Source: Ilex aquifolium (taxonomy: Eukaryota > Streptophyta > Magnoliopsida > Aquifoliales > Aquifoliaceae). From it: a stretch of 64,000 nt of DNA. Location: the NCBI GenBank assembly GCA_951799425.1, contig OX637394.1:33950001-34014000 (forward strand), in the 5' to 3' direction. Under the pieces are notes generated by a model that had not been told where the DNA came from, searched no databases, and saw only the letters and a program-made list of their open reading frames with translations. This document shows positions 1 to 64,000 of the stretch, piece by piece. Position 1 is the first letter of the stretch. Each line of letters starts with the position of its first letter. The translations under genes and the position numbers were made by a program.

Positions 1-1596
1 GCTTGGGAACAAGGGCATCAGCAGCCACATCGTTTGGAAGTACTGCCTTGGAGTTCCTCCATTTTGACCATGATCTACTCAGAATTTGAAAAAGTGAAAA
101 ACATGAAAGTTGTACATCTGGGTGTCTTCTATTTTGTGTCAAAATTTCAGCCCAATCCAACGGTTGGATCAAAATTTATGCCGATTCTACCAAAAATGGT
201 TCAGAGCAGACAAGAGGGTACCGGTACGCGTACCGGTACGCCGAAGTTTCTGGTGTTCGGGGTACCGGTACGCGTACCGGTACGCTCCCCTAAAGCAGCC
301 CCACTTGCTTGGTGGTCCCACCATCGATTCTCCCACGTTTTTCCCAACATTTCCTTACACAACCATGTCTCTCTTACACCTTGGGGAAGACTTTTGAGGC
401 TTGAACATTGAAGGAAGGGGGAGGGAAGTGGGCTGCCAGGCTATGCTCTCTCTAGCCTGTCAAAGCCATCCATTCAGCCCTCTCTTGATGGGAGCTCGTT
501 CACACAGCTAGGGGGGACCACCATGCACGAAAATGAGAGGCATACACTCCATATATTCAACATTACAAGCTTGTATTGAGGGGGCTACCTAAGCTTAGTT
601 TAGTTCCAATGAAGAAGACAATGAATAGTGCCGAAAGTTTACATTTTTGCATTCTCTTCATTCCATTGTCATGTAATCTCTTGTAAGGATCTTCTAAGTT
701 TAATATATTGTCTTTAATCTCATTCCTTTCAAGTCTATTGCAAGTTTACTTACATGTTCTTCATTTCACCATTGTTATGCTTTCATGTTCTTCATTTTTA
801 GCTTAAAATGGGTTTTGAATATTTCTCTTCATAGCTTTAGATTTCTTGTTGTAAGTTAATTTTCATGCTTCATGTCTTCATTATATGTCTTTACATTATG
901 CTTGTCTTTCATTTTTATGTATGATTAGCTAGGATTTAAGTTGGTTAATCCAAGGGAAAATTCCTCTTGGGGATTCCATTTCAACTCTTCTTCTTTCCTC
1001 CCTTTTGAGTCAAATGGTTCGGTTTGACGGGGTTGAGAGTGGATGAGTTGGTGAGCCTTTGATATTCCGTAGGCCTAGTCACGGTTTATGCTTAGATTAC
1101 TCACCAATCTCGTCCCTAGCTTCCCCCGAATCAATCGTTCATTCATGCTCAATCGGAGGAAGGCTTTGAGTTAGCTTGACATTCCCATTGGAGTGAACCT
1201 TTGTGGTTAATCAACACTTGCTTTATTTGTATTTTCATTCACAAACCAAACACAAAACTCAAATACAAGATTTTACACTTTCTTTTCACTTTTGTAAAAT
1301 CACTTTCACAAAACTCTCTTTCCTTCCCTGAGGAGACGACCTTGAAATATTTTCCAAGTAAAACACACGACCACAAAAGACTCCTTTCGATTGGGGAGCA
1401 TTTTTGTGCACACCGCATCTCATTCCATCTATTTTGTTCATCACATTTCCATTCACATCCATTTTGTTGTTGTTTCCTATCTTCTTGCATCATCCGGAGG
1501 GAGAGTGACACTCCCCCATCACTATAAGCCACATACACACATTGAGGGTGAGGGTGATGTTACGAGGTTAGGAACGACGTAATTACCAATCAATCA
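1..1596 (+). repeat. Solo-LTR-like repeat, copy A (truncated by window edge)
   Basis: This stretch is similar, in opposite orientation, to the solo LTR at 6167-8037. Shared blocks include the segment around 60-180 (matching 7560-7690 reversed) and the block around 1240-1530 containing CCTGAGGAGACGACCTT. Its right end AATCAATCA at 1596 corresponds to the terminus of the other copy, so the left end lies outside the window. No open reading frame is convincing. At 217-284 it carries two arrays of the palindrome GTACCGGTAC joined by GCG. The short frames here are shadows. The family is probably Ty3/gypsy, judged only from the motif near its 3' end. Confidence 0.7.
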
Positions 1597-3938
1597 GCTA
1601 GCAGCAGTGGAGTGGCACCAAGGGCAGCCCCGTACTACCGACCTGACCAAGTTTCGGGGCCACGAAATCCAGTGGTTCAAGGAGCTAGGGCTACTCGAAA
1701 TCGAACAGCCACTGACCCACGTCACTGTTTCGCATGTGGCGGTTTCGGGTACTTCAAAAATAGATGCCCATCAATTCCTAAAAAGACCAAACAAGCCGTA
1801 GGACAAGTAAATGCAAACAAGCCACCACCGCAGAACCCGTTAGAATATATAGCCCCCGACAATATTGATCAAGGGAGAATTCCTATTCTGACCCAACCGG
1901 GGGAAGATGTTTCCCATACAGTTGTGGAAGGTATCATTTTTCTCTAAAAGTCTGGGGCATGTATTTTATTTGAGTTTAACGTTACTCATTCCATCCCACA
2001 CACCACCTATGCAAATAACTTGGGATTAGACTTTGGGAATTTAGAACATGTCTGGAGTATAGACATGCCCACGGGAGAACGGTTGGATACTAAGAGGATG
2101 TGTATAGGTAGTGTGCTTCGAATTGGGGAGCGAGAATTGATGGTAGACATGGTTGTATTAGACATGAATGGGCACGCTAGTTTGTATCAAGTGGCTTAGA
2201 CTAGTCTAGGAAACGGATGATAATTTTGCTTTTGGTTGGTAAATGAGATTAGGCATGGATCTTGATTGCGAGTCATATTATTTATATTGGAGATGGGTAG
2301 GAGATAGGATGTGTAACAAAGACACCCAAACTTGAGTTAGACAAGTATAAAGGAACCCAACAGTCCGGCAGACTACCTCGCACCAATTTGTTCATAACTC
2401 TTCATTGGAAAGTCCAAATTGTGCACCGTTATTTTTGTTAGAACCCTAACTCGTATATCTTTCCAACCATATAGGTCACACATGCTCAAAATACTCGAGT
2501 CAAATCAGTTTATTCTTCGAAGTTGGTCAAAAATCTGCACTGTGGTGTTCTTTGGACAGTAAAGTGTTGTACTTTCTTCTTAGATTCGGATGGACCTATC
2601 CTTAAGGGAACTTTCACATTATTTAGGCTTTGATTGAGAGACACCCCCATATTGATTGAAGTGCTTTTGATGGATAACAATATAAAAGGTGATTATGATT
2701 TGGTGCTTGTCAACTTTAAGTATTCTCTTCCACTAATAGTATTGCTAATATTTTAGAAGTCAAGGGATATGATAACCCAATTGGGATGTGTGGAGATCAG
2801 GTTAACTTAGATTTTCTCTAAGATGAATTAAATTCCTAATGATAAGGGTATGGAAGGTTATGTGTGTTACCTAAAAGGCATAGAAATTAAGGAATGAATG
2901 TAGTTTTGGTTCTATAATAGAAACCCTGGGAGGGTAATGGTGAGTGCGATGTATGAGATTGAATAATTCTTAAAGATGACCAATTGATGGAATAGAGAAA
3001 AGTTACCTCGAAAGAGAGCCTATTTTGGATTAATGATAGAAATTGTGATTATGGTTCTTAAATGGATCGGAGTTTGTTTTCATAACCGCAAACTTGAGGT
3101 TACCCATATTGTTTTGAAAATATTATAGAGAGTTGATTAAATTTACTTGGAAGTATAAATAATTTAGAAGAGTCATACCTAAGATGCTTATGGAGGATGT
3201 TATACTTAGGTAATCTTATTTGGTTGTGGACTTAGTTCACTATATTTAGACTCTCTAAAATGTTAACAATCAAGAATCTATTGGGTGAGTGTGTAGTTAA
3301 TAGTTGAGTTGTATTTACAAATATTGATTTGAAATTGAGGTCAAGTTATGGAAAAAGGGAAATCTAAGAAGCTTGACTAAGTTGTAGTAGTTACATTTGA
3401 CCCTTGATATTGTAGGATTAAAGATTATAGAGGTTAAAAGCTTGATGTCATATATAGTAGACAATTATGGAAAATCGGGATCCTTGACAGTCTATCTTCA
3501 CATTTTGGCCTATTACAAGATATATATTGTAATGGATTGTGTCATAGGGATTCGAAAGTATAGGTATCGTGAAAAGAGTTAAGATGTTAATGAGAGTTAC
3601 TAAGAATTGATTACTTGGTTATTAGTTCTAGCTCAAGTTTAGAGATTGAGAATAAATACTTGGGAGATAGAAAATAATTGACCTTATTTGAGTTGGTGAG
3701 TAATGTGGAGATATTAAGATTGATCTAATAATAGGAATTTGAATGCGTGTGAGCTACGAATGGGATTTTAAGGCTTATGGAGTTAAGCGCAAGATTGAGG
3801 ACTGAAAATAAATATTTTGGAACTATAACTAGACCTTAGCCCAAGTAGTATATTTGATTATTTGCTAAAATATCTTTTGGAGGAGAAAGATAAATTGTTG
3901 GTGTATACATTTTGGAAGACAAAATTGTAGGACAAGTA
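1597..3938 (+). mobile_element. Older Ty3/gypsy element, 5' internal part (decayed)
   Basis: This is the left part of an old element that was split by the younger element at 3939-12796; the right part resumes at 12802. It begins with a gag-protease remnant (1606-2219) related to 8383-8796. From 2220 to 3938 I recognise no protein domain, only AT-rich decayed sequence with many stops. The split point is supported by homology: GGACAAGTATGGTTAGG is rebuilt when 3938 is joined to 12802, and it resembles 9997-10013 of the younger element. No reverse transcriptase is visible, so this copy may have been non-autonomous too. Confidence 0.7.
1606..2219 (+). pseudogene. Ty3/gypsy gag zinc knuckle and protease remnant
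   Basis: A frame at 1612-1947 contains a CCHC-like knuckle read as CFACGGFGYFKNRC, in which the usual histidine is replaced by tyrosine. It is followed by a proline/asparagine linker and by DVSHTVVEGI, the lead-in to the retropepsin domain. A stop follows at 1945-1947. Beyond it an aspartic-protease-like stretch can be followed by eye (LFEFNVTHS where LFDSGATHS is usual, then LDFGNLEHVW and ERLDTKRMCIGSV), ending at a stop near 2217. In a working element the knuckle binds RNA and the protease cleaves the polyprotein. Here the lost histidine, the missing DSGA and the stops show a dead copy. The sister copy at 8383-8796 keeps the histidine. Confidence 0.75.
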
Positions 3939-6092
3939 TGTAACACCCCGCATTTTCTTTTATATATGCATATAGATATATAAATATAGCAAATAATGGT
4001 TGTAAAGATGTGGATAGGGGTATTGAAGTGTGTTTGAACTTTGTAAATTTGAAAAGTAAAGATTTAAAATGTTAATGAAAATCATAGTTGAAATTTAGTT
4101 TTAGTGAGTGAAAATATAAAATGTTAGGTCATATAACTTGTATTAGATAGGTTTGGTGTATAAATATGTGTTGGAGAGGTTTGTGATGGATTTGGTTAGT
4201 TTTGGAATGGATTGGAAATGGAAAACAAAAGAAATAGGCAAAACTGGGTAAATGGTACCGGTACTGAGTACCGGTACCCCGATTCCAGAAGGTTTCTGGT
4301 ACCGGTACTGAATGGTACCGGTACCGAGTACCGGTACTACCGAAACCAGACTGTTTATTTTAAGTCGCGAACAAGCCGATTTTTCCTCCACTATAAATAC
4401 ATTTTTGTCACATCCTTAGCCTTCATTACACCACTCCAAACCCTAGAAAACATAAGAGAGGAAGACAGAAAGAGAGAAACACAAGATCAAGAGAAAACAA
4501 GAGATTGAAGGGTTGATTCAAGATCAAAGCCCTAATTTTTCCAAGAACATTAAGGTAGGGGATTTCTTCTCTTTCTCTTACATTGATGTTAGGGTTAATA
4601 AATATGTATGTTTTGATTCTTAATGATATGTATTTGCTATGGCTCCATTGTTTCTTGGTTCTTTTGCAATTGTTAACATGTTTTACACAAGTTAGGGTTG
4701 AATACCCATGAAATCTCTTTTTGGTTTGAAAAACCCTAGTTTTCAAGAGTGATGGGTTTTCCTCTTGAACTCTTCCTTTATTCTTGATTTCAAAATCATA
4801 GTGTTTTGTGTTGAGTAATAAAATGATATTGTTGTGATCTCTTGCATTTTTCTTGGTTGGTTATTGAAAATGTCACATGTTTAATTTGGGGATTTTGAGA
4901 TATACTTGTAAATGATGAAATTGGGTTTGGTATTGTATCTCTTATGAGTGTGGGAAGACCATGGGTGGCCTTTGACGAGATATCGTAGAGTGGGTAGACG
5001 TGTTTCTTGCTCCATGTGGGTTGGCATTTCTCCTACCACTCGTAGTGGGGTTAGTGCTTTGGTAAGACTAAACCGCTATTGCTCACGGGTGCCGTGTAAG
5101 AGGGTTAGTATACTAATGCCTGGGTTGGATACGTCACTGCCATTGGTATGGCATACGCCCTTCCTAAAGGATGGATATCTTTGATAAGATTTGTGTGGGT
5201 GTGTGTGGGTTAGATATTACTCAATGTGTCGATTCATGGGGTTTGCCTTACATCATGTTTGAGATACATATACATATTGATGGATTGTTGTATTATTGTG
5301 GAAAATGGTTTCCTACAAGGACTTGTGGGAGTATGGGATTCCACAAGGTCTTGGGGGAAAATGGTTTATATTTTAGAAAATGGATATGTATTGGATTTTG
5401 GTTTCTTTTACTGTTTATGTAAATTACTGTTGCTACTTAAACTTGAGATCTATTTAAAATGTTCTGATTTTCCTTCAAAATGTTATATATGCTATTTGTG
5501 AAAATGAGACCGGCCATTTTATATGTTTTTATAAACCTTGTTTGAGTTTGGGAAGATTTTGCTACAGAGCTTCGTGCTCATCCCCTACAATTAATATTTT
5601 TCAGATTATGCTATAGAGGAGGAGCTTGGCGCTAATGAGCCGGGCATTGGGGAAGCCTCATTAGAGGGGTACCTGGATCCCGAGTGGGACATTTAGAGAT
5701 GCCCCTTTTATTTTTGTACTAGACTAGGAACCAATATGTACAAACATTGTAAAGTCTAGTTTCTTTTGAAATTCCTCTGCAATATATTCATGTAATTCTT
5801 TTGGATTGTAATGGCCTTAGTTTGGCTTATTCTTTTGGGATGATTGTTGTGGATAGTATATATGGTGAATGAAATATTTTGGATTTGATGGTTAGATAGA
5901 CCCGGTGTAGTCAATGTATTATAAATGTACAAGTTGTGAGTTTTGGGAGAGCTTCCCGTACGAAGGAGACTCTGCCCAAATTTTGTTAAAATTAAGAATG
6001 TTTCTTATTTTATGGATATATATTTAGTTGCTCTCATGACATGAATGGTTTCATAGTGTAATGCCGTCTAGGGTGTGTTTTGGGGTGTTACA
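3939..6092 (+). repeat. 5' LTR of the nested chromovirus-like element
   Basis: 2154 bp, TG...CA termini. It matches the 3' LTR at 10656-12796 nearly base for base outside a palindrome array. The array at 4255-4337 holds five copies of GTACCGGTAC. CTATAAATAC at 4391-4400 is a good TATA box, followed by a purine-rich leader near 4450-4500. The short frames around 4948-5501 recur in the other LTR only because LTRs are duplicates; they have no recognisable domain. Confidence 0.92.
4391..4400 (+). promoter_or_regulatory. TATA box of the 5' LTR
   Basis: CTATAAATAC lies 53 bp after the last GTACCGGTAC palindrome. The same arrangement is seen at 11095-11104 in the 3' LTR and at 14379-14388 in the older LTR. 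Confidence 0.65.
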
Positions 6093-6096
6093 AAGT

Positions 6097-6108
6097 TGGT
6101 ATCAGAGC
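6097..6108 (+). other. Primer binding site (initiator tRNA-Met type)
   Basis: TGGTATCAGAGC begins five bases after the end of the 5' LTR. This is the standard plant retrotransposon site complementary to the 3' end of initiator methionine tRNA. Confidence 0.9.
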
Positions 6109-6166
6109 TTAGGCTTTAGGTCTTACATGGGAGCTGTAGGTTATGGATTACCACCGGAAAGGTAGG

Positions 6167-8037
6167 TGATTGAATGAAAACCGTGTTGTATTCCCTAACC
6201 CCTAAACATCATCCCTAATTGTGTGTATGGCTTATAGGAATGGGTGAGTGTCACTCTCACTCGGAATGATGCAAAAGATTAGGCAACAATGGAATGGTGA
6301 TGGAAATGAATGGAATGCGTGTGTGGTGAACAAAAGTGCTCCCCAATCGCAAGGAGTCTTTTGTTGTCGGTGTTTTACTTGGAAAAGTATTCCAAGGTCG
6401 TCTCCTCAGGGAAGGAAAGGGAGTTTTGTGAAAGTGATTTTGCAAAAAGAGAAAAGAAAGTGTAAAATCTTGTATTTGTGTTTTGTTGAGTTTTGTTCAA
6501 AATGAAAATGCAAGAAAGCAAGTGTTGGCTAATCCAAGAGGTTCATTCCAATGGGAATATCAAGCCAACTCAAAGCCTTCCTCCAATGGTGCCTAGAAGT
6601 ACGATTGATTCATGGGAAGCTAGGGATAAAATGGTGAGTATCCAAGCATAAACCGGAATATCAAAGACTCACCAATTTATCCACCCTCAACCCAATCAAA
6701 CCGAGCCAACATACACCGAGAGAAGGAATGAAAGAGAGTTGGAATGGAATCCCCAAATGGAATTCACCCTTGGACTAACCAACTTAAAAGCTAGCTACTT
6801 ATGCATAAATGAAAGACAAGCATAATGTAAATAGACATGGAAGGGAAATGGAGCATGAAACTTAACTTACAACAAGAAATCTAAAGCTATGAAGGAAAAA
6901 TATGCAATACCCAATATACAAGCTTGAAATGAAGAAAACTTAAATAACAATGGTGAAATGAAGAACATGAAAGTAAACTTGCAATAAACTTGAAAGGAAT
7001 GACATTAAAGACAATAAATGAAGCTTACAAGGTTCTTACATTAAACTACAAGTGAAAGAGTGGAAGAAAAATGCAAAAACGTCACTTTGAGCACTATTCA
7101 TCATCTTCCCCCTTGGAGCTTTCTATATCTAATCCTAAGCTTAGGTAGCCAACCCCTTTTCTTGTGTGTTGAATGTTGAATGTATAATGGAGAGTGAGAG
7201 CCTCGAATTTCGTCCATGGAGGGTCCCCCTAGGTGTGTGCAGGTCTTACACCAAAGAGGGGCTGAGTTGATTGCCTTGGACAAGCTAGGACAACACCCCC
7301 ATGGTAGCCCACTTCCCTCCCATGCCTTCTTCAATGCAAAGCCTCCAAAGTCCTCCAAATGTGTAAGGGAAGCATGTGCTTGTGTAAGATAATGTTGGGG
7401 AGCAAGTGGGAGAAGATTAGGTGGGACCCCCAAGCCGCAAAGTTGAGTTGCAGGCTGTTTTTCGTATTCTGGGCAAGACCTTCCGGAAGAACGATGACAA
7501 CCTTCCGGAAGGTTTAACCTACTGGAATCTGGTGACAGCTCTGGACCAGTTTTGGTAGAAAAATAATAAATTTTGATCCAACCGTTGGATTGATCTGAAA
7601 TTTTGACACAATAAAAAAGACATCCATATCTACAACTTTCATGTTTTGCACTTTTTCAAATTCGAAGTAGATCATGGTCAAAATTTAGAAAAACAGTGGT
7701 ACAGTGTCAAAATTACGAAATTCCAGTGGGCTAAACCTTTCGGAAGGTCTTCATAAACCTTCCGGAAGGTCTTCATCCAAAATGCATTTTTCTTGATTTC
7801 TTTACCTTCCAAGCCTCTCAATCCTCATTTCATGAGTCCACCACTTCACCTCACATCCAACATAGTTGCAAAGTCCTAAAATCCATCATTTAAGCTATCA
7901 AAACATGCAACATCAAAATATCAACATTATTCACAACTTTGGTTAACACTAAGTACTTAAATGCAAAAGTTGAGTTAAAATGCATATAATGAGGCCATCA
8001 AATATGCAATATTTTGCTCTCATCAGTAGGACTAGGT
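6167..8037 (-). repeat. Solo LTR nested in the chromovirus-like element, copy B
   Basis: The 1871-bp insertion has TGAT...ATCA ends and an exact 5-bp target duplication GTAGG (6162-6166 and 8038-8042). On the minus strand it begins TGATGAGAGCAAAAT. No internal region, primer site or coding domain is seen between the ends, which fits a solo LTR left by recombination between two LTRs. It is a diverged relative of 1-1596. Instead of GTACCGGTAC it carries copies of ACCTTCCGGAAGGT and variants near 7479-7520 and 7734-7775. Confidence 0.85.
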
Positions 8038-8129
8038 TGAAGGAACCGTAGGCTTGTATTGGTTTGAAGCTATGTGTTTATCAGATAGGTTAGATTCATT
8101 TTATATTTAGTGTAAGGGTTAATTATTTG

Positions 8130-8273
8130 TTCGAATTCGATGAGTTGTCTCGCTACGCAATCAAGTTTGTGGTCACTGAGGCAAGGAGAGCTAAACGCTT
8201 TGAACAAGATTTGAGGCCTTCCATCCGCGAGAAGCTGGTTACACTCTTAATTCAAGAATACAAGATCTTGTGA
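8130..8273 (+). pseudogene. Ty3/gypsy gag (capsid end) fragment
   Basis: Reading from TTC at 8130 gives FEFDELSRYAIKF, then TEARRAKRFEQDLRPSIREK and a few more residues to a TGA at 8271. The RRAKRFEQDLRPSIR block is typical of the end of the gag capsid-like domain in plant Ty3/gypsy elements. The rest of gag is missing upstream, where the solo LTR was inserted. After the stop, a 12-bp GGACGTGGACGT-like repeat (8275-8330) encodes an Arg-Gly-rich stretch in another frame. That suits the basic region usually found before the zinc knuckle at 8383. Gag coats the element RNA in virus-like particles; this fragment is not functional alone. Confidence 0.65.
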
Positions 8274-8274
8274 A

Positions 8275-8330
8275 CGTGGACGTGGACGTGTACGTGGACG
8301 TGGACGTGTACGGGGACGTGGACGCGATTG
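8275..8330 (+). repeat. CGTGGA minisatellite encoding an Arg-Gly tract
   Basis: Repeats of CGTGGACGTGGACGTGTA read RGRGRV in one frame. They lie between the capsid remnant and the zinc knuckle, where gag often has a basic RNA-binding linker. Confidence 0.7.
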
Positions 8331-8382
8331 AACAAAGGCTTCAGACAGTGGAGAAGATGGAGTTACTCAGACGAGAGTAGGC

Positions 8383-8796
8383 ATGGACCCGCACCCATGC
8401 GTTGCATGCGGAGAGTATGGGCACTTCAAACATAGATGCCCCTCGTTTCCCCCAATAACCAAGCAAACAACTGAGCGAATGAATGCAAACAGGCCACCGC
8501 TACGACAGCCACTACCACCACAGAGACCGTTACAAGCTCATGCCCCCGGCGGCGCCAATCAAGGAAGGGTTTTTGCTTTGACTCAACCGGAGGAAGATGT
8601 CTCCAACGCCGTTGTGGAAGGTATTGTTCTTCTCTACCATTCTTGGGCCCGAACTTTATTGGATTCCTATGCGACTCATTCTTCTATACGTACTGCGGAC
8701 GTTGTGGAATTGGGATTGGGTTCCGAGGAGCTAGAACATGCTTTATATGTGGACTTGCCTACGGAAGAACAGGGGGGATACCAGGCTAGTCTGTAA
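8383..8796 (+). pseudogene. Gag zinc knuckle and start of retropepsin, truncated
   Basis: The 137-residue frame starts with an intact CCHC knuckle (CVACGEYGHFKHRC, about residues 7-20). A proline-rich linker with TERMNANRPP follows, then DVSNAVVEGI at the start of the protease. The active-site motif reads LLDSYATHSSI where DSGATHS is expected, so the glycine of DSG is lost while the aspartate stays. The frame then runs through VELGLGSEELEHALYVDLPT and ends at 8796, before the second half of the protease. At 8822 the sequence changes to LTR-derived material, so the rest of pol was removed. It is better preserved than the sister remnant at 1606-2219. Function is inferred from the family; this copy cannot make an active protease. 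Confidence 0.8.
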
Positions 8797-8821
8797 GGGT
8801 TACGTGCAAGCAGATTACATT

Positions 8822-9975
8822 TCAGTTACCAGTAGGTTTACTTATATGTATTTCTTTGACTCTAATTTATATCTACTTGCTAGGGAATTAGCATATCTTG
8901 TCATTCTGGATAATACTACCTTGTTCCAAAATATATTATGGTGGGGTAAACCCTAAATCTTTTCTTATGCCTTCAAACCCTAGTTTACAAAGGAGATGTG
9001 TTTTTCTCTTGATTTCTCCTTTGTTCTTGATTCCCGAACTTAAATATTATTTGTTCTAAGCTATGTTATGGGTGGGTGACCACCAAATCCTTTTGGTATG
9101 CCCTTGAAATCCTAGTTTTCAAGGGAGAGTTGTTTTCTCTTTATCTTGCCTCTGTCATTGATTTCAAACATTGATAGTCATTTGTTATCGATTCCAATAC
9201 ATGATTGTTACTTTATCTCTGATTCCAAGCTTGATCTCCGTTGTTATTGATCTCGAGACTTGATTGTTTCCTTGTCCTTAACTTCCTAAGCTTAATGATC
9301 CATTTGTTCTTGGTATCCAAAAATTTGATATTCGTTTGTTATTGATTCTACCCTTGTGATTCAATTATTTTCAATATTTAATACTTGATATTCTTTATTT
9401 TTGGTTCCAAGACTTGAGTGTTCTTTTGGTCTTGATTTCTAAGCTTCATAATCCTTTGTTCTTGATTTCACACCTTAATAGTTGTTTGTTATTGATTTAC
9501 ATACATGATCGTTCCGTTAAATCTTAATTTCTCCTTTGTTCACGACTTTCACGCTTGATACGCCTTTATTCTGGATTTCCAAACTCAATATTTATTTGCT
9601 CTTGATAGCCAAATTTGATATTCATTTGATTGATTATAACTATTGTAAGTCATGTATTCTTGATATTCAATACTTGACATCCTTTGGTTCTTGATTTCAA
9701 GACTTGACATTCAATTGCTCTTGATTTCAATACTTGATTTCTCCTTGTCCTTGAGTTCAAAACTCGATACTCTTTAGTTCTTGGTTATAAAGCTTGATAT
9801 GCATCTGTTATTGACTCCAAGACTCGATTGTTACTTTGTTCTTGATTCCCAAGCTTGATTATTTATTTGTGCCTTAATTCAAAATTCTAAAGATTGGTAT
9901 TGACCAATAAAATGGTATTTTCGATGATATTATGTTATTTTTTCTTAAATTATTTCGTTGGAAAAATGTATATGG
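8822..9975 (+). repeat. LTR-derived segment replacing pol
   Basis: This stretch is related to 14577-15185, inside the LTR of the older element. Both open with AGGTTTA(C/T)TTATATGTATTTCTT and close with a version of AACAAAATGGTATTT, and both contain TTGGTTCCAAGACTTGAGTG. The middle is a degenerate series of TTCTTGATTTCAA-like units, longer here than in the older LTR. It sits where protease, RT, RNase H and most of integrase should be. I infer that a piece of LTR was joined in by recombination or template switching. Confidence 0.7.
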
Positions 9976-10068
9976 ATTTGGAAGCTAAGATGGGAGGACA
10001 AGTCTGGTTAGGTTTCAACTGTAACCTTTGGTGGATTGTAAATTATATCAGAGTGCGCAGCGAACTAA

Positions 10069-10614
10069 CGGAGTAAGGACTACAATGGGGAAACTACGGA
10101 GAAGATTCAACTCATCCGGGAGAGGCTACGCACGGCGCGAAGTAGACAGAAGAGCTACGCGGACCACAGACGAAGATCCTTAGAATTCAAGGTGGGAGAC
10201 TACGTATACCTTAAGGTGTCACCCAAGAAGGGCGTGTTTCGATTCGGCAAGAAGGGGAAGTTAGCGCCAAGATATACCGGACCGTTTGAGATAATCAAAG
10301 TGGTAGGCAAGGCGGCATATCAACTTCGACTACCAGCCCAGCTACCCGGAGTACATGACGTGTTCCACGTGTCGATGTTGAGAAAGTGTCAATCGGATGC
10401 AACGCCGGTCGTAGACTTGGAAGATATTGAAATTCAAGAGGGAGCAACCTATGAAGAAAAACCGTTGAAGATTCTCGATGCCAAAGAGAAGGTGCTCCGT
10501 AACAAAGTCATCCGACTAGTGAAGGTTTTGTGGCAACACCATGGAGTGGAAGAAGCTACTTGGGAACCGAAGCAAGAAATACGGGAGAAGTATCCACATT
10601 TGTTCGCTACTTGA
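10069..10614 (+). CDS. Integrase C-terminus with chromodomain (chromovirus pol fragment)
   Basis: The frame is open from 10069, just after a stop at 10066, so it has no true start and is a fragment of pol. It reads ETTEKIQLIRERLRTARSRQ, then a KSYADHRRRSLEFKVGDYVY segment typical of the integrase tail. The GPY/F module follows (LAPRYTGPFEII, HDVFHVSMLRK), and then a chromodomain with VKVLWQHHGVEEATWEP near the end. In chromoviruses the chromodomain directs integration towards marked chromatin. The integrase catalytic core is absent. The frame ends 41 bp before the 3' LTR, which is the normal position. Its good preservation beside missing enzymes suggests recent acquisition from an active relative or relaxed but recent decay. 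Confidence 0.88.
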   Translation, partial: RSKDYNGETTEKIQLIRERLRTARSRQKSYADHRRRSLEFKVGDYVYLKVSPKKGVFRFGKKGKLAPRYTGPFEIIKVVGKAAYQLRLPAQLPGVHDVFHVSMLRKCQSDATPVVDLEDIEIQEGATYEEKPLKILDAKEKVLRNKVIRLVKVLWQHHGVEEATWEPKQEIREKYPHLFAT

Positions 10615-10640
10615 GGTAAGTTTCGAGGACGAAACTTTCT

Positions 10641-10655
10641 TTAAGGGGGGTGGAT
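10641..10655 (+). other. Polypurine tract before the 3' LTR
   Basis: TTAAGGGGGGTGGAT directly precedes the TGTAACACC start of the LTR at 10656. The same context, preceded by TTTCGAGGACGAAACTTTCT, is repeated at 13672-13686 in the older element. Confidence 0.85.
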
Positions 10656-12796
10656 TGTAACACCCCGCATTTTCTTTTATATATGCATATAGATATATAG
10701 ATATAGCAAATAATGGTTGTAAAGATGTGGATAGGGGTATTGAAGTGTGTTTGAACTTTGAAATTTTGAAAAGTAAAGATTTAAAATGTTAATGAAAATC
10801 ATAGTTGAAATTTAGTTTTAGTGAGTGAAAATATAAAATGTTAGGTCCTATAACTTGTATTAGATAGGTTTGGTGTATAAATATGTGTTTGAGAGGTTTG
10901 TGATGGATTTGGTTAGTTTTGGAATGGATTGGAAATGGAAAACAAAAGAAATAGGCAAAACTGGGTAAATGGTACCGGTACTGGGTACCGGTACTGAATG
11001 GTACCGGTACCCCGATTTCAGAAGGTTTTTGGTACCGGTACTACCGAAACCAGACTGTTTATTTTAAGTCGCGAACAAGCCGATTTTTCCTCCACTATAA
11101 ATACATTTTTGTCACATCCTTAGCCTTCATTACACCACTCCAAACCCTAGAAAACATAAGAGAGGAAGACAGAAAGAGAGAAACACAAGATCAAGAGAAA
11201 ACAAGAGATTGAAGGGTTGATTCAAGATCAAAGCCCTAATTTTTCCATGAACATTAAGGTAGGGGATTTCTTCTCTTTCTCTTACATTGATGTTAGGGTT
11301 AATAAACATGTATGTTTTGATTCTTAATGATATGTATTTGCTATGGCTCCATTGTTTCTTGGTTCTTTTGCAATTGTTAACATGTTTTACACAAGTTAGG
11401 GTTGAATACCCATGAAATCTCTTTTTGGTTTGAAAAACCCTAATTTTCAAGAGTGATGGGTTTTCCTCTTGAACTCTTCCTTTATTCTTGATTTCAAAAT
11501 CATAGTGTTTTGTGTTGAGTAATAAAATGATATTGTTGTGATCTCTTGCATTTTTCTTGGTTGGTTATTGAAAATGTCACATGTTTAATTTGGGGATTTT
11601 GAGATATACTTGTAAATGATGAAATTGGGTTTGGTATTGTATCTCTTATGAGTGTGGGAAGACCATGGGTGGCCTTTGACGAGATATCGTAGAGTGGATA
11701 GACGTGTTGCTTGCTCCGTGTGGGTTGGCATTTCTCCTACCACTCGTAGTGGGGTTAGTGCTTTGGTAAGACTAAACTGCTATTGCTCACGGGTGCCGTG
11801 TAAGAGGGTTAGTATACTAATGCCTAGGTTGGATATGTCACTGCCATTGGTGTGGCATACGCCCTTCCTAAAGGATGGATATCTTTGATAAGATTTGTGT
11901 GGGTGTGTGTGGGTTAGATATTACTCAATGTGTCGATTCATGGGGTTTGCCTTACATCATGTTTGAGATACATATACATAATGATGGATTGTTGTATTAT
12001 TGTGGAAAATGGTTTCCTACAAGGACTTGTGGGAGTATGGGATTCCACAAGGTCTTGGGGGAAAATGGTTTATATTTTGGAAAATGGATATGTATTGGAT
12101 TTTGGTTTCTTTTACTGTTTATGTAAATTACTGTTGCTACTTAAACTTGAGATCTATTTAAAATGTCCTGCTTTTCCTTCAAAATGTTATATATGCTATT
12201 TTTGAAAATGAGACCGGCCATTTTATATGTTTTTATAAACCTTGTTTGAGTTTGGGAAGATTTTGCTACAGAGCTTCGTGCTCATCCCCTACAATTAATA
12301 TTTTTCAGATTATGCTATAGAGGAGGAGCTTGGCGCTAATGAGCCGGGCATTGGGGAAGCCTCATTAGAGGGGTACCTGGATCCCGAGTGGGACATTTAG
12401 AGATGCCCCTTTTATTTTTGTACTAGACTAGGAACCAATATGTACAAACATTGTAAAGTCTAGATTCTTTTGAAATTCCGCTGCAATATATTCATGTAAT
12501 TCTTTTGGGTTGTAATGGCCTTAGTTTGGCTTATTCTTTTGGGATGATTGTTGTGGATAGTATATATGGTGAATGAAATATTTTGGATTTGATGGTTAGA
12601 TAGACCCGGTGTGGTCAATGTATTATAAATGTACAGGTTGTGAGTTTTGGGAGAGCTTCCCGTACGAAGGAGACTCTGCCCAAATTTTGTTAAAATTAAG
12701 AATGTTTCTTATTTTATGGATATATATTTAGTTGCTCTCATGACATGAATGGTTTCATAGTGTAATGTCGTCCAGGGTGTGTTTTGGGGTGTTACA
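10656..12796 (+). repeat. 3' LTR of the nested chromovirus-like element
   Basis: 2141 bp, nearly identical to 3939-6092. It has four GTACCGGTAC copies (10971-11041) against five in the 5' LTR, in a different order. TATA box CTATAAATAC is at 11095-11104. It is followed by target duplication AAGTA. Confidence 0.92.
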
Positions 12797-12801
12797 AAGT
12801 A

Positions 12802-13686
12802 TGGTTAGGTTAGAATTGTACACTTTGGTAGAATCTGACATATTCTCATCACTTTCAAACCAATGAGAATTCTTGTCTTGTGGCTAGTTTTGATTTGTGA
12901 ATTGGTGGATTATAATTTATATTAGAGTGCGCAACGAACTATTTGAGTAATGACTATAATGGTGAAGGTAAAAAGGTATCATGAGGAATTGCAAATGGAT
13001 GGGCAACCTAAGAGTTGATCCTCGAATATTGATTTATGTGGTAGTGTGCTGTTGTGAATTGAAGTTATTGTAGATTTCAAAGATTATGAATTCTATTGGC
13101 TAGTGAGAGACAAAGTCATTAAGAATGTTGTATCCATTTCAGGAATCGAGATAAACCTTACTGTAATGTCATTAGTAAGTTTTGTGTTATACCATAATGT
13201 TAGTGTAGGAAAGATGAGTAACCCTATTAGCAGAATTGCAATTTGAGTTATTTTGATATGCTTATGGATAATCTGCATGTAAAAAGCAAATATGAGGTTT
13301 ATTGAAATGATTGGTGAAATTCAAAAGTGAAATGATTGGTGAAATTCAAAAGAGAATTGATATTTGATGATTAGACAATTAAGTATTATGATTTAGTAGT
13401 TATGCATGATGAGAAATTAGTTAGAACAACCGTATACAATTATTGAGAATAGAGGTGATAAATGAATTCTAGTGAAGAAATGTAATCTTGAGGACTTTAA
13501 GTAACTACAATGATGTTATAAGTGAAAAATGTGGATATCAAAATTTCGAATATGATATTTTATTCTGATATAGAATTTGATGCTTAAGGGACTAATATAC
13601 GATGAGAACTTGTGGTAAATTAGAATTTGATAGACTAACTCGACGATTAAGTTTCGAGGACGAAACTTTCTTTAAGGGGGGTGGAT
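12802..13686 (+). mobile_element. Older Ty3/gypsy element, 3' internal part
   Basis: This segment continues the element interrupted at 3938. It contains AGAGTGCGCAACGAACTA, also found (as GCAGCGAACTA) at 10050-10068 in the younger element. It ends with TTTCGAGGACGAAACTTTCT and a polypurine tract at 13672-13686. No coding domain is recognisable. A short direct repeat of GAAATGATTGGTGAAATTC occurs near 13300-13350. Confidence 0.7.
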
Positions 13687-16342
13687 TGTAACACCCCGCA
13701 TTTTCTTTTATATATGTATATAGATATATAGTAAATAATTGTTGTAAAAATGTGGATATGTGGAGTGATGGTAGGAATAAAAACAAAAACTAGAGATACA
13801 AATTGATTGGGAAGTTAAGTTTCGAAGGTGTAAACTTGAGAACAGGGATTATAGAAGTTTCTAAATATTTTTAGGTCAAAATAAGTTCTCCATTGAATCT
13901 GGAAGGTCGAAAAAGATTGGGAGAGGTAATGTGGAGTGTATTGGAAGCTAGGAAGTATTCCGGAGTAAAAACACACTTAGAGAGAATTTGGGTAAAAAGG
14001 AGTTGGGACACCTTCTAGTATTTAAGTCATAACTTTTTATCCTGACGACCAATTGATCCTAAATTTTGACAGTAGATAGTAGACATCTAGGGCTACAAAA
14101 GTGTATCTCATGAAAATTTTCCAAATCAATCTCTAAATAGGTCAAAACGTCACTGGAAGTTTCAGCAAAAACAGGAATTCCGTTCGAACGTGAATCGACG
14201 TTCGAACGTGAATCGACGTTCGAACGTGAATAAACGTTCGAACGAAAGTGCGTTCCAGTACTCGTCTGATGGAAAAACAAAAGTACTGGGAGTGACGAAC
14301 GTTCGAACGCCAATGACGTTCGAACGTGACTTGCGAATTCTGGGTTTTAGAATCGCGCACATGAGACCATTTCTCACCCTATAAATACATAAGGACGCCT
14401 CCATTAGTCCCATTTCAACATTTCAAACCCTAGGAAGACTTAGAGAGGAGGAAAGAAGGGGAAAACACAAGATCAAATGAGGATTTGCACCTTGAAGAAG
14501 ATCAAAACTTCAAGTTTTCAAGAACACATAGGAAGAAGAAAGGTAGGGGTTTTCTTCCATTCTTTTACATTGAGGCTAGGTTTATTTATATGTATTTCTT
14601 AACTCTAAATGTTATAACTATGCTATCAAATCCTTAATTCTTGCTATTCTTGCAACTCATGCCATGGGGAAAATAATGTGATTGTTGGGTAACCCTTAAA
14701 TCTCCTTACTTGCTATCAAACCCTAGTCTTCAAGGGAAATGTGTTTTTCTCTTGACTTCTCCTTTGTTATTGATTTCAATACATGATTGTTCCTTTATTT
14801 TGAGTTCTAAGCTTGATATTCAATACTTAATATTCGTTATTCTTGGTTCCAAGACTTGAGTGTTCTTTTGGTCTTGATTTCTAAGCTTCATAATCATTTG
14901 TCCTTGATTTCACACCTTGATAGTCGTTTGTTATTTATTTCCATTCATGATTGTTCCGTTAAATCTTAATTTCTCCTTTGTCCATGATTTTCAAGCTTGG
15001 TGCGCCTTTATTCTTTATACTCCAAGTTTAATATTCATTTGTAATGATTCCAAAGCTTGATTACTCATAGGTTCTTGATTTCAAAACTTTAGTGTTTCAT
15101 ATTGAACAACAAAATGGTATTTATGATGATCACTTGTACATTTTCTTATATTGCTCTTTGTACAACTACTTGAGAAAATTGGGGGTTTATGGAATTGTTT
15201 GTTAATGGAGGAAATTGTGGATATCGTATTTCTTGTTTGGTTGTTTGGAGGAACATGAGTGAGAGGTTCCTTGTAAGGATGCTCATTCCTTCTCAGGAGG
15301 TTCCTTATAAGGATGCTTGAGAATTGGGGACTTGTGTAAGTGTTGGTTAGGTGAGATATTTGTTGGTATTTTATCTCTTGGGTGGTTGTACGGCACGAAC
15401 ATGGATTACTATTGACCGGGTATCATGTAGTGGGTAGACGTCTTCGTATGCCACGCGGGTATGAACTTTTCCTACCACATGGAGTGGGTAGACGTCGTTG
15501 TACGCCGTGTGGGTATGAACTTTTCCTATCACTAATGATCACAGAGTAGTAACGTGGGTTGTGTCGGACATACAGTGTGGGTTATTGTGCATTGTACCAG
15601 AAATGGTTTCAACAAGAGTTTCCGGAAGTATGGGATTCCGCGAAAACTTGTTGGAAACGGTTTACAGTAGAATGGATTATCTATTGTATATTGGTTATTG
15701 TTCACTCTACCATAGACGGTTTCTACAAGAGTCTTGGGAAGTATGGGATTCTGCGAGAACTTGTGGAAACAGTGTATGGTGGATTGGATTATATTTGGAT
15801 ATAGTTTGTTAACTGTATAGTGGTCCCACTTATTCATTCAATTACTGTTGTTCCTTAAACCTGAGATCTATTTAAATGTCCTGGTTTTACTTCAAAAGTT
15901 ATATATGATATTTGTGAAATGAGACCGACTTGTTTTACATGTTTTCTAAACCTTGTTTGAGTTTGGGAGGATTTTCCTACAGAGCTTAGTGCTCACCCCC
16001 TACAAACCAACACATTTTTCAGGTGATGTTGTAGAAGAGGATCGGTTAGAAGACGAGTAGGGGGATCCGGAGGGGGATATCTCGACGGTCCTTCTTTGTA
16101 CTAGATTGAAGGGTTATTTTGGGGATCATGTAAAATATAATCTTTTGTTATTCCGCTGCTAAGTGTAATTTAATTCTTTTGGGATGTAATTGCCATGATT
16201 TGGCTTATTCTTTTGGGATAATGCTATGGACATGATATCTGATGAATGAAATTTCTTTATTGAGGGAATTTATTTAGTCGCTCTCATGTTGTGAATGGTC
16301 TTAGATAGTAATGCCGTCCAGGGTGGATTTTGGGGCGTTACA
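13687..16342 (+). repeat. 3' LTR of the older Ty3/gypsy element
   Basis: 2656 bp from TGTAACACCCCGC to GGCGTTACA, related to the LTRs at 3939 and 10656 but clearly diverged. At 14181-14327 it carries about six copies of a CGTTCGAACG palindrome in place of GTACCGGTAC. TATA box CTATAAATAC is at 14379-14388. The middle (14577-15185) is a degenerate TTGATTTC-rich repeat, also found at 8822-9975. Its partner 5' LTR lies left of the window. Confidence 0.85.
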
Positions 16343-16862
16343 ATTATGCTTGAGAGCCTATAGATATATCAAATACAATGCACATCATGTTTTTCCCCTT
16401 AGTTGGTGTTCACAAGTAAAAAATAAACAAAGAAAATAGGTGACTTTATGTCAAGTTTGTGTATGTACTCCCCCTGAGTATTTGAAGAAATTACCCTTTA
16501 CTCAATTCTCATGCACCTAATCCAAGCTAGCAAATAAAAATTTCTCCAAAATTATCCAAAAATTCTCCCCTTTTTTATCACAAAGTGTCAAATCAATGAC
16601 ATATTATAACATGTAAGGTAAAACAATGTATAATAAAGAGATATCAAGACAATTCAACTAGCAAGAATAGACATGTGGAATAAAGAAAAGGATAGTGATG
16701 ACATTGAACTCAAAGTCTAAATGATAAACCATATGACAAAGAGTGTGTCACAACAAAAGAAAAATCAACAAGAAAAAATAGAGTACTTTAATATAAGACC
16801 ATAAATGAATACAACTCTCATATGTCTCATATGGTAGTATACTAAGTCGTTTAACAGCTCAA
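16343..16862. other. Gene-free stretch
   Basis: AT-rich sequence with no convincing frame. The reverse strand contains AAAAAAGGGGAGAATTT near 16555-16575, which resembles a retrotransposon polypurine region, but no LTR can be delimited. Confidence 0.4.
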
Positions 16863-18170
16863 GTGGCTATACCATCTTTACCATCATCACCATCACCTGG
16901 CGCTCCCTCAAGCTCATCCTCATCAATGAGTCCAGCATCGACCTCAATCTCGAGAACTCTGGTCATTCTCAATCTCGAGAACTCTGGTCTTCTTATCTCC
17001 TGATGCATCGACCTCTGGTCATTCTCAATCTCGAGAACTCTCTCATCAAGAGAATTAAGTTTGAGAGCATTAAGATTATTCTGCTCATTAACACTGTTCT
17101 ATAAATGGCCTATCTCATGTATAAGAGCAATCTATTAACCAAGGGACGATGTGAGTGCAACCCTGTGTGGTGTAGCACATGAAGTGTTAGCATGTGTATG
17201 CATTTGTGGTGGTGCACTAGTCAATGGCCCTAGTTCAAAGGGGTGAACAGGTGCCTCAGGCTCTACATCCTCTGCCTCTGGCTAAACCTCCGTGGGATCA
17301 AACATATAACATGTGTGTCTCACTCTGTCGCAAGAAATCCTTCCCAAGAGGTTTCGGTGGTTTCTTCCTCTAATCGTATCTAGTGTTGTAACACCCTTAC
17401 CCAAATAAATCTAGGTGATCAATGAACCAAATGGAAACCATTGCTCACTCTACCCTCATCGTAGGCTCTCCAAATGACCTAAAATATAACTAATGGAAAA
17501 TCAATATCCAAACTCGTCCCAATGGCATGTAAAGGTTAGGCTTGTAGGGTAGGAAATGTGGATACATGGGTCTTCAAATTGATGTTATAATTTATGATCA
17601 AATTGATCATCCGATACTTTCTCGTCAAATCTATTTGAAACCACTTCTATTGGTTCCAACCACTAGGATAAGGAGCTCCATATAGCTTGAAAGAAACATC
17701 GCTAAGACTAGATGCCTCACTATCATGTCGATGATGATAAGCATCATGTGGGACCCTAGGTAAGTGTAGGGTGGTGGTAATCAAGTCAGCGGAGAATTCA
17801 AACAACTCACCATGGACATATGTCATGAAATGTTGTTTATCAATAGTAGTGTTCCTAATGCGTGCATAAAACTCCCTAACTATGGTCTCATTCGCAGTCT
17901 CAGGGCCACGAATAGCTCAATCCACTCTTTTGACTTAAAATTCAAAGGGGTAGCAGTGTTACTTACCTTAGTGAAATTTACCCCTCGTTCCACCATAACC
18001 AAACGTCTAGCAAACTGTCTTCTGTAAAGATCACGATAATGGGGATCCTGAAACCTACTCCTCTCATTAAAGCTTCATACCCAAGCTCTCTATTCAGCTC
18101 TTCGTGGTATTTTCCAAAAATAATTGGTGAAAAGGTACAAATGCAAGTGAATGAATTATAATGCATGGAA
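16863..18170 (-). pseudogene. Decayed transposon-type coding region, minus strand
   Basis: On the minus strand, a frame from about 18070 reads RFQDPHYRDLYRRQFARR followed by an ERGV-like turn, then many stops. This resembles the plant transposon-associated domain found in large Ty3/gypsy-linked proteins (PF20167 type). That identity rests on the look of the RF..P.....Y......R....ERG pattern only. Downstream, about 16900-17050, the minus strand encodes an acidic tail with GDGDDGKDG. The function is unknown and the copy is dead. A direct duplication of part of it lies at 18529-18800. Confidence 0.35.
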
Positions 18171-18528
18171 TTACCTTGGGTATGGAGGAACTAGAGGGGA
18201 CTAGTGAATAAAGTTAAGCTTGTCCAGGTCTGTGCAAACCACTCGAGCGATTAGGGCGATCACTCAAGTGGTCCCTAAAGCAATTGACCTTTTGTATCCT
18301 TCTTCAAATTCATCTACTTTCTATACCACATTTCTTTCCCAATCACTCACTCGAGCCTCAAATAACATGCATGGGTGTACGTACAACCTCAAGCACAAAT
18401 ATATGTATATGTATGGATGAAATTAGGATCAAAAATTTATGATGCAATTTTCAATTTTAACAATTAAAATGCAAAATGTCATTAATCAAAAAATCACGAG
18501 TGTCACCTTAGCTTGAAACCTCTCAGGT

Positions 18529-18800
18529 GTCTCAGGCTCCATGTCCTCTATCTCGACTTCCATGGGAGCAAACATATAACCTGCATGTGTCTCTCTCTGT
18601 CGCAATGACTCCTTTCCAAGGAGTTTCTTTGGTTTCTTCCTCTGATCACCCTCTCGACTCGAAATTCAAAGGGATAATTCCATCATGATCGGACGTCTAG
18701 CAAACTGTCTTCTGTAAAGATCACGGTAATGGGGATCCTGGAATTTACTCCTCTCGTAAAAAATACAAACCCGAGCTCTCTTCTTGGCTCTTAGTGGCAT
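18529..18800 (-). repeat. Partial duplication of the 17253-18090 sequence
   Basis: 18529-18650 matches 17253-17385, sharing GTTTC and GGTTTCTTCCTCT context. 18670-18800 matches 17990-18110, sharing ACGTCTAGCAAACTGTCTTC. The two blocks are closer together here because the intervening segment is missing. Confidence 0.6.
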
Positions 18801-20769
18801 TTTCAAAAAATAAACGATGAAAAGGTGCAAATGCAAGTGAATATCACAGATCTAAAGTCAGATCACACCTAAAATCACTTTAGAGTGAGTTATGATATGT
18901 GGAATAGCCTTGGGTACGAAGGAAATAAAGTGTGCTCGTGAGTAAAGTGAGAAGGAAGTGAGAAATGAAGTTGAAAAGGTAATTTTAAGTCTGTCCGAAC
19001 AAGAACCTGCGCCGAGTGCTTGAGCGGTCCAAAAAACAATTGCCCTCCTACTTCAGGCTTCAGATTCAGCTGTTTTCTATAGCACTTTTCTTTCCTAATT
19101 GCTGACTTGAGCCTCAAATGACATGCATAGGTGTATGTACAACCTAAATGCAACTATATGCATGGATGAAATAGGAATTAAAATGTATGATGCAATTTTT
19201 AATTTAAACAATAAAATAAAAAATATTAGCAATCATGAAAATCACACATATTCTCAATATAGCATATTCATCCCTATTTCATCATCAAGTACATTACTCT
19301 AAGGCATATTAATGAATGTAGAACTTAATCTTCATGCATCATGGAGCAATATCCTTTCACTTAGTTCAATTTCATTCATACATTTTTTTTTTTTTGATCA
19401 AACATTCATACATATTTGAATATTGCATATTTGATCAATTCAAATATGACGTATGTGAAACCAAACTCCAACACTATTAGGAATCCGTCAAGATTAATGG
19501 ATTGAAAGGCTCTACATGACTTCCTAATGCATTGTCTATAAGTGAATATATGACCATTTAGTGAGTGTTCTAAATGCATATTTTCTATTCTTTTTAAACA
19601 CCCCCTTATTGTTACATCCCTTCTACTCATATGGCTTTAATTAGCACAAATTCCTAATCATTCATTACTTTGTTATGTTGCCACTTGAACCAAAAAAAAA
19701 ACTGTGGTTCTTTTCATTGGCAAAATACAATTGAGCTTTTGCACAAAAAACATTTTTAAAAATAATTTCCAATCTAACGCTTCTATGAAAATAATTTATG
19801 TTCTAATAAGTTGAAAATATGGTATCTCGAGAAAGTTTTTTGTCCTGCAACACCCAAAATTTCTTGCAAACAGCCACTTTCATTTTTCGCAAATTATGCG
19901 GGGAAATTTTTTTTCATGAGAAACTTATCTTGTTTCCTGTTTTGCCCACTTAACATGTTACCCATTTCAGCAAGAGAAGTGAGAAGAATTTAGATATTTT
20001 GCTCACAACAAAATAAAAAGAAATAAATATTTTTGTTACAAATGTTACGTTTTTTTAAGCAATTGAACTAGAGTTGTAAATGAGTATTATTCGTGCTATG
20101 TTTAAATAGTATTGTGTTAAAATTTGTCTAACTTACACATGTCTATGTGTTCGATTAATATTAAAGGATAATTTAGTACTTACATAATTTTTTTTATATT
20201 TTTCTAGCAAACTTTTCATTCTAATCAAACACATACAAAAAAATAATTTTTTTTTTTCATTTCTTTTCTTTCACTTCACTTTCTACCGTTTTCACTTTCC
20301 ATCATCAATTTCTTTTTAATCAAACAGGGCTTAAGTATATTTTGAAAGTGGGTATACACCCTCTCCCGCTAAACAATTTTTTTATTCAATGCTAAATAAT
20401 AGGTGTTTGATACTCAAACGACTTGTTGAATGTTACTCAACCTTAAATTGAAAGCAAGGGAGTTCTCCTTGATAAAATTTTGAGCAATGCTACATGAAAC
20501 TTATTTAGTGACTTTATTTGGTGACCTTATCATTTTTTGTCATTAGATTAACAGTTGACTCCACTATTAGTTGGGACCCACTGTCAATTGAATGGTTATG
20601 ATCCATCATATCACTAAATAAAGTCACAAAATTATGTATAAACATTTTCCTAAAACTTTTGGTTACTTTGGGAATGGCACTTGTTTGTAATATATATATA
20701 TACTAATTATTGCATGTGTCTGAAGGTACAAAGTAATAAAAAATGGTAAACAATAAACATATTTGTATT
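18801..20769. other. Intergenic AT-rich DNA with MITE-like end
   Basis: No gene is visible. Around 20180-20335 the reverse strand begins AAGCCCTGTTTGATTAAAAA and is followed by poly-purine runs, a look common to the ends of plant hAT-like MITEs, but I could not find a matching second end or target duplication. Confidence 0.35.
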
Positions 20770-20938
20770 TGTTAAGTTTAGATGATTAACACAATATTAG
20801 AGAGAAACAGAGAGAGGTTAAAACTTAACCTAGCTCTCATACATCACTTGTATTTATAGTTAACTCACACTAATAAGAATTACACATACACCCTCTTACT
20901 ATAGACAATTTACACATACTACTCTAATACTCTTAACA
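20770..20938 (-). repeat. 3' LTR of the copia element
   Basis: 169 bp, TGTTAAG...CTTAACA. On the minus strand GTTAACTATAAATACAAG is the likely TATA region. Identical to 25101-25269 by eye. Confidence 0.95.
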
Positions 20939-20945
20939 CTCCCCC

Positions 20946-21779
20946 TCAAGCTGGACTATATATATCATGTAATCCAAACTTGGAACAAATCGCTGTAAGA
21001 CGTGTACGACTCAATGCTTTGGTAAACATATCTGCAAGCTGATCTTTAGATTTCACAAATGGAGTTGTAATCTCTCCAGCTACTATCTTGTCCCGAATAA
21101 AGTGACAATCAACCTCAATATGTTTGGTTCTCTCGTGAAACACCGGATTGGCAGCGATATGGATAGTTGTCTGGTTGTCACAGAACAACTGTAAAGGATG
21201 TTGAATTGGAAGCCCAATTTCCTCGAGGAAGTGTAGTAGCCAAGTCAACTCACTCGTCGTATGCGTCATTGCCCTATACTCAGCCTCAGCACTGGATCTC
21301 GCTACCACGGATTGTTTCTTACTTTTCCATGAGACAACGTTACCTCCTAAGAAAGTACAATAACCAGTGGTTGATCTCCGATCAGAAGGAGAGCCAGCCC
21401 AATCAGCATCTGAGAAACATTCCACTCTAAGATGTCCATTAGCTCGATATAACAATCCAAGTCCAGGAGCTCGTTTGAGATATCGCAGAATACGAGTAAC
21501 TGCCTCCCAATGTGGTACTCTAGGACACCCCATGAACTGACTTACTATACTGACTGCATAGGAAATATCCGGTCGAGTAATAGTCAGATAATTGAGCTTC
21601 CCAACCAATCTGCGATACCGACCCGAATTTCCAAACAGTGCACCATCATCCATCAATAGTTTTTGATTCGGATCCATAGGAACATCAATCGGTCTGCCAC
21701 CCAGTAAACCTGCTTCCTCTAGCATGTCAAGTACATATTTCCTCTGCGATAAACAAATACCCTGTTTAGATCGAGCCAC
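20946..21779 (-). pseudogene. Copia RT C-terminal part and RNase H
   Basis: The 277-residue frame starts at SKQGICLSQRKYVLDMLEEA, which in copia RT follows the palm domain. It continues through VGKLNYLTITRPDISYAVS and HWEAVTRILRYLK. RNase H follows with FSDADWAGSPSDRRSTTGY (first catalytic Asp), ARSSAEAEYRAM (Glu) and LFCDNQTTIHIA (Asp), then HERTKHIEVDCHFIRDK and KDQLADMFTKAL. RNase H looks complete and would degrade the RNA strand during reverse transcription. The segment just upstream is damaged: the palm YVDD and about forty residues after it are missing, so the enzyme as a whole is inactive. It ends next to the polypurine tract. Confidence 0.9.
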
Positions 21780-22062
21780 TTTCTACATAGACCACCAATA
21801 GAACATATACAGCATCCGTCTGTCTATGAAACACAGAATGGTCTGTTTGACATCGAAGAAGACCAAACTCTAAAACTGCATCTGAAAACTTACCAAACCA
21901 TGCCCTCGATGACTACTTCAAACCATACAAAGATTTCTTTAGCCGACATACACTCTTACCATACTCCCCCTGAGCAGTAAACCCAGGTGGCTGCTCCATG
22001 TATACCTCTTCAACCAAGTCACCATGTAGGAAGGCATTCTTGACGTCTAACTGAAACAAGGG
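21780..22062 (-). pseudogene. Copia RT palm region, broken
   Basis: The minus strand continues RT from the frame above: [20 protein letters not shown], then EQPPGF and KSLYGLK. There is a stop in place of Trp before PLF and another in place of Gln after KSLYGLK. The sequence reaches VVYV, where YVDD is expected, then jumps directly to GTGGCTCGATCTAAACAGGG, which belongs about forty codons further on. The catalytic aspartates of the palm are therefore deleted. Confidence 0.85.
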
Positions 22063-22995
22063 TCAATCAAGATTAGCAGCTAAAGAAATCAAGATACGAA
22101 CAGAGGAAATTTTGGCAACAGGAGAGAAAGTCTCCTCATAATCAACACCATAAGTCTGAGTAAAGCCCTTCGCAACAAGCCGGGCTTTGAGACGCTCCAC
22201 AGAACCATCCGGATGAAATTTAACAGTATACACCCAACGACAACCAATAGTTCGTTTACCGGGAGGTAAAGGAACGAGATCCCAAGTCCCATTATGATGT
22301 AAGGCATCCATCTCATCCTCCATAGCTTTCCTCCAACCCGGATCAGATAATGCATCCTGTAAACGCTTAGGAATAGATATAGTAGATAATTGAGAGGTAA
22401 AACAAGAGAAGACAGGAGACAAAGCATCATATGAAACAAAATGAGCAATGGGATGATTAGTAACACACGAACGAGTACCTTTTCGAAGAGCAATAGGTAG
22501 AGAGTCTAAATTATCTGATGGACCAGGATCAGCAGACGGCAAGGAAGACGGTACGGGCACCTCAGTCGATGGTCGAGGACGACGAGAGTATACACGAAGA
22601 GATAAAGTAGATGGTAACACAGTGGGCAGCGGAATATCTGAAGATGAGGGAAGAGATGGTGATATAAGAGATGACCCAAAGTCCAGATCCATAGGCTGAG
22701 AAGGTGCTGGAAAATATGGAACAGATTCCTCAAATGTGACATCAGCACTAATAAAGTATCGTCGCAGAGAAGGACTATAGCAACGATACCCCTTCTGTGT
22801 GCAGGAATAACCAATAAATACACATTTGGTAGCTCGAGGGTCAAGTTTATCAAACCCAGGACCCAAATTGTGAACATAACAGACACATCCAAAAACCTTA
22901 GGTGGTAAGGAAAATAAGGGCGTACCAGGAAAAAGGACAGAATATGGACTTTGTCCATTTAACACAGAGGATGGCATACGGTTAATAGGTGACAA
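22063..22995 (-). pseudogene. Copia integrase C-terminus, linker and RT N-terminus
   Basis: The 310-residue frame begins in the integrase tail (NRMPSSVLNGQSPYSVLFPG, then KVFGCVCYVHNLGPGFDKL and CVFIGYSCTQKGYRCYSP). A Ser/Pro-rich linker of about 100 residues follows. RT starts near residue 215: DPGWRKAMEDEMDALHHNGT, DLVPLPPGKRTIGCRWVYTV, RLKARLVAKGFTQTYGVDY and FSPVAKISSVRILISLAANLD, ending at a stop that replaces Trp. It overlaps the preceding frame by 37 bp out of phase, a frameshift inside one original polyprotein. In the intact family this region binds DNA ends and primes cDNA synthesis. Confidence 0.9.
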
Positions 22996-23972
22996 GCAGT
23001 AAGAACAGCATCACTCCAAAAATATCGGGGAATATTCATCTGGAATAACAAGGCACGGGTGACTTCCAACAAATGACGGTTTTTGCGTTCAGCAACACCG
23101 TTCTGTGGAGATGTGTAAGCACAAGAAGTCTGATGAATAATGTCAGTTTTACTAAGATAAGCTGAAAAATGATCAGATTCATATTCTCGAGCATTATCAG
23201 AACGTAAAATACGTATACGACAACCATACTGAGTTTTTATTTCTTTACGAAAGGTCTCAAATATAGAGAATAATTCAGACCGAGCTTTCATCAAAAACAA
23301 CCAAGTCACACGAGAATAGTCATCCACAAATGACACAAAATAAGGATATTTATTAGATGAAATATTCTTTATTGGACCCCATACATCAGAATGTACCACC
23401 TCAAATGGACTAGACACACGATTATTGACTCTAGACTGAAATGATACACGGTGATGCTTACTAAGTTGACAAGCTTCACAAGACAAAGATGACACACCAC
23501 TAAGACTGGGAACTTGGCGCTTCAGATTCTGGAGAGAGGGATGTCCAAGACGACAGTGCCATTGAAAATGAGACAACGAGGTCTGTAGAGCTCGAGTAGG
23601 TGAATCAAAGTCAAAGTAATATAGACCACCAGCTTCATGCCCCGTACCAATCTTCCTCTTCGTCTTGAGATCCTGAAAGACACAATAAGAGAGATAAAAG
23701 GTTACAGAACAATTAAGAGACCGGGTAATCTTACTAATGGAAAGTAAACTAAAAGGAAACTGAGGAACAAATAACACGGAAGATAGGGACATATCAGGAC
23801 TCAAGTGAGTAGTCCCCAGACCTGAAACTTTAGAACAAGTACCATTAGCAAGAGTAACACTACGTGTGGAAGTAGCAGACTGATAAGTAGAAAAAACATC
23901 AGACACACCAGTCATGTGGTTAGAAGCACCAGAATCAATGATCCAGGGATGCAAGTGGAGGACAACAAACAA
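22959..23972 (-). pseudogene. Copia protease, GAG-pre-integrase and integrase core
   Basis: The 337-residue frame contains the protease active site WIIDSGASNHMTG (about residues 10-22) and a hydrophobic VLFVPQFPFSLLSISK strand. The GAG-pre-integrase domain has [13 protein letters not shown] and CEACQLSKH, the zinc-binding His/Cys set. The integrase core follows with VHSDVWGP (first Asp), FVDDYSRVTW, RSDNAREYES (second Asp) and SPQNGVAERKNRHLLE (Glu), a full DDE. It shifts frame near 22960 into the next segment. Upstream, another frameshift near 23955 separates it from LLSSTCIPGS. The catalytic residues of protease and integrase look intact, unlike those of RT. Confidence 0.92.
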
Positions 23973-25088
23973 GTGGAATCAATACCTGACTGGGCAAAAG
24001 TAGCAGTAGAGAGAGATGGGACAGCCTATTGCTGGGACAGGAACTGAGCATACTTCGCTCGTGTAATAGTAACCGACCCAGTGTCTTGCTTGGGTTCCAT
24101 AACAATGCAGCAAATAGGTGTCTGAACACTAGACAAAACTTGAACAATGTGCTAGGTGCCTGAACCGGACCAAAAATAGTGGCTGAAGGCTGTTGAAAAG
24201 CTGAACCAGGCTGAAAAAAAAAATGGTCTGAACCACTGAACCGGCTGGAAAACCGGACTAGACCGTTGAACCGGGTTGGAAAAGGAAGCTGGACCACTGA
24301 ACCGGACCGGTTCGACTTGCTGGATCACTGAACCGGACCGGTATGACTTCCTGAACCTCTGAACCCGTGTCAAAACTGTCTGAACCGGACTGAACCACTG
24401 CCTACAGCTGAACCGAGACCAAATCGGGATTGATCCGGTCTAGAGTGGATCGTGGGCTGGACCCGAAGTGGGTTGGATCAGATCTGGATTGACCCGAAGT
24501 GGGTTGGATCAGATCTGGGTTGGCCCGAAGTGGTTTGGACTTTGTTTTCTTCGTTGGTTAGGGTTCCAGAGAACCCTCTTCTGCGACTGCGACTGCGACT
24601 GCGACTGCGCCTCACCACCAACGACGAATGACAAACCACCACAACAAACACACCACCACCACGACGAACACCAATTTGGACTTTGTCTTCTTCGTTGGTT
24701 AGGGTTCCAGAGAACCCTCTTCTGCGACTGCGACTACGCCTCACCACCAACGACGAATGACAAACCACCACAACAAACACACCACCACCACGACGAACAC
24801 CAAACGACAGTGAGAAGGCCACCACAACTAGCGACACACCACCACGGTAACACGATAGCTTCGACGACACCACCACAACCGCGACAGTGCCACCACCACA
24901 ACAGTATCACCACCACCACAATGGAGATCACCACCACACGCGACAACACCACACCAACAGACCAACAACACCACTGTAATGAACGACAACACCACACCAA
25001 CAGACGACCATCGGCAACAGTATTCCGACAAATACAGTACCACGAACAAAAAATTAATTTATTCAGAATATATATTTATGATCGTAAC
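23973..25088 (-). repeat. Repeat-rich region where copia gag should be
   Basis: Between the primer site and protease I find no capsid or zinc knuckle. 24150-24420 is rich in CTGAACCGG units. 24538-24810 is a tandem duplication of about 130 bp built on CTTCGTTGGTTAGGGTTCCAGAGAACCC and GCGACTGCGACT runs. 24800-25010 is CACCACCA-rich. Only about 60 residues before the protease (VMEPKQDTGSVTITRAKYAQ) look like copia coding sequence. The long frames here on both strands are low-complexity artefacts. Confidence 0.75.
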
Positions 25089-25100
25089 GCTCTGATACCA
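25089..25100 (-). other. Copia primer binding site
   Basis: On the minus strand TGGTATCAGAGC abuts the 5' LTR; it is complementary to the 3' end of initiator tRNA-Met. Confidence 0.9.
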
Positions 25101-25269
25101 TGTTAAGTTTAGATGATTAACACAATATTAGAGAGAAACAGAGAGAGGTTAAAACTTAACCTAGCTCTCATACATCACTTGTATTTATAGTTAACTCACA
25201 CTAATAAGAATTACACATACACCCTCTTACTATAGACAATTTACACATACTACTCTAATACTCTTAACA
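25101..25269 (-). repeat. 5' LTR of the copia element
   Basis: 169 bp, identical by eye to 20770-20938; followed on the plus strand by target duplication GTATT. Confidence 0.95.
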
Positions 25270-25348
25270 GTATTCATATCTAAAATCAAATCACAAACAT
25301 AGAAGAGAGATAAATGAATTTAAGCATCGGTTGTAGTGGGAGTGAAAG

Positions 25349-25540
25349 GTGGTGGTGGTGGTGGTAGGAGAATGTGATGGTTGTGGTGGTGGTGGCGGCA
25401 GTGATGGCATCGGCGGCGGCGGTGGTGGCGACGATGGTGGTGGCGGCGGCGGTGGTGGCAGTGGTGGTGATGGCGGTGGTGGCAATGGCGGTGGTGGTGA
25501 TGGCGGTGGTGGTGATAGAGATGGGGGGTGATAGAGGTAG
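25349..25540. repeat. GGT/GGC trinucleotide-rich microsatellite
   Basis: About 190 bp of GGTGGTGGC-type repeats. It gives long glycine frames on one strand and His/Pro frames on the other, none of which looks like a gene. Confidence 0.85.
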
Positions 25541-25559
25541 GTGGTGGAGCGGTTTCAAA

Positions 25560-26490
25560 CACTAATTATTTTTTTTTAAAAATACTTATGAAAAATAATT
25601 TCTAGAAGTACTTTTAAAAAATTACTCCAAACACACCCTTAGGGGCCTATTTTTCCTATTAAATTTAGGATGTTAATATTAGCCGTTATAATTAATTTTA
25701 AAGTAAAATTTAAAGCAATTTGAACCGCGAAAAGTAAAAGTCATTTTGTTTATTTTTAAAATTTGAATTGTAAACTACTTTATTATATAGATATATTAAT
25801 CCGTTCATTATTGAGAGAAATTTCTCCTAGATATAAACAAAAAATGACCTTGGCTTTCCATGTTTACTCCGTTTCTCTTTGTTTTTATTTTAGAAAAAAT
25901 CAGGACATCATGTTTTCTTGCTGCATGGTTCAGCACAGCAAAAAACAAGGACGACGTTCCCTTCATCTATTAAAGATATCAATGAGAACATGTTATTAAG
26001 TAATCCGGAGATTTATCCTAATTAACGACTGGAAAGATTGATGATCCTTCAAAAAATAATGCAACTAAAACAAGCCAAAGAAAAGATCAGGGAATAGAGT
26101 GAATAGTAATCTATAACAGGTTTGAAGTATTGAAAATTGGATAAAATGTTTTGCCAAGGAGTGAACATTTTCATAAAATGTTTTGGTGAGATAGCATATA
26201 CAGGTTGATGGGAGAATACCAAAGGAACGTCAGTTAAAGCTCTAAATTTTATTATCGTAAATCGTTTAGCTGGAGAAACATTTATGTTGGATAAAAAATA
26301 GATATTTTGTTGACTTTGAGTCTAAATTAAAATGAGATCCACTTGTCATTTTAAATAATTTTTCGTGAATTCGTGTTCTATTCCGTGAGGAGAATGACGC
26401 TAATATATTCACATGCTCAAATAGAATAAGACGTAAATGAAAAAATATGCTCCAAAGTGACATTATTGGAATGTGAAAATAAAGGTTGGA
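25560..26490. other. Gene-free stretch
   Basis: AT-rich, with no supported coding feature. CCAAACACACCCTTAGGGGCC near 25628-25650 looks like a DNA-transposon end, but I found no mate. Confidence 0.35.
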
Positions 26491-26494
26491 ACAA

Positions 26495-27010
26495 TGTGTG
26501 ATTTGACATTAATCTCACATTGGTTGGGCAAGAAAGATTTGATGGGTTTCAGGCACAGATGTGGTTCAGATCTAATCTTATAATTTTGAAGAAAATTTAT
26601 TTCCTAAATTGGTCCTCAATTTCTTGATCCGAATTTGAATTTCCCCATGGTCTGAATTTGAATTTTGTATCTGTTCATGAATGATGTCTTCTGGGTTACA
26701 CTTGATCAATGGTAGAAATTTCTAACAGTCACCTCTACATCTATAAATAACTCAGACTCATTAGCATTCTGTACTTACAAAATACGTGATTATCAAAGTC
26801 ATTACATTCATCATTTTTAAGAGTTTTCATAACATAGAATACACAACAAAATTTGGTTCACTGGGCAAATAAATTGGAGTCGTACTTCTGTTTGAGTGAA
26901 GATTATTGTATCCTAGAAAACAGACGTTAAGATTTTCATTAGCACCAGTGTGGTGAGTATGGCGAAATCTTTCTTAAAGATATTGTGTCAAACACTAACC
27001 TTGATCTAAA
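26495..27010 (+). repeat. Possible degenerate copia-type LTR
   Basis: Starts near TGTGATTTGACATTAATCTC and ACATTGGTTGGG, has CTATAAATAA near 26741 and a T/A-rich leader, as in several plant copia LTRs. Ends and target duplication are not clear. Confidence 0.3.
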
Positions 27011-28235
27011 ATTTTAATTTGCATTGTTGTAGTTCTTACGTTTTATTGTTTTGGTCTTATTTGTTGCTGTTGTATTCTTAATTGCATAAACTGTTTTTTT
27101 TTGTTACTGTTTAGTATATTTGTATGTGTTAACATCATTTTAGAATTATGATAAATAATTTATCATATTGATATCATCATCCCAACAAGTTAAATACTTC
27201 CCAAACATATTTATTGAAAGACCATCAGAATGCTAATTGGTTTCACAGTAGTATTAGATTGGAACATAATTAGAAAAAACCTAGTTAAATCGCAGGTCAG
27301 GCTCCATTCCGAATGAGCAACCCAACTTCAAACCTCCTCCTCTCCATCTCCATTCCGACTAAAAACATGACGTTGTTACTTGAGTAGAAACGCAAAGAAG
27401 GTCCACAACGCCACCACTTCTGGGGCACTTTTTATCAGCCCCATTGAGCCGAATGTCAAGTCTAATTATTTTCTCGTTAAAAAGACGTACTAATTCTTCA
27501 TCTAAGTCGAGGGGCCGAAAAAGTGGTATTGGCGACCCACTCACGTGAGAGCCTTTTTTCTTCGAGAACTTGGAGAGCCTTTCAAATACCATGGGGACAC
27601 AGATTGACAAATATTCAGAAATTTTCATAAAGTGAAGGCAAGATGTTGCACACAAAAGAAAGCGGTTGACACTCTTGAACACTGACATCATGCTTTAGAA
27701 TAACATAAACATCAGCCAAAACCAATATAACTGTTGCATTAGAAGCTTCTAATGATAATACTACTGTCATTGATCTTTATGTAATCTCGAAGAACAAATT
27801 ACAGAAGTACGAAAAAATAGCCGTCCAAAAATATAGAGAAGAATAATGCCATTTCTTGTAAATCGTATATTATTAGTATTATTATTATAATTCAGTTCAA
27901 AAAGAACAAGATCAACAGAGTAAATGCTCTAAGCTCTCAAGTCTCACTCCTACCCTTGCTTTTTTTTTTTTCGCCATTTGCCTGGTAGAAACCCTCGGTT
28001 CACATTTCATGAAGAATGGCAAACTACAGTCTGTAATATGAAGTGAGCTCCAGAATCAGAACATATAAAAGAGGTGACTACACCTATTGCTAGTAACTCT
28101 TCAAGACAACCTGCAAAAAAGGTTGCCTCGAGTAGTCCTGAAGCTCAAAAGGCAAACAAATGATTTTCCTGAATAAAAGATTCAGTTTAGGAGGTCAGCA
28201 TACTCTGCGTCCCCAAAAAGATTTATCCCGAAGGT
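27011..28235. other. Intergenic DNA and probable 3' UTR of the host gene
   Basis: 27011-27900 has no supported gene. About 27900-28235 lies directly downstream (minus strand) of the host-gene stop codon and is the likely 3' untranslated region; I cannot fix its end. Confidence 0.45.
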
Positions 28236-28298
28236 TCAAAGTTCATCATGACCCTGTGGTTGTTGCTTGTTCATCAAGTCTAGTTTATCTTGTAGTTC
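28236..28298 (-). CDS. PSL4: Last coding exon, ER-retention HDEL
   Basis: The 63-bp exon encodes [20 protein letters not shown] and a stop. HDEL is the plant ER-retrieval signal, which fits a soluble lumenal subunit. The splice acceptor reads TTTTTGCTAG followed by GAACT. Confidence 0.93.
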   Translation of the reverse strand, partial: ELQDKLDLMNKQQPQGHDEL

Positions 28299-28744
28299 CT
28301 AGCAAAAATTCATGAAACACCCAATCCCGTTACAGGTTGCAGCGCAAAAGGAAATTATTGAGATCACAATTACCAAGGAAGGAAAATAAAGTACAATGCA
28401 AAGAGAGGAAGAAAGAAAAGGAATGAAAAAGAAAGACGAAAGCTCTAGATTATAACTGTCTTGTGTCACCCACTTGCATGGAAGATATGGTTTTCCTTGA
28501 TTTTTCCCTTGGTTTTTTTCTTTTTTTTGCCCAAAATAAGTAACCAATCACAAGCCCCAATATAAGTGGTGATACAAGACGCTAGCAAAGAATTGCTGAT
28601 ATGTAGAATTTGGGAGAAATAAAATCAAATAAAACAAAAAAATAAAACTAAGCACCTTTAGTTTTTCTTGCAGGCAAAGGGCAGGGGTGGATAACAATGC
28701 TAAATACCTGCCATGACGAATAAAAATGTTAGACGACAAGGAGC

Positions 28745-28787
<43 letters not shown>

Positions 28788-31700
28788 CGCAACGGCTTGG
28801 TTCATCTATATCGGTAACCTCATTTGTCAACCCACATCTTAACTTGACCTGCATAATTTAGAAAACAGAAGAATGAAAAAAGATGATGACAGGAATCTAA
28901 AAAGAAGCATCTTCCTTTTCTACAAAGTTTGAGCAGGATCAACAATCTATGTTCATTAATTGCAGTTGTCCTGTACAGCTGGGATTAAACAATTTCAACA
29001 CACATGGTAACCCAGAACTATGTCACAGATAGGACAAATTAACTTGATACTGATTGAAAGAGATATATGGTAGATATGCGATTAATCACATCACAATAAG
29101 CCAGTGAACAAGGACATGGCCCTACATTATAAGATGAAAGCAGTACCTTTAGACTTCTATCGGGACCATTCCAGCATTTATCTCCATTTGAAAATTGCAT
29201 GATTCTATACGAATCATCAAATTTATCCCAGTTCCTATATTCAGAAAATGGACAGAAAAGTATATGCTTAGGATTGGATTAATCAACAGTAGACCCAGAT
29301 AAGATCCTCCCTTGAAGTTGAACATGTTACGTCATCTATCTTTACTATCCCAAGGTTCTGTTTCTAGCATATATGATTAACACCACAGAGCGATTTGATT
29401 GATGGACAGTAAGGAGTCAGGACACCAGTCTCGTTCATTTTAGACCTACTAGCTTGAGCCTAACTTTGCATGAGAAAACTATTGAACCTAAACATCACGA
29501 TTGCATTCAACTTGCAGTCCACAAACTAATAATCTGAACTAGCTAAATAAAGAACTCGAGAGAATGTCAGGGCAAGAACAAAATAACGTGAAAACGCCTA
29601 CCCCAAACGAGTTGTACTGTAGCCCTCGACTTGTGAAGCTTGTTTGAAAGGGCAGATCTTGTAGACATATCTGAAAGCAAAAAAAAAAGCCATGAATCAT
29701 TTAAGATATTTTTTTCTTGCAAGCAGAAACACAGGATAGCAAGAAGAAAGTGGGAAGTTTGTAACTTGTTCTGCTTGCTCTCAAAACATTGACCATAGAA
29801 TGAATAGAACTCCTTCTCTGGTCCTGGCATATAAGTATTCAGTTCAGCATATGAAAGCAAAGCCATTATTTTACTCTCATTGCATCAAAACCAGAGCACG
29901 GATGCATGTATGTTTCTGCAATCAACTTACCAAAATCATGTTTTAGCTTTTTCGTTAAACTTGATATCCTCGATTCAATTTTAGACAGCTTGGCACTAGA
30001 CTCATCGTATTCTTTGCGCACATTTGCAGCCTCTACAGAATCAAATGCAATGTTAAGCCCATACACATCCATTCTTTCTATCTTTTGTGCCCAAAAAAAA
30101 TAGAACCTCTATTGATACCAGATATATTTACTGGAGTTTTGAATAAATTGACAGCCTGTAGAATGTCACGCACAGTTTGTTGAATCTTCTCCAGCCAAGA
30201 TGGGTTACTTGTGCCAGTTATATCTGACCAAATAAATTCAATAAATACGAGTAACTAAGAAAAACAAAATAAAAAGGTGGATGTAGATGCAGAACAAAAT
30301 ATTGACAATAGATTTACACTTCCTCAGTAAAAATGAAATATCAATTTACATACCTGACAAGCCTGATTCATCATCTGACTCATATTTGTATGAAGAGCTC
30401 GAATCTTCGTGATCCTGCCCACCAATATCTTCCACCTGTTCTTCAGGGTCATCCTCATCATATCTTTGGTGCTCATCATCAGTTTCTGAGTCATAACCAT
30501 TATACTCCTCACCATGTGTATCCTTTGGTGTCTCTTCATGATTTTCATGATCATCATCCTCAGCAGCATTAACTTCTTCTGTTTGCTGTTCGGTCTTTTC
30601 CCCTGTCCAACGAGAAGCAACACGACGACCTAACTCTTCCCTTGACAATGACTCAGCATTTTCATATGCATCTGCCCCCTGAAACACCACACAAAAAACG
30701 CATTGCCTTGACAGAACTTGAAGGTGGCGAGTATGATAAAAGTCCAGACAGATGCCAACTAAAAAGGATGTCAACTCTGTTCGGAAACTTTTGAAAAAAC
30801 ATTGGTAGGAAAAATATATTCACTTTCTATCATTAGCCATGTCATCATTTACTCTTACGTTGTAAATGTTAGGAATGTTTGAGAGAAGGAAAGGCGGAAG
30901 AGAAGGTGTTACAAAGTCACTAGTTTGGTGGTTCTCCACCTTATATAGTATTAGCCTAGAGTAAAGTTAAAACCACAAAAATATCCTTAAAATACTCAAT
31001 AACACTCATCCTCAATCTAAAACACAGATACCTTTTTTTTTTTTTTTTTGTGGGAGGGGAAGGGGGAAGGGGGAAGGGGGAAGGGAGAAGGGGAAAGGGG
31101 GCTTAAACCCTTGACCTCAAGAAGGCAACGCCTTCACAAGGTAAGGAGTACCATTGGACCAAAGACCCATTGGTACAAAAAAACATAGATACCTAACATG
31201 TCAAGCTTGTTTCAAATCTCAACATATTCCATGGTCATGATGCTACAACAATGAAGACCCGAAAACATTCTTTGAGGGGAGAAAATCATGCGTCAAAGCT
31301 ACATCAAAAGCACTCCGCATGCAGCTTCTTGCTTAAGACAAGGTAATGACCTACATACCTAAGATAATCCCTTAGTTTAATAGACTTAGTAGGATTATTG
31401 TTAAAATGAAATCAGTATTAGATCTGATATTGGCTCTTAGGTGTTCTTAAAAAGAAAAAATTTCTCAATCTCTTGTGCATTTTGAAAACATAGAATTAAA
31501 CTATCATTGGATCCCTATTGAACAACACTCTTTAATGCTTAAGGGGACAAGTTTTTTGCTTAGTTTTAAGCTTAAAAAACTAGTAGGGACTGTCTTATGC
31601 TCGTTAGCCTTCGGTAGGACGGTCTCTTCATGACTTAGGAAAAAGATGGGCAAAGGCAAAACAGAGGACAACAAGGGTCACCCTTTGAGGTCGCTTGGGC

Positions 31701-34700
31701 AATCCCCTGGTCGCTTGAGCAATCCTGCTTTTCTAGGTCGGTTTGAAATTCATTTTCATTCCAGTGACCATCGCCCTATGACCACCCTCCAATGGCTCAA
31801 GCGGTCGTTCGCGAATCTGAATTTTCTTGTTGATTAAAATTACCCATATTCCAGACCTATAAATAAGGAAAGTTTTTCCAACACCTATGGTAAGCCTCTT
31901 GTGAGTATTTTGAGAGAAATTTTATCTTCTACCACAACCCTAGGATCCCTAAGACCCAAGACTACCATTTAATGATTCTTATTCAACCTCACAACTTGGT
32001 GAAGAAGATCTTGATTGGTTGAAGACCAAATCCATTGGAGTGTACATACCGAGAATCGTTAGTGCGTCCAAGATTACTTGAGGCCTAGAAGATCTATTGC
32101 GGTAGAGAATCCAAGTAAAGCTACCCAAGACGTCGAAAAGGCACTTTGGCGAAGAGACTTATTGAAAGAAGAGAGCATCTAACCATGTCGCGTCGCGTCA
32201 ACAAATTGCTTGTGTTCTTTATTGTATTTTTCATACACACTTGCAATTTGAGCAACACGCGCACTGTGTGTTTAATTGAATGAATGTTTGAATATCTTTA
32301 ATCATCCATAGTTATGCATTCAAGGTTTGGGTCATTGGGTTGGAATCCCCATATAAGATTGAATGCTAAGTGATTAATTGTTAAAATCAATAAACTAGTC
32401 TATGAGTTCATGGGGTTGTTGTGGCTAAAAAAGGGTTCTAACCATTAATTGATTAATCTTTGTAAGAAGAGGTAATTACGGTAGTAATAGGTTTAAAATT
32501 GGTGGTTGTCTAACCATAAAGTTTAAAAACCTATTCACTCCCCTTAGGTTGTGTCATGCAATCTATGTATATAATTGTGAGGAAAAATCCACATATACCT
32601 CCCCCTCCCGGAACAACAACCCTTGTAGTCTTTGTGAACATGACTCCTAGATGAGCATTTGACCAAGCAAAAGATGTAACAATTTGCTTCTTCACCACTC
32701 TATCCCAAATGAAATGGCAATCAACTTCAAAGCACTTGGTCTTCTCAAAAAAGTCTTTCTATTACGCAACATCACCATGGTTGTTTCAACTGACACCCTA
32801 CGTTCATGATATTGGGTGTACTTTGATATTAAGGTCTTGGAGTTTTAGCCCCATTTGGCAAAGGACCAAATAAACTTTTTAGATAAGAATCGAGTATATA
32901 ACCAATAGGTGATTCTTGGTTACAACTTCGAATTCATCATATATATTTGCTTTTGTTTTTGTTAATTTTTGTGGTGTAAGATCATAATTTTCACCCATAA
33001 AATTACAAAAACATAACACAGACTGCCTCTTAAGATGTTTAAGATGTTTGCATACCTGGTCTGCAGGTGTAAAACCAACTACTTCTATAATCAAAAGGTC
33101 TCAAAGCTAAACCTTTACCGACTCTCTTCAAGCATCTGCAGTGCTGCAATGTACTATTAGAGATACCAAAATCACAATATCCCAAGCATCCCACGATCTG
33201 GGTTGGACAGCTCTAGACTGGGTAGGTTGGTAATCTAGATCACCAAATTGTAATCTTTAACTCAAAACTGTATGCCTCTCTAATAGTTCATTTCTTTATT
33301 TCAACCTTTAAACTTATAATTTAATAAGTTGAAATTTAAATATTTGCCACATGACAAGTTTGTATGTTATTTTGGATTACAACTCACTTTGGAACTCTAA
33401 TCACAAACATAAAATAATTACAGTTAACTAAGCATGTAGATAATTCAAATAATAGGGAAAGATGTCACAAATATAAAACAAATATTAATTGACTATGAAC
33501 GTATGGATGTATAATATATTATGTCATACAATTGTGGAAGACATCCAAAATATAAGACAATATTCTTGCCTATGCGTGTACAGATGTAAAATTATATATA
33601 ATTGTATAATAGTGAAAGCAATTCAAATAAGAGTTTCAAAGTTACTCACAGTCCAAAATAATGTACTAATTAAGTCTACCTTCATCACATTGCATATTGC
33701 TTCAAAATCTCAATGTTTGAGGTGTTTTGAAATGTTTCAAGGTATTTCGTGATGTTTCAAATCAATGTTTCAGAATATTTCAAGGCGTTTCGGTATATTA
33801 CGTCCAATGTTTTAGAAACAAATTCCCCAAATTTTTAATCGATTTTCATTATGTTTCCGAAATATTTTCGAAATGTTTCCATTTTTCTAGTGATCGAACT
33901 AATGTATCGAAACAAAATTTTAATAATTGAGTAAGAGGGGGAGAATTGTAAAAACCGATCATGCGTATCATAGCATTTTGCATAATATTGTGAGTTAAAG
34001 TGTAATTTGTTAATATTTGCATGGGTTAAAAATTAAAATTATGATAATTAAACCCTGAAAAGTTAAGTATGCTTTTAATTAAATAATTTTATTCAAGAAT
34101 TACAAGATAATAGAATGTTTAGATGAGATTTTAGAAGTGTTGAAAAATTTTGTTGTTAAAAATCAGAATAGAGAAACAAAGGGGGATTTTGGTGGAATAG
34201 GGGGGAAAATGGGTGAGTCAGAAGGAACACTCGGCTTCTTGGGGTTTCTCTAGCCTTTGAGCTCGGTGAGTATATAAGAGTTCTTTTGGCATAAACCGGT
34301 TGAAGAAGAGGAGAGGGGAAAATTGGTGGGCTTTGAAACAAGTCATGAATTCTTTTTACCAGAGAACGAAGGTGAAAAAGAATTTCTTCTTTCCTTGAGT
34401 TTGAATGTAAGTCTTTCTTTGTAGTTAGCATAATCTTTGCTTGTGTACAAGGAGTTGAGTGGTGATAGTGAATTGAAGAGTTAAGGAACCCTAGATTCTT
34501 GGGTATGAGTTCAGAGAAATTCGAAAGATATAGAGTCGCAACAAAGGTAAAAGAATTTTTGTTTTGACCAAGGATCTAAATGTCGTGTCGAAACATCCGA
34601 AACGTCCGAAACGTTTCGGAATTTCAACACTCCGACACGAAACAGTGGTTGAATCACAAAATTCCAGGGTTTCGGTCGAAACGGCAATGTTTTGGACCGT

Positions 34701-37700
34701 TTCGACGAAACATTGCATATTTTCGGTTCACTCCAAGCCAAAAGAAAGAGAGAGAGGCTCAGTCAAAAAGGGCAGAAAGCAGATTCGTTCACAGGTCCAA
34801 GCCAAAAAAAAAAAAGGGCAGAAAGCAGATTCCTTCTCAGAAATCACATGTATGTCCAGTCTAGGTCTTTCAAGCCAAAAAAAAAAAATACCAGAGAAGA
34901 GGGAGACAAAGGCACCAAACGAACCAAAAATTGAAGGAGAAGCTACTGTAACTTACCTCCTTGAATCCAGATTTGAGCAGATCCAAGTATTATCCACGTA
35001 GATCTAGGGCTTCGGAGTTGTCCAGTCTTCATCGCTGCGACCACGAGCTTCCCAAGGTTCCACAGGTATGTTCTTCTCTTCGTCTTCTCTCTCTCTCTCT
35101 CTCCCTCTCTCTCTCTCCGGCAACAGCATCGCGATCGCGATCGCCTTCGGCAGATGCCTCTCGCCCTTCTCTCTTCTGTCTTTGTTCGTATGGTTCAACT
35201 GTGCAGCTGTTCTGCTTTTATATTTTTTTATTTTTTTTTTTGTTATAACTAAGAATAATTACATTTACTACCCCACTATAATTCCATTTAATTCCTGCCC
35301 TTCTGCCTTTTATAATTATATTTAATACCCAATATAATTATATTTAATACCCAATATAATTATATTTAATACCTACTGTAATTACATTTAATACCCCTTG
35401 CAGTACATTTAATTCCCCACTGTCGTAGGTCTTCTGCCTTTTTTTTTTTTTTCTTTATAGTATGAACAATTACATTTAATACCCTAATGTAATTATATTT
35501 AATACCCATTGTAATTACATTTAATACCCACTGTAATTATATTTAATATCCCATAACAATTACATTTAATACACACTGCAATTACATTTAATTTTTAAGT
35601 ATACATAAAAATTTAATTTGATACCCTTTATTATTATTATTATAATAAAATAGTATTATTAATTGGATAATATTTTAATTTAAAAGTGTTATACATGTCA
35701 TATTTAATTTGTAGAATGAATATAATGTGTTTGATAATGTAATGACATTTATTGTAGATATGACATCAAAGGGGAAGAATGTGGTTACTGAATCATCCCA
35801 GAAAAAAAAAAAAAAACGTGATATTGAATGGAACTATGGCGAACGAATTGGGGATAATCGACAATATGTCATGTGTAATTTTTGTCATAAAAAAATGATG
35901 GGTGGCGGTGTGTCACGGTTAAAGCAACACTTGGCAGGCGGTTATAATAATGTGGAACAATGTGATAAGTGTCCTATTGAAATTACGAGAGCTATGAGGG
36001 ATTACTTGAATCGCAACAAGACTGAAAATACAGAAGTGACTGATGAACGGAGAAAAATGAGACAGAATTTAATTGGTGGATCGAGGCGCAGGAGTGGTAT
36101 CGAAATTTATTCTTCCGATGAGGATTCAGATGATGATATGGATATACAATATAGAGCTGATATTGAGTATGCAAAACAACAATCTATTCGTGATATACAT
36201 ATGGCCGAGCAGGGCTTTAGAGGAGGAAGTTCTAGACCATCTATCCAAAAAAGTGGTACATCTAGGGGTTTGATGCGGTCACATAGTGTGAAGGAATTTT
36301 GGGATAAATTCTCAAGAAAATCACAAAAGTTAATGTGCAAAGAAAAAGAGCTCCCGATAGAAGAGATGGATCATTCAATGTATCGGAATAGGGAAGTGAA
36401 GCAAGCCAAGCTAACTCATATGTGGAATCCCAAAAAGTGGGCGAAATCGGCAAAACATGCTATTGCAAAGTTTTTCATTTATGAGTATATTCCCGCCAAG
36501 CAAAGCTCAAGGTCATTTTTACCAATTAATGATTGATGAAATTGTTTTAGCTGGAGTGGGTGTGAAAGGGCCAACCCCATATGAGATTGGCGGGCCATTA
36601 CTAGATAATGAGATAGATGAATTTAAAGAGTACATTGACCAGTTCAAAAAGAAGTGGGAGATTTATGGAGTGACAATCATGTGTGATGGATGGACATCCA
36701 CCACAAGATTATCTATCATTAACTTCTTGATAAATTGTGATGGAAAAGTTGTTTTCCACAAGTCAATTGATAGTTCTGGTCATGACAAGGATGCTAACTA
36801 TATTTTGGGGTTAATGGATGCTGTTGTCGAGGAGATTGGGGAGAAATATGTGGTTCAGATTATTACAGATAATGGCAGTGCGTACAAAAAGGCTGGTGAA
36901 ATGTTGATGGAAAGAAGACCACACTTATATTGGACTCCTTGTGCTGCCCACTCTCTGGATTTGATTTTGCATGATTTTTCCAAGATTGAAACAGTTCAAA
37001 ATGTGCTAAAGCAAGCTAAAAGAGTGACCAATTTTATCTATAATCATAATAGAGTCTTGAATATAATGAGAACATTTTGTTCGGGGGAATTGATTCGGCC
37101 AGGGCAAACAAGATTTGCCACTAATTATATTGTCCTACAAAGTATTTTGGAACAGAAAAATGGCTTGCAAATGATGTTTACTTCAGAAGATTGGTCTAGG
37201 ACTGCGGCAGCAAAGGATCCAGTTGGAAAGCGAGTTTAGGGGACGATTCTAAATCCTAAGTTTTGGGAGAATGTCAAAAATGTGTTAAACATGCATACAC
37301 CTATTGCAAGAGTTCTAAGAATGGTAGATGAAGAAAGAAAAGCAACAATGTCATATGTATATGAAGCAATGAAACGAGCAAGACAAGCTATCAAAGATGC
37401 GGCTCCTAAATCGTGCAAAAAATATCTTGACATCATTGACGCTCGATGGAAAAAATAAATCATTCAACATATTCATATGGCTGGTAAACTTAATGTTTAC
37501 CAATATATATCTTTATTATTGATAAGTGTTATCATTTTGGATGTTATCATTTAGAAGTGTTATCATTATTTATATTATGTAGCTTATTACTTGAACCCCA
37601 CATACCATTATGAAGAAGATGTTAGTGTGTTAGAAAATTTGTTGGGTTCGCTTCGGATCGTTGTGTCTAGATTAGAGACAAATCCAAACAGGGCTGCTGA

Positions 37701-40700
37701 AGCACTTGCAGAGGTAATACTTTAGTATTTCAATCTCAGTTTATAAATGTGCTAAATTAATATATAACATCAACATATACATGATATTTAGGTAAAAATA
37801 TTTCGGGAGGCTATGTATTGTTTTGCTGACCAAGCTGCAATTAGAGGAAGAACAAAAAGTGATCCAGGTAATTAAGTAGATTATTTACACACTTATATTT
37901 TGTTCTCATGATTTTCTATTTATATTTTTCTTTAAGGTTTTAATATGTTTCTTATTATTATACAGCTGAATGGTGGTTTATGTATGGCACTGATGCTCCA
38001 AATTTGAGAAGGATTGCTATGAGAATATTGTCGCAAACAGCCTCATCTAGTGGTTGTGAAAGAAACTGGAGCACATTTGCTCTCATTCATACTAAAGTGC
38101 TGAATCGACTTAATTATCAAAAGTTAGAAAGACTGGTGTTTGCACAATATAACATGAGGTTGAAGTTAAAGCACCTTATGAAGGACAAAAAAGGGTATGA
38201 ATTCAGACCTATAGACTTAACCACTGTTTTTTAGGAAGATGAAGGTATTTCAGAGTGGTTAGATGATCTTGGTGATGCACTTTTAGATGAACTTGATGAT
38301 GATGGGCAACCAACAAGACCAAACACTTTCCTGGCAACGTGGGCAAATCGTTTTTCCGATGACGACGGAGGCGTAGGCCTAAGTCATGGTGTTGTGCCAC
38401 CATGAAAATCAAGATCCAAAATAAGTAGAGAATGATCAAGTAAAGCAATGGATGATGAAGAGTTTGACAGACTAATGAGAGGTCCACCAAGACGTAAACA
38501 ACCTATCACTGTCACTAGTAGTACTGAGGATGATCATAATGGTGATGGTAGCAATGATGATGGTGGTGAAGATGATGATGAAGATAGTGGTGGTGGTAGT
38601 GGAGATGGTGACAGTGGAGGTGGTGATAGCCATGGACATGGAGGCGATGGAGGTGGTGGTGATGGAGATACGGGGAGCCAAAGTCCACATGGAATTGTAT
38701 TCACTGTAGAGGAAGGATTTACACATGCTACACAAGATGAAGATCATGGCTCTCGACGAATGCTTCAATATGAACGACGCTCAAAATTAACTCGAGATCG
38801 TCAACGTGAGCGTACTCAAAATCCGATCACTCCACATGGTATGGGTGCTATTAGGCAGAGAGCTGATATGATTAATGATGGTTTTTCTACTATGAGTATA
38901 AGTGGAAGTGGAAGTGGAAGTGGAAGTGAACGCCATAATTATGGTTCGTCGTCTTCATATGGTTATGGTTCTGGACATGGCATTCCCTCATATGATTATG
39001 GATCGGGGTATGACACATGAGGATACGAACATGGATCCTCAACATATGGTTATGGATCTAACTATGACTTCCAGACATCCTCCTCATATAGACAAGATGA
39101 AGGTTGGCCAGGGACTGTTGCATTCGTTCCCCAACAGATTGGATGTAGTATTGCAGACTATCAGAAATTTGGGAGAGAGTATAATTCATATTATCGTAAT
39201 AATATGAATTGGAATAACTATTGTCATCATATTTATGTCACATATGGAGTTTCTTTTAGTAGCTACCCAGAGCCTACACCGATGTATGAGCTTGCTCGAC
39301 ACTCCACAGGGGAATGGATGTAGCCATGTAAGTATGTACTCATTAGCATTTCATGTGTATCATGAGACCTTAACATTATGTAAAAATGTGTTTATTTGAT
39401 GAAAATTAAGTGTTTGAAACTAATTTTCATCATTTCCGCCTTATGTCAAGCCTTTTTTTCCCTCCAATTTAAATTTATTCTTGTATAAATGGATATTAAC
39501 CCAATAAATATGTTGAATTAATCAATTATTTAGCTTATCTTTATAAATAAATGAATTGTATTTGTGTTTTCACGTGTTTCCATATTTTTTCTGCGTTTCC
39601 GAAACGTTTCCGTTTTTTAGCTGACCGAAACGGTACTTCGAAACGAAATTTCGATCCTTGGTTTTGACTATGGACCTATAGATAGCAACGTAAAGATGCT
39701 ATACTTGATATGTTTCCTATGATGTTAACATGTTTATTCTGTTTGTTGCGGCTACAGCATGTGGAGTATGTTTTTGTCTAGGAAGCACGGATATGGACAA
39801 GAGTGTCACATCCGATACGATACGGAGACGGGTACGGTGAAGATACGGCTAATTAAAATAATATTATATATATATATATATATAACAACATTAATAATAA
39901 TTAATAAGACTTAGCAAACATTAATTTTTTATTTATAATTGAAATAAATTAAACAATATTGACAACAACTAAGTGACTAGGTCAATTAATGTGTTAGTTA
40001 ATAAAAAATACGAACAAAAAAAATAAAAAATATAGTCCTTTTAAAATAAACAATACCAAAAAAAATACAGAATATTATTTACAATCTACTAATATGACAA
40101 TAATAGAATAAAATATTATAAATAATTAAACCCCCTTAACTCCTCAGATTCAAGAAATAAAAACCCTCTTTAATACCTCCAAACCCAAAAAACCCTTTAT
40201 AATCCCAAACCCAAAAAAGGCACACGGCTCAAGAACAACTTGAGAGACACCAACTCTTCTTCGGAGAGAGAGAGAACTTCCCTGGCGATCGCGATCGAAG
40301 CTAGCAACAATAGCGACAGCTCTTTGGTTCACATAGAGAGAGAGAGAGAACTTCACTGGAGATTGTGATCAAAGCTAGCAGTAACAGGAGTCACGACCAA
40401 GTGGTAAAGAAAAAGAAAAAGAAGAAGAAGAGGGTGAGGGAAACTCGATGTGGCTTGATTTGGTAAGTTTGATTTCAATTTCTTCTTTTTGTTCTTTGTT
40501 ACTTTTGACCGATCTGAACGATCCCACCACGAATCGTGTGACTCCGTTACGAGTTTGTCCGAATCCACCGAATCAAGACCAGTTTAGCGATTCATAACCG
40601 AGTTATTGTCGTATCCCTCAAATATCCTTGCTGTATCGAGCTCAAAAAAATTGTTTTCGCTGTTCAAGACACTTTTAGAAGTGTCGGACATGTGTCCGGC

Positions 40701-43700
40701 CGTGTCCCACGTGTATCCGTATCGGACATGTGTCCGACACTGCCACATCGACCTCCCGGCGAGTATCCGTGCTTTCTAGATTTTCGTTAATATCTATTTA
40801 ATGAAGAGGTACATTCACTGAGCGTGTTGTGCTCATTCTCCTACAGTTTTGTATTTCTAGTAACCAGGTTTTACAAGGAGTCCACGGCTGGGTCTGGGTA
40901 GTCGGGGATGTTGGCGTGTGTGTCTGGTTGTAAATTTTTGGAAAACATTGTTTAATGTTAAGTGTGACAAAATCTATGTCAATGTACATATGATTTTTTT
41001 TTTTTTTTTTTTGTGAAAGTTTTCTTGATGGCATTTATATTATGGGGTTATCAATTATAGTGCTCAAGGCACCATGTTATTGGTTTAATTATGGAAAATT
41101 GATTTATTGGATTGTTAGATGACTAGACATGGCATTTGCTCTTGGAGTAGTCCATCAGTTTATGCAACGTCTTACATAATGTTACTTACATCATGAGTTG
41201 CTTCGATCGTTTCAAAACAAAATTTTGATCCTCAAGTGTACCTGTATCTCTGATGAACTTCGTATTTGCATCAATTGGATTATCTGTTGGTATGGCCCCA
41301 CCAAACATTTGTTTTCAAGAACATCACAAACATAGATAGCATAAATATCCCTTCCTTTCATTTGGCTACCTCAATACTTGGGTATTAATTTATCATCCCT
41401 AGATTTTCATTTGGAAAAAGTTCCCGAGGGAAGTGAAGTGAAGATGAATTATCTGTAGTAATTACAGTATGATCTACACCTTCCTCACTTTGCTTAAGGA
41501 AAACAAAAGGATTGGATTTCGTTCTTTTAAACCTATATGCACCGACTAACTGGTTAAATTCTTTCTCATACTAATTCGGAATGAAGATAACGATTATTAA
41601 AAAATTTGTATTCCTCTACATCCAGATACACTAAAAAAGTGCCATCAACGCACAATTCCATAGTACCTTTGCTTCTTTCTTTTATTTCCAAAACCCTAAA
41701 ACTTAATTTGCAACATCTTCTCCTCGGGCCTCACCAGTCACTTGGAATAAGTATTCCACAAACCGCATGCAAATCAACAGAAAATGAATAAATGAGAATT
41801 CAACTCTCCACTGCTCAGAGAAGACAAATACCAAAGCTCAAAGCTTTATAAGGCCTCCGCATCTACAACAAAACCTAGTGTTCACTCGATTAAGGCTTTG
41901 GTTTTCCAAATAAATTTGGCTAAGGAAAAAGACAAAGTGTTCTAAGAGCTAACAAGATGTGAGGTAAAAGATCTGCAAGAGAAAATACCAAATTTATCCA
42001 CGGTCCAAATTCTACGATCATGAGAAAAACATGTGTGGCAATTATGGAGGATATGAAGCAAAGAAGTCAAATCAATTGCTTCCTGATCTTGATGTCTAAA
42101 GAAATGAAAATCCCATGAATAAGAGAACGTCCCCAAAACAAGAAAAGAAGATATGGGAGCCTCATGTAGTGACGACCAACCACAAAGACGGAGAAAAATA
42201 ACTAAAAGGTGAATCCCCAGCCAATGTATCCTTCCAAAATAGAACTTAGATCCATCTCCAACTTTATACCGAAGCAAACGAAGAAGAGAAGGGTAAATCT
42301 ATGAAATGAACTTCCACAGACTCATATGAGTTACATTATGCCCTACTTACTTCTAATTAACTTATGCCAAAGGGAGTTCTATTCTAACCAGAACCTCCAT
42401 GACCATTTACCTACAAGGGAAATGTTTTTAGACACTAAATCACCAAGTCTCAATCCCCCTTCATCTATCGGCTTACAAACTGTCTTCCAACTCACTAAAT
42501 GATACTGTTTATCATCTCTCATCCCAAACCAAAGGAAAACCCTCATCATCTTCTCTAATTTCCTAGCTACAACTACAATGATTCTAAACAAAGACAAATG
42601 GTATAAAGGATTGCTAGACAAAAAAGCTTTCACCTAAGAGGTCCTTTCTCCCAAAGAAAAATATGCCCCTTCCAACTATCCAATCTTTTACTTATTTTTT
42701 CAACTACTGGGTCCCAAAAAGACAACAATCTCGTGCTTCTCCCTAATGGTAGCCCTAGATAAACTATTGGCCACTCCTAAACAGCAGAACTGACCTCTGA
42801 AGCAAAATTTTTTGACAACCTTCTCTAAATTAATACTTATAACTCCACTTTTGGACATACTAACTTTCAAACCCAAGAATTGATCAAATAATTTAATTAG
42901 AGAAACCACATTACAAAAGTCCATGCATTTTGATTCTTGGACAAAATATTAGTAGGAAAAAAATTAGGAATAGATGAAAGAATTCGCAAATTATATAGAC
43001 GTTCGAACGACAATGAAGAAGGAACAAAACTCGTAGACCTTGGCTTTTGCTTTGTCGCCATCCCTACCTGATTTGCACCCCAATTTATCGCAATCGTAGA
43101 TACAATTAAAGCATTTTCAACCTTATTATTCCCGTTGATACTTTCCACTACCCTTTTGTCATTACTCTCAACAAATATTCCCACCCTACTATTTCCATCA
43201 AAGGTGATTCTGAAACATACGAAGCATCTTCAAGTTCTCGCAACTACATAAACCAACTATAGACATGGAACACCTCATAAATCCAAATGAAAAGATCCAA
43301 CAACAAATAAATCTGTTCCTCACTTGAGACTCTCTCCAACTACTAAAAACCTCAAACGACCTTAGCATCTGCATCACTAACTAAATACTAAACAGAGCGA
43401 ACAACATACACCATTGAATGAATGTCCACTCCGTTTATGCCCGTTGGAATTTCCTTGGAAATTTTAGATTTTTAGGGAGAAGAGGCACGACGAGAGCAAA
43501 TAGTCTTTTAGGTTTTTCCAAAGAAAAATTGCAAAACATTTTTTTTGACCCATTATGGGTGAATTGTGGCTCAATAGTTACAAGAATTTACTAAACCTCC
43601 AACGATCCATGATTTAGGTATTTTGATTCTAATCAGCATGGGTTCATGATCTAGATCACCAAAATATACGAGCTCAAATTATATACATAGTACAAATATA

Positions 43701-46700
43701 AAATACATATTAATTAACTACGTGTATATAGATTTATAATTATATATTATTTTAGATAATAGAAAATCGAGCACAAATGTAAGATAAATTGTAACTGACT
43801 TAATGTTTATGAATGTTTTATTATATATAATGTTGTATATTGGTGAAAACCATTTAGATAAGAGTTCAAAAACGAATTGCGACCCAAAATGTCGTATTAG
43901 CTAAACCTACCCCCATCGTACCGCGTACCTAAGAAAGTATCGTATCGCATATCCATACCTGTATCACGTACCAAAGTGATCCACGATCTAGGTAACATTG
44001 GCTCAAGTATTGCATACATGTCTTATGCGTTCATCAACAAGTAATATTTACTGTAAACATGTATATCTGCAGTTAACCTGGCACACATAGTAAGACTTGT
44101 GCAACAATAGTCAAAAGAAGAAAAACACGTGTTCATCATCTGCTTTAAGGTGAGCACCAAAACGCTGATGCATAGCCAGCCAATTACCACAACAACCTGC
44201 CTACAACTTACGGCATTATCAACCCGATTACGAGTTTTAGTGTCCTTGGTAATCATAAAGCAATGTTTTGATTTAAATATAACCATGTCAACCTGACACT
44301 ATTTTTCTTTATTGCTTCCATAATAGCAGCCTTATGTGAATTATTACTTCGCTTTCTGGTTTTCACCAAAGGCAATTGGATCACTTAAAATATTACAAAG
44401 TGAAAAATGAAAAGATTGATCCCCATTAACAAACCATAGGCCTAACTATTACATAGGAAACTTGAGATAAGAACGGAAATGAATTTATGGCAGAGAAAGT
44501 TCCAATTAGGACAGAGAAAGAGATAGGCGAAGATCAGCAGGTACCTTACTTGCAGTATCAAGACCAGTTTTGTCGGAAACTGCAGACTCTCCCTCTTTCT
44601 TTTCAGCATGCTATATCATTATGAAGATAATTTTCAGCAAGATTTCAACATTCAACTTCAATTTATGGAAGAAAACATACATGGCCGAAGTCCTCTTTCA
44701 CCTTTTCTACCCCGTTGTCTGGTGAGCCCTCATTTCCAGAATTATCCATATGCTGAACCTCATCCACAGAGTCCTCCTGGTCCCCCACCACGTCCTATTA
44801 CAGTGCTGAGTGTGTGAGAACTAGAAAGAAATATTATGAATGACACCATTTAGAAATCATAGGTCATGTTGATTGTTTAAAATAGAATGGAGTTCAAATA
44901 TATGTATTAGCACACACATCACAATTATCAAACAGTCACAACCTTTTTTTTTCTTTTTTTGAAAATGAAACAGTCGCAACCTTACATTGAATATTACCTG
45001 TGACAGGATGAAACTATAAATGCCAAGCCTGCCAACCTTGTCTTACTATGTGCAACTGTGGCCCTGTGGGGTATATAGTAGTTTTTGTATACAAGAGCAT
45101 TGAAGTGTGCATCTTTCACACATGAAAAACTAAATTCTTTACAAAACATTCACATTTATTCTTTTACATTTATATCATCATTTACCAAAGGATATTATGA
45201 GATTAACTATGTATGGGACAGCTCATTGCTGATCAAATGTTTGATAGTTGTTGAATTAGTGTGCGCAAATATATGCAAAGGTATGTGAAGGCCGGAAGAA
45301 AGAAAAATAAGTAAAACCATCCTTAGCTCACAAGACTAAGAGATCTAAGGAACCACAAAATACTTTTATAACCAATTCACCTGTCCCGGATTCCAACACA
45401 AATATGATTTTCAAAAACCCTCCCATAAGCTCAAGAAAGAACCTCCTGGAGCCTGGATCAAAGATAAACTGAATCCAAACTAATTAGTAAATTACCTCTT
45501 GTACTCGGCAATTAGAAGTTCGACCAGGCTGCAACTCAGCTACGATGAGTTGACTTGAATGCTAGCCTAGGCCCAGCCCATGGACTAAAAGGGCCGCAAA
45601 AACCCACCCCAAACTCATGGCAGGTTGGAATTTGATTGGCGCTAGCTAGGGTTCATCATTTTGACCAATTTGGGGAATTAGTTCATTAATTAAAAGTATC
45701 TGAATGACCGATTTACCCTCCCCATCCAATTTCTCCTGCTCTACCAGCCAAAGCCACCAAGTACCATTTTCATTCACCCACTCTCTCTTAGGGACCATCA
45801 CCACTAACAACTAAACTACCAAGTTTGGCAAAACTTCTCTCTCTTTCCCCGTGTCATTTCTCTTGTCAACAATGCCTTCATCTTATTGCCATTAGCAACT
45901 CAGCATTTCTTTTTGTAAGAAACAAATCTAATTAATGAGGAAAAGTATTAGCAACTCGGTATCAACCATCAAGCTAAGCCTGTTCACCCATTAAGTTCAT
46001 AAGCAATGGTTCAATTTGAAATGCGACGACACTATAGAGACATACACAGCAAGTCAACTAAGAGCCTACTAGAATCATAGCTCTTTCTTTCACACCAAAA
46101 CAAAAAAAAAATGCCCCTACCAGACAAAAGAGAGTCAAATTACTAACCAAATATACGAACCAGTTCTGGACATATTCATTTTTCTTGTCAAATAAAAGTC
46201 CCAACTTCATTGAAGGCAGTTTCACAAGGATTTCAGGTTTGCTCTAGTTCTGTCAATTCATGACCACTTACAGCAGGAGCCATTTCTTCTGCAGAGTTTC
46301 TATTAAGGAGAATAGCGTGTCTACCAAGGAATGACACATGGAAAATCAGAGGGAGACACCCAGCAAAAGGTAGCTAAATAAGGGTAGGGTTCAATGTCTG
46401 GAAAGTACATAAGAACAGGTTTTGTATTCTCCACATTTTTTTTTTTGCTTTTATGTATTTCATAATAAAATGCCAAAAGGGGCAACTCAAGGAGCATTGA
46501 AATATATCTACAACTATGCACCCAACTAAAACTCACCCGAAGAATCCAAAAAACTGGGTACACCTAACTGCGACAAAAGATATTCAGCATAGCATGTCAG
46601 CTTGTACAGGGACAGATGTATCCCTCAAAAGACTCTGGTCCCCGCAATCAAAATCAATCATATCATTCAAAGTGGGGCTCTATCCCACGCTTTCTAAATC

Positions 46701-48221
46701 TCTTCCTAACTATTGACCATCTCTAACAGCAAAGACCATACCCACTGGATAGCAGGCTGAGCAAAAAACATGCTCCATGTGTGAGTCATCACAGAATGTA
46801 GCTTTACCGTGCCCTTTCAACTCCTACACAGAACACTAATTCAAGACTATATTCATCCTACACCTCAGATTGCCAACGGTAAGCATAGATTCTGAGGCAA
46901 CTAGCGAAACGAAGAAAGCTGACTTTAGGAAAGCCTCAACTTGTACTCCAAAGGGACCCCAAACTAGGCATCCCTCTGATTACACGCTAGTATAACTCCC
47001 CCTGAAAAGACTCCATTTGTATCCCCTTTCACCACAAGGAATCTCGCCCCGTACCTCAAAACCGGATAAAAACAAATTTGAGGATTCCATAATATTTCCC
47101 CTTGTTATTGAGAGAGAATGAATCTTATAAAGTGCAATACCAACAAACATAAATTACATACTCAACTCAACTTAACCCAGCTTAGCTGAAGCTTATCCCA
47201 ACAATTTGGGGTCCATTATTTGATATCATATTTTGTCATTGTGCTCTATCAAGGACTATGTATTCTGTTAAACTACACCTTTTTTATTCAGCACAAAAAC
47301 ATCTTGCTTGATTCCAAGGATCAAAATATTGTTTTGAAACGATCGAAATATCCGAAACGTTTTCGTTTCCAAGGAAACCGAAACGAATCAGTGATGGAAT
47401 CGAAATTCTAATACTTCAAGGTGTTCCATAATATTTCGAAATGTTTTGTTATATTTCAATGCATTTGCACAATTATTTCGGAATGTTTTAAGGTATTTCA
47501 AAATATTTTGGTATATTTCGACTAATGTTTTAAAAAAATAATTCTTAAATTTTTTATTTTTTTTATTCTGTTTTCCAAAACGGTTCGAAACGTTTCCATT
47601 TCCTAGGTGACCGAAACGAAATTTTGAACCTTGCTTGAATTCACTAACTCCTAGGCATAATACAGTTGATATATATATCATCACTTTCTCTTTTTGTGAA
47701 GTTAGGACTATTAAATAAATCAAGTAACTTAAGATTGGCTCGAACTTAACTCATTTTTGGCTCGGTCAAGCTTGTTCATAATATAATACCAACTAAATCT
47801 GATCAATTGTTCAAACTCATGGATTTAGTAATTTGTGGATTTAGGATTTTCGGATTACCGGTTTGGAATTTGTTATGATGCTCTTGTATTTATTGATTAG
47901 TAAACAGAGGATTAATAGCAAATTAAATATGTAGAGATGATTAAGAATCAAAAGAATTCAAGGTAGCTGGAAATGAAACTGAATATATGGAATGATACAT
48001 AGTAAACAGTAGACATTCAAATAGGAAGGTAAAGCATGCATAACGTATACAACTCAAACTGAAAGGTACATTCCACAAAATAGTCGTTAGGCCAATAACC
48101 CTTTATGGTACTGTTAGTGAGTGAGGAGTAATAGAATCATTACCTTATTGCCACATGTGTAACTATATATATCTCTCTTTGGTCAATGGAAATCTATGAG
48201 TTCTATTCCCTATTCAATTAC

Positions 48222-48271
<50 letters not shown>

Positions 48272-51200
48272 ATTTCGTCTAACCAACATGTCACCTTGGC
48301 TAATGGGTCTTCGTCCTTAGTCTGTGGTGTTGGCCCTGTGAACCCTACTTCCTCATTATCTTTATCCTCAATCTTACATGTTCCTAAATTTTCATTCAAT
48401 TTGTTATTTGTGAGTCAACTCACTAAATCTTTGAACAATTCAATAACGTTTTATCCTTCTTTTTGTGTGTTTCAGGACCTCCGACAAGGAAAATGATTGG
48501 TGGAGGTCATGAAGATAGTGGTCTTTACTATCTTGATGCAGTTCCGACTTGCAACTCTATTTTGCACACTTCATATTTTCCACATCAGTGGCATTGTCGA
48601 CTTGGTCATCCATCTTTACGAATCCTTCAACAGTTAGGTTCCTCAGTTGCGTCAGGTGTCATCTTTAGATGTGAATCATGTCAGTTAGGTAAACATATTC
48701 AAAGTTCATTTACTCCCAGAGTTAATAATCGTGTCTCTAGTTTATTTGAAGTTATTCCTTCTAATATTTGGAGTCCTAGTCGTATTTCTTATTTTTCAGG
48801 GTTTAATGATTTTGTTACCTTTGTAGACGATTTTTCTGGATAACCTAACTATTCTTAAAGAAATATCGTTCTGAATTGATTTCTATTTTCAAAGCATTTG
48901 TTATGAAAATTAAGACTCAATTTGGTGGGTCTGTGGATCTTTACAAACTGATAATGCAAAAGAGTATCTTTCTCACTCATTTTGTGATATTTTCTCTGCC
49001 CCTGGTTTGCTCCATCGTTTTTCGTGTAGTAGCACCCCACAACCTAATGGGGTGCCCAAACGCAAAAATACCACCTCATTGAAGTTGCTCATGCCCTTCT
49101 AATTCATATGAAAGTACCTAAAGTTTTCTGGAGTGATGTTGTACTTACCACATGTTACCTAATTAATCATATGCCTTTGTTTGTTCTTAATGGTCAAATT
49201 TCATACCAACTTGTATTTCCTGATCGACCTTTGTTCTCTATTTCACCACGTGCCATTGGTTGTGTAGCATTTTTTCATCAGTTAGGTCCAGGCATAGACA
49301 AACTTAATCCTAAATCTGTCAAAGTGTATTTTCTTGGGTTATTCTTGCACATAAAAAAATTATAAGTGCTATAATTTGACCTGTCGTCATGAATGTCTGT
49401 GTTGACGCTACATTCTTCAAGTCTATCCCTTTCTTTTCTGAGACTACAAATGATGTTGCACTTGATCAATTTCCCCTCATTTGCCTCTTCCTGTTTTGTC
49501 TCTGTCCACTTTCTCTCATTCTGCAAAACCTCCTATTACGTAAATGTACTCCCGACACAAAAAACTATCGTCCAAATGCCTTCGCCACTCTCTCTATTGT
49601 CTAAAGGTCTTGATCTCGTGCTATCTCTGAATGTCGATCTTCCTATTGCACTTAAAAAAAGCAAGCGCTCTTGTACCCTCCTTACGAGATCTACTGCTCA
49701 TCCTATTGAACAGTGTCGTTCCTATGATGGCTTATCTCCTACCTTTCGTTGTTTTACATCATCTATTTTCTCTACTTTTGTTCTTCACACTATTCATGAA
49801 GCTCTTGCTCATCCTACGTGGCATAAGCTATGAAAGAGGAACTCACTACTATGCATTAGAACCATAGGAACTTATTCTCCTTCCTTCGGGGAAGAAATTA
49901 GTTGATTATTGATGGGTGCATGTTATCAAGTACTTGACCAATGGTTCCATTGAAATATTAAAGCCCTGGTTAATTGTCAAGGGTTTCACACAGACATATA
50001 GTGTGGATTATGTTGAAACCTTTTCTCCCGTTGCATAGATCTCATATGTTAGTGTTATTATCTCTCAAGTAATCAATTTACAATGGTCACTATTTCAATT
50101 AGATGTCAAAAATGCTTTTCTGCATGGTGAATTAATTGAGGAAGTTTATATAGAGCCACCACCTGGGTTTGTTGCTCAGGGGGAGTCTAATGGTAAGATG
50201 CACATTAAAAAAGGCGATATATTGCCTAAAACAATCACCTCAAGATTGGTTTGGCAAATTTAGTGAAGCAGTGTAAGACTCTGGACTTCAAGAATGTCAA
50301 GTAGATCACTCGGTGTTTAGTAAAAATTCTGAATGTGGCATGATTGTTTTAGTTGTATATGTCGATGATAGGGAGTGACAGTGAAGGTATTATCGCTCTA
50401 AAAGCATTCTTGTAGCGAAAGTTTTACATTAAAGATCTAGGTAAGTAACGGTACTTTCTTGGAATTAAGGTAACAACATCCAAGAGTGGTATCAGTTTGT
50501 CTCAGCGCAAGTATGAACTAGATCTACTTACTAAAATAGGACTTAGGACTTACAGGTACAAAACCAGTTGATACTCCCATGGGACCTTATACAAAACTGA
50601 CCATAGAATAGGAGGAGCTCTTTATACATCCTCAAACATATAGACAACAAGTGGGGAAATTGAATTGCTTGACTATTACAAAGACCTGATCTCTTTTGTG
50701 GTTAGTGTTGTAAGTCAACTTATGGAATCTCCAAGAGTACCTCATTGTGAGGCAATGATTAGAATCTTGAGATATTTGAAAAAGGCTCCTAGTCAGGGAT
50801 TATTATATAGAGCTCATAGACATTTACAAGTAGTTGATTTTACCAATGCAGATTGGACTGTTCCCCATCAAATAAAAGATCTACCACAAGGTATTGTACA
50901 GTTCTTGGAGGAAATTTGGTGATTTGAAAAAGTAAGAAACAGAGTGGTTAGCCAAATTTAGAGTTAAGGCAAAATATAGAGCTATGGGTCAAACTACTTG
51001 TGAATTGATATGGCTAAAGAATTTATTGCATTAGATTGGTATTTCAATAACCTTTCCAATACAATTATTTTGTGATAATCAAGATGCAGTTCATGTTGCT
51101 TCAAATCCAGTTTTTCACGAACGAATTAAACATATTGAGTTTGATTGTCACTTTGTTCATGAAAAGCTTACAGTTTGCAAATCAGTTGACAGATATCTTC

Positions 51201-54200
51201 ACCAAAGTCCCTCAGTAGAGATAAAATTGTTAATATCTATTCCAAGCTAGCAATATTTGATATCTTTAGTCCAGCTTGAGAGGGAGTGTTAGTGAGTGAG
51301 GGGTAATAGAGTCATTATCTTATTCCCACATGTGTAACTAATTGGAACTGTAGAAGCGGTATTTAGGGTTGGTAGGAAAAGGAGAAGAGAAGAGAAAAGA
51401 AGAAAGGAGAAAAAGAAAAAGTGAATAATCAACTGTGTAGATTATATTGCCCTACACTCTTATTTATAGTAAACTGATATTAAAGAAATTACAATATTAC
51501 CCTACACTACTAATAATATAAATAAGAACTCTAACACTCTCCATTAAGCTGGAGCATAAAGATCAAAAATGCCTAACTTGAAACAAAGATTATTGAAGAT
51601 AAATTGAGCCAATGATTTTGTAAGGATATCACCTATCTAAGTCATCACCACTAATGATAATGTCAGCAATATACACAATAAGAATAATAACACCAGTGGA
51701 AGAACGACGAATAAAAACTAAATGGTCTGAAGTAGAATGCTAAAAACTATACTGAAGTATAGCAGTACTAAACTTATCAAACCAAGCACGTGGTGATTGA
51801 TTCAGACCAGATTGTGCTTTCTTCTGACGACACACTAACTGTTCCTTACCATATACAACATAACTTGGAGGTTGTACCATATATACATTCTCTTGCCGGT
51901 CTCCATGTAAAAAAGTATTTTTGATGTCTAGTTGATACAGAGGCCAATTATAGCTCACTGCAATAGAAATAAGAATTCTAACAGAGTTAAGACGAGCAAC
52001 AGAAGAGAGAGTCTCACAGTAATCCACACTATATATCTAAGTGCAACCATTGGCAACCAACGGGCCTTCAGACGCTGAACTGAACTATCAAGACGATACT
52101 TTACTGAGTAGGCCCAACAACAACTGACCAAGCTGTTTAACAGAGGGAAGCTGTATACCAGAGGGAAGACAAGTAAGGTCTCATGTCTAATTCTCATTAA
52201 GAGCTTTCATTTCCACATCCATAGCCAATTTCCAATGACGAGATATCAATGTCTGCTTAAAAGAACTAGGAACAAATACCGAAGACAGAGTCGATGCAAG
52301 ACAACGAAAGGATGGTGAAAGCCGATGCAAAGAAACAAAATTAAAAATGGAATCCTTTGTACAATTATGGGTACCTTTCCTCGATGCAATTGGCAAATCA
52401 GAAGTTGATGAACTAACTGACAGCTAAGGGGACGGGACCTCAATAGAATCAGGTGATGGCTGTGGAGTTGGAACATATGAAAAAACCTATTTGTCCTTGG
52501 AACGATGATAAACTTGCAAGGGAAGAGGAGGAGGACTTAGGGAGGAAGAAAATACCCAGCACAATAGGCAATAAGGGCTCCCCCTAACTAGGAAATTTAG
52601 GGAAAGTGTATCGCCTGACATAGAAAAGGAGGATAACTCAAAAAATATAACATCAGCACTGACATAGTATTGACGAGGAATAGGGTCATTGCATGGTCAA
52701 TTATCTCTTAATCTAGCTATGTTAGGCTCTTTAACCATTGTTGTAGCTCAACATATGTATTCCATACTCCCTTATCTATATCTAGCTAAAGAAGTAATGG
52801 ATTCTCTTTTGGGTAGGCCCTGAAAGGCAAAGGAAGGTTGGAATGCCAACAGGCGTCTATTATTGAATTCACCTAACCCGATAGTACCCATTTTGGGAAC
52901 GTCCAGTGCCAACACTTAATCGAGCGAGGCAAAAATTTATCCTTACCCAAACTAAGGAGATGAACAAATGAAACACAACTAAAGACACGAGGAGTAAGAC
53001 CAAATGACAGATTATTAGGATAATATAACAAGAAGGAATATTTGTTGTCCAAAATAGGAGAAGGCATGCGATTAATAAGATAAACTGAAGTAAGAACATC
53101 ATCAGCCCAATATGGATTTGGCACATGCTTGTTGAACATCAAGGTGTGGACAACATCCAACAAATGACAACACCATTTTGTTGGGAGCTATGAGGACAAG
53201 TGGTTTGATGGATAATGAAACAGTCAGCACAAAAGATTTTCATAAATGATGATTATCCTCAAGGCCATTGTTAGACCGAACTACTTTAATACCAACACCA
53301 AACTGAGTTAGAATTTCATTATAAAAGGTGGTAAAGACTTTGGGTAACTCAGATCGGTCTTTCATAAGAAATAACTAAGTCATACAAGAGAAATCATCAA
53401 CAAAGATCACAAAATACTAAAAACTAGAAATACTTTTAACTCTAACAGGGCCCAAATGTCGGTATGAACATGAAAAAGACTAGACTAACAACTTGAAGAG
53501 CTAGGAGGAAAGGAACTACAGTCTACGGTGATGCTTGCGTAGTTGACAATCTTCGCATTCTAACATAGAAGATGAAATCAAACCAGGGATGACTTGACGC
53601 AATATCTATATTAAATGATGACCTAGTCAAAAATGCTACTAGAGAGGAGACACAATTACACTTCAGGCAGGAAAGGTTACTAAACACTAGAAGGAGTTGG
53701 TGAACTGACCCATAGATAATAAATTCAAGGGAAAATTAGAAACGAACAAACCATCAGCTAATGGCAAGGGCTGAGTGGGACTAAGATTGTCAATCTCATG
53801 TACCGGTTGAAAGGAACCATCAGCTAACACAATATGTGAGTTTGACACACGAAAGTTAGAGAATTGGGATGACATACCACACATATGAGCACTAGCTCCT
53901 GAATCAATGATACAAGAAGATAAAGAAGGCTGAGCAACCATGCATGATGTGATACCTCCATTAGCACCACTTGCAGTAGAAGCAGACAAACTTGAAGAGT
54001 GTGAAGACAACTTGTGAATGAGTTGTGTAAGCTATGAAAAAATATCATCATGAGAGCCAAAACCAGAAGCAACCGGACCACCACATTCACTATGTCCTGT
54101 GTATAGACCTCCACGACTAAAATTATGAGGCGGATCACAACCACCACCACGAACATCACCATTACTACCATTCAAAGTCTCCATCAAAAAACCCACAAGT

Positions 54201-57200
54201 AATTATGCAATATCAAACCATAAACAATCCACTAATCCACCAAGTGTCAGCAACCACACATACTAATGTAGAAAGTGTTGACCCAATACTAGAAGAGCAT
54301 GGTTTTGATGATAACAAACTTTCCAAGATGGACTAATTTGTTATTAGTGTGTAAACAAGGTTAGAATCAATGAAATGCAAAAAAGAATGGCAAAGGAAGC
54401 AAAGCAATCCAAAAGGCTGGATGTGGCTGCCAAGGCATTAGCATTCTTCGAAAGGGACCCGGCATACTGGTTAAGGCATCCAGAAAACTATCAATGACTC
54501 AACCGGTCTGCCGATTGAGATGTGGGAAGGTAGATCATATGCGAAGTCGGGAAAGCAACCCGAAATACCGGATCTGGCATCCAGAAGCATATTCAACATA
54601 CCAGATGACACATCCGGTCGACCGTATGAAGGAAAATGAAGGCACCAAGGGGAAACATTCGGAAAGCCATCCGGCATATTGGATTCTAATCCGATCGACA
54701 TTGAAAACATTCTGTGAATCACTTGTAGAACATGGGAAAGAAACAATGCAAAGTAGAGGCATGTGAAAAGGAGCAGGGCATTCATCCGGTCGACCGGTTG
54801 GGGATCCAGCATGCCGGATATAACCGTTAGGCCAACAACGGTCACATCCAGCAGCCTATCCGGTCTGCCAGTTTGTCCGTCGAACGCTATCGAGAAAGCT
54901 AAAAATATGACTGTTGGGACTCTTTTTGTGCTCCAAATATAAATAGAAGTGGAAGGACTTCAAGGGAGGGACTGAGCATTCAAGAGTTGAACCACACTTT
55001 GAGAAAGCTATTTTACATTGAGTTTGAAAGCTGTATTGCGAAAAATCTACTCCCTCTCGTTTGTATGCATTGAGTGATATTTGTATTGTGAATACATCTT
55101 GAAAAATAGAGCGAGCTGGGTAATCTTCTTGAAAGTGTGTTGTAGAGAGAAATTTTACTTGTATCAAGAAAAAGGAAGTTTGTAAAGGTTTTGATTCTCA
55201 ACCATTGAAGAGATTCAAGCTAGTGAAGGGAGACTCCATGGGGAGAAAAAAAAGATGACATATGCCTAAGTGTTGGGGACCAAACTTCTATAAATCTTGT
55301 GTTAGCTTCTCTCTGTTTCTTACTCTCATACATATTAATTGTTCATATTCACATTCATTGCACATCAAATATTCACTCACACACATCTAAGCAATTTCAC
55401 ACATAGTGAAATGGATTTTTTAAGTAGCTATTAATTGAGAAAACTTAATTCCACCCCCTTCTTAAGTTGCATTTGGACCAACATAAAGTACCAAGAGAAT
55501 ACCCAAATTTGAACCAAAGGCTTTTGAATTCAATCCACAACCAGATATTAACAAATAATAAAACCAGACTGAGCAAAGTAGTGCGCCGAAGCGAACCCAA
55601 CACAGATCCTCAACCACAACCAAAACTCAATATCTAGATGCCAACATAGGGCTAATCAACAACACACTGAAGCAACCTAGAGCAGCCCCGATCTGTTCCC
55701 AGAACAGTAATCAAACACCAAAAAAAGCTCACAGGAATCACATTGAAACCAAAAACAAACCTATAGGCATCACAAATCCCACTTCTTGGAATCTAATCGC
55801 ACCTAGCTAGTTTGCATTGAAACTTCCCCACAATGGATCAGTGATCCGATACCAAAAAAAAATCATGAAAATCATGTCAAAAAACAAGCAACAAATGGTT
55901 GAAATTACTAGTTGCAATTCCGATGAAGAATTAAAGCGGAATCCACCATATATAACAACAAATCATACAACAACTAAACAAATCATACAACTGCTCATTG
56001 GGTACTGTTCACATATTACTGTTCACAATGCATTGTTCACACTATTCACGAAAAAAAAAAAAGAAAAAAACTAAAATCAATGTTATGATGCCAAGTTGGA
56101 ATTGTAAAAGCAGTACTAGGGTTTGTTGGAAAAGGAGAAGAGAATAGAAAACAAGAATGAAGAAAAAGAGAGAGAGAATAATTTGTTATGTGTAGGCTAT
56201 GTTGCCCTACACACTTATAGTCTTATTTATAATAAACTGATATTAGAAAAATTATAATATTACCCTACACTACTAACAATAAAAGTAAGAACTCTAACAT
56301 AACTATATATATCTCTTTGGTCAATGGAAATCTACGAGTTCTATTCCCTATTCAATTACTTGTGGGGGTATGTGTGTGTGTCTTTCTCTCTCATACTATA
56401 CTGTTTACAAGTACAAAATATTGAGCAATTAGGAAACAATAAGCTAAAAATTACATGTGGTACTAAATGAGGATGTTATGAATGATGCATGGTAAAATCA
56501 GGGGAATGAGTGTACTTGTGAAACTATAGAAGTAGCACTAACAAGAATAAATTAAGAGAGAATCAAATTATATGATTTGGACAATCGATGTGAAACTATA
56601 GAAGTAGCACCCACAAGATAAATTAAGAGAGAATCAACTTATATGGTTTGGACAATCGATGATAATACGAGGGGTTGAAGACTGTCAAAGTTATTTTAGA
56701 GAAAAAAGAATATCATCACTTGTTTAACAAAAAATATAGCTCTTGAGAAGATTCATATAACCAACTCGTAATTAATTCTTCCATCTTTTTTAATGTTTGC
56801 ATGCATTTTGGTGTCGAATGATTTATGATTGCTTCAATTATTTCGTTTAGCCGTATGGATTTTGCCTCTGTTATTACAATTATTTAGTTTAGTCGTAAAA
56901 GTTGTTCGATCAAATGTCCCAAAGATTCTTGACATACACTCTCTGTTTTTCATAAGCATGCACCACAGTCACACAAACACCCACCATCTGAACCACAACC
57001 ATTGCTAAGATTAGGTTTGCATTATCTTTTTGAGTCTTCAAATAATTGTGTTTTCCTGCTCATTAATATTATTGCAGTCTTTATATGTTTGATGTTGATG
57101 TTGATGTTGATGTCGTGGACTTGACAAAAGAGGAAAGCTTCTCAAATTGTAGGAAGAAAAGAGAATTGTCATCCAATTCGTTATTGAAGGCACATATTTG

Positions 57201-59130
57201 TTTAAATAAGCATATATGAATAGAAACATGATCTTGGAACATACAAATGGATTCTCATTTTTTTTCGAATCTACGATTTTTTGTGTTGCGTAGAGCCATT
57301 CAAAGTTTATTCCTTTGTTTAACATAGTTGGTCACCACTAGAGGTTTGTTTAATCAAATATTTATTGTAATTTTTGTCACCTATTTTATTACAGATGGAT
57401 GAAGACTCCAAGAAAACCATAAGATGGATTTCTTTTCTCCCATTTTATTATTACTTCTTATGTCTATTGATATCAAACTACTTACCTTCTAAATTTTTGC
57501 GTACTTATAGGTCCGGTTGCTTCGAAAAAATAATGTAGTCATTGTCTTCCATGAAGCGCTTGATCTTAATTGCCTCCTTATAGCTGAGGTAGTGTCAAAC
57601 CACATCTATTATTTATGCTTTTTTACTAAAGTGGTTTTTCAATTATCTATGTTGTTTTTTTAAAGGAAAAGAAAAGGACAACTGCAACAATGAATGCTAG
57701 ATCTAAGGGAAAAGAAAAGGCAAGTTCCTCCAACAATAGAATAGCAAATACAACACGCCAGTTGGTATGGTTTTTCAACTTTTGTTGTTTGACGTGAGAA
57801 GTGTAAACTACGACTAAAAGGGTGGATTTTATCAATAGGGGTTTGTGAATTTGGGATACCAATTGAGGTTGAATATGTTTTGTTTATCAAATTTATTCAA
57901 TTTTTTTGTGTGCGCTTTGTGCAGTTGGTGACATGATATTAATGATGTTGAGGAAGAAAATTTGATTTTGGTTATGCGTTTGGGCACTTTGAGGAATGAA
58001 GTTGTACTTTTTATGTCATCTGTATGTTTCTTTTGGTTATTACATGCCTGTATTATTAATATTTCTTGGTTGTAGTACCAAATGTGTGTTACTTCTTTCA
58101 TGGTTGTTATAGTTTGGTTATGAAAATTATGGATATGATTATGTACTGTTTAACTAAACTTGAAATTGAACGTTTCGCACTATTTTTTGCGATGGACTTT
58201 AGTTGTACACACTTTATATTGCTGCAATGGTTGGACATTTTTTTATATTACGGTTGGACTGTGGTTTAATGGTTAGTCCAATAGTTGAGTTTCGCGTGTG
58301 ATTGTAACATATAGTAATTGTCTATACAGGTTGACAGTTTTTGGTGTCTTGTTATTAGGGAAACTCTGTCCAAAATTTTTTAAAAGAACAAAGAAAAATT
58401 GTATTGATTAAATGTTGGCAAATTTTTTGTTTAGCATAACATAGTGCCTACAGACACGGGCATTTATTCTAACAGCATAGATTTGCGGAACCCTCTAAGT
58501 GGACCTTTTGGGCACTACTGTGAGTTCTAATTAGGTATATAATTTCAAGTATATGCATTTTATGGGTTTTCAGTCTAAATTTATGGGCTTTTAATTATTA
58601 AAGCTACGTTTTCTCTATCTCTTCATTGAAATTTATCTTCATAAGAATCTTTAAATAGGAAATACTTTGTTGAGTATGTATACAAAGTGTGCATGTTAAG
58701 GATGCAGTTTAGGCTTTGAGTTTAATGCGTCTCCATGTTCCAGGCTTGATTTTTTTGTGTCCATGACCAATATTCAATGTCTTCAGGCACGGGTTATCGC
58801 TAGTAAACCAATATGGCGTGTGGAAAAAGTTTGGGTTTAAAGAGAATTACAAAACAAATTAAAATTATTGGTCCTATTTGTCTCTCTGTTTAAACTCCAG
58901 CTATCAAATCTAAGCATAAATTGGAGTAACCTGTCCCAAAGGAGAGTCTTCCAGTAGCCCGATTTTATCATCATTGCTAATCTTTATTGGTTCTTCTTCT
59001 AGAACGTTAGCTCCCTCCTCAGCTTTGCTTTCCCTACCAGCAGCTTCCTCAGCTTCTTTTTTTTCTTTCTCTTCTTTTTCCTTCTCTAAGCGTTCTGTCA
59101 CCTCTGCCTTTTCTATCTGCTCCTTGCGAT
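28236..59130 (-). CDS. PSL4: Glucosidase II beta subunit, C-terminal part (12 exons)
   Basis: Non-catalytic subunit of ER glucosidase II, which trims glucose from N-glycans during glycoprotein quality control; it holds the alpha subunit in the ER and recognises mannose through its MRH domain. Exons on the minus strand: 59130-58931, 44794-44711, 44610-44545, 30678-30354, 30223-30119, 30032-29931, 29823-29766, 29670-29602, 29234-29147, 28848-28787, 28707-28656, 28298-28236. All have GT/AG borders and consistent phase, giving about 423 residues without a stop. Order: coiled coil, acidic region, [30 protein letters not shown] coiled coil, MRH domain with paired cysteines, C-terminal helix, HDEL. 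The signal peptide and LDL-receptor class A repeats expected upstream are not in 59131-64000. Introns of about 14.1 and 13.9 kb interrupt the acidic region; further small exons there cannot be excluded. Confidence 0.92.
28656..29823 (-). CDS. PSL4: MRH-domain exons (five small exons)
   Basis: Exons 29823-29766, 29670-29602, 29234-29147, 28848-28787 and 28707-28656 encode [77 protein letters not shown] and [16 protein letters not shown]. The spaced cysteines, the YVYKICPF strand and the [11 protein letters not shown] turn are the marks of a mannose-6-phosphate-receptor-homology domain as in mammalian PRKCSH and plant PSL4. The phases run without a gap across all introns. Confidence 0.92.
28708..28786 (-). 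repeat. 79-bp intron largely made of a CT/AG microsatellite
   Basis: On the minus strand the donor GTAAGT runs directly into about sixteen CT units (plus-strand AG repeat 28748-28780). The remaining intron is only about 40 bp and contains the branch region and the acceptor TGGCAG. Confidence 0.8.
29931..30223 (-). CDS. PSL4: Coiled-coil exons before the MRH domain
   Basis: Exons 30223-30119 and 30032-29931 encode [35 protein letters not shown] and [20 protein letters not shown] followed by [15 protein letters not shown]. They join in phase through a split Glu codon. This is the second coiled coil of glucosidase II beta. Confidence 0.92.
30354..30678 (-). CDS. PSL4: Acidic-region exon
   Basis: The 325-bp exon begins [19 protein letters not shown] and VASRWTGEK, a conserved block of plant glucosidase II beta, then becomes strongly acidic ([32 protein letters not shown]). 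Acceptor TGGTGTTTCAG, donor GTATGT. It is preceded by a 13.9-kb intron. Confidence 0.92.
31033..31179 (-). mobile_element. tRNA-derived SINE with target duplication
   Basis: On the minus strand TGGTCCAATGG fits the pol III box A consensus at every position, and GGTTTAAGCCC fits box B with two CpG-type changes. The 3' end is a purine-poor CCCTTCCCCC repeat followed by a run of about 18 A. The flanks are a near-perfect duplication of about 13 bp, AAACA(C/T)AGATACC (31020-31032 and 31181-31193). This is a typical short retroposon, lying in the first large intron of the host gene. Confidence 0.8.
31400..32560 (+). repeat. Probable LTR-like repeat with TATA box
   Basis: Contains CCTATAAATAAGG near 31856 followed by a leader, and GCTTGGGCAATCCCCTGG / GCTTGAGCAATCC repeats upstream of it, the same kind of layout as the LTRs elsewhere in the window. 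Termini not defined. Confidence 0.35.
32640..32770 (-). pseudogene. Copia RNase H C-terminal fragment
   Basis: The minus strand reads [20 protein letters not shown], matching HERTKHIEVDCHFIRDKV-type sequence of copia RNase H, then [11 protein letters not shown]. It is a short decayed piece with no LTR attached that I can define. Confidence 0.55.
33130..33695 (+). repeat. MITE-like repeat X, copy 1
   Basis: Similar along its length to 43560-43995: both start with a CCCACGATCTGGG / CCATGATTTAGG-type end and share AATATAAAA(C/T)A(A/C)ATATTAATT and ATAATTAT-rich middles. It is non-coding. Confidence 0.45.
33700..33929 (+). repeat. Decayed hAT-type MITE
   Basis: Rich in GTTTCAAGGTATTTCG units and ending CGAAACAAAATTTTAAT, like the right end of the hAT element at 34569-39660 (CGAAACGAAATTTCGATCCTTG). 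It lies at the end of repeat X copy 1. Confidence 0.55.
33947..34560 (+). repeat. LTR fragment interrupted by the hAT element
   Basis: AAGAGGGGGAGAAT, a Ty3-type polypurine tract, is followed by TGTAAAAACCGATC, a likely LTR start. GAGTATATAAGAG near 34267 is a possible TATA box. The sequence resumes after the hAT at 39669-39780 and again after 40771, where ACTGAGCGTGTTGTGCTCAT resembles the GAGCTTCGTGCTCAT block of the LTRs at 3939 and 10656. The right end is not clear. Confidence 0.4.
35260..35610 (+). repeat. TATTTAATACCC tandem repeat in the hAT 5' region
   Basis: About fifteen copies of a 20-22 bp unit AATTA(C/T)ATTTAATACCCA, between the non-coding leader and the transposase start. Subterminal repeats of this kind often serve as transposase binding sites; that role is an inference. 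Confidence 0.7.
35760..39323 (+). pseudogene. hAT transposase (BED finger, DUF659, hATC) with low-complexity tail
   Basis: Cut-and-paste transposase of the hAT superfamily. The likely start is [11 protein letters not shown] at 35760. A BED zinc finger follows (CNFCHKKM, then [10 protein letters not shown]). The DUF659 part holds [29 protein letters not shown] and [15 protein letters not shown], which include the catalytic region. The C-terminal dimerisation domain has [21 protein letters not shown]. Introns are evident near 37482-37582, 37713-37792 and 37868-37964. Lesions: a frameshift near 36490-36510, and stops at 37237, 37456, 38232 and 39018. After the dimerisation domain an acidic Asp/Gly stretch (38448-38700) and a Gly/Ser/Tyr-rich tail extend to 39323, much longer than a typical hATC end. 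Confidence 0.88.
39781..40771. mobile_element. Non-autonomous element with AAGCACGGATA ends
   Basis: Inverted ends AGGAAGCACGGATATGG (39780) and GAGTATCCGTGCTTTCTAG (40758), both next to TCTAG, enclose about 990 bp of non-coding DNA. Flanks TCTAGG/TCTAGA hint at a damaged duplication. Inside, 40262-40385 is a ~90-bp tandem duplication starting AGAGAGAGAGAACTTC. The superfamily is probably hAT, judged only from the end sequence. Confidence 0.55.
41205..41236 (+). repeat. Relic of a hAT end
   Basis: CGATCGTTTCAAAACAAAATTTTGATCCT matches the right-hand terminus of the 34569-39660 element. No other part remains beside it. Confidence 0.5.
41940..43000 (-). pseudogene. LINE (L1-type) reverse transcriptase C-terminal fragment
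   Basis: Read on the minus strand in order: [20 protein letters not shown] (end of the RT palm/thumb region), [20 protein letters not shown] and [40 protein letters not shown] and [12 protein letters not shown] follow, then [16 protein letters not shown] and [20 protein letters not shown]. These blocks are characteristic of plant L1 elements from the RT end into the zf-RVT region. Several frames and stops show it is dead, and its 5' part and poly(A) tail are not found. It lies in the first large intron of the host gene, in the same orientation as the gene. Confidence 0.8.
43560..43995 (+). repeat. MITE-like repeat X, copy 2
   Basis: Ends CCAACGATCCATGATTTAGG and GATCCACGATCTAGGTAACATTGG form an imperfect inverted repeat. 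The interior is related to 33130-33695. Confidence 0.5.
44545..44610 (-). CDS. PSL4: Glucosidase II beta exon (66 bp)
   Basis: Encodes [20 protein letters not shown] followed by SK, in phase 0 at both ends. Acceptor ATGATATAG; donor GTACCT, a weaker site than the overlapping GTAAGG, chosen because it keeps the frame with the next exon at 30678. It belongs to the variable acidic region. Confidence 0.75.
44711..44794 (-). CDS. PSL4: Glucosidase II beta exon (84 bp)
   Basis: Encodes [20 protein letters not shown] and NEGSPDNG, 28 codons in phase 0, with acceptor CTGTAATAG and donor GTAGAA. Its acidic composition fits the region between the coiled coil and the GADAYEN block. Confidence 0.75.
44795..47314. 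other. Intron stretch without recognised features
   Basis: Left part of the 14.1-kb intron. Only short unsupported frames are present; none shows a domain or good codon pattern. Confidence 0.4.
47315..47633 (+). repeat. hAT-type MITE
   Basis: 319 bp with ends CAAGGATCAAAATATTG and AAATTTTGAACCTTG, and CGAAACG(T/A)TT-rich interior, clearly related to the 34569-39660 hAT. Flanks CTTGATTC (47307-47314) and CTTGAATT (47634-47641) are an imperfect 8-bp target duplication. Confidence 0.8.
48112..48268 (+). repeat. 5' LTR of copia element I with CT microsatellite
   Basis: Shares TGTTAGTGAGTGAGG, CACATGTGTAACTATATATA and CTCTTTGGTCAATGGAAATC with the split 3' LTR. A run of about 20 CT units at 48223-48264 is much longer than the corresponding T/C run of the 3' LTR. 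Confidence 0.75.
48281..49365 (+). pseudogene. Copia I protease tail, GAG-pre-integrase and integrase pieces
   Basis: First piece: [35 protein letters not shown] and [20 protein letters not shown], the end of the protease region; the DSG active site is already lost. Second: [28 protein letters not shown] and CESCQLGKH, the zinc-binding GAG-pre-integrase, then [10 protein letters not shown] of the integrase core. After several frame changes, [20 protein letters not shown] and [20 protein letters not shown] belong to the integrase C-terminal part. Many stops; no activity possible. Confidence 0.82.
49390..51276 (+). pseudogene. Copia I linker, reverse transcriptase and RNase H remnants
   Basis: 49393-49833 includes the linker and [12 protein letters not shown] at the RT start. 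RT blocks include [40 protein letters not shown] and VVYVDD near 50360, where both palm aspartates are still present. RNase H remnants include [39 protein letters not shown] and [13 protein letters not shown] sequence near 51100, ending FDIFSPA with a stop before the polypurine tract. Frames change repeatedly. Confidence 0.78.
51340..51536 (-). repeat. 3' LTR of copia element II
   Basis: On the minus strand begins TGTTAGAGTTCTTATTTATA next to AGCTTAATGGAGAG, the remnant polypurine tract. Matches 56094-56299 with several differences, so the insertion is not recent. Confidence 0.8.
51541..54182 (-). pseudogene. Copia II pol remnants
   Basis: Read on the minus strand: [15 protein letters not shown] and a Gly-rich start, then the protease with [17 protein letters not shown] (active site present) and [20 protein letters not shown]. 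Integrase follows with [32 protein letters not shown] and [22 protein letters not shown] has [36 protein letters not shown] and a palm motif reading YIAD instead of YVDD. Just after it (near 51640) the sequence jumps to ILTKSLAQ...[11 protein letters not shown], the C-terminus, so nearly all of RNase H is deleted. No capsid domain is visible upstream. Confidence 0.8.
54276..55483 (+). repeat. Solo LTR of a SIRE-like copia element
   Basis: 1208 bp with inverted termini TGTTG...CAACA and GGTTTTGATGATAACAAAC near the start, a hallmark of SIRE/Maximus-type copia LTRs. AAATATAAATAG near 54935 is a probable TATA box. Upstream of it (54460-54870) are repeated GGCAT(A/C)C(C/T)GG and CATCCGGTCGACCGG palindromic units. 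Flanks GAAAG (54271-54275) and TAAAG (55484-55488) are an imperfect duplication. It is inserted in copia element II. Confidence 0.75.
55484..56093 (-). other. Leader region of copia element II
   Basis: AC-rich on the plus strand, with no capsid or zinc-knuckle coding. It continues from 54183-54275 across the inserted LTR. Confidence 0.5.
56094..56299 (-). repeat. 5' LTR of copia element II
   Basis: Pairs with 51340-51536. The minus strand starts TGTTAGAGTTCTTACTTTTA and contains TTATAAATAAGAC, a probable TATA region. Confidence 0.8.
56512..56665 (+). repeat. Tandem duplication of about 75 bp
   Basis: Two copies of GTGAAACTATAGAAGTAGCAC...TTAAGAGAGAATCAA(A/C)TTATATG(A/G)TTTGGACAATCGATG. In one frame it reads RENQ(I/L)IWFGQSM, faintly like the end of an RTE-type LINE RT, too short to be sure. 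Confidence 0.65.
56666..58930. other. Intron stretch without recognised features
   Basis: Right end of the 14.1-kb intron. No convincing coding region or transposon end. It ends at the donor GTTACT of the exon 58931-59130 (minus strand). Confidence 0.4.
58931..59130 (-). CDS. PSL4: Glucosidase II beta coiled-coil exon
   Basis: Encodes [35 protein letters not shown], then [20 protein letters not shown] and [12 protein letters not shown]. The [10 protein letters not shown]...[11 protein letters not shown] block is the end of the first coiled coil in plant glucosidase II beta. Acceptor CATTTAG, donor GTTACT. It starts inside a codon and ends in phase 0, so an upstream exon is required. None is visible in 59131-64000, so the next intron is at least 4.9 kb. 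Confidence 0.85.
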
Positions 59131-59449
59131 CTAAATGGGACATGAAACAAGATTTAAAAATGCAAATTAAACTTTAAATAAAAAAGGGATAGAGAGAGAC
59201 CAACAATGTTAAGCTCATGAAAGCTATTAGACCTATCAATGGTGACATGCACCATAACAAGAAGAATTGTCAATGAATGGTTTCACATCTGTTTTGTATC
59301 AAGAACAATTAGATCACCAGATTTTGACTTTTATAATTGAGATTGAGGAGCTTAGACCCCACACCACACAGCATATACAAAAAACATAAGTCTCTCCATA
59401 ATGTATACACATAATTAGATTTGTAGTACAACAATATTCCTGAATTTAC

Positions 59450-59717
59450 TTATAATCATTTTCTCTCTGCACGGCCAATTCGTAGCGTACTTCCCAGAAA
59501 CACATGCATAACATCTCAAAATGGTGGGTTGACCTTTAAACTGAAAACTATGATTAAGGAGACAATGAAGAAAGAAAAGGAGAGAATAATATTAGCACCC
59601 TGAGTCTATGTACCAACTTAATTTTGGGAATGCACAATAGAAGTTCTATATATAGTTGGGTAACACAAATAAAGTAAATGACTAAACTACCCTTAACACT
59701 AAATATACTATCTAACA
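59450..59717 (-). repeat. 3' LTR of a truncated copia element (left end uncertain)
   Basis: On the minus strand TGTTAGATAGTATATTTAG follows the polypurine tract GAGTTTGAGGGGGG. CTATATATAGAAC near 59650 is a possible TATA box. Confidence 0.6.
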
Positions 59718-59752
59718 CCCCCCTCAAACTCAGGATGTGATAGCAGAAAACA

Positions 59753-60245
59753 TCAGGAGTTTACCAAGCAAAAATGAAAGTACACTATTGAGTGAGATTT
59801 CATAAAGACTCCGCCACCTCCATAATAGAAGGTACAAAAGGAAGAGAGATAGTGAAGATGATGACGCAGAAAGTGGCAGTCAATTTCAATATGCTTTGTA
59901 CGCTTTGTGGGTAATTTGAATAGCCTTGTGTTGTAGCAATACATAGGGGTAGGAGCAAATAATGAGATGCGAAGGTTAGCAAGCAGACAACATAACCAGA
60001 CTATCTTAGTTGTAGTGGATGCCATAACACGATATTTAGCTTCAGCAAATAAACAAGCAATAATAGTTTACTTCTTACTTTTTCAAGAAATACAAATCAC
60101 TAAGAAAAAAATAGAAACCAATAGTGAACTTTCAATCCATAGGGTCACCAGCCCAATCAGCACATGAGTAAGTCCTAAGTTCCAAAGAAGAAGAAGGAAG
60201 GAAATAATAGCTCTAATGCAGAGGACCCCGAAAATAGTGAAGAAT
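59753..60245 (-). pseudogene. Copia RNase H fragment
   Basis: Minus strand: a CADWAGDP motif near 60160, then STTTKIVWLCCLLANLRISL, PTPMYCYNTRLFKLP and KRTKHIEIDCHFLRHHL, then LPFVPS near 59830. This is the C-terminal half of copia RNase H, next to its 3' LTR. It is cut at about 60250, where a Ty3/gypsy integrase begins on the other strand. Confidence 0.75.
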
Positions 60246-60249
60246 ACAG

Positions 60250-61262
60250 CAAACAGAAGAGACGTTGGACAATACAAATTCGCCATAGTCGTCGTGGACT
60301 ATTTTACTAAATGGGCAAAACCTAAGGTGTTGACGAAGATCACCAAGCAGAAGGTGAGAAACTTCGTGTGGAAATCAATAGTCTACACATTCGATATCCC
60401 AAAGGTCGTGGTTTCTGACAACGACAAACAGTTCGACAACCCCGGGTTCATAGGTTTCTGCACAAAACTGGGCATCAAGAATTACTTGTCAGCACCTGCA
60501 CACCCACAGTCAAACTGACAAGCCGAGGTCACCATTCGAACCATTAAAATAGCGCTAAAAACAAAACTAGAAGCTTCTAAGGCCCAGTGGGTCGACCAAG
60601 TCCCAACAGTGCTATGGGCTTATAAAATGACTATACGGACAAGCCACCAACAAAACTCCTTTTAGCCTCACCTACGGAACCGAAGCAATGGCTCCGGTCG
60701 AAGTTGGGCTTCCCTCAGCCAGGGCTGAGCTCTTTGACCCATAACAAAATGATCGATCTCTGCTCATCAACCTTGATCTTCTTGACGAAAGGAGAGATGA
60801 GGCGCTATAAAACAACTGTACGGACAAGCCACCAACAAAACTCCTTTTAGCCTCACCTACGGAACCGAAGCAATGGCTCCGGTCGAAGTTGGGCTTCCCT
60901 CAGCCAGGGCTGAGCTCTTTGACCCAGAACAGAATGACCGATCTCTGCTCATCAACCTTGATCTCCTTGACGAAAGGAGAGATGAGGCGCTATAAAACAT
61001 TTTCTCCTACCAAAGGAATACTACACAATATTACAATCAGAGGGTCAAGAAAAGAAGTTTCAAGCTAGGCGACCTGGTCCTCAAAAAACTACTCCCAATA
61101 AGGAAAGACCCCACATACGGAAAGCTCGGTCCAAACTAGGATGGCCCATACATAGTAAAAAGGGTAGTCCGACCAGGAAACTATATGAGCTGCAGATCGA
61201 GGAGGGAAAGGACCTCCAGCATTCCTAGAACGTCAAATCACCTGAAACAATATTATCAGTAG
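60250..61262 (+). pseudogene. Ty3/gypsy (Tat-like) integrase core and C-terminus
   Basis: Starts GRRDV-type sequence then QYKFAIVVVDYFTKWAKPKV (first catalytic Asp), KVRNFVWKSIVYTFDIPKVV, VSDNDKQFDNPGF (second Asp) and SAPAHPQSN, then a stop where Gly is expected, followed by QAEVTIRTIKIALKTKLEAS with the catalytic Glu. WVDQVPTVLWAYK and the GTEAMAPVEVGLPSARAELF block follow, interrupted by a 185-bp duplication. The tail reads YYNQRVKKRSFKLGDLVLKK and GKLGPN before decaying. Integrase inserts the cDNA into the genome; this copy is dead. Confidence 0.85.
60621..60990 (+). repeat. 185-bp tandem duplication inside integrase
   Basis: 60621-60805 and 60806-60990 are near-identical units, each starting TATAAAA. 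The sequence after the second copy also begins TATAAAAC. The unit is not a multiple of three, so it breaks the frame. Confidence 0.9.
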
Positions 61263-61375
61263 GATCAAGGTGTTATAAGTAGTAGTACAATTTGAAAATA
61301 GAGGACAGTTGTAAAAACTTAGTTCCCGATCAATGAAATTTGAAATTCTAGCCAACAAACTTGTATGATAGACAT

Positions 61376-62440
61376 TTCAACTCTCAAAGGCGCGAGCTCC
61401 CGCACAACTTCGACTAGGTTTTTCAGCCTAAGAGCTTTTCAGTTAGGCTAATCACAGGCTCTTCAGCCTTCAAAGAGTTCTTCAACTCTCAAAGGCGCGC
61501 GCTCTTCAACCGCGTGATCTCGACTAGGTTTTTCAACCTAAGAGTTTGTCAACTTGGTTATTCACAAGCTTTAGCCTTCAAAGAGTTCTTCAATTTTCAA
61601 AGGCGCGAACTCTTCAGCCGGGGGACCTCCACTAGGCTTTTCAGCCTAAGATTTTTTCAGCTCGGTTAATCACAGGCTCTTCAGCCTTCAAAGAGTTCTT
61701 CAACTCTCAAAGACGTTATCTCTTTAGCTACGCAACCTCGACTAGGCTTTTCAGCCTAAGAGTTTGTCAACACGGTTAATTACTGGCTCTTCAGCCTTCA
61801 AAGATTTCTTCAACTCTCAAAGGCACGAACTCTTCAACCGCACGACCTCGACTAGGATTTTCAGCATAAGAGTTTTTCAGCTCGGTTAATCACAGGCTCT
61901 TCAACCTTCAAAGAGTTCTTCAACTCTCAAAGACGCGACTTCTTCAACCGCGCGACCTCGTCTAGGCTTTTCAGCCTAAGAGCTTTTCAGCTCGGTTAGT
62001 CACAGGCTCTTCCACCTTCGAAGAGTTCTTCAACTCTCAAAGGCGCGAACTCTTCAGCCGCGCGACCTCGACTAGGCTTTTCAACCTAAGAGGTTTTTAG
62101 CTCAGTTAGTCACTGGCTCTTCAGCCTTCGAAGAGTTCTTCAACTCTCAAAGGCGCGAGCTCTTCAGCTACCCGACCTCGACTAGACTTTTCAGCTTAAG
62201 AGCTTTTTAGCTCGGTTAGTCACAGGCTCTTTAGCCTTCCAAGAGTTCTTCAACTCTCAAAGGCGCGAGCTCTTCAACCGCGTGACCTCGACTAGACTTT
62301 TCAGTCTAAGAACTTTTCAGCTCGATTAGTCACATGCTCTCCAACCTTCAACGAGTTCTTCAACTCTCAAAGGCACGAACTCTTCAACCGCACGACCTCA
62401 ACTAGGTTTTTTAGTCCAAGAGCTTTTCAGCTTAATTGCG
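61376..62440 (+). repeat. Tandem array of about ten ~110-bp units
   Basis: Units run CTTCAACTCTCAAAGGCGCG, then CTCTTCAACCGCG, CGACCTCGACTAGGCTTTTC, AGCCTAAGAGCTTTTCAGCT and CGGTTAGTCACAGGCTCTTC. Diverged by scattered point changes. It follows the integrase tail, where Tat/Ogre-lineage elements are known to carry tandem repeats in the 3' untranslated region. Confidence 0.92.
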
Positions 62441-62559
62441 TACACGTTATCACCAAATTAAAGGCTCAAAAAAAAAACCAACAACAGTGCAAAGGGACCA
62501 TGTCACATTGACAAGAGGCCAGAGAGTTGATTACAAGAAACAAAGCAAAGTGTTCAAGA

Positions 62560-62960
62560 TTCTTCATTCCTCCTCTTTAGCTTCGAGACCTCCTTCTCCA
62601 ATCGAGCATTCACCACTTTCAGCCGAGCATTCTTTGCTTTAAGATCGTCCCTCTCCTTCTCGACGTCGAATAGTTGCCTCTTCAACATGGCCTGCCCTAA
62701 TGCCATCTCCAACTCAGCAACCGTGAATCTCCTCTCGCTGTATGAGGATTCCGAGGGATAAGTTGAAGAAGACCCCTAGAATCTCTTCCTTTTCCTTCTT
62801 GATAAAGTAGCAATGTCTTCTTCAAGACCTGCAGGGGAAAAATCCTCGTCAACAGCAGGAGAAGGGGCAATCGGGGCTAGGATGACAACCGGATCAGGGC
62901 CAAGCCCAAACCTGAAAAGATTCTAAGTTGTGACCAGTGTGGATAAAGGAACTGCCTCAG
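62560..62960 (-). pseudogene. Antisense coiled-coil ORF remnant downstream of pol
   Basis: Minus strand reads SPAGLEEDIATLSRRKRKRF, a stop, then SSSTYPSESSYSERRFTVAE, LEMALGQAMLKRQLFDVEKE and RDDLKAKNARLKVVNARLEK with EVSKLKRRNEE. The heptad pattern in the last part predicts a coiled coil. Some Tat-lineage retrotransposons carry an extra antisense ORF between pol and the 3' LTR; this is the likely source. One stop is in frame, so it is probably dead or the exon ends there. Confidence 0.5.
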
Positions 62961-63689
62961 CTTGGCTAAGGTCGCACACCCTCAATCTCATCAAGAATCA
63001 GCCTGGGGTCACCAGTAGTAACACGACAACCATTAGCCTCAACAGATTTGGGTACTGAATGAGGATGCCTAAACCACTCCAAAAGACAAACCATTTTCTT
63101 TCCTTTGTTCGTAATGCGTCTCCACCTTTAACCACCTTTTTTCAAAAATTGTATGAGTTGGGCGCCCATACCAAGATTGAGAAGATGAGAAGCTCGGCCC
63201 TCCAACAGCTCGTACCATCCAACTCGAGAGAAGAGGGAAAATGTCAAGGGCACATAAGGAATATGAACACTTCAGACACCCAACTCAGGGGGGCCACATA
63301 GCTCGTACCCTCTAACTCGAGAATTGGCGAGCTCGAGAGCAAGGGGGAAAATGAGGTAAACTCAATGAGTTAAGAAAAGGCGAGCACCTCGAGCAAGTAA
63401 GAGGTGCACTCAAGGAATGAAAGAAAGAGACATAACCCATGCCCTCCAACCCACGGCAAGTAACGAAAGTTTGAGAACTTAACTCGCAAATTTGACAACA
63501 CTAACGAAAGTCATACTCCAACCAGGTCAAGACCTCATTGGAGCAGGAGGCAAGGGAAAAAAAACTAAAATAGGCTTTCATTCCATTTACAAGAAAAGGG
63601 GAAGTTTGCATTACATTCCAACCTGGCACACATTTCAAAACAAAAAAACAAGAAAGAATCTACATTTGAGCTTGGTCTTCAAGGCTCCG
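62961..63689. other. Decayed retrotransposon 3' region
   Basis: Contains repeated CTCGTACC(A/C)TC(C/T)AACTCGAGA and GCTCGAG segments (63207-63330) but no frame that I can support. Confidence 0.4.
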
Positions 63690-64000
63690 AGCTAGCCGGG
63701 TCAACATCGCCACCACCAGAGGAGCTTCAAGGAGAAGGGTTGAATCGAGGCTCGAACTTGTCAAAGCCAAGATCCGGGAACTTCTCAAGAGCTTGCTCTT
63801 CAAAATTGGAAAACCCACACACAAAGGCATGAGTAGCTTCCCCTTTCAATGTCTCTATCTCCTTTCTTCACTATCAGTCTGCTCAGCACTAGCTCCCTCA
63901 ACAGATTTCTTAGGGTTCAACGCCTCAACCTCCGACATGAAAGAGTCCAAGTCAAAGTCGGGGTATGACCTCTCAACCTGCTCCTGGAATTTCATAACCC
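63690..64000 (-). pseudogene. Second antisense ORF remnant (runs off the window)
   Basis: Minus strand from the edge reads VMKFQEQVERSYPDFDLDSF, MSEVEALNPKKSVEGASAEQ and TDSEERR; after a one-base shift, EIETLKGEATHAFVCGFSNF, EEQALEKFPDLGFDKFEPRF and NPSP with a stop. The GFSNFEEQALEKFPDLGF pattern resembles the C-terminus of the acidic, coiled-coil proteins linked to Tat elements. I cannot name a function. Confidence 0.45.

What the first reader, a model, noticed from the sequence alone, without database searches (positions are those of the whole stretch)
4255..14388. Family-specific perfect palindromes at a fixed distance upstream of LTR TATA boxes
In three chromovirus-type LTRs, a cluster of short palindromes ends 51-53 bp before CTATAAATAC: GTACCGGTAC (4255-4337, TATA 4391; 10971-11041, TATA 11095) and CGTTCGAACG (14181-14327, TATA 14379). 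The core sequence changes completely between the old and young LTR while position, clustering and self-complementarity are kept. I infer selection for a property such as binding of a dimeric factor or hairpin formation, with fast turnover of the exact sequence. I recall comparable palindromes in soybean SIRE-type LTRs, unverified.
Basis: partly seen in the sequence, partly recalled or inferred. Interest (0 to 1): 0.78.

Follow-up and report, generated by a model that had tools for sequence, protein, structure and literature searches.

The report
Self-complementary switchable repeats in LTR promoters
In one plant-like genome, nearly every sampled promoter of a group of jumping genes carries a cluster of short DNA words that read the same on both strands at a set distance before the start signal; the word differs between subfamilies but the symmetry is kept, which suggests that the symmetry itself matters.

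Summary
I sampled 100 promoters (all on one contig) by a pattern that ignores palindromes. 98 of 100 (28 of 30 non-redundant) carry at least three perfect palindromes of 10 bp or more within 300 bp upstream of the TATA box; shuffles give about 3 of 100 with even two. The last unit ends 51-54 bp before CTATAAATAC in 92 of 98, although between some classes the intervening sequence is no more alike than shuffled sequence. Six core classes occur, with nine label changes on each flank tree. Genome-wide at the last position, GTACCGGTAC occurs 1355 times, CTACCGGTAG 1110, the two non-palindromic hybrids 2 and 3. Pairing is enforced over about 10 bp. A repeat family without BLAST match to these LTRs carries the same cores.

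Best reading: an exchangeable enhancer array of two-fold symmetric sites for dimeric host factors; rivals are RNA hairpins and RNA dimerisation. Sirevirus LTR palindromes are the known precedent (PMC2829016), so this is a new variant of a known kind, in chromovirus-type LTRs. No binding or expression data were available.

The parts
3939..6100 (+). 5' LTR of the chromovirus-type element (TGTAACACCCC start)
10656..12805 (+). 3' LTR of the same element
4255..4338 (.). array of five GTACCGGTAC palindromes
4391..4400 (+). CTATAAATAC TATA box, 52-53 bp after the array
10972..11041 (.). array of four GTACCGGTAC palindromes
11095..11104 (+). CTATAAATAC TATA box, 53 bp after the array
14181..14327 (.). 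array of six CGTTCGAACG palindromes and one overlapping CGAACGTTCG
14379..14388 (+). CTATAAATAC TATA box, 51-52 bp after the array
10069..10611 (+). 3' end of pol (frame fragment): Tf2-1-like SH3 domain and weak chromodomain match, just before the 3' LTR
   Evidence: PF24626 E 7.3e-26; PF00385 E 3.6e-4, below the curated cut-off
8332..8793 (+). protease fragment (RVP_2)
218..285 (.). four GTACCGGTAC palindromes in a copy of another repeat family (family W; LTR structure not verified)
7480..7514 (-). CTTCCGGAAG / AACCTTCCGGAAGGTT palindromes at the homologous place of a second, inverted family-W copy
7757..7770 (-). ACCTTCCGGAAGGT palindrome of the same family-W copy

Best explanation
The arrays are promoter-proximal enhancer modules in the U3 part of the LTR, built of 10-bp two-fold symmetric binding sites for a dimeric host DNA-binding protein, held at a set distance from the TATA box. 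Within a lineage array copies are gained and lost; across lineages whole arrays are replaced or exchanged, so the element changes which factor (or which member of a factor family) it uses while each version stays symmetric. Shown here: perfect palindromes, clustering, spacing, two-sided switching, a limit at about 10 bp, sharing between repeat families. Inferred: that a protein reads them, that it is a dimer, that it activates transcription, and that different cores mean different factors.
For: 98 of 100 palindrome-blind promoters have arrays. The gap to the TATA box is 51-54 bp in 92 of 98; interval identity between the CGTAC class and each other class has medians of 0.57-0.61, against a shuffled mean of 0.55 and 95th percentile of 0.64 (other class pairs 0.60-0.81). 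Genome-wide, GTACCGGTAC lies 50-54 bp before CTATAAATAC 1355 times but only 8 times at 20-49 bp. Complementarity is 96% at pair +-5, where G-C (193) and C-G (179) are about equally common, 53% at +-6 (35% expected), and at or below expectation at +-7 to +-10: a sharp limit suits a protein footprint. Hybrids are 5 of 2470. In five of six classes the central CpG is changed no more than about 3%. CpG observed/expected is 1.10 in the array zone (0.79 without exact cores), 0.40 upstream and 0.76 downstream. Spacings of 20-21, 32 and 42-43 bp are the commonest in the ACTAC and GCTAC classes and 21-22 and 42 in TTCCGG, near whole helical turns. L109 and L103, nearly identical on both flanks, carry different cores at the same first two unit positions.
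Against: No binding, expression, methylation or small-RNA data exist here. No known factor was matched to any core (both searches narrow). Copies are related: the 2470 sites reflect few events, with 3-4 changes at pair +-5 on the flank trees of the C1 sample. Spacings of 13 and 16 (GTAC) and 17-18 bp (TTCGAA) are not helical. Non-palindromic units recur: 26 T>A changes in 136 GCTAC units, and in 120 ACTAC units 31 changes each at position 2 and at the central position 5 (units CAACCGGTAG and CAACAGGTAG are visible). Two pattern matches of another family (L138, L159) have a CGTTCGAACG unit only 12 bp from the TATA box. Family W has arrays without a CTATAAATAC box in the stretches read.
Confidence: 0.5

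Rival explanations
1. RNA or single-strand hairpins: units pair with each other in transcripts that run through U3 and serve as templates for small RNAs or as a structural element, as proposed for maize Sireviruses.
For: The arrays of the window fold below shuffles (z -6.3, -5.0, -4.2; 0, 0 and 1 of 200 shuffles as low). Sirevirus palindrome regions are small-RNA hotspots with strong predicted structure, according to passages of PMC5311732 and PMC10760457 that cite Bousios et al. 2016; that paper itself was not held.
Against: Strong folding follows from any array of identical palindromes and is not independent evidence. A single unit has no stable self-fold. Hairpins need neither a rigid 51-54 bp to the TATA box nor a limit at 10 bp. 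Structure that feeds silencing would be expected to be lost, not kept (inference).
Confidence: 0.2
2. RNA-RNA dimerisation: each palindrome in the 3' U3 of the genomic RNA pairs with the same word of a second RNA, like a retroviral dimerisation site, so that any self-complementary word works and RNAs with the same word are packaged and recombine together.
For: Self-complementarity is kept while the word changes. Single units do not fold but form 10-bp homoduplexes of -14 to -16 kcal/mol. Families that share a core also show apparently exchanged or chimeric arrays (L001; L109/L103).
Against: The arrays sit upstream of the TATA box at a fixed distance, which an RNA function at the 3' end does not need. 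Dimerisation signals known to me lie near the 5' end (recalled). No RNA data.
Confidence: 0.12
3. Descent and mutation only: a palindromic tandem repeat arose by chance or by template switching during reverse transcription, was duplicated and copied, and new cores came by array exchange, with no selection on symmetry.
For: The LTRs are related, array copy number varies, and some arrays appear to have moved between families. Few independent switches.
Against: Four distinct 10-mer cores, all perfect palindromes, would each have to arise so. The length of the interval is kept where its sequence is at shuffled level. Hybrids are almost absent, 5 of 2470. CpG-rich array zone next to a CpG-poor upstream flank.
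Confidence: 0.15

Closest known systems
Sirevirus LTR repeated motifs (RM; Bousios et al. 2010, PMC2829016, passages and section 9 read)
   Same: Palindromic repeats clustered in the LTR a short way upstream of a conserved TATA box, CpG-rich, with element-specific sequence; one listed RM (Vitis, CGGTCGACCG) also occurs in this window near 54.6 kb.
   Different: Host elements are Ty1/copia Sireviruses. The listed RMs number eight or more copies per element, and 12 of 13 have a CGG-CCG signature with or without intervening bases; here the units are spacerless 10-bp words with cores TACCGGTA, TTCCGGAA or GTTCGAAC, in chromovirus-type LTRs, with measured spacing and two-sided switching.
Maize Sirevirus palindrome region as small-RNA hotspot (Bousios et al. 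2016, not held; cited in PMC5311732 and PMC10760457, passages read)
   Same: Palindrome-rich cis-region of LTRs, variable in sequence.
   Different: The claim there concerns structure and small RNAs; here the evidence concerns symmetry, spacing and core switching, with no RNA data.
Exchange of LTR segments between families (RLG_Quinta motif also found in RLC_Gisela, PMC11302176, passages read)
   Same: An LTR part is proposed to be acquired from an unrelated family.
   Different: There a 162-bp motif linked to centromeric nucleosomes; here promoter arrays.
Retroviral dimerisation initiation sites (recalled)
   Same: Short palindromes whose exact word differs between strains while self-complementarity stays.
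   Different: Located near the 5' end of the RNA; no RNA function is shown here.

Membership tests
Sirevirus repeated motifs (RM) | Palindromic repeats with dyad symmetry clustered upstream of the LTR TATA box | tested here: met
Sirevirus repeated motifs (RM) | CGG-CCG core signature (12 of 13 listed elements) | tested here: not met
   Cores are TACCGGTA, TTCCGGAA and GTTCGAAC against the table
Sirevirus repeated motifs (RM) | At least eight copies per element | tested here: not met
   The window LTRs have 5, 4 and 7 palindromes each; the sample has 590 in 100 promoters. Single ones reach eight or more (e.g. L140). Copies elsewhere in an element were not counted
Sirevirus repeated motifs (RM) | Host element is a Ty1/copia Sirevirus | tested here: not met
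   Element 3939-12805 has RVP_2, a Tf2-1-like SH3 and a weak chromodomain match
Ty3/gypsy chromovirus (Tekay-like) | Chromodomain at the 3' end of pol | tested here: inconclusive
   PF00385 E 3.6e-4, 20.8 bits against a cut-off of 25.1; SH3_Tf2-1 E 7.3e-26
Ty3/gypsy chromovirus (Tekay-like) | Reverse transcriptase phylogeny in the Tekay clade | not tested
   No ORF with a start codon of 150 aa or more in 1-20000. The lineage name Tekay is recalled from the look of the pol tail and LTR start
Heat-shock elements | Alternating GAA/TTC blocks with 2-bp spacing | tested here: not met
   TTCCGGAA fits one TTCnnGAA step, but the commonest core TACCGGTA does not; consensus recalled
Retroviral-type RNA dimerisation site | Palindrome-dependent dimerisation of genomic RNA | not testable with these tools
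   Only duplex energies computed

The most novel reading that the evidence does not exclude
The arrays are selected for self-complementarity as such, not for any one word: they act as a family-specific 'self-recognition code' that lets RNAs (or cDNA ends) of the same lineage pair, so that the word can drift or be swapped freely as long as it stays its own complement, and lineages sharing a word recombine.
Probability: 0.12. Interest if true: 0.85.

Novelty: new variant of a known kind. Interest (0 to 1): 0.62.

Why it matters
The genome holds about 3,200 matches to one promoter pattern whose sampled members differ by a palindromic core, a natural experiment on how retrotransposons change their regulatory inputs. 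Two-sided switching with almost no intermediates is strong sequence evidence that the symmetry of an LTR promoter motif is itself selected. It would let one test whether plant LTR palindromes are protein sites, silencing templates or RNA pairing sites, a question that the Sirevirus passages which I read leave open.

Tried and rejected
Single-unit hairpins: rejected, because a 10-mer has no stable self-fold and in five of six classes the would-be loop bases are not more variable than the rest; ACTAC is the exception.

General helical phasing of units: seen in ACTAC, GCTAC and TTCCGG, not in TTCGAA or most GTAC spacings, so not claimed.

A named transcription factor: a text search for the cores listed four papers (listing only), two on Phytophthora infestans promoter motifs or factor specificities, not followed up; a search for ACCGGT with four other terms gave none. 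LOB-domain, SBP, LEAFY and heat-shock factors were considered from memory only; none seemed to fit all cores.

Prior description in chromoviruses: searches with chromovirus + LTR + palindrom + promoter (11 of 11 listed) and Tekay + LTR + palindrom (11 of 11), and broader ones (13 of 14 listed, 20 of 43 listed), showed no title or abstract start that describes it. Passages of PMC6911290 (12 of 17 places shown), PMC8282616, PMC11963269 and PMC10794571 concern other uses of the word. Most subscription papers are not in the library.

An unbiased sample of 10-kb stretches could not be had. The whole-genome counts of GTACCGGTAC alone and of CGTTCGAACG at 50-54 bp did not complete and not obtained. 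L003 and L004 (family-2-like upstream, CGTACCGGTACG core, no CTATAAATAC) were read but not put into the trees. The 100 sampled matches and family W were not each verified as LTRs.

One search was a failed filing (format).
Full report
What was checked. The window is G000:C4:33950001-34014000 of an unnamed 800-Mb genome, plant-like by its elements (inference). The first two arrays belong to the two LTRs of one element (3939-6100 and 10656-12805), so they are one observation. That element is chromovirus-like: protease RVP_2, Tf2-1-like SH3, and a chromodomain match that stays below the curated cut-off. The third array (14181-14327) has a close relative (99% over 226 bp) 16.8 kb upstream, 2.5 kb outside the window (C4:33947502); that the first element is nested in an element with these two LTRs is my inference.

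Is it more than chance? I chose promoters by a pattern that says nothing about palindromes: CTATAAATAC, 22-52 bases, AAACCCTAG. It has 3226 matches in the genome and one in the reversed control. The listing shows the first 100, all on contig C1 between 4.5 and 27.4 Mb; I fetched all 100. They were not each verified as LTRs. 98 of 100 carry at least three perfect palindromes of 10 bp or more of any core in the 300 bp before the TATA box (590 palindromes; 30 shuffles mean 29, maximum 40). Of 30 non-redundant ones, 28 do. The centre of the last palindrome lies at -59 to -57 in 85 of 100 (25 of 30). L070 and L147 have none of the recognised cores. Two further sets, picked by similarity to the two LTR types of the window (30 of 40 listed hits of each search, the window's own arrays among them), give 60 of 60 loci with two or more palindromes; the last centre is at -59/-58 in 29 of 30 and 27 of 30. 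Among 22 TATAAATA sites of the window with 300 bp upstream, only the three reported have such an array; +54938 has one CCGGTCGACCGG and five have AT-rich palindromes.

Position. In the 98 promoters with a recognised core, the end of the last unit (at most one mismatch) lies 51-54 bp before CTATAAATAC in 92, 56 bp in four and 12 bp in two (L138 and L159, far from the rest in the tree). For the CGTAC class against each of the others the median identity of the interval is 0.57-0.61, where shuffled pairs give a mean of 0.55 and a 95th percentile of 0.64; other class pairs range from 0.60 to 0.81 and are partly alike by descent. Genome-wide, GTACCGGTAC stands 50-54 bp before CTATAAATAC 1355 times, and only 8 times at 20-49 bp, of which three are the upstream partner of a close pair. 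The distance is a property of this LTR group: family W has arrays but no such TATA box in the stretches read.

Core classes and symmetry. The 100 promoters fall into GTAC (26), GCTAC (20), ACTAC (17), TTCGAA (17), CGTAC (12), TTCCGG (6) and none (2). These are four 10-mer cores; GCTAC/ACTAC and GTAC/CGTAC differ in the sixth pair. For the 387 units centred on TACCGGTA, the fifth pair is G-C in 193 and C-G in 179; 15 are unpaired (96% paired, 48% expected if the sides were independent). The sixth pair is 53% against 35%, and pairs seven to ten are at or below expectation. The enforced unit is thus about 10 bp. Whole-genome counts at the last position are GTACCGGTAC 1355, CTACCGGTAG 1110, and the hybrids GTACCGGTAG 2 and CTACCGGTAC 3; the reversed controls are 0. 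By my arithmetic, independence would give about 1220 hybrids. These are related copies: on flank trees the fifth pair changes 3-4 times and the six labels nine times, where five is the least possible (few columns, many forks open), so independent events are few.

How the core changes. L109 (GTAC) and L103 (ACTAC) are nearly identical on both flanks; their first two units occupy the same places 13 bp apart, with both outer bases changed in each. L082 and L153 are 95% and 98% identical upstream and downstream, with different cores. Other cases look like exchange of arrays. L001 has a GTACCGGTAC array and upstream flank like the first family (BLAST hits), followed by a different downstream sequence. 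Family W has no match of 120 bp at E 1e-10 to the LTRs of the element; the window copies at 1-520 and 7860-7201 align on both sides but carry GTACCGGTAC and CTTCCGGAAG/AACCTTCCGGAAGGTT, and the latter 16-mer also occurs in the TTCCGG class of the sample. I fetched 20 of 40 listed family-W hits, on 17 contigs: all 20 carry two or more GTACCGGTAC-cored palindromes, 18 with at least one exact 12-bp-spaced pair, the spacing that is also commonest in the CGTAC class (12, 32, 44).

Mechanism. A single 10-mer has no stable fold but a strong homoduplex, and units in an array pair with each other. In five of six classes the two central bases, the CpG on the dyad, are changed in at most about 3% of units; in ACTAC one of them is changed in 26% through a recurrent altered unit (CAACAGGTAG in L082). 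That count admits only units with at most two mismatches. The weak self-fold speaks against single-unit hairpins but not against pairing between units. The rigid distance to the TATA box and the limit at 10 bp favour protein sites on duplex DNA. I therefore rate dimeric host factors first (0.5), hairpins with small RNAs second (0.2), descent without selection third (0.15) and RNA dimerisation fourth (0.12). Results against my reading: recurrent non-palindromic units (26 T>A changes in 136 GCTAC units; 31 changes each at two positions in 120 ACTAC units), non-helical spacings in two classes, no factor found, few independent switches, and two promoters with a 12-bp gap.

Relation to known systems. 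Sirevirus LTRs have palindromic repeated motifs upstream of a TATA box that lies on average 37 bp after a CpG island (PMC2829016). One of the listed words is present near 54.6 kb of this window (CGGTCGACCG). Later work ties such regions in maize to small RNAs and structure (PMC5311732 and PMC10760457, passages; the 2016 paper itself not held). The present arrays look and may work like these but are not members: different element group, different core signature, mostly fewer copies. I found no description for chromoviruses in the searches named under Tried and rejected.

Noticed in passing
window 54450-54950: Stretch with CGGTCGACCG and CCGGTCGACCGG upstream of a TATA-like site at 54938; the first word is listed for a Vitis Sirevirus. 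That it is a Sirevirus LTR is inferred from the word alone.
   Followed up: partly
G000:C1:28180089-28261993: LTR promoters recur about every 5.1 kb on one strand (17 listed hits in a row), apparently a tandem array of LTR units.
   Followed up: no
L066, L074-L079, L083, L086 and others, about -28 to -18 from the TATA box: A second fixed palindrome GTTCGCGAAC close to the TATA box in GCTAC and many ACTAC promoters (TTCGCGAA in the TTCCGG class).
   Followed up: no
L138, L159: Another family with CGTTCGAACG arrays and a palindrome only 12 bp before the TATA box.
   Followed up: partly
L001: Apparent chimera: GTACCGGTAC array and upstream flank like the first family, followed by a different downstream sequence.
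   Followed up: partly
window 61376-62432: Tandem repeat with a period of about 110 bp, 81-85% identity between shifted copies.
   Followed up: no
L065, -166 to -141 from the TATA box: A 26-bp perfect palindrome, GATAGTGACTACCGGTAGTCACTATC, far longer than the usual unit.
   Followed up: no
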